From: Chloroflexota bacterium
GTDB lineage: Bacteria; Chloroflexota; Dormibacteria; Dormibacterales; Dormibacteraceae
Reading direction: 5' to 3'
NCBI GenBank assembly: GCA_005882115.1
Contig: VBEG01000002.1
Coordinates: 1-36,696, forward strand
Length of the DNA: 36,696 bases
The translations under genes and the position numbers were made by a program. Under the pieces are notes generated by a model. It saw nothing but the letters and a program-made list of their open reading frames with translations, did no database searches and was not told where the DNA came from. This document shows positions 1-36,696 of the stretch, piece by piece. The stretch's first letter is position 1, and each line of letters starts with the position of its first letter.

Positions 1-2174
1 CGTGGGATGTACCGGCGCGCACGCTCTCGCTCAAACGCGTCTCGTCGCGCGGCGACCAGCTCGCGCATGTCCTCGCCGCCTACGGCGCGTCGTGCCTCCG
101 GCAGATAAAGGAAGAAGATGTCGTCTTGGCGGCCGAGCAAGCCACGCGCAACGAGCTCGCGACCGACCGTCCTCAGGAGCTCTCGAGAGGGCGTGAAGAG
201 CAGGCGGACGATGTGGAACTTCGGCGCCTCTCGCCTTCCGATGAGAGCGCGGACCCGACCGAGCGCAAATCGCAGGAGCGCCCGCCGGGGGCCATGCACC
301 CTCGTGAGCAGCGAAGCGATCATCGCGTCCGCTTCGCGCGCGCCGCGCTCGAACTGCGCGTCAGGCGACAGCGCGTCATCGCCAAGTCGCGCGTAGTTGG
401 CGAGCGCACCGAGGATGTGCTCGGGATTTTCGGACCAGCGCTCGACTCCGATGTCGATCTCGCCGATCGATCGAAAGCCGTAGCGGGCGAGAAAGGACTT
501 CAAGCCATCCTGAAGACGCGGTGGCAATGTGCCGTCTCGATATTTAGCCGCGAGCGCAGCGGGCTCGCGCCCGAGCAGTCCGTTTAGCGCATCCGGGTCA
601 GTGCGAACTTCGGTGCAGAGCGCCCACAGCGCGAGGTCCATCTCGGTCGTAGGGTTGTGTGCCGCGCCGCGGGTGACGGTTTGGAGCTCGTCCAGGCGGG
701 CCTTACCGCGCAGCAGACGCGCCGACAGGGCGAACGAAAGCATCGCCGGCAGGATCGTGCCGAGCATGCGCGGAAACATGCGCGCTGACGCTGTCAGGAT
801 CAGGCGCTCAAACGCATCGAGGCGCTGTTCCGCGCTCGCATCGACAGGGAGATCGATCCGCGTCAAATCTTCGACCTCGCGGACGTAACGCTCGGGGGTT
901 ACGTATGGCGACCGCATCACACTCAGCGCCGCGTGCGGGATACCGGCGCGGATGAGCGCGCCGCCAATTGCGCGCACCGAACGGAAACGTGACCGCCTCG
1001 CCAGCGCAAGACGGTGGTCGGCGGAAAGCTCGACGACAACGGTCGAGGTTCGCGCCTCGCCCATTGACGTGACGGTCACAAATATTCGACGCCCGATAGG
1101 ATCACGCACGATCGGTGTCACGTCGAAATAAAGCCTCATTCCAAGATCTTTGAAAATCCCCGCACCGGACACCGCATCTTTGACGGGGAACCCGAACATG
1201 CCCGACAGGGCGCCGCTCAGGAGCCGGAAGAACTGGATGCCCATTGGCGTGAAGGGCTCGAAGTAACCCTGGAAAACGCTCCCTGAGAAGTAGACGCGAA
1301 GGTCCTGCTCGGGATCGGGCGCATCCTTGGGCAACGGATACAGCGTCGTGATGGGGCGCGACTGCACGAGCAGGACGTTGTGCTCACCGTCGAGCGCGAA
1401 CTCGATGTCCTGCGGTGCGTTGAAGTGGCGTTCGACGCGGTCGCCGAGCTCGGCTAGGGCGAGCAGATCCTGATCCGACAGGACCGATGCCTTGCTCGCT
1501 TCCGGGCGCTGCACGACCCGGCGGCTCGTGACGTCGACCGCGTAGTGATCGGGGTTGACGGCGCCGGAGACGAGCTTTTCGCCGTGACCCGCGACCGCAT
1601 CGATGGATGCGCGCCGGCGCCGGCCGGTGACGGGATCGGCGGTGAAGAGCACCCCGGCAGCGGAGGCGTCCACCATCTCTTGTACGACGACGGCAAGGCT
1701 GACGTTTCTGTCGTCCACGGAATTGGCCCGCCGGTATGCAACCGCTCGCTCGTTCCAAAGTGACGCCCAGCAGCGGCGAATCGCGTCGAGCAGATCCGCG
1801 TCGCCCAAGACATTGAGGTACGTGTCCTGCTGGCCGGCGAACGATGCGCCGGACAGGTCCTCGGCGGTGGCCGACGACCGCACCGCAACACGTCCAGAGC
1901 CGAGACCGGCGTATGCCTTGAGAGCCGCGTCAGCGATCCCCTCTGGCACTGGCGCTGCTCGCAGCCGCTCGGCAGCCTCCGTCGGTCGTGCCGGATCGAC
2001 ACCCGCCGCTTTGGCGCCGAGGGCGTAGGCACGTGTCGTAAGCACGAATCCGTTGGGAACCCGGAAGCCGGCTCGTATCAAATCGCCGAGGTTGGCGCCT
2101 TTGCCGCCAGCCAGCGCGACGGCGCCGCGGTCGATCTCGCCGAGGGAGACCGTCAGTGGCCCCGAGCCGTCCAC
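1..2174 (-). CDS. PEP synthase / rifampin phosphotransferase-like enzyme (C-terminus beyond left edge)
   Basis: The frame stays open from a GTG at 2174 to the left edge, giving about 724 codons. The N-terminal 300 or so residues form a PPDK-type ATP-binding domain, with LAGGKGANLGDL, VRSSATAEDLSGASFAGQQ, a GVLFTADPVTG motif and QDIEF...LLVQSRPIT closing it. A long helical middle domain follows, including LGRQDDIFFLYLPEARRA, which is typical of rifampin phosphotransferases and related PEP-utilising proteins. The swivelling phosphohistidine domain expected at the C-terminus lies outside the window. Family members use ATP to dikinase pyruvate or to phosphorylate small molecules such as rifampicin; the substrate here cannot be told. 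An in-frame TGA lies about 12 codons before the first conserved-looking residues, so the start is between about 2208 and 2174. GTG 2174 is the best standard codon, but its ribosome site is weak. Confidence 0.88.
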   Translation of the reverse strand, partial: MDGSGPLTVSLGEIDRGAVALAGGKGANLGDLIRAGFRVPNGFVLTTRAYALGAKAAGVDPARPTEAAERLRAAPVPEGIADAALKAYAGLGSGRVAVRSSATAEDLSGASFAGQQDTYLNVLGDADLLDAIRRCWASLWNERAVAYRRANSVDDRNVSLAVVVQEMVDASAAGVLFTADPVTGRRRRASIDAVAGHGEKLVSGAVNPDHYAVDVTSRRVVQRPEASKASVLSDQDLLALAELGDRVERHFNAPQDIEFALDGEHNVLLVQSRPITTLYPLPKDAPDPEQDLRVYFSGSVFQGYFEPFTPMGIQFFRLLSGALSGMFGFPVKDAVSGAGIFKDLGMRLYFDVTPIVRDPIGRRIFVTVTSMGEARTSTVVVELSADHRLALARRSRFRSVRAIGGALIRAGIPHAALSVMRSPYVTPERYVREVEDLTRIDLPVDASAEQRLDAFERLILTASARMFPRMLGTILPAMLSFALSARLLRGKARLDELQTVTRGAAHNPTTEMDLALWALCTEVRTDPDALNGLLGREPAALAAKYRDGTLPPRLQDGLKSFLARYGFRSIGEIDIGVERWSENPEHILGALANYARLGDDALSPDAQFERGAREADAMIASLLTRVHGPRRALLRFALGRVRALIGRREAPKFHIVRLLFTPSRELLRTVGRELVARGLLGRQDDIFFLYLPEARRAVGGEDMRELVAARRDAFERERARRYIP

Positions 2175-2282
2175 GACGGCCAGACTACTCGAGTCTCGTT
2201 CAGACGTGATGGCGCCGCCCGCTCCTCAGGTTCCGGTTGCGGGAAGTCGCCAGACAATCTGCGACCTGCATGTGCCCGCTGA

Positions 2283-3053
2283 TTAGACGGAGCCTGCGAA
2301 AACCGGGATTTTGAGTACGTTTGTTGGTCGGGGGCCGGAACCGACATCGCGTCGTTGTGGATCGACCTCGCGCGCGACCAGGGTCTGGAGCGCAAGCACC
2401 ACCTGAGCCCCGACCACGACTGCATCGACAGTCGTCTGAGGCTCCGCCGCGTGACCGCCGCGGCCCGCAATGGTGATCGTGAACACGTCGGCGCCAGCAA
2501 GCTGCGGTCCGGGGGAACAGGAAACCTTCCCAGCAGCGAGGTTTGGACGGACGTGCAGAGCGAAGGCGGCGTCGACCGTCGGATCTGTGAGCACGCCTGC
2601 CTCGATCATGCGCGGAGCACCGCCCGCACCCTCCTCGGCCGGCTGGAACATCAGCTTGACCGTGCCCGCGAAGCCTGTCCGGCGGTCGAGCAAGAGTCGG
2701 GCAGCGCCGAGAAGCATCGCCGTGTGCGCGTCGTGCCCGCAGGCGTGCATGACCCCGGGGATTTGCGAGGCAAATCTGACACCCGACCTCTCGTCGATGG
2801 GGAGGGCGTCCATGTCTGCTCGCAGCAGCAAGCACCGGCCGTCCCCCAGGTCACCCTTGATCGTGGCAACCACGCCGGTCTTCGCGAGTCCCGAGAGGAA
2901 CGGGATGCCGAGTTCCTCAAGCCGAGTCCGGACCAGGCTCGAGGTCTCTTCTTCCTCATAAGCCAGTTCGGGATGGGAGTGGATGCGCCGTCGATCTTCG
3001 GCGATCTGCGATTCGATTGCGCGGGCCGCACCCAACACGTCGGCGCTGACCAT
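2283..3053 (-). pseudogene. M20 family amidohydrolase, C-terminally truncated
   Basis: Encodes 256 residues of an M20 peptidase/amidohydrolase of the hippurate hydrolase / IAA-amino acid hydrolase type, a dinuclear-metal cytosolic enzyme normally near 390 residues. Visible hallmarks are HPELAYEEEE, LLLRADMDALPIDE, MHACGHDAHTAMLLGAARLL (metal-binding Cys/His), FQPAEEGAGGA (catalytic Glu pair) and the start of the lid domain GRGGHAAEPQTTVDAVV. After AREVDPQRRD the frame runs into unrelated residues and stops. The rest of the lid domain and the C-terminal catalytic half with the last metal ligand are absent. The break coincides with GGCCCCCGACCA on the coding strand, identical to the 3' end of the tRNA-Pro-derived repeats found elsewhere in the window. 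I infer a deletion or recombination at such a site, so the product is probably inactive. The start is ATG 3053. Confidence 0.85.
2325..2338 (-). repeat. Residual tRNA-Pro 3'-end scrap at the M20 break
   Basis: TGGTCGGGGGCCGG matches the CCA end and acceptor strand of the tRNA-Pro-derived repeats (complete copy at 33283-33327). The DNA on the CCA side, ATTTTGAGTACGTTTG, resembles the same flank of the copy at 13721 (ATTTTGAACTTGATTT). The T-arm and anticodon parts are missing, replaced by the truncated M20 gene. Only 14 bases match, so chance is possible, but the shared flank and the position at the gene break support a relic. Confidence 0.45.
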
Positions 3054-3358
3054 GGTGAAACCATAGCTCCGCGCTTGAAGGGATCCGCCAACGCTGTGTT
3101 ACGCGACCACGCATCGTGTTGGTGACGAGGTCGCTGCCCTTCGTTTAGTCGTGCCGAATGGCCGAATTGAGTCCGCCTGGTTGAATGGTCGCGCTCATTG
3201 AAATGCCGGGTGCGAGAGCAACCCTCAGTCCGCGGGCAGATCGTCCTCAACCCGAACAACTAGCTTTAGTTGCAGGGGCTCCTAGCTCGCTGGCTGAAGA
3301 TGCGACCCGCCAACTTGACGCCGCCGGCGAGGCATCATTTCTCCCAGGCGACTTGACG

Positions 3359-3772
3359 ATGAGGACTCTCCACACCTCGTACCGGGTTTCCAATCTGGCC
3401 GCCTCGCTCGGCTTCTACACCGCGCTCGGGTATGAGCAGGTCGGCCGGGTTGATCTGGGGGCCAACGCGAGTCTGACCATGCTCAAGTTCCCAGGCGAGG
3501 AGGTAGTCACGCTTGAGCTGGTGCACCGCCCGGAGGATGGGCGGGTCGATATCGGCACCGGGTTCAGTCACATCCCGATTCAGGTCGACGATCTCCATGC
3601 CACCCTTGGGCAGTTATCCGAGGCGGGGCTCAGGCCCGGCCCGGTGGAACGGCCGGGTGGAGTGGACGGGCCCCAGATCTCATGGCTGATCGACCCCGAC
3701 GGCTACCGCATCGAGTTGGTGGAGTGGCCGCCGGGGCACGCCTATGGGATCACCGCCGCCGACTTTCGCTAG
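3359..3772 (+). CDS. VOC family protein (glyoxalase I-like)
   Basis: A 137-residue protein with the paired beta-alpha-beta-beta-beta modules of the vicinal oxygen chelate superfamily. It begins MRTLHTSYRVSNLAASLGFY and contains VTLELVHRP, a SHIPIQVDD strand and a closing WLIDPDGYRIELVEW. The His/Glu/His/Glu positions that bind the metal in glyoxalase I (LHTSYRV, LELVH, FSHIPI, IELVEW) all seem to be present, so a metal-dependent isomerase or lyase such as lactoylglutathione lyase is plausible; the substrate is unknown. The frame is open upstream to 3185, but family similarity starts at ATG 3359, preceded by a modest AGGCGA. It stands alone, convergent with a doubtful small frame downstream. 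Confidence 0.85.
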   Translation: MRTLHTSYRVSNLAASLGFYTALGYEQVGRVDLGANASLTMLKFPGEEVVTLELVHRPEDGRVDIGTGFSHIPIQVDDLHATLGQLSEAGLRPGPVERPGGVDGPQISWLIDPDGYRIELVEWPPGHAYGITAADFR

Positions 3773-3833
3773 ACGGCTGGGACTACTCCGAAGGCGATCT
3801 CGTTACCGTCGCGGCCGCTCCGGAGCATCTGCG

Positions 3834-4028
3834 TTACGCCAAGGCGCTGCCGCCCGAACCGATTGGCATTTCGAATGCAATGGCTGACTGGTGCTCGTCG
3901 CAGTAGTCCTGCATCTTCGGAAGCATCTCCGCCAGTTCGCGTAGTTCTTCGACCACGAACCCGACGCGGGCGTCCTGTCGTGCGCTGATCCTTAGGGAGA
4001 TTTCGGCCGTCAGGCCCATCGAGTACAC
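3834..4028 (-). CDS. Possible small hypothetical protein
   Basis: A 64-residue frame from GTG 4028. Its composition is protein-like, with an amphipathic acidic stretch FVVEELRELAEMLPKMQDYC and mostly G/C third bases. I recognise no family. It may be the tail of a decayed gene, since nothing recognisable lies upstream and a tRNA-like scrap follows at 4161. No clear ribosome site is present. Confidence 0.3.
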   Translation of the reverse strand: MYSMGLTAEISLRISARQDARVGFVVEELRELAEMLPKMQDYCDEHQSAIAFEMPIGSGGSALA

Positions 4029-4160
4029 AGGGCCCGCGCCTAAGTTCTGCGGCGCCTCACCAGCCGGTTAATGCGCACCGGAGTTGGGGCCTCGATCCCA
4101 TATCCAGGGAACCGAACGGGTGATGGTTACGAGCGACATGGTGCATCGCCCTGGGTTTGC

Positions 4161-4220
4161 TGGAGGCTCGCGAGGTTGGATTTTGAACCTCGGTGACGCA
4201 CGGTCCCCGGGTCGTGCGTC
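4161..4220 (-). repeat. Degenerate tRNA-Pro-like 3' half (double hairpin)
   Basis: Read on the minus strand this is a perfect 8-bp stem GACGCACG/CGTGCGTC with loop ACCCGGGGAC, then a 7-bp stem CGAGGTT/AACCTCG with loop CAAAATCC, then CGAGCCTCCA. The order (anticodon-arm-like hairpin, short spacer, T-arm-like hairpin, CCA) and the strings GGGACCGTG and GGTTCAAAATCC parallel the tRNA-Pro 3' halves seen elsewhere. No 5' half is present. The rest of 3773-4481 shows no recognisable gene apart from the doubtful 64-residue frame. Confidence 0.45.
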
Positions 4221-4481
4221 TGCTGACATATCGGCTGCGTAATAACCATGCTCGAGTTCAAACCCGGTGTAATCGGACGGCCCGCCCGCAAGTGATTGGC
4301 CGGGTATAAACTCCCACATTGATGGGGCTCGACCTTCGATTCCCGGCCCACCGGCTCATCGAGGCGCCGCACTGCTTCTGTACCTGTTAGGTCGCTAGCT
4401 CTGGGGAGACGCCCCCAAAGAGGCGACCTGTCCTTCAATCGAACCATCCTCCGCCCCTTGGGCGCTTGAAAGGAGCAGCAC

Positions 4482-5870
4482 ATGGCAACCACTCTTCTCA
4501 GACCCGATCAGACCTTCTATCCGTCGCCACGCCTGGCGGCGAAAGCACCCGTCGAAACGCTCGCTTACATGGTCACATTCGACCCGAGCAGGAAGAAGCC
4601 TGACGGGCTTGTGACACTCGACGTTGACCCCGGATCGAAAAGTTTTGGCAAGCAGGTTGGCCGCGTTGACGCTCCGAACGTCGGTGACGAATTTCACCAC
4701 TTCGGCTGGAACGTGTGCAGCTCGGCCCTATGCCCTTATGCTGCCCATCCTCACCTGGAGCGCCGTTACCTGCTCGTCCCGGGATTGCGCTCGTCGCGCA
4801 TCTACGTATTCGATATCAAACCCGATCCCAAACAACCGAAGCTCGTGCACACGATCGAGGCGCAAGAGATCGCTGAACGTGCCGGCTACAGCCGCCCGCA
4901 CACCATTCACTGTGGGCCAGACGGTATCTACGTGAGCGCGCTCGGCGCTCCGGACGGCAATGGTCCCGGTGGCATTTTCGTCATCGACCACGACACCTTT
5001 GCGGTCAAGGGTCGATGGGAACTCGATCGCGGCCCTCAGGAGCTCGCTTACGACTTCTGGTGGCACCTCGGATACGACACCGCCATCACCAGCGAATGGG
5101 GCACTCCCAACATGGTCGAGGGCGGGGTCAACCCCGACCTGCTGCTGGCAGGAAACTACGGACACAAGCTCCACATCTGGGATCTACCGAAGCGACGCCA
5201 TCGCCAGGAGATCGACCTCGGGGCTGAGCAGCAAATGGTGCTCGAGCTTCGTCCCGCCCACGATCCAAGCAAGGCGTACGGATTCGTCGGTGTGGTGGTG
5301 AGCTTGAAGGACCTCAGCTCTTCGATCTGGACGTGGTATCTCGACGGCTCCACTTACAAGGTGGAGAAGGTGATCGAGATCCCGGCCGAACCGGCCAATC
5401 CCGACGACCTGCCGCCGCTGCTCAAGGGCTTCAAGGCAGTTCCGCCGTTGGTTAGCGACATCAACCTCTCCCTCGACGATCGCTGGCTCTACGTGTCGGC
5501 GTGGGGTACCGGCGAGTTTCTTCAGTTCGATGTCAGCGATCCCTTCAAGCCCAAGAAGACCGGCAGCGTCCACCTCGGTGGCATTGTCCGCAAGGCACCG
5601 CATCCCAAGAGCGGACCGCTGAACGGCGGCCCGCAGATGGTGGAGCTCAGCCGCGACGGGAAGCGCGCCTATCTCACCAACTCGCTGTACGCGAGTTGGG
5701 ACGAGCAATTCTACCCCGACGGGATCAAAAGCTGGGCGACCTCGATTCATGCCAAGCCCGAGGGTGGCCTGAGCCTGGACGAAGGCTTCTTCTCGACATT
5801 CGAGCAGCGCACCCATCAGGTTCATCTCCAGGGCGGCGACGCCTCATCCGACTCTTATTGCTACTCGTGA
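4482..5870 (+). CDS. Selenium-binding protein (SBP56 / methanethiol oxidase family)
   Basis: A 462-residue full-length member of the SBP56 family, homologous to human SELENBP1 and bacterial methanethiol oxidase, which convert methanethiol with O2 to formaldehyde, H2S and H2O2. Family marks are FHHFGWNVCSSALC (the cysteine region that binds selenium in SBP1), RRYLLVPGLRSSRIYVFD, RPHTIHCGPDGIYVSALG, a long region of beta-propeller character, and the closing TFEQRTHQVHLQGGDASSDSYCYS. No signal peptide is visible, so the protein is probably cytoplasmic, unlike the periplasmic MtoX enzymes. The start ATG 4482 follows AAGGAG at 4470-4475 with good spacing. The stop overlaps the GTG of the next gene, so the two are translationally coupled. 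Whether this copy oxidises methanethiol is not shown by the sequence. Confidence 0.92.
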   Translation: MATTLLRPDQTFYPSPRLAAKAPVETLAYMVTFDPSRKKPDGLVTLDVDPGSKSFGKQVGRVDAPNVGDEFHHFGWNVCSSALCPYAAHPHLERRYLLVPGLRSSRIYVFDIKPDPKQPKLVHTIEAQEIAERAGYSRPHTIHCGPDGIYVSALGAPDGNGPGGIFVIDHDTFAVKGRWELDRGPQELAYDFWWHLGYDTAITSEWGTPNMVEGGVNPDLLLAGNYGHKLHIWDLPKRRHRQEIDLGAEQQMVLELRPAHDPSKAYGFVGVVVSLKDLSSSIWTWYLDGSTYKVEKVIEIPAEPANPDDLPPLLKGFKAVPPLVSDINLSLDDRWLYVSAWGTGEFLQFDVSDPFKPKKTGSVHLGGIVRKAPHPKSGPLNGGPQMVELSRDGKRAYLTNSLYASWDEQFYPDGIKSWATSIHAKPEGGLSLDEGFFSTFEQRTHQVHLQGGDASSDSYCYS

Positions 5871-6496
5871 ACACTGCTTTGTGGCCCTGGGCAGCGCTCG
5901 TGCTGCTCGGGGCCTATCACGGCATCAATCCCGGGATGGGTTGGCTGTTCGCGGTAGCGCGGGGGATGCAGGAAAAGAATCGAGGGGCGGTGCTCAGCTC
6001 GCTCCTGCCGATCGCGGTCGGGCATGAAGCCTCAATCATCATGGTGGTTGTCGCAGTTTCGCTGACCGAGGCCTTCCTGCCACCGTTTTTCGTGCGCCTG
6101 CTCGCGGCCCTGGTACTGGTGAGCTTCGGTTTGTACAAACTGCTCCGGCCGCGCTCGCACCCGGCTGGCTTCGGGATGCGGATCGGACCCGCAGGGTTGG
6201 TTGGCTGGTCGTTCTTGATGTCGTCGGCGCACGGCGCGGGGCTGATGTTGGCCCCGGTACTGCTGGGCTTGCCGGTGTACGCCGCCTATCACAGCCTGCG
6301 TGAGATATCGCTGCAGGCCGTCGCCGCTGCTTCGCTGCACGTCGCGGCCATGCTTCTTGTGATGGGCTTAGTTTCGGTGGTCGTCTACGAAAAAGTTGGT
6401 GTCGGCGTACTGCGCCGCGGCTGGTTCAACCTCGACCTCGGGTGGAGCCTGGTTCTGATCGCAAGCGGAGCCGTCACCCTCTTCACGGCTGTGTAA
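5867..6496 (+). CDS. Polytopic membrane protein, NicO/TauE-like, coupled to SBP56
   Basis: A 209-residue hydrophobic protein with about six predicted membrane segments (roughly residues 7-25, 43-65, 72-92, 108-128, 145-167, 185-207). The start is a GTG at 5867 whose bases overlap the TGA of the SBP56 gene (GTGA overlap). Histidine-containing motifs in or beside the membrane segments, LGAYHGINPGMGW, PIAVGHEASI and SSAHGAGLML, recall the HGxxPD and GH motifs of NicO/UreH/TauE-type metal or sulfur-oxyanion transporters, but the match is loose. From the strict coupling I infer it moves a substrate, product or metal cofactor of the SBP56 enzyme. Confidence 0.8.
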   Translation: MNTALWPWAALVLLGAYHGINPGMGWLFAVARGMQEKNRGAVLSSLLPIAVGHEASIIMVVVAVSLTEAFLPPFFVRLLAALVLVSFGLYKLLRPRSHPAGFGMRIGPAGLVGWSFLMSSAHGAGLMLAPVLLGLPVYAAYHSLREISLQAVAAASLHVAAMLLVMGLVSVVVYEKVGVGVLRRGWFNLDLGWSLVLIASGAVTLFTAV

Positions 6497-6692
6497 TCGA
6501 GTGCGAGGGGGACATTCATCGGTCACGCGCAGGTAGGTAGAGCTCCACTCGGCTCGTGCGCCTGATGCGAAGTCAGGCTTGGGGCAGCGGGCCCTGCGCC
6601 CACGCCGCCGAGTTTCTAGAAAATCTGTGATACCGCTGTGACGCGGGATCACTTGGCGTCAGGCGGGAAACGACGACTCTGAATTCGAGAAC

Positions 6693-6737
6693 TGGTCGGG
6701 GGCTCGGGATTTGAACCCGGGGCATCACGGTCCCGAA
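6693..6737 (-). repeat. tRNA-Pro(CGG) 3' half, copy R1
   Basis: On the minus strand it reads anticodon loop TTCGGGA, stem CCGTG, variable loop, T-arm with loop TTCAAAT, acceptor strand and CCA: the 3' half of a proline tRNA with anticodon CGG. It differs from the copy at 33283 by about 2 of 45 bases. The 5' strand of the anticodon stem (CCACGG) is also present at 6738-6743, but the D-arm and 5' acceptor are absent, so it is not a working tRNA. DNA beyond it to about 6850 (GTGTCCTGGCGTGACC near 6812) matches the degraded copy at 19955-20090. No gene is visible in 6497-6963. Confidence 0.8.
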
Positions 6738-6963
6738 CCGTGGCGGGGACGCGTCCTCGACTGTCCCCCCGGCTCCGCCAAGGCCCGGCTGAACTCGATT
6801 GCCGCCTACTTGGTGTCCTGGCGTGACCTTCAAGAACCATGCGGCGCCGGGAATCCGTGATCCGGCGGAGACGCTCGCGGCCCCTGTCGACCTAGCAGGG
6901 ATTGGACAGATGAGCGGGGCCAAGGCGTTGTTGTGGGCGGGCTTGGGCTAGCAAGCCCGATGG

Positions 6964-7512
<549 letters not shown>

Positions 7513-7589
7513 TTCGCAAGAGTACCGCCGATGGGGTACATCCACCCTCGCCCGAATCACCAAATCCGCGACACACCCCTAGGTGGTCA

Positions 7590-7726
7590 GGGCGGACTGT
7601 AAGCCGGGTTCGTTTTTCGCCAATTCAAACCTGGCCAGTCGAATACAGGACGACATCTAACGACACCACGACACGATGCGGTTGGGTACTAAATCGGTAC
7701 TGGTACCCAAAACTTATAGTCCGCCC
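7590..7726 (-). other. 137-bp element closed by 14-bp inverted ends (possible ncRNA or MITE-like remnant)
   Basis: The ends are inverted repeats, GGGCGGACTGTAAG at 7590-7603 and CTTATAGTCCGCCC at 7713-7726, 13 of 14 paired. Inside, TTGGGTAC/GTACCCAA (7683-7710) forms a second 8-bp hairpin. On the minus strand the 3' portion GAACCCGGCTTACAG resembles, from memory, the conserved 3' segment of bacterial RNase P RNA. However, 137 nt is far too short and the GAGGAAAGTCC core is missing. It could be a shrunken rnpB-like pseudogene, a small structured RNA or a tiny inverted-repeat element. It is not explained by any coding frame. Confidence 0.4.
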
Positions 7727-7813
7727 GATCAATCATCAAGTCGAGGCGGATCCTGGCAAGCTCGCGTTGATGAGACAGAGCCGGCTTCCGCGAAGCTGCG
7801 GGCGTGCGTAGTC

Positions 7814-8371
7814 CTACGGCCGCGCCCCGGCCGGTAGTACCTCGAGGTTGATGGTGCTGACCTGTTGCTGACCATGGGCGCTCCAGGACAGGCGGAATGT
7901 CCAGCAGCCTGGCTTTGGTAAATCCACGACGCTGGCATTTGCATCACCCGGACTGGTCAGGACCGGTTGGGACTCGCCAAACGGACGAGCTTCGATTGCT
8001 ATGTCGGTGTTTCCAATTGAGTAGTCCCCTTTACCTACCCAGCCAACCTTGTTGTAAGAGCCGTCCACCCGGGGACCGCTTCCCGCTACTAGCACAGTCG
8101 AGAAAAGGAAGGCCACCGTGGTGTCCTGTGACCCGAAAGCCCACGGCACGGGCCATGGTGTTCCCTTGGCGTGACTCCAACCAGCTTGTGACCAGACCGG
8201 TGGCTCGGCATCGGTCAGCACTGTGCCTGCGCAGCCGCCGGCGAAAGTCTTGACGGGAACCCTCGGGCTCGCCTTTGCCTGAGTTGGTTGAGCCGACCCG
8301 CAGCCGACCACCAGAGTGATGAGCAGAGCGGCGGCGATACCTGTCCAGCGAGACCTGGCTCCAGCATCCAT
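7814..8371 (-). CDS. Putative lipoprotein
   Basis: A 185-residue protein that starts MDAGARSRWTGIAAALLITL and has a lipobox VVGC at about residues 21-24, so it is predicted to be a lipid-anchored exported protein. The mature part is beta-rich with FAGGCAGTVL, then SQAGWSHAKGTPWPVPWAFG and, near the end, DLPKPGCWTFRLSWS, a PGCW motif common in small extracellular beta-sandwich lipoproteins of high-GC bacteria. Function is unknown. The frame stays open upstream to 8857, but residues before ATG 8371 would bury the signal peptide, so this start is preferred although no ribosome site is evident. Confidence 0.7.
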   Translation of the reverse strand: MDAGARSRWTGIAAALLITLVVGCGSAQPTQAKASPRVPVKTFAGGCAGTVLTDAEPPVWSQAGWSHAKGTPWPVPWAFGSQDTTVAFLFSTVLVAGSGPRVDGSYNKVGWVGKGDYSIGNTDIAIEARPFGESQPVLTSPGDANASVVDLPKPGCWTFRLSWSAHGQQQVSTINLEVLPAGARP

Positions 8372-8925
8372 AGCCCGAGTACACCGGCCAGCCCGCCAAG
8401 GTTCGCATCGCGTAAGGACTGCTTGAGGTGGAATAGTACGTCGCGACAGGTCGGCTCCGACCTTCTGTCCACCGGCGTTCCCGGCGCATGGCGGCAAGAT
8501 CAGAAGGAGACCGATTTCATCCAACGAGCTCCTTGCCCGCTCGACCAGCTCGACCAGCGCCCAGTTCAGGAAGGCCAGCTCCCAGGGATTCTCGGCCGCC
8601 CGTTGGGCAGCGACCAGCGCCTTCTGGTAGGCGCGCCTCCCGCGTTTGTGTAACTGCCCGGCCATGTCATCGTTTTCAACACCGTGCGCAAGGGTGCCGC
8701 CATGACCGCGATAGCGCTCACTTTCTTGGTCAGTGCATGCTCCGACACGTCGCTCTCGACTTCCACGCCGCACCCCCTCCGACTCCGTGACCATCCGGCC
8801 TGACCCTGGCCTGCACCGACCGTTACCTGAGCCAACGGTACGAAGGACCGATTGCAAACGGGAAATACGTCCACTACGTCTGCCAGAACGGCAAAGTCAC
8901 CAGTTGGTGATTGAGGACAACAACA
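8372..8925. other. Gene-poor stretch with a possible decayed N-terminal fragment
   Basis: No intact gene is recognised. On the minus strand, in frame with the lipoprotein and starting near 8664, there is a helical protein-like segment (AYQKALVAAQRAAENPWELA followed by ALVELVERARSSLDEIGLLL). It reads into the lipoprotein frame without a stop. It may be the remnant of another gene or a coincidence of GC-rich sequence. Confidence 0.3.
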
Positions 8926-9057
8926 AGTCGTCTCGCTTTGGGCGAGCTGCAACGTCCTCATTTCATGTGTCTTCTTGAACAGACGCCTTTCGGCGCCCAG
9001 CACGAGCGGATAGATCATCAGCCTGAGAGTGTTGATCATGTTTCTCTGCAGCAGGGT
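8926..9057 (-). pseudogene. DHFR/RibD C-terminal-like gene fragment
   Basis: About 44 codons, TLLQRNMINTLRLMIYPLVL followed by GAERRLF and LQLAQSETT. This matches the last third of DHFR-like proteins, which typically read LIDEFRLMIFPVVLGxGxRLF...LxLVxSxTT. An in-frame TAG lies immediately upstream, and after SETT the frame leaves the family pattern, so both ends are broken. It is related in family to the intact gene at 6964-7512 but of a different subtype. No gene is visible between 9058 and 9295. Confidence 0.65.
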
Positions 9058-9295
9058 CTATCCGAAGGCGGCAGAAAGGACGTATCGAATCTTGCGCTAC
9101 TGTGCTGCCGCTGCAAAGTTGCCAAGGGCGGAGGAAATCGCCGACGTTGCGGTGACGACGGTCGCGAGAAAATTGCCGACCGGGTCGTGACGGTATCGTT
9201 CGCCAACCGCCCCAGGGAAACGACTACTGGCCTCGCGTCAGCTAGCCGCGATCACGAGACTCCTCGAGCGCCATCTACTGCCACGTTGAAAGGTC

Positions 9296-10630
9296 TCAAT
9301 ACGAGCCAACCGAAGCGTGGACTTGTCCGTTCGTCGTTTCTCGCCAGACCGCGAAGGCGTTACCGTTGGGATCGACGGCCACTTGTGACTCCTGTGCATT
9401 CTGGCTCGCGGAAGAGAGGACCTGGGTCGAGCCGAGGGTGCCGTCCGCAGAGCGGACAACGGCCTCCTCCGCGCGGGAGCAACAGGGATACGGTCCTTCT
9501 TCGTGTTCCCAGACAATGACGGCGTTGCCTTGCGGGTCGACGGCGATCTCGGCCCCTACCGGGACAGACGTACCCGTCCCCGCCAGGGTCTGCGTCGAGC
9601 TGAGAGTGCCCGTCGCCGAGCGGGCGCGGACCTGAACGCTGTTCTCCATCCCATTGAAGCGCTGCCACAAGAAGACGGCGTTGCCGCTGCGGTCGACCCC
9701 CACCCGTGGTTCAAGAGCGCCATAACCCAGGTCGGAGAGGGTCTGGGTCGAGCTCAAAGCGCCGGCCGCCGAACGGGCGCGGGCCTGGATGCGCCCCCCG
9801 GTGCCAATCCAGGCAAAGACCGCATTGCCGTTCGGATCGACCGCGACGTGCGCTGATGAAGCGGTCTGGCCCACAGCGGAGAGGGTCTGGGTCGAGCTCA
9901 GGATGCCCGCCGTTGAGCGGGCGCGGGCCTGGATGCGCTGGTTGTTGGTCCCGTCGTAGCAACAGCGCTCCCAGGCAAAGACGGCGTTGCCGTTCAGGTC
10001 GACATCGACCTGCGCGTTAATCGCATCCCCGCCCGCGGCGGAGAGGGTCTGCGTTGAACCGCGCGTGCCCGCCGCCGAGAGGGTGCGGGCCTGGATGCGC
10101 TCGTTGGTCCCGTCCCAGCGGTCCCAGACAAACACCGCGTTGCCGTTCGCGTCTACCGCCAGCTGCGGGTACTCCGCGGACTGGTACGGGGCGGAGAGGG
10201 TCAGCGTCGGGCTCAGGGTGCCCGCTGCCGAGCGAGACCGGGTTTGGATTCGTAGGTAGGTCCCGTCGGAGCTCTGCCAGACAAACACCGCGTTGCCGTT
10301 GGGGTCCACCGCTACATGGGGTAAAGAGGCGTTCCGTCCCGAAGGCGAAAGCGACTGGATCGGGCCCAGGATGCCAGCCGCTGAGCGGGCGCGGGTCTGG
10401 ATTCGTAGGCAGGAGCCGCCATAGCAATTGGTCGTCCCGTCAAGGCGCTGCCATACAAAGACACTGTTGCCGCTGGCGTCGACCGCTACCCCCGGATACT
10501 CCACTGGGCCGGTACCGGAAGACAATGAACCGAGCGGTTGCCAGGCCGCGCCGGCCATGGCCGGCAGCGCGGAGACTAAGACAACGGCAAACACCAAGAT
10601 CGGTATGAAGCACCGCCTGTATGCCCGCAT
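9296..10630 (-). CDS. Secreted eight-repeat beta-propeller-like protein
   Basis: A 444-residue exported protein. ATG 10630 is preceded by AGGGTGG. The signal peptide MRAYRRCFIPILVFAVVLVS ends near ALPAMAGA. The mature protein is almost entirely eight repeats of about 48-53 residues. Each runs AVDPNGNAVFVWQ, a variable DG loop, RIQARARSAAGTLSSTQTLS, and a spacer leading to the next unit. Repeat 7 carries a Cys pair (YPCCSRAEE) and repeat 4 another (ERCCYDG). The pattern suggests one beta-propeller blade per repeat. No catalytic motif is seen; a cell-surface or extracellular binding role is a guess. The DNA repeats are similar enough to make unequal recombination and assembly errors likely. Confidence 0.85.
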   Translation of the reverse strand: MRAYRRCFIPILVFAVVLVSALPAMAGAAWQPLGSLSSGTGPVEYPGVAVDASGNSVFVWQRLDGTTNCYGGSCLRIQTRARSAAGILGPIQSLSPSGRNASLPHVAVDPNGNAVFVWQSSDGTYLRIQTRSRSAAGTLSPTLTLSAPYQSAEYPQLAVDANGNAVFVWDRWDGTNERIQARTLSAAGTRGSTQTLSAAGGDAINAQVDVDLNGNAVFAWERCCYDGTNNQRIQARARSTAGILSSTQTLSAVGQTASSAHVAVDPNGNAVFAWIGTGGRIQARARSAAGALSSTQTLSDLGYGALEPRVGVDRSGNAVFLWQRFNGMENSVQVRARSATGTLSSTQTLAGTGTSVPVGAEIAVDPQGNAVIVWEHEEGPYPCCSRAEEAVVRSADGTLGSTQVLSSASQNAQESQVAVDPNGNAFAVWRETTNGQVHASVGSY

Positions 10631-10800
10631 GTTGCTGCCACCCTGTCTAGACCGCCCGATGGCGCACCTCACTCCTGCTGCACTTCCGCTGCCCGGCCGG
10701 ACCTGAAGGCTAACCGTGACCCAGTTGGGTCGCCATGGGCAAAATGTCCCGGTTCGATTGGAACCCCCTATACGAGTCCCCCCTTGAGGGTGGCCCGACG

Positions 10801-11007
10801 CTAGGACGCTGCCCTCGGCGTGTCCTCCAGGACTTGCGCGATGTACCGCGCGGTTGCGGCCAGATCGGGCTTTTCGGACAGCAGGCGCGCCAACCGGTGG
10901 GCCAAGAATTGCGCGTCATTGAGCGCAGCGTTGGCCTGCGCCAGCTCAGCCTCGAGCTCGGCGTTTTGTGCGCGAAGCTGGTCGACGTCGGAAGAGTTTG
11001 TGGGCAC
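10801..11007 (-). CDS. Small coiled-coil protein
   Basis: A 68-residue protein starting at GTG 11007, with GGAG about 10 bases upstream. Residues 8-36 form a strong heptad pattern (VDQLRAQNAELEAELAQANA), followed by FLAHRLARLLSEKPDLAATA and a short tail EDTPRAAS. This suggests a homodimeric coiled coil with a second helix. No family is recognised. The frame continues upstream to 11130 without protein-like composition. Confidence 0.55.
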   Translation of the reverse strand: MPTNSSDVDQLRAQNAELEAELAQANAALNDAQFLAHRLARLLSEKPDLAATARYIAQVLEDTPRAAS

Positions 11008-11657
11008 CTTAGGTGCTCTCCCCAGTGGCGACACAGGGCCGTGGACCACTTGGCCGCCGGCTCTTACTCGCGCAAGGGTCCGGTGGCCACGTGGGGGTAG
11101 CAGAGCCCTGGCGGGCTGCTTCCCCATCAATCGAAGCTACTCCCGCTCTAAACCCGGACGCCAGAGGACTTTAGGCCCATACGCGCTAGGACACCCATCT
11201 CCGTCACGTGTGTTGACTTACCACTGGACAGCAAGTGTCGCTAGCGCTTCCGTGCGCCACACGCACGATTCCTCGTGGCCTGCATCTGCGGATTGGCTCG
11301 ACTTGCGAAACCATCTGGTCAACGTGCATTGGGAACGAGAGGACGACGTCGACGATTTAGAGTCGTACGCGGACGGAACGACGGGACGATGCAGACACGC
11401 GGAAGAGCGACACCGAGCACTCCATCTTGCCCCGCCGCCCTCTTCAAGCGGATAGCCGTCCCTGGGGGCCGCGGCCATCGCTGGCCACCGCCCGTTACTA
11501 CGTAACGAGAACGGTCCAGATGCGCTTCTTAACTACGGCATCCCATTCATTCAGCGCCAGCGAAACACGATCCCACACGACGACGATCACCGGCCAAAAA
11601 CGAGGGCTCACACAAGCGCAGCGATGAACCCGAGCCGTCATCGCGGGACGGACCCCT
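11008..11657. other. Stretch without a recognisable gene
   Basis: Short frames on both strands lack protein-like composition or ribosome sites. The only structure noted is the palindrome CGTTAC-TAC-GTAACG at 11493-11507, which could be a regulator site but has no clear partner gene. Confidence 0.4.
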
Positions 11658-11846
11658 TCACTCGGCCCAGCCCCAAATCCCTGGCTTGGTTACTTCCTGC
11701 CATCCGCAATTGCCGCACATGATGAATCTCCCTTCGAATGCCTGATCGCCGTGGGCAAGGTCTTTCATGTTTTCGAGCCGTGGTGCATTGATGTCAAGCA
11801 CTGATACGGCGGACGGCCTGGGCCAAGCGGTGGCTCGGACTTGCAC
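11658..11846 (-). CDS. Possible small zinc-ribbon-like protein
   Basis: A 62-residue frame from GTG 11846. The C-terminal half, FIMCGNCGWQEVTKPGIWGW, has one CxxC knuckle. A second CxxC, needed for a full zinc ribbon, is not present, so this may be a truncated remnant. It lies just downstream of the better zinc-ribbon candidate at 11911-12171 on the same strand. Confidence 0.35.
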   Translation of the reverse strand: MQVRATAWPRPSAVSVLDINAPRLENMKDLAHGDQAFEGRFIMCGNCGWQEVTKPGIWGWAE

Positions 11847-11910
11847 CTCGTCAGGGACGGCTCTGAAGCCTCGCTATGCCGTCTACCGCGGTCAGCCCTA
11901 GGGCCTGGCC

Positions 11911-12171
11911 TTAGGCCGATCGCCGCTGAAGCAGCTCGAAGATTGAACCTTCGAACTTGGCAAGCCGCGTGTGGACCTCGATCACCTCATCAGAGCTGAC
12001 AGGGTCCGCTGGGTCGATGTCAGTTTGGTGCTCAGTCCACTCAGTACCACACTCACAGCGGCGAAATAGACAGCGGTGGGTGTGGGAGCGATAGACATAA
12101 ACAGCGGCGTCATCGAGCTCGCGTCCGCAGACGCACGTGTCCTTTTTTGGTTCCAGGTTCGACTCTTGCAC
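11911..12171 (-). CDS. Small Cys-rich zinc-ribbon protein
   Basis: An 86-residue protein from GTG 12171. Residues 13-44 hold a CVCGRELDD knuckle and, 19 residues on, HRCLFRRCECGTEWTEH, giving CxC...CxxxxCxC plus flanking His residues as likely zinc ligands. An acidic hydrophilic region and a helical tail HTRLAKFEGSIFELLQRRS follow. Function is unknown. The start region (CAAGAGTCGAACCTGG) looks a little like a tRNA T-arm, so the true start could be further in. Confidence 0.5.
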   Translation of the reverse strand: MQESNLEPKKDTCVCGRELDDAAVYVYRSHTHRCLFRRCECGTEWTEHQTDIDPADPVSSDEVIEVHTRLAKFEGSIFELLQRRSA

Positions 12172-12480
12172 TGACGTGATCCGGACTCAATGCTGAGAGT
12201 GCCTAAAAACGTCGCTTAGGCCAATGGGCACAGGCGGCGCAGCCTAGGCGCATGTCCCGCATGGAGAGGACAAACAGAGGAGCGGCAAACGCAGCCGCTA
12301 TTCGGACTGCCTCGCTAAGTCGCTACCGCTCGGCGAAGTGCAGCGAGCTGACGCCGCAAAACCTGTTGTCTGCGAAGCACTCTGGGAATCAGAACGCTGG
12401 CTGCAGATACTGAGTGTCGCTCAACCCAGAAGCTTGCAGCATGTCGATCACCGTCATCGACACTTCGGATAGGTCATGCA
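12172..12480. other. Intergenic stretch, nothing recognised
   Basis: No protein-like frame is visible apart from frameshifted residues near 12440-12500 (ITVIDTSDRSCMFIRSR in a neighbouring frame) that may continue the transposase remnant starting at 12481. Confidence 0.4.
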
Positions 12481-12720
12481 TGTTCATTCGCTCGAGATAG
12501 TCGAGGACGTTACCTCGGCCGACTCCGACACATCCGCCTCGGTCTCGCGCACAAGAACAGGAGGGTCAGACTGCTGGTCGCGGGCGCCAACGTTCGCATC
12601 ATCACCGAGGAGGGCGAACTTCTCCGATCTCTCACCCTCGAGCCGACACTCACCTACTACGGCCTTGGCGGACGCTGGCCGCTGCACAATGTCTTGCAAC
12701 AGGCCTGCACGATGTCCTGA
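12481..12720 (+). pseudogene. IS481-like transposase, C-terminal remnant
   Basis: The frame read from 12481 to TGA 12720 contains GRYLGRLRHIRLGLAHKNRR, then VRLLVAGANVRIITEEGELL and RSLTLEPTLTYY. This is the C-terminal beta-domain typical of integrase-core (DDE, IS481-type) transposases, which usually read ...LxIGxAHxGxRVxLLVxDxxVRVI..GELLRxLTLDPTRDYQ. The catalytic core is absent, and the likely upstream continuation is in another frame. The stop codon lies 11 bases from the tRNA-Pro-like repeat R2. It is a dead fragment. Confidence 0.6.
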
Positions 12721-12730
12721 GACATGACAT

Positions 12731-12775
12731 TGGTCGGGGGCCTGGGATTTGAACCCGGGGCCTCACGGTCCCGAA
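12731..12775 (-). repeat. tRNA-Pro(CGG) 3' half, copy R2
   Basis: 44 of 45 bases are identical to the copy at 33283. On the minus strand it gives anticodon loop TTCGGGA, T-arm, acceptor strand and CCA. The base after the CCA and the next several (GACATGACAT on the plus strand, 12721-12730) are identical to those flanking copy R4 at 26374. The anticodon-side DNA, to about 12905, also aligns with R4 over about 130 bp, including TTTACTACATGAACTGCTAC near 12878. No 5' tRNA half is present. No gene is visible between 12776 and 13143. Confidence 0.85.
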
Positions 12776-13143
12776 CTCTGAGAACTCTCGTCCAGAAGTG
12801 GCCGAAGCGATCGGTTTCAGCTCGAAAGTTCTGACGCAGCCAACCAGTCCGTCCAGATTGGAAGGGCTTTGCCGACGGTTTACTACATGAACTGCTACAT
12901 GGACCGAGGGGCTCAGCAGGACCGCTGTGCCTATTACGCGTCCATCGCAGCAGCTGGCGATAGCTTCGCCTTAGCAGAAGCAAAAGGTGTGCGGCAGGCT
13001 CACGGACCTAGTCTCCGGCTGAGACCATCGCCCTATTGGCCCCGACGCCGCAGCCCGCCAGGTCGCGGGACACCCCTATGCGATGGACTGCGCCGAGGAA
13101 ACCCGACCTAGATCATGTGGGCGCTAGCCGCCCGCGCTCTAAC

Positions 13144-13587
13144 TTACGACTGGACTGGAACCTGCGCTTCCAGGAGTTCCTTCGCCGTTTCGAGCTGGGC
13201 CTGGAATTGTTTCTTCGCGATCCGCGCGACGATCGGCTCGCCAATTTTGAAGAACCCACCCGGATCGCCGTCGAAGATCGCTACGACTCTGGTTCCGCCC
13301 CCTTCGGAATCAAAGGTGTTGGTGATCGTCAGTGCGAACGGCTTCTCGGACTTGGTGGTGTAGCGCTTGTTGAGTTCGTACTCGCTCACCACTGACGGCG
13401 ACTCTATCTTCCGACCAAGGAACCGAGCCCTCGTCTGGATTTTGGTCCCGGCCTTGACCGGAGTTTCGGAAGGCGTCGCCTCCTCGACAACTGAGTTCCA
13501 CTCGGGCAACTTGGCGGGATCCGACAGGTACGTGAACACTTCAGCCACTGGTCGATTGATGTGTGTGGAGATCTCGAATTTCACCAT
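13144..13587 (-). CDS. SRPBCC family protein (polyketide cyclase/dehydrase-like)
   Basis: A 147-residue START-like fold protein: VKFEISTHINRPVAEVFTYL, then DPAKLPEWNS, a central set of beta strands and the long C-terminal helix FQAQLETAKELLEAQ. Such proteins have a deep hydrophobic pocket for lipids, polyketides or other small molecules; no specific ligand can be named. ATG 13587 follows GGAGG with 10-base spacing. It is the only gene between tRNA-derived repeats R2 (12731) and R3 (13721), making a candidate single-gene cassette of about 1 kb. Confidence 0.85.
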   Translation of the reverse strand: MVKFEISTHINRPVAEVFTYLSDPAKLPEWNSVVEEATPSETPVKAGTKIQTRARFLGRKIESPSVVSEYELNKRYTTKSEKPFALTITNTFDSEGGGTRVVAIFDGDPGGFFKIGEPIVARIAKKQFQAQLETAKELLEAQVPVQS

Positions 13588-13720
13588 AGGCTTCAAACCC
13601 TCCTTGGTGCCGAGAGCGCGGGCAGACTAGCGCAGTCACGTCATACCCCTTTTGATAGGGCATTTCAAGCAACCAGAAGGAAGCGTGGCCGGGAGGAATC
13701 GGCGATTTTGAACTTGATTT

Positions 13721-13760
13721 TGGTCGGGGGCCGGGATTTGAACCGGGCCTCACGGTCCCG
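13721..13760 (-). repeat. tRNA-Pro 3' half, degraded copy R3
   Basis: The same element as the copy at 33283, but with paired losses of C/G in the T-stem and an anticodon loop cut after TCCCG. The T-loop (ATTTGAA on the plus strand) and CCA end are intact. Its anticodon-side flank aligns with that of 33283 over about 140 bp, including the decamer array. Confidence 0.75.
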
Positions 13761-13775
13761 TCCGCCGGTAATGCC

Positions 13776-13867
13776 GTGTCCTCTCGTGTCCTGTGGTTTC
13801 CGCGGGGTTCCCCCTGTACTTGAACTGAGTCTTCTTCGCGTCCTCCTGTGACCTCCTGTATCCCCGG
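13776..13867 (+). repeat. Phased decamer array beside R3
   Basis: Consecutive 10-base units: GTGTCCTCTC, GTGTCCTGTG, GTTTCCGCGG, GGTTCCCCCT, GTACTTGAAC, TGAGTCTTCT, a 2-base break, then GCGTCCTCCT, GTGACCTCCT, GTATCCCCGG. Three GACACG-type elements (CGACACG, GTGACACG, GTGACACG) follow at about 13883-13915. The unit length is one DNA turn, and the same series occurs beside 33283. Such phased repeats next to a recombination core could be arm-type sites for a recombinase; that role is inferred. Confidence 0.65.
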
Positions 13868-13924
13868 GGTTCCGCGAACGCGCGACACGACTGTGACACG
13901 GGTGGCGTGACACGTCGCGTCCCA

Positions 13925-14090
13925 CATGGCCCCGCTGGGCCGGATCGGCAAATAGATCGCGTCCAGGAAGAGGACGAGGAGATCGATCTTGTCCAGGCGC
14001 TTGGCCTGATGGCGACATCGCGGGAGCGGAGCTCCTGGCAGATGCGGTTGGCCGTTGTCCGTGAGAGCTAGCCTGCTGGAGGAGGCGCGC
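13925..14090 (-). pseudogene. IS256-like (mutator-type) transposase fragment
   Basis: Two overlapping frames on the minus strand give SRTTANRICQELRSRD and then AKRLDKIDLLVLFLDAIYLP. This is the segment around the first catalytic Asp of IS256-family transposases, which typically read LSKSTVSRxxxELRxRYxAxxxRxLxxxDLVxLFLDAIYLxxR. A frameshift separates the two halves, and nothing of the family is seen on either side. It lies directly against the outer end of the R3 repeat arm. Confidence 0.6.
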
Positions 14091-14350
14091 TTGGGGAGGG
14101 GACAATATTTGAACTGCCGGATTACAGAAAGTGCTACACGACAAGCCGTTGAACTCGGAGCGGCGCTTCATCCGTGACCGCACGCCCGCAGCGCAACGAG
14201 CGAACGCGCGAGCGCGCCGTGGTTGATCTTCCACAGACGGGCGTGGCTGCGCCGTCCGAAGCGGCCGCTGACCGAAGCTCAACCGAGGAAACCGGATCAT
14301 GCCGTACGTCGTGGACTACTTCACCGTTTCAACCGTCGGTCTGGAGTCTG

Positions 14351-15310
14351 TCAGACGGCGACAGCTTTGGACGTGCGCACTTCATCAGGACGTCTTCGCT
14401 GCAGAGAGCCTCGGTAGGCCGACGGCGTGCAGCCGAGGGTTCGCTGGAATGCTTTCGTGAAGCTCGATTCCGACTCATAGCCGACGCTGTGCATCGCTTC
14501 GGTGACCGACAGGCGTTCCGCCTCCAGAAGCTGCGCTGCACGAAGGATGCGGCATCGCGCCAGGTAGCGCATCGGCGATTCGCCAACGCACAGGGTGAAG
14601 CGCTGAGCAAAGTTGGATCGTGACATCGCAACGGCGGAGGCAAGCCGCGCCACCGTCCAGTCTTCTTGAGGTGACTCGTGGATGAGCCCGAGCGCAGTTC
14701 CTACGCGGGCGTCCTCGAGGCCATGGATCCATGGCGCGGCCGTGCGCGAATCCACCGCGAGCTGCGCTCGCAGGACCTGCACAAGCAGCAGTCCGCATAG
14801 CAGGTCCGTCAGCGCGCCGGCGCCGGGGAGCGCCTGCGCCGACTCCGCATCGGCCATCGCGACCAGGCCCTCGATCATTCCCGGGCCAGAGCCCGCATTG
14901 ATATGGATCATGTCTGGCAGCGCTCGCAGCAGGGGATGGCTGTTTTGGCGCTCGAACTTGAAGAAGCCGCACAGCATCTTGGCGGGATCACCGCCGCCGG
15001 CGATGCCGATCGACGGGAAACGTCCAGGGACGCAATGCTCCATCAGGTCCGCGAAGGCCGTGATCGGCACGCCCGGCTCGCTGATGAGCTCGTGCCGCTC
15101 GCCGCGCATCAGCACGGCCACGTCGCCGGCCGAGAGGCGGATCGTGCGGCCTTCCTCAGTCCGAAGCCACCCAGATCCCGAGAGAAGCACGTGGAAGACC
15201 GCGGCCCCGAAGCGTTCGAGGCCCATGCCCCACGGCGCGCTCAGCTCGGCGCGGGCGATCAACGATCCGGACATCTGGATGCCTCGCAGCGCCACGCTCA
15301 GCGGATCCAC
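14351..15310 (-). CDS. AraC family transcriptional regulator
   Basis: A 319-residue protein with an N-terminal cupin_6-type sensor domain (about residues 10-200; IRLSAGDVAVLMRGERHEL, HPLLRALPDMIHINAG, ALTDLLCGLLLVQVLRAQLA) and a C-terminal double helix-turn-helix (VARLASAVAMSRSNFAQRF, then TEAMHSVGYESESSFTKAFQ and RTLGCTPSAYR), complete for the family. The start is GTG 15310; GGAG lies about 12 bases upstream. It is divergent from the YCII gene at 15474, and the intervening 163 bp hold a symmetric dyad at 15339-15382, so it probably controls that gene and/or itself. The ligand is unknown. No gene is visible between the IS256 scrap and 14351. Confidence 0.92.
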   Translation of the reverse strand: MDPLSVALRGIQMSGSLIARAELSAPWGMGLERFGAAVFHVLLSGSGWLRTEEGRTIRLSAGDVAVLMRGERHELISEPGVPITAFADLMEHCVPGRFPSIGIAGGGDPAKMLCGFFKFERQNSHPLLRALPDMIHINAGSGPGMIEGLVAMADAESAQALPGAGALTDLLCGLLLVQVLRAQLAVDSRTAAPWIHGLEDARVGTALGLIHESPQEDWTVARLASAVAMSRSNFAQRFTLCVGESPMRYLARCRILRAAQLLEAERLSVTEAMHSVGYESESSFTKAFQRTLGCTPSAYRGSLQRRRPDEVRTSKAVAV

Positions 15311-15338
15311 GACGTAGTTCTACTCCTTGAATGTCCCA

Positions 15339-15382
15339 GCGTCCAGTCCGTTTGTACTCGAGGGGATACAAAACCTGGACGC
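15339..15382. promoter_or_regulatory. Candidate operator dyad between araC-type and YCII genes
   Basis: Nested inverted repeats: GCGTCCAG (15339-15346) with CTGGACGC (15375-15382), and TTTGTA (15351-15356) with TACAAA (15367-15372). The centre lies in the divergent promoter region. The two half-sites of about 18 bp would suit a dimeric regulator. The neighbouring AraC-type protein is the natural candidate, but nothing in the sequence proves it. Confidence 0.5.
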
Positions 15383-15473
15383 CAGGACAGTTTTGTCGTC
15401 GCCCGAAGCATGGCTTGGAGACGAACCGGGTCGTACGCTGGCCTCCGATTCTCTAGTTCCGAGGAGGACCCGA

Positions 15474-15785
15474 ATGCCTAGATTTCTCGTCACCTACCAC
15501 AGCAGCAACATGCCCCACGATCCGGAGTCCATGGCCAAGGCGCGCGACGCCTTCGTGCAGTGGGCCGGAAAGACCGGTTCGGCGCTGGTGGACCCCGGGG
15601 CGCCAGTGGGCGCTACGCGGACGATCTCGAGCCATGGCCCGAAGGACGGTCTTGCCGAGGGGCCGTTCAATGGCTGGTCCGTGATCGAGGCCGCCGACCT
15701 GAACGCCGCGGCGAAGCTGCTTGCCGACCATCCATTCATCGGCCGCGGAGGAGTTCTGCAGCTCAACGAGCCGGCGGCGATTTAG
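15474..15785 (+). CDS. YCII-related protein
   Basis: A 103-residue protein, MPRFLVTYHSSNMPHDPESM, with a dimeric alpha/beta barrel fold typical of YCII/DGPF-type proteins. A conserved GPFNGWSVIEAADLNAAAKL segment and LADHPFIGRGGVLQLNE close the fold. The family includes the dehalogenase-like YciI and sigma-factor-associated DGPF proteins; most members have no known reaction. ATG 15474 follows a strong GAGGAGG at 15461-15467. It is probably regulated by the divergent AraC protein. Confidence 0.85.
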   Translation: MPRFLVTYHSSNMPHDPESMAKARDAFVQWAGKTGSALVDPGAPVGATRTISSHGPKDGLAEGPFNGWSVIEAADLNAAAKLLADHPFIGRGGVLQLNEPAAI

Positions 15786-15816
15786 CGCGACTGCACCGGT
15801 CATATGAAATGGCGGG

Positions 15817-15837
15817 GCCCGGGATTCAAGCCCGGGC
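15817..15837. terminator. Hairpin between convergent genes
   Basis: A perfect 7-bp stem GCCCGGG/CCCGGGC with a 7-base loop ATTCAAG sits between the convergent YCII and membrane protein genes. There is no U-tract, so a bidirectional terminator role is only likely. The stem-loop plus the adjoining TGGCGGGG also resembles a tRNA T-arm and CCA end in the same orientation as the tRNA-Pro repeats, so a diverged relic is possible. Confidence 0.4.
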
Positions 15838-15841
15838 ATTG

Positions 15842-16321
15842 TCAGGCTGCAGTGTCGCTTTCGAGCGCCGTGAGGAGCGTCCAGCAGTTGAAGATCGAGC
15901 GGACCAGGGTCAGCGTCAGGACCCCGCCCAGGATGTAGAAGCCGCCACCAACCCCTGTGATGAGGCTGATCGACGCCAGTACGTAGATCACCCTGATCGC
16001 GATTGTGAGCGCCGAACCAGCAGTGAGCCGCGCCGGCGTGCGATGGCGCACGTTGAGCGCCAGAAAGAAGGCGTTGAGGATCAGGATCTCCCAGCCCATC
16101 AGCTCGCGAGGTTGGGGCGCGAGGACGATGGCCGAGATGACGATCTGCGTGGTCAGGATCACGAGCACCACGATCGCGCGCGGCTTGTAGACAGGGTGGG
16201 CAAGGATCTGTTTGACGTGTAACGAGAGCGCGACGAACAGCAGGCCGGTGATGGCCGCGTTGGCCGTGCCGATCATGATGTAGAAGTTCTGCCACGCGGC
16301 CGGATCGTTGCCGGCGTTCAT
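15842..16321 (-). CDS. Four-helix membrane protein of unknown function
   Basis: A 159-residue integral membrane protein with about four hydrophobic segments (residues 11-32, 47-67, 75-90, 107-155). It begins MNAGNDPAAWQNFYIMIGTA and has ANAAITGLLFVALSLHV, a motif common to small unnamed membrane proteins of soil actinobacteria and Chloroflexota. No transport or catalytic motif is seen. A broken paralogue lies directly upstream at 16412-16870. Confidence 0.75.
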   Translation of the reverse strand: MNAGNDPAAWQNFYIMIGTANAAITGLLFVALSLHVKQILAHPVYKPRAIVVLVILTTQIVISAIVLAPQPRELMGWEILILNAFFLALNVRHRTPARLTAGSALTIAIRVIYVLASISLITGVGGGFYILGGVLTLTLVRSIFNCWTLLTALESDTAA

Positions 16322-16411
16322 CGCTGCCGGGAATCTTAGAGAGAGGCCGTCACAACAAGGCGAACCGAGTCAACGCGCCGGCGCCTCGGCAAGACCTCCA
16401 GCAGCCCGGCT

Positions 16412-16870
16412 TCAAGATGCGCCCCGGCCTTTCGACCATTGCTCGGAGATCCCCATGATGAGCAGCCAGGCGCCTGAGATCATGTAGGCGAGCAGGCCCG
16501 CCATCGAAATCGCCGCCAAGTACAGGCCCGCGATCTATCCGCCAAGCAGCAGGGCAGCACCGACGATTTCGACGAGGTAAGGAGCGGTACTGCCGATGAG
16601 GCGGCGAGATCGAAGCCCAACCGAGCTTTCACCGAGGCGAATCGCCTGGACGTACCCGTAGACGTAGAAGACTGCGGCGGCCGCAGCTGACATTCCGAGC
16701 CATTCCAGTCCTACGGCTCGATGGTCCTGACCGCCCATCACTCCGAGAGCGCAGATCACGAAGATGGCGGTGAAGCTGGAGATTGTGCCCACGACTCGGT
16801 GGCGATGCGTTGGGTCCTGTGCCATGACGCCGGGGTTGAGTGACATCGCCACAAACACCAAACCGGTCAA
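16412..16870 (-). pseudogene. Broken paralogue of the membrane protein at 15842
   Basis: Starting at LTGLVFVAMSLNPGVMAQDP, it shares the LTGLxFVAxSL signature and the four-helix layout with the intact neighbour. The first helix (AWQNFYIMIG equivalent) is missing. After ALLLGG an in-frame TAG (16535-16537) interrupts it. The frame resumes as IAGLYLAAISMAGLLAYMIS and ends SEQWSKGRGAS at 16412. N-terminal loss plus a nonsense codon make it non-functional. Its lost 5' end abuts an aldo/keto reductase scrap, so the region was rearranged. Confidence 0.65.
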
Positions 16871-16884
16871 CGCGACCGTGCGCC

Positions 16885-17063
16885 TCGAGCGTGACCGCGG
16901 CCGGCTCGGGACCGTCGCGACGACCCGTGTCCAGGCCGTCGATCGGGGTGGTCTCTTGGGCCGCTAACTCGAAGTCGAAGACGTCGATGTTCTCAGCGAT
17001 GCGACCCGGCTTTGTCGACTTCGGAATCACCGACCGTCCCTCTTGCAAACCCCAGCGCAGCAT
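16885..17063 (-). pseudogene. Aldo/keto reductase C-terminal fragment
   Basis: Residues MLRWGLQEGRSVIPKSTKPG then RIAENIDVFDFELAAQETTP and DGLDTGRRDGPEPAAVTLEA are the last 60 or so residues of an aldo/keto reductase, including the VIPKS segment that contacts NADPH. The TIM-barrel front, with the catalytic Tyr/Lys/His/Asp, is absent. A different protein-like frame further upstream (minus, about 17060-17250; LGGAWPAGQRMATMNAALGF) may be another unidentified remnant. Confidence 0.65.
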
Positions 17064-17268
17064 TCATAGTGGCCATCCGCTGGCCGGCCGGCCACGCCCC
17101 GCCGAGGTATTTCTCCCGCACGGGCCGAATCGCGGGTGCACACCAATCCTTAGCTGATGGACCGGTCCCGAGGATCCCGCCGGCGAGGTCTTGGACAACC
17201 TCGACCGCTTCTCGCAGTTCGGTGACGGACCTCCGAGAACTAGCTGGCCACTAAGCCCCTGCGTGTGG

Positions 17269-19662
17269 CTAATTCTTGCGATGCGTATATGTGAATGAGA
17301 GCGAGTTGGAGCCCGCGGTGTTGTTAACAACCACCGTGACCGACACCGTGGTGCCGGCGGTCCCGGCCGGTGTAACCCCGGTACAGCTGGTCTGCGAGGA
17401 GCAGGTCACGTTCCGTGCGGGGTTGTTGGGACCGAAGTAGAACTGCGTATTCCCGGTGGCGAAGCCCCAGCCGTTGATGGTGACCGTAGTCCCGCCGAGA
17501 TAGCTGCCGGAGCCCTTGCTGATCGACGTCAGCGATGGGATATATGTGTAGGAAACGGCGTTACTGAAGGGACCACTCGGCAACAGTTCAACCTGGACGT
17601 TTCCCGGTCCACCCACACCGGCTGGAGTCATCCCACCACACGAGGTCGTGGAGCAGCTGACGCCGGTCGCCGCTATGCCTTTGAACAGGACGCTGGTCGA
17701 GCCCGACTGAAAGCCGGAGCCCGAGAGTGTGAACGCCTGTCCGCCGGCCGCGGGTCCGGAGGAAACGGACAGCTTGCAGATCTGCGGTCCATTCGCGGTG
17801 TAGGTGAACTGGTCAGAAGACGAGGTCGCGCTGGTGCCAGACGGCGTGGTCACCGTGACATCGACCAAACCGCAGCCCGCAGGTGCGGTGACCGTGAGCG
17901 ATGTCGTGCCGGTGACGCTGACGTTAGTCCCCGCGCCAGGGCCGAAGGCGACTGACGTCGAGCCAGCGACGAAGCCGCTGCCGTTGACCGTCACCGGGGA
18001 GCAGCCGACATCGGGGCAAGTCGCCGGGCTGACCCCAGTCACCATAGGGGGCTGCACGCTCTGAAAATCGAGACGCTGAGCATAGGTCGCCCAATCGCAG
18101 TTGGGGAAGCTGGTGTTGGATCCGGCGTACTCGCCTGCGACCCAGACGTCACCGGTGGTGCTGGGGTCGAAGGCAGCGCCGCCGTAGTCGCCCCAGCGGT
18201 CGGGCCCGGAGTAGCTCGGGAAGCATTGACTGAGGTTGTAGAGGGCGAGCCCGGCCTGAACCGTCTGAGCGCCCACGATCGTCTGTGGCGATGACGCAGC
18301 CGGCTGACCCGCGACCCGAAAGCCGACGTAATCGGTGCTGGAGGAAAAGTTGTAACCGACAAACATGTCGCCGTTGCTCGCCAGCCAGGCGACCGGATAG
18401 TAGAGATCCCCACCGGTATGGGCGAGGTCGAAGTTCTGGTTCACGCTCATTGTGCCGGTGAGCACCTGGATGAGCCGGCTGCACGGGCGGACTGTGGTGT
18501 CTGAAGGCGGCGTGCAGGCATCGTTCCCGCCGGTCCAGAGTGTCCCGTTGACCCAGACCGAGTTGAGGATGCGGTCGTCGTTGGTGTCGATCGAAGCGAG
18601 CATCCCCGGCTGATCGGCATTCGGCGGGTTCGACGTGCTGGCAATGCCGGGATCTGACTCGGTCCAGCTGAAGGTGCTGGTCCCAGGCGTTCCGCCGGCG
18701 GCGATCACCCCCAGCGTGGGCGAGCCCTTGTTGCAGCCCGTATAGCCGCAGTCGCTGTTGTTGTAGACGAGGTAGAGGACGCTGGAGTCGGTGAGATGCT
18801 GGGAGGGCACGATTCCTGACTGGTTCGAGTTCGGCCCGACCGCAGTTCCGGGCGCCGGCGAGCCCGTGAGCAGCGGCGACTTCTGCAGAACCCACGTTGT
18901 AGCGCCTTCAAAAAAGCTCGTGCCGAGGAAGTCGTTCCACGCGATCGCAACCTTGTCTGTGCTCACGCCGAGCTTCGGCTGGTCATGAAGCAAGGTCGAT
19001 TGAGCTGCCTTATAGATATGCCAGGTGCCTGTAGGGTCGCTGCTTGTCGACACTGCCAGCACGAACTCACTCGCATACGACGAGGTATAGGCGACTCCCG
19101 TCGAGAACCAGCGCCCGCTGAGCGCGTCATACAGGACCCTTGGATCTGAAAAGCTGTAGCCCGTGCCAACGAGGCCGTAGAAAACGTTGAGGTCGAAGTC
19201 CGTGACGAAGGTACCGTCCTTGTTCCAGACCGAGCCGGTTGAGTTGACCATCTCGAGGAGATTGCTGGGCCCTGCCGCCAGTTGGGTGTCCGGCGGCGCG
19301 ACGTTCTGATCGCCGTTGGCGCTGAAGTCGCTGGTCTGCTTCTGGACGGTCATGCCGGTAAAGCCGGCGATCAGCTGCAGCGTCGGACTTGAGGTCGACG
19401 TCGACGGTGTCGCACCGGTCACGACGTTTGCAGTGGAAGGGCTCGAAGTCGAGGTTCGGCTCGCCGGCAGGAGCACCGGCAGTCGGTGCGAGCCGCCCCG
19501 TCCAGTCGGCGGCAGATGCTCGACCGTGACGGTGCGCACCGGGGACGCCCTGACTGTCGTGAAATGGTCACCGGGCCGGTCAGCGGCTTCAGCGGGGGCC
19601 GTGCCCGCCAGCGAGATCGAGCAAGCTGCGATTACGGCGCTGCACGCAGACCGCAATTTCAT
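17269..19662 (-). CDS. Large secreted protein with three IPT/TIG domains
   Basis: A 797-residue exported protein. ATG 19662 follows GGAGGTG. The signal peptide MKLRSACSAVIAACSISLAG ends near PAEAA. A Ser/Thr-rich linker (about residues 60-95) is followed by a propeller-like region of about 450 residues with NVAPPDTQLAAGPSNLLEMV, DPRVLYDALSGRWFSTGVAY and WGDYGGAAFDPSTTGDVWVA. Three Ig-like IPT/TIG domains then run from about residue 550 to the end, each opening with a VTGVSPA- or ITSxSxGSG-type strand and holding a G-SGF-xxGSTSV motif. The N-terminal region resembles extracellular proteins of Chloroflexota and Acidobacteriota with no assigned activity. It is probably surface adhesion or polymer binding. 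Confidence 0.85.
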   Translation of the reverse strand: MKLRSACSAVIAACSISLAGTAPAEAADRPGDHFTTVRASPVRTVTVEHLPPTGRGGSHRLPVLLPASRTSTSSPSTANVVTGATPSTSTSSPTLQLIAGFTGMTVQKQTSDFSANGDQNVAPPDTQLAAGPSNLLEMVNSTGSVWNKDGTFVTDFDLNVFYGLVGTGYSFSDPRVLYDALSGRWFSTGVAYTSSYASEFVLAVSTSSDPTGTWHIYKAAQSTLLHDQPKLGVSTDKVAIAWNDFLGTSFFEGATTWVLQKSPLLTGSPAPGTAVGPNSNQSGIVPSQHLTDSSVLYLVYNNSDCGYTGCNKGSPTLGVIAAGGTPGTSTFSWTESDPGIASTSNPPNADQPGMLASIDTNDDRILNSVWVNGTLWTGGNDACTPPSDTTVRPCSRLIQVLTGTMSVNQNFDLAHTGGDLYYPVAWLASNGDMFVGYNFSSSTDYVGFRVAGQPAASSPQTIVGAQTVQAGLALYNLSQCFPSYSGPDRWGDYGGAAFDPSTTGDVWVAGEYAGSNTSFPNCDWATYAQRLDFQSVQPPMVTGVSPATCPDVGCSPVTVNGSGFVAGSTSVAFGPGAGTNVSVTGTTSLTVTAPAGCGLVDVTVTTPSGTSATSSSDQFTYTANGPQICKLSVSSGPAAGGQAFTLSGSGFQSGSTSVLFKGIAATGVSCSTTSCGGMTPAGVGGPGNVQVELLPSGPFSNAVSYTYIPSLTSISKGSGSYLGGTTVTINGWGFATGNTQFYFGPNNPARNVTCSSQTSCTGVTPAGTAGTTVSVTVVVNNTAGSNSLSFTYTHRKN

Positions 19663-19954
19663 GCCCCACCTCCCGGTCGACGAACAGGACGCCGCAGAGC
19701 GGTAGCAGTAGCCTACTTCGGCCCCGTCACCCAGTCAAACCTGGCAATGCCACGAGACAGTCGAGATTTGGGCACCGGTCGCTGCGCTCCTCACGATCGG
19801 AACGCGTGATTTGCCGCGCAGTTCGCCGCGGTTCGCGCATGCCGCGCTCGGATTGGTCCTGCACCAGGCCCGGCTTTATCGTTTCGGAGAGCGCCCACCT
19901 TCTTGGACACCTCCCCGGGCGGCTTCGCCGGCGCTTGATTCTGAATTCAGAAAT

Positions 19955-20090
19955 TGGTTAAGGGGCCCGGACCGTGTTCGTGCACGTGTCCTCGCGTGAC
20001 CGGCCGGCTCCTTGACTGCCCTTTCGAGCTCGATTACAGCTGGCTTAGCGTCCTGGCGTGACCCCGCGAAACGGTTCGAATCCGGGAATG
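19955..20090 (-). repeat. Degraded tRNA-Pro-type repeat with arm
   Basis: TGGTTAAGGGGCCCGG (19955-19970) matches the CCA end and acceptor strand of R1 (6693). The left flank TCTGAATTCAGAAAT matches R1's TCTGAATTCGAGAAC. The T-arm is deleted, and the sequence resumes at ACCGTG, then CGTGTCCTCGCGTGACC and AGCGTCCTGGCGTGACC, matching the R1 arm (GGTGTCCTGGCGTGACC near 6811). So the two belong to one subgroup. 19663-19954 shows no gene. Confidence 0.55.
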
Positions 20091-20179
20091 CGTTCTCCCG
20101 GCTATGACCGGCGATGGTCCGGATCCGACCAACGAAGTGGTCGAGTCCCCCAGTCAGTTGTCAGGGGTTCGACTACATT

Positions 20180-20218
20180 GGGGTGGGCCGCGGTGGACTC
20201 GAACCACCTCCTCCGCGG
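20180..20218 (-). repeat. Second tRNA-like 3' half
   Basis: On the minus strand: T-stem GGTGG, loop TTCGAGT, CCACC, acceptor GCGGCCC, then A. The matching 5' acceptor GGGCCGC is not found within a tRNA length upstream, so this is a 3' fragment only, of a tRNA other than proline. CCA is not encoded cleanly (ACCCCA). Confidence 0.45.
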
Positions 20219-20220
20219 TA

Positions 20221-20782
20221 GAGCGGCCTGAGCGCCGTGCAGACCAGAGCGGCGAAAGCAGATTGGCCGAGCGCTGTGCCCGGTGTTATCAGGACGGCTC
20301 GAATGTAGACCGCCGCAAGGTGTCGTGCCGGTGCGTGCGGCTTCTAATTCCCAGCCCCGCCCCCTCCGAAAGCGTGGCCAGCGGTTTGGGCGAGGTGAGC
20401 GACGTGCGGTAGCGACCTCTGGCCGCCGGCGGAGATTCGCACGGCCATGGGGACCATTGCGAGCCCGATCACGAAGTAGCACGTTGCTGCCAGCTCGATG
20501 GGTAGCTGAGCGTCACACGTACGGCGGGCACCAGGATGGACTGGCCGACGATCCAGCCGGCACGCGAGTAGCGAGTGGACGGGGATGGATCGCCCATTGA
20601 CGCCCACGCAGCCGCGTGCTAATGGTGAGAAGTCGCGGGCCAGAGCCATCGTCAGAAGGCTCGCGCTTGGAGGTAGGAAGAGGACAAGGAGTGCCGGGGC
20701 TGATCCAAGACAACATGGCAGCCATCTCACGCGACGCGGCTCAGTGGGTGCTCGCCTCATGAGGGCGAACGATGGCTAGCCA
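20221..20782. other. Stretch without a confirmed gene
   Basis: A minus-strand frame at 20344-20760 has a hydrophobic segment ELAATCYFVIGLAMVPMAVR and could be the remains of a membrane protein. Its first half has poor composition and no ribosome site. Nothing else is recognised. Confidence 0.3.
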
Positions 20783-22144
20783 ATGAAAGTCCAGGCCCTC
20801 ATCGTCGCCCTTGCAGTCTTGACACTGGCCGCGCCCGAGGCGCGGGCCGCGGCGCCGGTTCCGTTAGTGCGCGCGACGCACACGGTCGTGGCAACGCTGA
20901 CCAGTCCACCGGGCTCCTCGCCGGCCGGGCTTGCTTTTGCCACACGCAGTGGCTTGCTCTTCGTCGCGAACATCTTCACCGACGATGTTTCCGTGATCGA
21001 CCCGCGGACTCGGGCTGTCATAGACACCGTCAAGCTCGCTGGCGGGAATACGTGCGCTCATCCCTTGAGCGTTGGCTACGACAAAGCACACGACGTTATC
21101 TATGTCTCTTGTCAACAGTACCTGGACGTGACGGCGATTGACGGGACGACGCACCAGCCAATCGGCAGTCCGATCGAAGTCGGGTCGTCACCGTTCGGAA
21201 TCGCCTACAACGAGCGCAACGGCGACGTTTACATCGTAATCGCGCACACGGACGAGGTCGTGGTCCTCGACGGTGCTACGCGGACCATCGTCGACCGCAT
21301 ACCCGTAGGCACTGCTCCGTTTGGAATCGCATATGACAGTCGGCGCGGTTTCCTCTACGTGACGAATTCGCAGTCGGACTCGGTCTCGGTGATCAACGGA
21401 GCCACGAACCAGGTCGTGCGCACGATACCCGTGGGGTCCTCTCCCCTAGGCGTTGTCTACGACAACCAGAACGACACCATCTACGTCTCGAATTACTTCA
21501 GCAGCAACGTCGTTGCAATCGACGCGGCAACGGGCCAGCTCGCCGCAGAGATCTTCGTTGAAGCGTTTCCATTCGGAATCGCGCTCAACCCGCGGGACGG
21601 CGATCTCTATGTGGCAACGCTCGGGGCGGGCACGGTCGACGTGATCGACACGACCATGAACGTGCTCGTTGAATCTGTCCCGCTCGGTTCGGGCGGAGTC
21701 TGGACGGCAACAGACCCCCGCACTGGGGACGTCTGGGTCACGCACGGGGACGCCGTCAGCGAACTCGCCGCGCGGCAGGGCCCACCGCTCATGCAGATCA
21801 GTCCTGCCATGGTCAACTTCGGCGCTCAGCCGGTCGGCAGCGTCGAGAGCAAATTCGTGACCGTAACTAACGCGAGCGGCCGGCCCCTGCTCGTCGCCGT
21901 TACAACGGTCCACGTGCCCGACGACTTCTCTGCCGGCGGTGGACTACCGGGAAGCACGTGCCCATCACCCGACCAGGGTCTCCTCGGCGCCGGTGAGAGT
22001 TGCACGCAATTCGTCGGCTTCTTTCCATCGGAACCCTTCCTTGGCCAGCATGAGACGGGCTACCTCCAGGTCACCGCGTACGATCCGCTGAGCGGAGAGA
22101 ATCTTGAGGAGGACTTCGTCGCGCTCAAGGGCATTCCCCGCTAG
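20783..22144 (+). CDS. Secreted YVTN-type beta-propeller protein
   Basis: A 453-residue exported protein with signal peptide MKVQALIVALAVLTLAAPEA (cleaved near ARAAA). About seven YVTN/NHL-like blades occupy residues 35-330. Each has the form PFGIAYD..., LYVTNSQSDSVSVINGATNQ, VVRTIPVG; the one at VGSSPLGVVYDNQNDTIYVS is typical. A C-terminal Ig-like domain (about residues 335-453; ISPAMVNFGAQPVGSVESKF) resembles the ASH/choice-of-anchor type and holds a Cys pair (GSTCPSPD, ESCTQF). Such proteins are surface-associated binding or structural proteins; no enzyme motif is seen. The ribosome site before ATG 20783 is weak. It is the only long plus-strand gene between 15785 and 32411. Confidence 0.87.
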   Translation: MKVQALIVALAVLTLAAPEARAAAPVPLVRATHTVVATLTSPPGSSPAGLAFATRSGLLFVANIFTDDVSVIDPRTRAVIDTVKLAGGNTCAHPLSVGYDKAHDVIYVSCQQYLDVTAIDGTTHQPIGSPIEVGSSPFGIAYNERNGDVYIVIAHTDEVVVLDGATRTIVDRIPVGTAPFGIAYDSRRGFLYVTNSQSDSVSVINGATNQVVRTIPVGSSPLGVVYDNQNDTIYVSNYFSSNVVAIDAATGQLAAEIFVEAFPFGIALNPRDGDLYVATLGAGTVDVIDTTMNVLVESVPLGSGGVWTATDPRTGDVWVTHGDAVSELAARQGPPLMQISPAMVNFGAQPVGSVESKFVTVTNASGRPLLVAVTTVHVPDDFSAGGGLPGSTCPSPDQGLLGAGESCTQFVGFFPSEPFLGQHETGYLQVTAYDPLSGENLEEDFVALKGIPR

Positions 22145-22409
22145 TCACATCGTAGAAGCGGATCCTCGCTTCCTCCAAATACTCGCCGTGCCTGGGGAGG
22201 TGCGCGCGTTGAAGGCGCGGTTTGGTGGCCTGTCGCGTGTACAACACGCGAGTCCCACTGCGGCTCGGCCTAATCCGGCGCACGACATGAGCCCAAGGAG
22301 GTGGTGCCAGAGTTCGCTGACGGCATCGACCTGTGCACAATTCGCGATGGTTCTTGCGGCTTTTCGACAGCGACGATGACGACGAACCACCGCTCGCGTC
22401 GGTGAAAGC

Positions 22410-22610
22410 TGTCAACGCCAGTCTGAAACTCCTCAGTTTTCCGCCGGTCTGAAATTCCCCATCTCAGTACCGATTTCGTCTGAGCGCCGGTCTCAAATTC
22501 CCCACACGAGGCGCTGGCGTGACCAGGGTGCTGGTGGGCATGCTGAAGACGCCGGCACGCTCTTGTCTTTGAGCCGATAGCTCTCGCCCCTACGGCGCGG
22601 CGGTATGGAA
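22410..22610 (-). mobile_element. IS21-family right-end remnant (istB tail plus terminal repeats)
   Basis: Three copies of a 20-base motif, CGCCGGTCTGAAATTCCCCA, lie at 22416-22435 (variant), 22442-22461 and 22485-22504. The outer edge TGTCAACGCC at 22410 gives the TG...CA tip seen in IS21 elements, which carry multiple terminal repeats bound by IstA. On the minus strand just inside, GESYRLKDK (22588-22562) matches the C-terminal motif of the IstB helper ATPase, followed by a frame change. No istA and no other end are seen, so this is a relic. 22611-22833 shows no gene. Confidence 0.6.
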
Positions 22611-22833
22611 CGACGCGCGCAACGCCGCGGATTGCCCGGCGATAGATGCTTGGCGGATGTCGCTGCGCACGGGCGCCAGCGTGCCTCGACCTGCTCCTGA
22701 GCAGGATTGCCCCGCCAACTTCGGCAACTCCGACATCTCGGCGGCAGCTTCCCCGATCCGACCCCGTAACGCAAAGGGGGGCGCCCGACGGCGCCCCCGC
22801 ACCTCTCCCGCCAGCGAGCCGGGTTCTGGGTCC

Positions 22834-24240
22834 CTACGGATGCACGGCCGCGGTATAGATGTCGAGCTGGTGGAGGGCGCCGTCGGGGTTGGTGCCGGTG
22901 CTGTTGGAGTTGTCGGACCAGGCCGGCCGCGCTTTACCACCGTAGAAGGCAAGCCCGGAGTAGTCACCGTAGTCGATCCCATTGCCCGAGTCGTGCGAGT
23001 TCGAGGTCCCTGCGCTGATCTGGACGTTGGCGCCAAACGTCGCGCCGCCGTCAGTGCTGAACGCGCCCCAGAGCTGGGCATCGTCGTTGGCGATCCCGTC
23101 GGTGTCCCCGGCGCCGCCGGTGCCGAGGTCACGCCTGGCGTCGTACCAGACGGCGGCGACGTTGCCTGAGGTCTGGTCGAGGGCGATCTTGGGCAGGAAC
23201 TGGCTGTTGGGGGTCTGGTCGTCGTTGACACGCACGCCCTGGCTCCAGGTCGCGCCGTTGTCGTCGGAGAAGCGGACGAAGATGTCCGTGTTGTCGCTCT
23301 CGTTCTGAATCTCTTTGGTGTAGACGAGGTACACGCGGCCGTTGCGCGCCCCCCCGGTCCGGTCCCAGGCCAGGCCCGGCTCGGCGTCGATCGAACGGTC
23401 CCGCTGCGGCGGGATGAAGTCGAACCCGCCGACGTGTGTTTCGGCGACGAACACGCGGTCGCCGAAGCCGGCCGGTCCGAGGCCGTCAAGGTCGACGTTG
23501 ACGAACAGCCTGCCACCGCCCTGGCCGCTCTCGGTGAGCGTGCAGACCTGCATCACCTGCCCCGTCGGCCCGATCGCGATGTCGCCGTACGTGCAGTTGT
23601 TGGTGCCTGGCACCACCTCGCCCTGAAAGAACGACCCGACCTGGCCGAAGCCTGCCACCGCGGCGCCCGTCGCGAACAGCGGCCCGCCGGCGTTGAAGAT
23701 CACCCAGACCTCGCCCCTGGCCGCCGTGATCGTCGGCTGGTCGACGAACCGGAAAAGGCCGCGATTGTCGCCGCTGGTCTTGGTCGGCGTCCCCTTCGGC
23801 GGAGCGACGATATTGCCGACCAGGTTGAAGGTCAGGCCGCCGTCCGTGCTGAGGGCGATCGGGACGGTGTTTTCGACCTCGAAGAGATAGCTCATGAACA
23901 GATTGCCGAACTCATCGAAGGAGAGGGTCGGATCGCAGCACGCGTCACCGAGGTTGTCCTTGTCGCCGATCAGCTTGCGGGTCCACGTTGTGCCACCGTC
24001 GAAGCTGACTGCCTCGAACATGCCGGCGTCGAGCCCGGCCTCACGGTGCCCGACGTTGGTGACGATCACGATGTTTTTCGGGTTGGTTGGGTTGATGGCG
24101 ATCGCCTCCTCGGACTCGTTCAGGGGGCGCTGGCTGGCGTCGATGTTGAGCAGGCCGCTCTTCGCGGCCGCCGTGCCGGGGGGGAGCATGGCAATCAAAC
24201 CGACGAGGATCAAGAGGCCGGGTGCGGGCAGCCTGCGCAT
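22834..24240 (-). CDS. Secreted BNR/Asp-box (sialidase-like) propeller protein
   Basis: A 468-residue exported protein. ATG 24240 follows AAGGAGG at ideal spacing, which decides the start over the longer frame. The signal peptide MRRLPAPGLLILVGLIAMLP ends near GTAAA. The mature part has at least four Asp-box motifs of the S-x-D-x-G-x-T-W/F type: SFDGGTTW, STDGGLTF, SDDNGATW and STDGGATF. This marks a six-bladed sialidase-type propeller. The catalytic Arg triad, Tyr and FRIP motif of true sialidases are not evident, so binding or another hydrolytic role is just as likely. A Cys pair occurs at GDACCDP. Confidence 0.85.
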   Translation of the reverse strand: MRRLPAPGLLILVGLIAMLPPGTAAAKSGLLNIDASQRPLNESEEAIAINPTNPKNIVIVTNVGHREAGLDAGMFEAVSFDGGTTWTRKLIGDKDNLGDACCDPTLSFDEFGNLFMSYLFEVENTVPIALSTDGGLTFNLVGNIVAPPKGTPTKTSGDNRGLFRFVDQPTITAARGEVWVIFNAGGPLFATGAAVAGFGQVGSFFQGEVVPGTNNCTYGDIAIGPTGQVMQVCTLTESGQGGGRLFVNVDLDGLGPAGFGDRVFVAETHVGGFDFIPPQRDRSIDAEPGLAWDRTGGARNGRVYLVYTKEIQNESDNTDIFVRFSDDNGATWSQGVRVNDDQTPNSQFLPKIALDQTSGNVAAVWYDARRDLGTGGAGDTDGIANDDAQLWGAFSTDGGATFGANVQISAGTSNSHDSGNGIDYGDYSGLAFYGGKARPAWSDNSNSTGTNPDGALHQLDIYTAAVHP

Positions 24241-24565
24241 GGCGTCCTCCTTAAATCGTGGCCGGAGAAACTGAGTGTATTGGCGACCGTTCTCCGCGTG
24301 CAATGCGCGGCCGATCGGCGCACTTTGGATCACCGACGATCCTCGTCGGCGGTCGCGATCCGTTTGCCACGGGCGCCGAGTAGGTGCACATGATGTGCCG
24401 CATCTACGCGACCGACGTGGGTCGTCAAGGGGCTCCCACCGAGTCTCAGCTCCGGGGAGAGTTCTCCTAGCGACCTCGAGGCCTAACGGGCTCTCTTACG
24501 CGCGAGGTAATCGGTGGAGCGGCCCGGGCACCGGTGTGTAGCGGACCGCTCCTGGTGCTCGATTG
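24241..24565. other. Intergenic stretch, nothing recognised
   Basis: Apart from the ribosome site of the 24240 gene, no protein-like frame, strong hairpin or repeat is seen. Confidence 0.4.
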
Positions 24566-25114
24566 CTAGCTCGTCTGAATGATGACGTTGTCTCCGCCGT
24601 CCGTGTGGTTGAAGTTCACGATCCCGGGGACGACCAGCATCACACCCTCACCCGCTTTCGCGTCGATGCTGTTGGGCGGGTTGGGCCCGATGATGCAGAT
24701 CACGGTCATGGTTCCCGGCAGCTCCCCGATGGGCGTCGTGAGCGTGACGCTCATCTTCACCGCCCCACCGCAGAAGTTGGGTGGCAGGATTACGTCACCG
24801 TCAGGAAAGTGGACGATCCCACAACCGTAGGACTGGTAGTTGAGTAGCTCGTCCGCCCTCCAGGTGCCTGCGCCTTTGACAGTGCCGCCGCTGTCCGTGT
24901 GCGTGAAATTGCCCTCGCCCTCTACAGACTTCGGGTTGACCGAGAACTCCGCCAGACCGTCGATCGCTATGTGATCGCCGTTGGCGGCGACACCGAAGTT
25001 CTGCCCCTCCATATGAAGTGCATAGGTGTGAGTGCCGCTGTCGGCCAGGACTCCTACGGGCATCAGCGCCACCGGCAACCCGACGACCAATGCAAACGCC
25101 CAAAAACGTCTCAT
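24566..25114 (-). CDS. Small secreted protein of unknown function
   Basis: A 182-residue exported protein. ATG 25114 follows GGAGG with 8-base spacing. The signal peptide MRRFWAFALVVGLPVALMPV is cleaved near GVLADS. The mature part is beta-rich with ALHMEGQNFGVAANGDHIAI, FTHTDSGGTVKGAGTWRADE and NFNHTDGGDNVIIQ. It has three Cys (YGCGIV, NFCGGA, VICIIG). Two FNHTD/FTHTD strands suggest an internal duplication. No family name can be given. Confidence 0.75.
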   Translation of the reverse strand: MRRFWAFALVVGLPVALMPVGVLADSGTHTYALHMEGQNFGVAANGDHIAIDGLAEFSVNPKSVEGEGNFTHTDSGGTVKGAGTWRADELLNYQSYGCGIVHFPDGDVILPPNFCGGAVKMSVTLTTPIGELPGTMTVICIIGPNPPNSIDAKAGEGVMLVVPGIVNFNHTDGGDNVIIQTS

Positions 25115-25329
25115 GGCTGCTTCCCTCCTCGAGACCAAGAGCCGCCTGTGTAACTCGACCGGTCTAACTCCGCGTTGATCGAGGGGCCTTGGGCCGTTTG
25201 CTTCATCCGCCGCGAGCAGTCGACATCGCGTTGCGAGCAGGGGACTCAGTCAGACATCCCCGATGTCCTCGGGCTGCGCGCCATTGATATCGCGAGTGCA
25301 AGGTACAGCAGCGCAGGGATGATTGTGCT

Positions 25330-26067
25330 TTAGACTCCCCTGCTTTCGGCAACGTGCAGGCGGTCTGAGGCTGAACCACGCCACAGAATGACTCCAAGGG
25401 CCAGAGTCCAGAGAACGAACAGGATCAGCGCGGGCAACGACAGAAAACCAAGTCGCCAATCGATCGCGGAGAGCACCGCGCTGATGAGGCACAGAACCGC
25501 TGCGGCCCAGGTGAGCCACGCAAACCACCGAGCCACCGCTCCTCGGGTTAACGCCACGGCAAAGAAGGCAAGTCCGGTACCGAGGAGCGCGTTGAAGGCC
25601 ACGTCAGCCGTCTGGCTCACGCTCTCCCCCAGCACGGCAGCTGCTCCAATGCCAGCCCGATGCGTCTCATCGGAGGCAAGGTAACGATCGGCGAGCGTGA
25701 GCAAAATGAATCTCTGGAAATGGCCAATGAGCAGGAACATGGCGCCTAGCAGGGATGCGACCAGGGCAAGAGTTCTTCGGCCCAGCCCTGATCCCGCAAG
25801 TGACTCCCAGAGCGCCACCAACGCGATCACCAAGAGCGGAACGTTCAGGAATTCGAGCGGGAAACCGACCTTCAGCAACATCCGACTTCCCCAGCTGAGT
25901 CCCGCAACCAGCCTTACACGTGCCTCCGCATTGGATGGCTCGAGGGCATCCGCAGGAGCACCCAGAAATGGGGGCGTGATCAGGACCAGCGCGAGCAGAA
26001 GGGTAAAGCCATACATGAGAGCCGCGGCAGCGCCCACGCGGCGTAGCTGTTCAGTAGCGTTCCGCAT
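25330..26067 (-). CDS. DUF4386-like integral membrane protein
   Basis: A 245-residue membrane protein with about six to seven helices. It begins MRNATEQLRRVGAAAALMYG and contains PSNAEARVRLVAGLSWGSRM, a long LEFLNVPLLVIALVALWESL helix and a C-terminal pair ending ILFVLWTLALGVILW. The layout matches the DUF4386 family of unknown function. No metal or catalytic residues stand out. No gene is visible in 25139-25329. Confidence 0.7.
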   Translation of the reverse strand: MRNATEQLRRVGAAAALMYGFTLLLALVLITPPFLGAPADALEPSNAEARVRLVAGLSWGSRMLLKVGFPLEFLNVPLLVIALVALWESLAGSGLGRRTLALVASLLGAMFLLIGHFQRFILLTLADRYLASDETHRAGIGAAAVLGESVSQTADVAFNALLGTGLAFFAVALTRGAVARWFAWLTWAAAVLCLISAVLSAIDWRLGFLSLPALILFVLWTLALGVILWRGSASDRLHVAESRGV

Positions 26068-26167
26068 GACGTCCGCAGCTTATAGGCGCCGAGCCGTTTT
26101 TGATCTACCGTTTTCTTTTGGCGGCGGGACTGGAGAGCCCTCGACTGACGTACGCAAAATTCAGAGG

Positions 26168-26183
26168 TAGGTCGGGGGCCCGG
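26168..26183 (-). repeat. Residual tRNA-Pro 3'-end scrap
   Basis: TAGGTCGGGGGCCCGG matches the CCA-end and acceptor part of copy R4 only 206 bp away, with one change in the CCA (TAG for TGG). The T-arm is corrupted (TGTGTGATTTCAGGGG). Together with R4 it brackets the IS30 fragment. Confidence 0.45.
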
Positions 26184-26204
26184 TGTGTGATTTCAGGGGC
26201 GGAT

Positions 26205-26362
26205 TCATGCGGTGAGCGCAACGACCTCCGCGAGCCGCTGTGATGGTGTCATCCATCGAGGGTTTGTCGAGGGCGCTCGTTGAGCTCCCTGGCTACAGCG
26301 TCCAGCTGACGCTGGGTGAACCTAGATAGATCGGTGAGACGAGGGAAATACTGCCGGTCTTG
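26205..26362 (-). pseudogene. IS30-family transposase C-terminal remnant
   Basis: The minus strand reads DRQYFPRLTDLSRFTQRQLD, AVARELNERPRQTLD and, after a one-base frame change, WMTPSQRLAEVVALTA and a stop. This is the standard C-terminus of IS30 transposases (typically YFPKGTDLSxHxxxDLxAVAxxLNxRPRKTLGWxTPAExL). The DDE core is missing. The fragment is cut at its 5' side where the R4 flank begins. Confidence 0.7.
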
Positions 26363-26373
26363 CGACATGACAT

Positions 26374-26418
26374 TGGTCGGGGGCCCGGGATTTGAACCCG
26401 GGGCCTCACGGTCCCGAA
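26374..26418 (-). repeat. tRNA-Pro(CGG) 3' half, copy R4
   Basis: All 45 bases are identical to the copy at 33283. It carries the anticodon loop, variable loop, perfect T-arm, acceptor strand and CCA. The CCA-side flank GACATGACAT and the anticodon-side arm (to about 26555; TTACTACACGAGCTACTACA near 26522) are shared with R2 at 12731. The 5' tRNA half is absent. Confidence 0.85.
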
Positions 26419-26571
26419 TCACACGCTAGTTCGTCCAAGCATGCCGTTTCTAACCGTTTTCAGTTCGAAATTTCTACATTCGGACCAGCCCGCGTCCAGC
26501 AATGAGCCTTTTTTCCAGCGGATTACTACACGAGCTACTACATTCGGCCGGCCGCATGGTCGCGTTAACGA

Positions 26572-27708
26572 CTACGCGGCGAAAATGCCCAGCTTCCGCA
26601 CCAAGAACGAGGTGAGAATCGATTCGTAGGCCACCTGATCAACATTCCATTCCTGGGTGTGGCCAGCATCCGGAAAGAGGTGATACTCAACCAGGTCTGG
26701 CCGGGCCTTGGCCAACCTTGCGGCGCCTTCAGGGGGCAAAAATGTCTCCTGGCCATCTTGAAACAGCAAGGTAGGAGCTCGCATCGAGCCTGCGTCCCTG
26801 ACCTGGTTGTAACTCATGACATCGAATCCGATGCGTTGGCGGATGACCTGCTCGGTAGGCCATACCAGAAAATTCGGAATCCCGCGTCGGGCGGCCTGAA
26901 AATTGATGACCGCGTCCCAGTCGAGAACAGGGGAATCAAGGATCACCGCGGGAACCTTCGCGGCGAAGCTGGAGTTCCTCATGAACAGCTGGACCAGGGC
27001 TCCGCCCATCGAGATCCCGACCAATACGACCCGAGTCGCGCCTTGTGCGAGCGCCCAGCGGACCGCCGCTTCCACATCCCGCCACTCGGTATCGCCGAGG
27101 TGCAGGAGATGGTCCGGGCTGGCAGGCGCGCCAACGTCATTTCGGTAGCGAATCAGGACCATTGGCAAGCCGAGCTTGGCAAGTGCCGGTACGACCCGCA
27201 GCCCGTCAGTCTGGGGCGCGTTATGGCCGTGGACCACTATCACGAAATCTCGGAGCCGGCCGGGCACGTACCACGCCGGAAGCATGCCGAGCTCGCCCGG
27301 AATCAGAACGTCATCCGACGGGATGCCAAACGCTGCTTCAGGGTCGCCTTGATATACCGGAGTGGTAAGCACTACGCGTTCTCCGACGTGAAGTGAGCCG
27401 TCAGCGTCCTGAAGGTTTCTGGTCACAGTGCTTCGTGAGGTGGTAATCACCTTGCCGACGATTGCATGCCCGCCTCTCCACTCCAGACCGAACGTGCCTT
27501 GACGACTGGTGTCGGTGGTCTTGTCCATCTCGACAGTGGGCGCCGAAACGGCTCGGACCGTGATGTCGTAGTTGGGTGAGCTGTGATCGGGAGCTAGAAG
27601 CTGGTCCGAGAAGTACCAACCCACGCCAGCCATCCCGGCCGCGGCCAACACTCCGAAAACTAGAACGGCCGCAATGAGAACCTGGCGCGTGCGGGCCGAC
27701 CTTGTCAT
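26572..27708 (-). CDS. Membrane-anchored alpha/beta hydrolase
   Basis: A 378-residue protein with an N-terminal membrane anchor (residues 10-33, VLIAAVLVFGVLAAAGMAGV), so the hydrolase domain is probably outside the membrane. A beta-rich segment covers residues 40-140. The alpha/beta fold starts at FVIVVHGHNAPQTDGLRVVP. The nucleophile elbow is VLVGISMGGALVQ (Ser in GISMG) and the catalytic His lies in DAGHTQEW. The acid position, normally Asp in HGDADxxVP, is Glu here (FQDGQETFLPP). It resembles BEM46/YfhR-type serine hydrolases; the substrate is unknown. No ribosome site is obvious at ATG 27708. Confidence 0.85.
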   Translation of the reverse strand: MTRSARTRQVLIAAVLVFGVLAAAGMAGVGWYFSDQLLAPDHSSPNYDITVRAVSAPTVEMDKTTDTSRQGTFGLEWRGGHAIVGKVITTSRSTVTRNLQDADGSLHVGERVVLTTPVYQGDPEAAFGIPSDDVLIPGELGMLPAWYVPGRLRDFVIVVHGHNAPQTDGLRVVPALAKLGLPMVLIRYRNDVGAPASPDHLLHLGDTEWRDVEAAVRWALAQGATRVVLVGISMGGALVQLFMRNSSFAAKVPAVILDSPVLDWDAVINFQAARRGIPNFLVWPTEQVIRQRIGFDVMSYNQVRDAGSMRAPTLLFQDGQETFLPPEGAARLAKARPDLVEYHLFPDAGHTQEWNVDQVAYESILTSFLVRKLGIFAA

Positions 27709-27785
27709 TTGGCGGTTGGCATGGAGTTGACGGAAGGATGCACATCAAGTCGTCGAGAGCAGGCCGATGTCATGACCGCCAAGGC

Positions 27786-30122
27786 TCAGGGAGTGAACAG
27801 CAGCGACGCCGGAGGGCCGAACATTCCCTGCCCGCCCACTAGCAGAACACGTCCGTCGGCCAGCGTGACCGCAAGCGCGGCAGACCTGGCAGCTGGAAGC
27901 GCCGCCGCCGGCGACCATGAACCAGTCGTCGGGCTGTAGATCAACGAGGCTGCCACAGGGTCGGCGCTGGTGCGATAACCGACTGTTGCAGAGCCGCCTG
28001 CGACCAGGACCCGGCCGTCGGCGAGCCGTGCGGAGGAGTACGCGTAGAGGGCCATCGGCATGTTCTGCGAAGGCGTGAGCTTGCCCGTAGCGTGATCCCA
28101 GCGCATAACCTGCGCGGTGGCTTCATAGACGGGGGCCCCGCCCGATTCGGTGCCGACCAGCACCGTGCCGCCCGCGAGGAGCACATCGCCCGACGGGAGT
28201 CGGAGGGCAGAAAACCCGTTCCACGAAGGCAATCCAAGCCGCAACGACCCAGTCGCAGCGTTCGGGTATGAGCCGGCCTCGGCCCAGCCTCCTGTCGCGG
28301 GGTTGAAGACCATCGCCTTCAAACTGCCTCCGACCAGGACCCGGCCGCCGGGAATGGCGGTGACGCTCTGCATGTCGGAGCCGCTTGCCACGAGATCACC
28401 CGGCACGTCGGAAGTGGCGGTCCAGCGGTTCGCCTTGGGGTCGTAGATTAGGGCGTGCCTGTCAATCTGCTGCAACGCGGTCAGCCAGACGCGCCCGTCC
28501 GGAAGCAGATCCAACCGCGCCCATCCGATCTTTCCCGGCGAGGCAGCCGGGGTCGCCTGCCCGGTCTTCAGATCCACGATCTCGGCTTTCGCGGCCACGA
28601 CTTTTTGCGGGTCGATGGTGAGCAGGAGAACCTTGCCGTCGGCCAGCGGGCGAGTTGCGAGGAAGGGTGGGCTGGGCGCGCCGATCCCGCAGGGGTTGCA
28701 TGGCGGAGGTTTGCGGCTGAACGGAGTAGTCCAGGCGTCGGACCTCGGGTCGTAGACCTGCAGCTCCCCGCTGTACTGCGCGGCTACCACCAGCACGCGG
28801 CCGTCAGGGAGCAGTTGCGCATAGTCGGAGTGGGAGTCAGCCGAGATCGGCTTCGATGCGGCCAGCTGCCAGCGCCCAGGCCCGGCCGGAGTCCGCGCGG
28901 GCGCGGGGAACCCTTTCGCCGAGGGGTCATACAGCTCGGCGCTCGCTAGCGGGTCGCCTGAACCTCGTCCGGCGATCACCAGGATGCGGCCATTAGCGAG
29001 GGGGATCGCCACGTGATTGCTCCTCTGAGTTTGGAGGGCCCCCGTCGATGACCAGGAGTTGGCGGCCGAGTCGTACAGCTCGGACGACGCAAGCCTCCCC
29101 AGCTGGTCGGCGCCGCCCGTCACGAGCAACCGGCCATCGGTGAGGATCGCGGCCGCGTGGGCCGCGCGAGAGCTGATCAAGTCGGGGCCGGCCGACCATG
29201 AGTTCTTGGTCGGGTCGTACAGGAGGGTGGAACGCAGGGCGGTCGATCCATCCGCCGCAAGTCCACCCGTGAGCAGCGCCCGGCCGTCGGCGAGCGCTGT
29301 CAGCGTGAAGTGGCTTCTCGCGCCAGCAATATCGCCCGCGCTGGTCCAGCGTCCGGTCGGCGGGTCGAAAAGCTCCGCGCTGGACACAAGCCTTTCCGGG
29401 TATAGCGCGTCGGCTCCCCCCACGACCAATACCCGGCCACCCCTTAGCGCGACCGCGGTGTGACCGAACCGGGCATGTGCCAGCGAGGGGCCCGTGGTCC
29501 AGGTGGATGAGCTGGGATTGAAGAACTGGCTGCTGGCCAGTACCTGCGCACCGTAGCCGCCGACCACGAGCACGCGACCGTCAGCGAGGGCCGTCGCGGT
29601 CGCATAGGCTCGGGCGACGCTCATATTCGGAGCCTTGACCCAGGTATTGGTATTCGACTTGTAGGTCAGCGCGCTTGCCAGCGGGCCCGGCCCGGCGGTG
29701 TCGCCCGTGAAATCGGGCTGGCCCCCGGCCAGCAAAGATCGGCCGCCGGGTAGCGGGGCGGCAACTGCTCCCAAGCGGTCGTCGGGCAGTTTCGGGCCCA
29801 GCAACCATCCGTTGGCGGGGTCGTAGATGTCGACGTTTCCGATCCCGAGGCCATCGCTCGAAGCTCCCGTGACGAGTACCCGGCCGCTTTGCAGGAGTAC
29901 GGCAACCATTTGACCGCCACGCTGGGTGCTCAACTGGCCGGCGGACGTCCATCCACCGGGGAGGGTGCCGACCTGCGCGGAAGGAGACACAAGCGATGAG
30001 CCGGACGCGGATGGTGCGGGTGAAACCTTGCTGGCTTGCGACGGCGGGGAGCAGGCGGCTGAAGCGCTTACGACGGCGCACGCAGCCGCCAGAACAAACC
30101 ACCTTCGTCGTGGACCGCCCAT
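27786..30122 (-). CDS. Kelch-repeat lipoprotein
   Basis: A 778-residue protein. MGGPRRRWFVLAAACAVVSA leads to a lipobox-like ASAAC, so it is probably a surface lipoprotein. At least a dozen kelch-type motifs follow, of the form LADGRVLVVGG...A-ELYDP...W, in two blocks separated near residues 440-470, consistent with two propellers. Cys residues occur in the stretch PPPCNPCGIG. The frame can start further out at a GTG at 30203, three bases after the stop of the upstream gene. That would give an unusually long n-region, so 30122 is preferred. It probably forms an operon with the lipoprotein gene upstream. Related kelch proteins include galactose-oxidase-like enzymes, but no copper site is recognised. 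Confidence 0.82.
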   Translation of the reverse strand: MGGPRRRWFVLAAACAVVSASAACSPPSQASKVSPAPSASGSSLVSPSAQVGTLPGGWTSAGQLSTQRGGQMVAVLLQSGRVLVTGASSDGLGIGNVDIYDPANGWLLGPKLPDDRLGAVAAPLPGGRSLLAGGQPDFTGDTAGPGPLASALTYKSNTNTWVKAPNMSVARAYATATALADGRVLVVGGYGAQVLASSQFFNPSSSTWTTGPSLAHARFGHTAVALRGGRVLVVGGADALYPERLVSSAELFDPPTGRWTSAGDIAGARSHFTLTALADGRALLTGGLAADGSTALRSTLLYDPTKNSWSAGPDLISSRAAHAAAILTDGRLLVTGGADQLGRLASSELYDSAANSWSSTGALQTQRSNHVAIPLANGRILVIAGRGSGDPLASAELYDPSAKGFPAPARTPAGPGRWQLAASKPISADSHSDYAQLLPDGRVLVVAAQYSGELQVYDPRSDAWTTPFSRKPPPCNPCGIGAPSPPFLATRPLADGKVLLLTIDPQKVVAAKAEIVDLKTGQATPAASPGKIGWARLDLLPDGRVWLTALQQIDRHALIYDPKANRWTATSDVPGDLVASGSDMQSVTAIPGGRVLVGGSLKAMVFNPATGGWAEAGSYPNAATGSLRLGLPSWNGFSALRLPSGDVLLAGGTVLVGTESGGAPVYEATAQVMRWDHATGKLTPSQNMPMALYAYSSARLADGRVLVAGGSATVGYRTSADPVAASLIYSPTTGSWSPAAALPAARSAALAVTLADGRVLLVGGQGMFGPPASLLFTP

Positions 30123-30206
30123 GCGGCAATAACGGTTCGCCTGTGAGTTGGTTTCGACCCGACCGCCGGCTTTCTTGCCGCCGGGAGATGTGCCTCGTTT
30201 CACAAC

Positions 30207-31490
30207 TCAGCTCATCTGCTGGGGCACGGTGCCAAGGAACTGCAGATACGCGTCTGGAGAGTCAGGTCTCCCCGGCGGATTTGTCTGGGGCACTGCGGCG
30301 GAGACGCCAGTTACGAGGTCAAGGATGAGGGACCTGTTCGAAGGGACGGCGAAGTAGACCAGATGCTCGTCATCGAGCCAACCCTGAACAATTCCCTTCA
30401 CGTCCAGCTGGTTAGTGCCCGATACGGAAACGAGGTTGATGTGAGAATCAACCGGGGGACCGAGATTGCTACCCGCCAACCGGCTGCCGTTGGGAGCCAA
30501 AGCTGTTGGACTCGGTCCAAAGTCATGCCACGGGGCGAAGACGTGCCCGACACCGTCCCAGCTCCGGTACCCGATGGCCGAGTATCGGTTCAAGTAACAA
30601 GCGGCGCCCGCGCGGGCCACCGGCCCGCGGTTGCAGTCATCGCCCGTGCCCACTGTCGCCACGCGAACACCGGTGGTGGCGTTCGCGACATGGTATCCCT
30701 CGACGGCAAAGTACGGGTTCTCGACCGTGTACTGGACAGGGCCGGCGGGACCGACCGCGATGACCAGGTGCCCGTTGTGCCATCCGATCGGCCACTCGGT
30801 AACCGAGGTTGAGCTGAAGAGGTTGACTCGATTACCTCCTGCGAGGTCCTGGACGAACAGGTTCATCGTGACCCCCGGGTTTCCAAATGTGCTCGATCCT
30901 TTGTAGTCGAATGCGGCGACTGCGATTCGGGAATCATCAGGCGATACCGCGACGGCGTATCTGACTCGAGGGCTCACGGGCAGGTGGACCGCGGTTCCCG
31001 TGTGGCCATCAGGCGTCAGGTAGCCCACGTCGCTGTCACCGTCCAGGAAGTAGGCGCGTGTGTCCGATGAGGTGACGAGAGGCGCCCTTGGTCGAAACGG
31101 AATCTGGCATGTCGGCATTGGGCTCCGTCCGATCACTGGACAGTTCTGATAAGTCATGACCACTGGCGAGGAAAGGCGAGGATTGACTCTGGCCGCGATG
31201 GAGCCATCTGCGGCAACGAGCACAACGGAGTAGCTCGTTGCGGTGGAGATGCCATAAGCGTTGGGCAATTCTTGGTGGACGAGGATGGCGACCGGTAGAT
31301 CGGCATGGGACCGAGCGGAAGGTGAGGGGCCGGCAGCTACCACAGTCGGGGTCGCCGAGGCAGTGGTGGCTGCCGCGGGAGTGGGTCTGTTTGCCTGCGG
31401 CGCTGAGCCACAGCCGACCAATGCTGCGAGCATGCCGCAGGCTGTAGCCACACTTAGCCACCCGCGAAGCGCCTTGCTCATGTGGGCCAT
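30207..31490 (-). CDS. Putative lipoprotein, TolB-like propeller
   Basis: A 427-residue protein from ATG 31490 (a second ATG is at 31481). MSKALRGWLSVATACGMLAA leads to the lipobox LVGC. A Pro/Ala/Thr-rich linker follows, then a domain of about 340 residues with propeller-like strands: VSPDDSRIAVAAFDYKGSST, VNLFSSTSVTEWPIGWHNGH and LAPNGSRLAGSNLGP, in the style of TolB/WD40-like surface lipoproteins. Four Cys in the mature part (QNCPVIG, PTCQIPF, DDCNRGP, AACYLNR) may form disulfides. The gene sits just upstream of the kelch lipoprotein on the same strand with almost no gap. Confidence 0.75.
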   Translation of the reverse strand: MAHMSKALRGWLSVATACGMLAALVGCGSAPQANRPTPAAATTASATPTVVAAGPSPSARSHADLPVAILVHQELPNAYGISTATSYSVVLVAADGSIAARVNPRLSSPVVMTYQNCPVIGRSPMPTCQIPFRPRAPLVTSSDTRAYFLDGDSDVGYLTPDGHTGTAVHLPVSPRVRYAVAVSPDDSRIAVAAFDYKGSSTFGNPGVTMNLFVQDLAGGNRVNLFSSTSVTEWPIGWHNGHLVIAVGPAGPVQYTVENPYFAVEGYHVANATTGVRVATVGTGDDCNRGPVARAGAACYLNRYSAIGYRSWDGVGHVFAPWHDFGPSPTALAPNGSRLAGSNLGPPVDSHINLVSVSGTNQLDVKGIVQGWLDDEHLVYFAVPSNRSLILDLVTGVSAAVPQTNPPGRPDSPDAYLQFLGTVPQQMS

Positions 31491-31558
31491 AACGCGCCTT
31501 CGGCATCTTCGTTTCGTCGCCGACGGAATGATCGCAGAGGGACGTACACGCGATTGAC

Positions 31559-32197
31559 TCAGCACATGTGACAGATAAAGATCGCGGCGGTCTTGACGTT
31601 GAACATGCTCGCGAACAGGGAAGCGCCGAAATCGGTGCCGTTCACGGTGGCGGTCGCATCAGCGCTGCGAACATCCCCGTTAGCGTGGAAATTGCCGCTG
31701 AACGGGTCCTTCGAGAAATGTACGTTCGAAACATCGTGGATGAGATCGCCTTGCCCGGTCCACGACGCGCGCACCGTCACAGTTCCACCGTCGGCGCAGG
31801 CGTCGACCGTGCAGGTTATAACCTGGAATGATGCCAAGGCCGATGCACTGGAAAGCCTTGGGCTGACTGACAACGAAGCCACTCCGAATCCGGCGGTTTC
31901 GGAGATGAAGGTAAATGCCCCGGTCGAGTCGAGGCTGAATCTACCTATGTCGATGGAGAGTGTCGTCTCCGAAGTCTTGGTTCCATCGGCCTTCGTAATC
32001 TGACTGGCGACTCCAATGCTTATGGCCGTGCAGACCTGGCCGCCGGCAGGCGAGGGCTCGCAAGAGCCAAACGCTGCAGCGGCACCAGAGCCGGCCATGC
32101 TGAAGCGGTCCTGATATGTGGCCGATGCAGTCAGTGGAGTCGCAAGTGCTGCGCCGATGGCGAGACATGCCCAGGCGAGCCGTGACAAGCGTTGCAT
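31559..32197 (-). CDS. Secreted protein of unknown function
   Basis: A 212-residue exported protein. ATG 32197 follows GGAGT. The signal peptide MQRLSRLAWACLAIGAALAT is cleaved near TASAT. The mature part is a beta-rich single domain with FGSCEPSPAGGQVCTAISIG, CTVDACADGGTVTVRASWTG and a C-terminal IFICHMC; six Cys may pair. No family is recognised. Confidence 0.75.
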   Translation of the reverse strand: MQRLSRLAWACLAIGAALATPLTASATYQDRFSMAGSGAAAAFGSCEPSPAGGQVCTAISIGVASQITKADGTKTSETTLSIDIGRFSLDSTGAFTFISETAGFGVASLSVSPRLSSASALASFQVITCTVDACADGGTVTVRASWTGQGDLIHDVSNVHFSKDPFSGNFHANGDVRSADATATVNGTDFGASLFASMFNVKTAAIFICHMC

Positions 32198-32292
32198 TCG
32201 TTACTCCAATCTTCCGAAGCTCGAGATTTCAGAGCGTGCTTACCCTTGGTCTCGGCCGGACTATGCGCTCCGCGGGTTAGCTCGTCTTCCGT

Positions 32293-32330
32293 ATCCGTAC
32301 GGATCTTTCTACGGAGGTGGTCGCCTCCGT
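32293..32330. promoter_or_regulatory. Palindrome and hairpin before the LuxR-type gene
   Basis: A perfect 12-bp palindrome ATCCGTACGGAT (32293-32304) is followed by the hairpin ACGGAGG/CCTCCGT with a 6-base loop (32311-32330). They lie in the 213-bp divergent space between the secreted protein gene and the LuxR-type gene. They share the ACGGA core, so they may be regulator sites. Confidence 0.4.
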
Positions 32331-32410
32331 ACCCGCGACGTTGGTCATGTCGAACCCTTGGCCCTAATAAAGGGTGTCCGAGTATGATCCCGCCCAGGAA
32401 ATAGACAAGG

Positions 32411-33103
32411 TTGAGGACGCGAGCGATTGGCGGCCACCAGGACCGAGCCAGCCTGAATCCTGTTCGGTTGATTGCTGCGCCCTACGCCCTTGCCGGAAAT
32501 CGCGGCGAACCGCTTGCTGCGGCGTTGTGCCTCAGTCTTCTGGGCCTCATCTTCATCGCCGAAGTAGTTACCCCCGATGTCGTCGTCGGTGCATTTGCGA
32601 TTTTGCCGCTGCTCGCTGCGGCGTGGGCGCTCTCGGGTCGGATGGCGACTCTTGTGGCAATCGCGGCGACGTTGCTTTTTGGTCTTGCCGTAGCGATAGA
32701 AACCACAAACCGGGTTACGGTGATCCTTGTCGGAGTGGCGGTGTTCATTCCAGCCCTCGTCGCTAGGCTTTATGCCAAGGGCGTCACCTCTCTCCTGATC
32801 AGCCGTCGTCACGTGCGGCCGGCGATCAGCAGCTGGGCCGCACCAGCGACCGTCGATGGAATTGATCGATCGACCCAAGGACTGCGATCGTTGACTCGGC
32901 GGGAGCTTGAAGTCGCGCGCCTGGCCGCCGAGGGATACACCGCGGCTGAAATCGGCGGACGTTTGAGCATTGGTCATAGGACAGTCGAGAGCCACCTGGC
33001 CAGTGCTTACTCGAAACTACGCATCCGCTCAAGACTGCAACTGATTCGAATGGCCTCCAGACTGGGTGGTTCCGCCCCGGCTGAATCGACCCCCCCGATC
33101 TAG
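32411..33103 (+). CDS. Membrane-tethered LuxR-type transcriptional regulator
   Basis: A 230-residue protein with four hydrophobic segments (about residues 33-55, 58-75, 79-97, 103-121) followed by a C-terminal LuxR/FixJ helix-turn-helix (about 158-215): LTRRELEVARLAAEGYTAAE, IGGRLSIGHRTVESHLASAY and SKLRIRSR. No receiver or sensor domain is present, so the membrane part may itself sense a signal or hold the regulator at the membrane. The start is uncertain: TTG 32411 is the first usable codon after an in-frame TAG at 32402, and no good ribosome site is visible. It is divergent from the secreted protein at 31559. Confidence 0.8.
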   Translation: MRTRAIGGHQDRASLNPVRLIAAPYALAGNRGEPLAAALCLSLLGLIFIAEVVTPDVVVGAFAILPLLAAAWALSGRMATLVAIAATLLFGLAVAIETTNRVTVILVGVAVFIPALVARLYAKGVTSLLISRRHVRPAISSWAAPATVDGIDRSTQGLRSLTRRELEVARLAAEGYTAAEIGGRLSIGHRTVESHLASAYSKLRIRSRLQLIRMASRLGGSAPAESTPPI

Positions 33104-33282
33104 CGCCCCGAGCGAGGTCAGCCGCACGCCAGAAGTTCCATCGGCCTGCAGGAAGCGCTCCCCCTGCTACCGGCTCTCACCAGGGAAGCCATCCCGACTG
33201 GCACGTCGAGGTTCGGAGTTTGCGGCTACTGGGCGATGCGGACAGAGGTGCGAAATCGGCAGTCTGCGGAGATCCCTAGATT

Positions 33283-33327
33283 TGGTCGGGGGCCCGGGAT
33301 TTGAACCCGGGGCCTCACGGTCCCGAA
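33283..33327 (-). repeat. tRNA-Pro(CGG) 3' half, copy R5
   Basis: The best preserved copy. Minus strand: anticodon loop TTCGGGA (anticodon CGG), stem CCGTG, variable loop AGGCC, T-stem CCGGG/CCCGG with loop TTCAAAT, acceptor GCCCCCG, A and CCA. The anticodon stem can still close with CGCGG on its 5' side (33328-33332). The D-arm and 5' acceptor (expected CGGGGGC) are replaced by the decamer array. The spacer 33104-33588 holds no other recognised feature. Confidence 0.88.
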
Positions 33328-33340
33328 CCGCGGTGGTGTC

Positions 33341-33442
33341 GTGTCCTTCTGTGTCCCGGCGGCTCCTCCCGTGTCCTCCCGTGTCCTCCTGTACTCGAGC
33401 TGGATCTTCTTCGTGTCCTCCTGTGACCTCCTGTATCCCCTG
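33341..33442 (+). repeat. Phased decamer array beside R5
   Basis: Ten-base units run head to tail: GTGTCCTTCT, GTGTCCCGGC, GGCTCCTCCC, GTGTCCTCCC, GTGTCCTCCT, GTACTCGAGC, TGGATCTTCT, a 2-base break, then GTGTCCTCCT, GTGACCTCCT, GTATCCCCTG. Two GTGACACGG elements 11 bases apart follow at 33457 and 33468. Unit order and the 2-base break are conserved at 13776-13867, with one unit fewer there. Confidence 0.75.
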
Positions 33443-33588
33443 GCTTCCGCGAATGGGTGACACGGCTGTGACACGGATGAAGCACAGGCCCGGAGTGTGT
33501 CACCCGCGAGAGTGGTCCCGGGAGGCCTCGCGGGCCGCATGAGCGCGCGACCACCTTTTGAGTGGCCGCGCTGCAAGCGATTTCTTGA

Positions 33589-34017
33589 CTACGAGCTGCG
33601 CACCGGCCGCCGCGATTGGCCGACCTCGATCAAGTGGCCGTCCGGGTCTCGGATGTAGGCGCGAATCTCGGCGCCGTGGTCTTTGGGCTTGGTCAAGAAC
33701 TGCGCGCCGCGCGCCGACCATTCCCGATAGACCTTCGCGATGTCCGCGACTCGAATGTTGAGAAAGGCACTTGTGCGTTCGGGGTCTGACGGCGTCGTCA
33801 GCGTGACCGTGGGCTTGTCGTCTGTGGGCACACCGCCGACATTCAGGATCAGCCATGTGTTGGCTACCTTCATGATCACGGGGTCTCGCTCAAGGACCAC
33901 CTTGCCGCCGAGCACCGACTGGTAGAACTCGCGCGACCTCTCCTGATCGGACACGACCAGAAAGTGGGTGACGACAAAGCCATCCTCGCCCGGAGTCGGA
34001 AAGTCGGTTTGATTCAC
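33589..34017 (-). CDS. VOC family protein (glyoxalase/bleomycin-resistance-like)
   Basis: A 142-residue vicinal oxygen chelate protein: FVVTHFLVVSDQERSREFYQ, a central PTVTLTTPSDPERTSAFLNI strand pair and a closing AYIRDPDGHLIEVGQS. The first His and the final Glu of the metal site are visible; the other ligands are unclear. GTG 34017 follows AGGAGG with 8-base spacing. It is the last gene of the SDR/DDN/MFS/VOC operon, 30 bp after the transporter stop. It may handle the toxic compound the transporter exports, but that is inference. Confidence 0.85.
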   Translation of the reverse strand: MNQTDFPTPGEDGFVVTHFLVVSDQERSREFYQSVLGGKVVLERDPVIMKVANTWLILNVGGVPTDDKPTVTLTTPSDPERTSAFLNIRVADIAKVYREWSARGAQFLTKPKDHGAEIRAYIRDPDGHLIEVGQSRRPVRSS

Positions 34018-34047
34018 GCCAAATACCTCCTGTTGCGCTGATTTTCA

Positions 34048-35526
34048 TCACGCTGCCTCGGGCAGCGCCACCTCGGCTGGTCTGGGGGCGGGAACACGAA
34101 TGACGAGGGCGGCCAGAGCAAAGCCAGCAAGGGCGATGATCGTGCCGATTCCGAAGGCGGTCGTAAATCCGGCCGTGACCGCCTGGCTGATCAGCTCGTG
34201 CGTCGGTCGGATGTTGAGGAGCTGGTTCTTGGTGACGTTCGCCGCCACGGTGCCCAGGACCGCGAGGCCAATCGAGCCCCCCAGCTGCTGGCTCACGTTC
34301 AGCACCGCCGAGGCGAGCCCGGACTCGTGCCGGGCCGCGCCTGACACCGCCACCAGGGTGGTCGGGAAGAAGACGAGGCCAAAGCCGATCGAAAGGATCA
34401 CGAGCGGTCCGAGCATGTCGGACACGTACGTGGCGTGGTCCGTGATCTGTGAGAGCCACAGCAGCCCGCCGGCAATCGCAAGCGCGCCGAGCATGATCGG
34501 CGCCCGCGGGCCGATGCGCCCGATCACGCGCGAAGTCACCTGGGCCGTGATGACGACGCCGATGCCGAGCGGCAGGAAGGCGAAGCCGGCCTTTAGCGGG
34601 CTGTATCCGAGCACGTTCTGGGCGATCTGCGTCAGAAAGAAGAGGACGGCGAATGTTCCCGAGCCGGCAACCATCCTGAGCGCGAAAGCGCCAGACCGAT
34701 TGCGGTTCGCGAACAGCGTCAGCGGCATGAGCGGCTGCTTGCTCCGCAGCTCGACGATCAGGAAGAGGACGAGAAGGGCAGCACCGGCGCCCAGCGTTTG
34801 GACCGTCAGCGCGTCGGTCCACGCATGCGTGGCCACGCGCGACAGGCCGTAGACCAAAAGCGTCATGCCGGCGGTGACGGAGATGGCTCCCGGCAGGTCG
34901 AGGCGGCCCGAGCGGCCCTCTGACGCCGCCAAGACGCGAGGCGCGGCCACAGCCAGGAGCAAAGCGATGGGCACGTTCACAAACAGGACCCACCGCCACG
35001 AGAAGTAGTTGGTAATGAGGCCGCCGAGGATGAGGCCGACCGCGCCGCCACCGCCTGCCGCTCCGGCGTAGATGCCGAGGGCGCGGGTGCGAGCGGCGCC
35101 TTCCTTGAATGTGTCGGCGATCAGCGAAAGCGCGGTCGGTGCGACGATCGCGCCGCCGGCCCCCTGGACCACACGCGAGCCGATCAACCACCACGAGGTG
35201 GTCGCGAGCCCGCCGGCAAGAGATCCCGCGGCGAACAGGAGGACGCCCGCGACGAACATCCTGCGTCGGCCGAACAGGTCACCCGCGCGACCGCCCAGCA
35301 GCAGCAGGCCGCCGAACGCGAGCGAGTAGCCGTTGATGACCCACTCCAGGTCGGTGGAGTTGAAGCGCAGCGCGTGCTGGATCGAGGGCAGGGCGACATT
35401 CACGATCGTGGTGTCGAGCACGACCATCAGCTGCGCGAACGCGATGACAAGCAACGCGACGCCGAGATGACGAGGCTCTTGCGCGACTCGCACTGCTGAC
35501 TTCTCCGAGATGGACACCTGTGACAT
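34048..35526 (-). CDS. MFS drug efflux transporter (DHA2, EmrB/QacA type)
   Basis: A 492-residue inner-membrane proton antiporter with about 14 membrane helices, as expected for DHA2. Motifs are LDTTIVNVALPSIQHAL (motif D1), LLLGGRAGDLFGRRRMFV (motif A) and GSRVVQGAGGAIVAPTALSL, followed by LGIYAGAAGGGGAVGLILGG (motif C-like). ATG 35526 follows GGAGG at good spacing, which decides against the ATG five codons upstream. It is co-oriented with and close to the DDN-like gene (24 bp) and the VOC gene. The substrate is not predictable. Confidence 0.92.
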   Translation of the reverse strand: MSQVSISEKSAVRVAQEPRHLGVALLVIAFAQLMVVLDTTIVNVALPSIQHALRFNSTDLEWVINGYSLAFGGLLLLGGRAGDLFGRRRMFVAGVLLFAAGSLAGGLATTSWWLIGSRVVQGAGGAIVAPTALSLIADTFKEGAARTRALGIYAGAAGGGGAVGLILGGLITNYFSWRWVLFVNVPIALLLAVAAPRVLAASEGRSGRLDLPGAISVTAGMTLLVYGLSRVATHAWTDALTVQTLGAGAALLVLFLIVELRSKQPLMPLTLFANRNRSGAFALRMVAGSGTFAVLFFLTQIAQNVLGYSPLKAGFAFLPLGIGVVITAQVTSRVIGRIGPRAPIMLGALAIAGGLLWLSQITDHATYVSDMLGPLVILSIGFGLVFFPTTLVAVSGAARHESGLASAVLNVSQQLGGSIGLAVLGTVAANVTKNQLLNIRPTHELISQAVTAGFTTAFGIGTIIALAGFALAALVIRVPAPRPAEVALPEAA

Positions 35527-35550
35527 TTCGATTTCCTCCAATGGATTGCT

Positions 35551-36018
35551 TCAGGGGCGCGCCAGCTGGGGCGAGCGCGATGTGGGCTGTGACCAGCCGG
35601 CGGGCGCCTGCTTCAAGCGCAGGTACTCGTTTATCCCGACCAGCCGAAACTGCACCAGCTCGTAGCGAGGGAAAGCCGGCGCTGCCGACGCGTAGTCGAT
35701 GACCTCAGGGCCGACCAGCGTGTAGTCGCGACCCCTGTAGGTGACCACGCACCAGCCCGACGCCAGCACGTTCCGGTACCAGGCCGCGTTCTCTCCGAAG
35801 GTGCGGGGCATGACGAAAGAGTTGCCAAGCGGTCGCATGCCCAGCGGTGTCGCGTACATGCGGCCGGACACCCGTCCGCGGTGGCGAAGGACGCCAAGGA
35901 TCGGCATCCATCTCCGCCCAGCGATGAGCAGGATGAGCGGATTGATCAGGCGGGCGGCAGCGCGCACGATTGCGCGAGCGCGCGGTCCGAGCTTGATAGC
36001 GTTGACGGCTTGTTTCAT
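35551..36018 (-). CDS. DDN-like nitroreductase / deazaflavin-dependent oxidoreductase
   Basis: A 155-residue split beta-barrel protein of the family that includes mycobacterial Ddn (F420-dependent nitroreductase). It contains HRGRVSGRMYATPLG, then FVMPRTFGENAAWYRNVLAS and TYRGRDYTLVGPEVID, matching the F420/flavin-binding core of the family. ATG 36018 follows AGGAGG and overlaps the SDR stop (ATGA), so the two are translationally coupled. F420 is the likely cofactor by family; it cannot be read directly from the sequence. Confidence 0.82.
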   Translation of the reverse strand: MKQAVNAIKLGPRARAIVRAAARLINPLILLIAGRRWMPILGVLRHRGRVSGRMYATPLGMRPLGNSFVMPRTFGENAAWYRNVLASGWCVVTYRGRDYTLVGPEVIDYASAAPAFPRYELVQFRLVGINEYLRLKQAPAGWSQPTSRSPQLARP

Positions 36019-36696
36019 CTGACAACCTCCTGAATGTGCTGATTGACTTCCCGGCCGGGATTGGTCAGCTGTTCACTGATGGCCCACAGGCACGCGGCGA
36101 CCTCGCGGTCGTATGTGATGCGCTTGCTGAGTGCGGGCCTGCCGCGGATGAAGTACTGGCCCGTGACTCCCTCCATCTCTGGCGACGTGGCGAGATAGAC
36201 CGCCGTTCGCGCGCTGTCATCGGCGGGCCGGCCGATGAGCCTCATTAGCCCGCCCATGAACCCGATGACCCCGCCCTCCCCACGTCCGAAATCGCTCGCG
36301 GTCGGTCCGGGGGTGAAGCAGTTGGCAGTGACGCCCGTGTACTCCAACCGCCGAGCCAGCTCGTAGGTGAAGAGGATGTTTGCCGCCCTCGAACGCGCGT
36401 AGGCGGAGAAGAAGCTATAGCGGCGCTCGCCCTGCAGGTTGCCGAAGTCGAGCCGGCCGCTGTGGGTCTCAGAGACGGTATTGACCACCCGCGCCGCAGG
36501 AGCCGCCATCAGAATGTCGAGCAGGAGCTGCGTCAGCAGGAACGGGCCGAGGTGGTTGACTGCGAAGGTCCTTTCAAGGCCGTCGACGGTCAGCACGCGG
36601 CGGCTTGACGCGGTGCCGGCATTGTTGATCAGGACGTCGATGGGGTCGAAGCTGTTGTGTAGCCGATCCGCAAGATCTCGAATCGAGGCGAGGCTG
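36015..36696 (-). CDS. Short-chain dehydrogenase/reductase (N-terminus beyond right edge)
   Basis: At least 226 residues of a classical SDR, open to the right edge. It has DVLINNAGTASS (the NNAG motif), RTFAVNHLGPFLLTQLLLD, a Ser in VVNTVSETHSG, and SAYARSRAANILFTYELARR around the catalytic Tyr. The expected YxxxK reads Y-A-R-S-R, so the catalytic Lys is replaced by Arg. PGPTASDFGRG follows. The overall pattern is closest to retinol-dehydrogenase-like SDRs. The Rossmann glycine motif is outside the window. It is the first visible gene of the operon. Confidence 0.87.
   Translation of the reverse strand, partial: SLASIRDLADRLHNSFDPIDVLINNAGTASSRRVLTVDGLERTFAVNHLGPFLLTQLLLDILMAAPAARVVNTVSETHSGRLDFGNLQGERRYSFFSAYARSRAANILFTYELARRLEYTGVTANCFTPGPTASDFGRGEGGVIGFMGGLMRLIGRPADDSARTAVYLATSPEMEGVTGQYFIRGRPALSKRITYDREVAACLWAISEQLTNPGREVNQHIQEVVR

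Follow-up and report, generated by a model that had tools for sequence, protein, structure and literature searches.

The window analyzed here, a stretch of 36,696 nucleotides that is contig C83 of a 3.36-Mb MAG, contains an array of decamers in helical phase directly beside the 3′ half of a tRNA-Pro gene. From comparison of sequences, we lean toward the interpretation that this array is the P arm of an attP-type site in tandem tyrosine-recombinase elements and that the decamers are operators for an excisionase (RDF). Such elements would integrate head to tail in the tRNA-Pro(CGG) 3′ half, and the feature in the window would have been left at one of the junctions. The tRNA core recurs in a fixed orientation and is where homology between arrays breaks, and the phase and spacing of the decamers are constrained.

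In the window, a threshold of at least 6 of 10 matches to GTGTCCTCCT identifies five decamers on the plus strand, at 33341, 33351, 33361, 33371, and 33381, and, after a break, three further GTGTCCTCCT-like decamers at 33413, 33423, and 33433. The sequence-only reading had counted ten units with one 2-base break. The array of GTGTCCTCCT-like units is real, but the slots at 33391-33412 are not decamers, and the unit count is therefore eight; these slots form a conserved 32-bp gap, measured from GG to GG, that contains GTACTCGA (read on the tRNA strand as TCGAGTAC). The break is likewise present, but the register is kept across it (32 bp is ~3.05 turns). The same reading had placed two GTGACACGG copies 11 bases apart, which we find on the plus strand at 33457 and 33468, and had the array adjoin the half tRNA on its anticodon side, as it indeed does. 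Its claim of helical, one-turn spacing also holds: self-similarity of the array at lags of 10 and 20 is 0.84, compared to a shuffle mean of 0.57 (sd, 0.06), and exceeds that of all 2,000 dinucleotide shuffles. In the wider family of such arms, which we call class A, the layout is three distal and four proximal units; the window copy is 3+5, with one extra proximal unit. The central TCGAGTAC motif (33391-33398) resembles both a TTTTGAATTCAAAA-like motif immediately following CCA in P′ flanks and TTTCGAACTGAAA in class B, a second arm family at the same core; these motifs are possibly a shared accessory site.

Table 1. Positions of the array, its core, and the other sites and cargo in the window
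Feature	Position	Strand	Remark
Core: tRNA-Pro(CGG) 3′ half, anticodon stem/loop to encoded CCA	33283..33330	-	
Putative 7-bp overlap TTCGGGA (anticodon loop) between inverted CGG/CCG of anticodon stem	33321..33327	-	
Proximal decamer block, five AGGAGGACAC units (tRNA strand), exact 10-bp steps	33341..33390	-	family norm four
Inter-block gap, 32 bp GG to GG, TCGAGTAC motif kept in family	33391..33412	-	
Distal decamer block, three units, 10-bp steps	33413..33442	-	
Conserved ATTCGCGGAAGCC (family version ATTCcCGGaACC)	33442..33454	-	
CCGTGTCAC pair, 11-bp step (GTGACACGG on plus strand); candidate integrase arm-type site	33457..33476	-	
Second class-A site, 79% identical over 129-nt arm, damaged core	13693..13903	-	
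Third class-A site; ARAGORN tRNA-Pro call on core and arm (6697-6768)	6664..6866	-	
Decayed class-A site, core internally deleted	19966..20128	-	
Class-B site, same core, other P arm (TGTAGTA pair, TGGACG), without decamer array	12676..12962	-	
Class-B site	26294..26606	-	
~6.9-kb element between two cores	26419..33282	.	alpha/beta hydrolase, kelch protein, LuxR-type regulator, two other ORFs

All 48 nt of the core are identical to the real tRNA gene at G000:C69:21718-21794, the single true tRNA-Pro(CGG) in the genome. The genome holds 28 matches to the core including this gene, hence about 27 displaced 3′-half copies. The combination of a tRNA gene and a displaced 3′ fragment in the same orientation, which marks tRNA-targeted tyrosine-integrase elements, is found here, as are the repeated tRNA 3′ ends that additive islands acquire by serial insertion at one tRNA. 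On the contig of one relative (G019), an intact tRNA-Pro heads an array. The arms of classes A and B both end at the TTCGGGA anticodon loop; recombination would take place in this loop, with the crossover probably within TTCGGGA. Two cores at L057 (G000:C24), at 8085 and 8175, are merely 90 bp apart. We rejected the ARAGORN call of a tRNA-Pro at the third class-A site (minus strand): the called gene is a displaced core, with class-A arm sequence occupying the D-arm region, and the interval has no Rfam tRNA match at the gathering score. The arrays yield false tRNA calls.

We compared 59 distinct class-A copies from Dormiibacterota MAGs, 55 of them remaining after a 92% filter, and 33 class-B copies; arm copies share ancestry, so these counts represent non-independent events. 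Across the 55 class-A arms, GG is near 2 bits at -101, -91, -81, -49, -39, -29, and -19 from TTCGGGA. It is kept in 99% of pooled class-A decamers, and, depending on the position, 47 to 53 of 53 copies have it at exactly the expected place. The spacers, by comparison, fall to 0.1 to 0.6 bits and are nearly random; spacing is therefore held while much of the intervening sequence drifts. Between the distal motif and the core, 36 copies have 122 bp, 4 have 112 bp, 1 has 132 bp, and 3 have other values; arms thus differ in length mostly by complete 10-bp units. Conservation in class A peaks at a period of 10.4 bp, as attained by 14 of 1,000 block shuffles. Class B (33 copies) shows no such period and no decamer array; its arm carries the TGTAGTA pair and TGGACG. 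Class A has the direct repeats, one turn apart and beside the core, that are expected of an RDF operator array. This alignment of copies, a check proposed in the sequence-only reading, shows GG positions and spacing conserved over 55 non-redundant arms, and the outcome that would have counted against that reading, low-complexity expansion without phase conservation, did not occur. On the P′ side, a TCACAG pair occurs at a fixed position in 27 of 117 flanks, compared to 0.02 expected from shuffles. The TCAC pair is thus present on both sides of the core, and no decamers were seen in P′ flanks. The association of P′ type with P-arm class at the other end of an element is not significant (p = 0.088, strict; 0.29, relaxed), and we therefore do not claim a pairing.

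Apart from one contig binned as Acidobacteria, every relative with the exact core is a Dormiibacterota MAG. Core matches occur in 51 of 61 genomes (60 relatives and the window's own), those in distant genomes perhaps being the tRNA gene alone. When one copy of the decamer arm was used to query 201 genomes from across the phylum, 6 had it; these belong to the home family and to a single genus of another family. Neighboring sites lie on the same strand in 66 of 67 pairs across genomes (p = 9e-19), at a median site-to-site distance of 3.4 kb. The sole opposite-orientation pair, at 13521 and 16895 of L189 (G026:C14), is on a contig with a tyrosine recombinase at 11363-12340. When arrays are compared, homology stops at the core: the flanks of 50 site pairs are homologous downstream only, those of 22 upstream only, and those of 5 on both sides. 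Two genomes share an element that follows a class-B arm; in a third genome, an element 98.8% identical to it follows another upstream flank. A further element is 97% identical between two genera, with the caveat of MAG binning; fragmentation and binning error of MAGs limit synteny. A search by DNA for a phage, plasmid, or viral-contig source returned nothing beyond ordinary tRNA-Pro matches.

This genome has no intact cognate integrase or excisionase; its array intervals contain one C-terminal integrase remnant, and the ~6.9-kb element next to the array has no integrase domain. Cargo in the window is rich in beta-propeller-type proteins (kelch, BNR, YncE-like, and SBBP repeats; 9296-10672, minus strand; 17269-24333; 27786-30203), and a coding tandem repeat of ~153 bp lies within 9.3 to 10.7 kb. 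Array contigs of relatives (L147 and L187) carry a tyrosine integrase with all six catalytic residues. The sequence-only reading had likened the decamers to arm-type sites beside a recombination core, and such a setting is supported by this catalytically complete integrase, the same-orientation cores, the breaks of homology at the core, and the phase kept across 55 non-redundant copies. In G003:C100, the integrase gene (L147, 964-2250, minus strand) lies between two class-A sites, and its N terminus is replaced by or fused to a PNPOx fragment. G022:C12 encodes a full-length integrase with an excisionase-family gene (TIGR01764, HTH_17) nearby, for which most array-bearing genomes have no close relative. 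No decamers lie upstream of this gene, and we rejected excisionase autoregulation as their role. Matches to generic XerC/IntI models were weak. A separate 3.9-kb element, at 1952-5896 of G000:C18 (L067), is flanked by two tRNA-Pro(TGG)-like cores, one of which adjoins a 374-aa tyrosine recombinase; neither the element nor its upstream flank (1952-1999) has decamers, and it was rejected as the native source of the arms.

In the mechanism we favor, the integrase would link the core to distal arm sites, for which the 11-bp TCAC pair is most likely, and a small winged-helix excisionase would use the decamers (3+4 in the family, 3+5 here) as its operators. The excisionase would bind head to tail, each protomer covering one turn of the helix, and the resulting bend in the P arm would favor excision; most elements appear to lack an integrase and, if still mobile, would be moved in trans. 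Known RDF operators, such as those of phage 186 Apl and lambda Xis, are direct repeats in attP, one turn apart, that are bound head to tail with bending of the DNA (PMC7498355). The class-A decamers, located between the distal TCAC pair and the core, match this geometry. The phage 186 attP has five RDF sites at 10 to 11 bp (PMC7498355), whereas here 3+4 or 3+5 units stand in two blocks 32 bp apart with a putative binder, and known RDF sites are reported with only a few units, fewer than the seven to eight here.

Less likely, though still a possibility we take seriously, is that the attachment site is the same but the decamers are themselves arm-type sites, with the integrase N-terminal domain at up to seven or eight positions. 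Phage lambda has adjacent 10-bp arm sites. Five arm-type sites are reported for the ICEMlSym attP (PMC11963761), and in our sequences the decamers and the TCAC pair have GACAC in common, on opposite strands. However, the decamers occupy the P side only, whereas the TCAC pair occurs on both sides, and the integrase N-terminal domain is predicted as strand-strand-helix with a pLDDT under 50. Because the TCACAG pair is fixed on the P′ side, as an integrase arm site should be, we favor the excisionase as the decamer-binding protein. We infer that the integrase arm site is more plausibly the 11-bp TCAC pair; decamers that are confined to one side and spaced one turn apart bear a closer resemblance to excisionase sites.

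It is improbable that the decamers instead serve as sites for a host protein, architectural or regulatory, other than the integrase or an element-encoded excisionase. An excisionase gene was not found in the arrays of this genome, and the strong phasing fits any cooperative one-turn binder, such as the BldC-like proteins cited in PMC11963761, but class-B arms lack the array on the same core and in the same genomes, which argues against a general host requirement. Minisatellite-like slippage without function is very unlikely: whole units are gained and lost, yet the GG positions are fixed amid nearly random spacers, the gap stays at 32 bp, there is no local homogenization of units, and phase conservation contradicts it. 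Open frames cross the region and half a tRNA is present, but a functional RNA or coding sequence is the least credible reading, as folding of 25 arms gave z-scores of -0.65 and -0.11, Rfam returned no match, and 10-bp indels would shift a reading frame.

Tandem integration at tRNA genes and additive islands are known already. Islander reports 125 tandems of at least two members, only 4 of at least three, among 3,919 islands, and requires each member to have its own integrase (PMC4383910). Its islands likewise pair a tRNA gene with a displaced same-orientation 3′ fragment and include an anticodon-centered attP class, but here one genome has about 27 displaced cores, mostly without an integrase. 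The additive island fGI-2 of Methylophilaceae also grew by insertions at one site and has recurring tRNA 3′-end repeats (PMC10872708); its repeat is 20 nt, unlike the 45- to 48-nt core with conserved, class-specific arms here. Tycheposons, too, are cargo-carrying, tRNA-targeted elements with a tyrosine recombinase, but are described as 4 to 200 kb, compared to a median of 3.4 kb for the elements here. Integron cassette arrays share small same-orientation cassettes, a common recombination site, and a majority of members without a recombinase, whereas the present arrays have a double-stranded tRNA core, long arms without an RNA-fold signal, and a phage-type integrase. The present arrays differ from known tandem islands in their length, in how rarely they include an integrase, and in having two arm classes on one core, one of them phased.

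With more than 50 natural arm variants whose spacers are saturated and whose phase is fixed, class A allows an evolutionary dissection, of a kind seldom available, of how helical register is read by a recombination complex. More tentatively, the arrays may be a tRNA-based analogue of integrons: lineage-wide, largely integrase-free Dormiibacterota cassettes whose P-arm modules shuffle at the tRNA-Pro core, also between genera, and which rare elements with integrase and excisionase would mobilize in trans by reading arm class. The arrays would also offer a tRNA-based, integron-like route of gene exchange in an uncultivated soil phylum.
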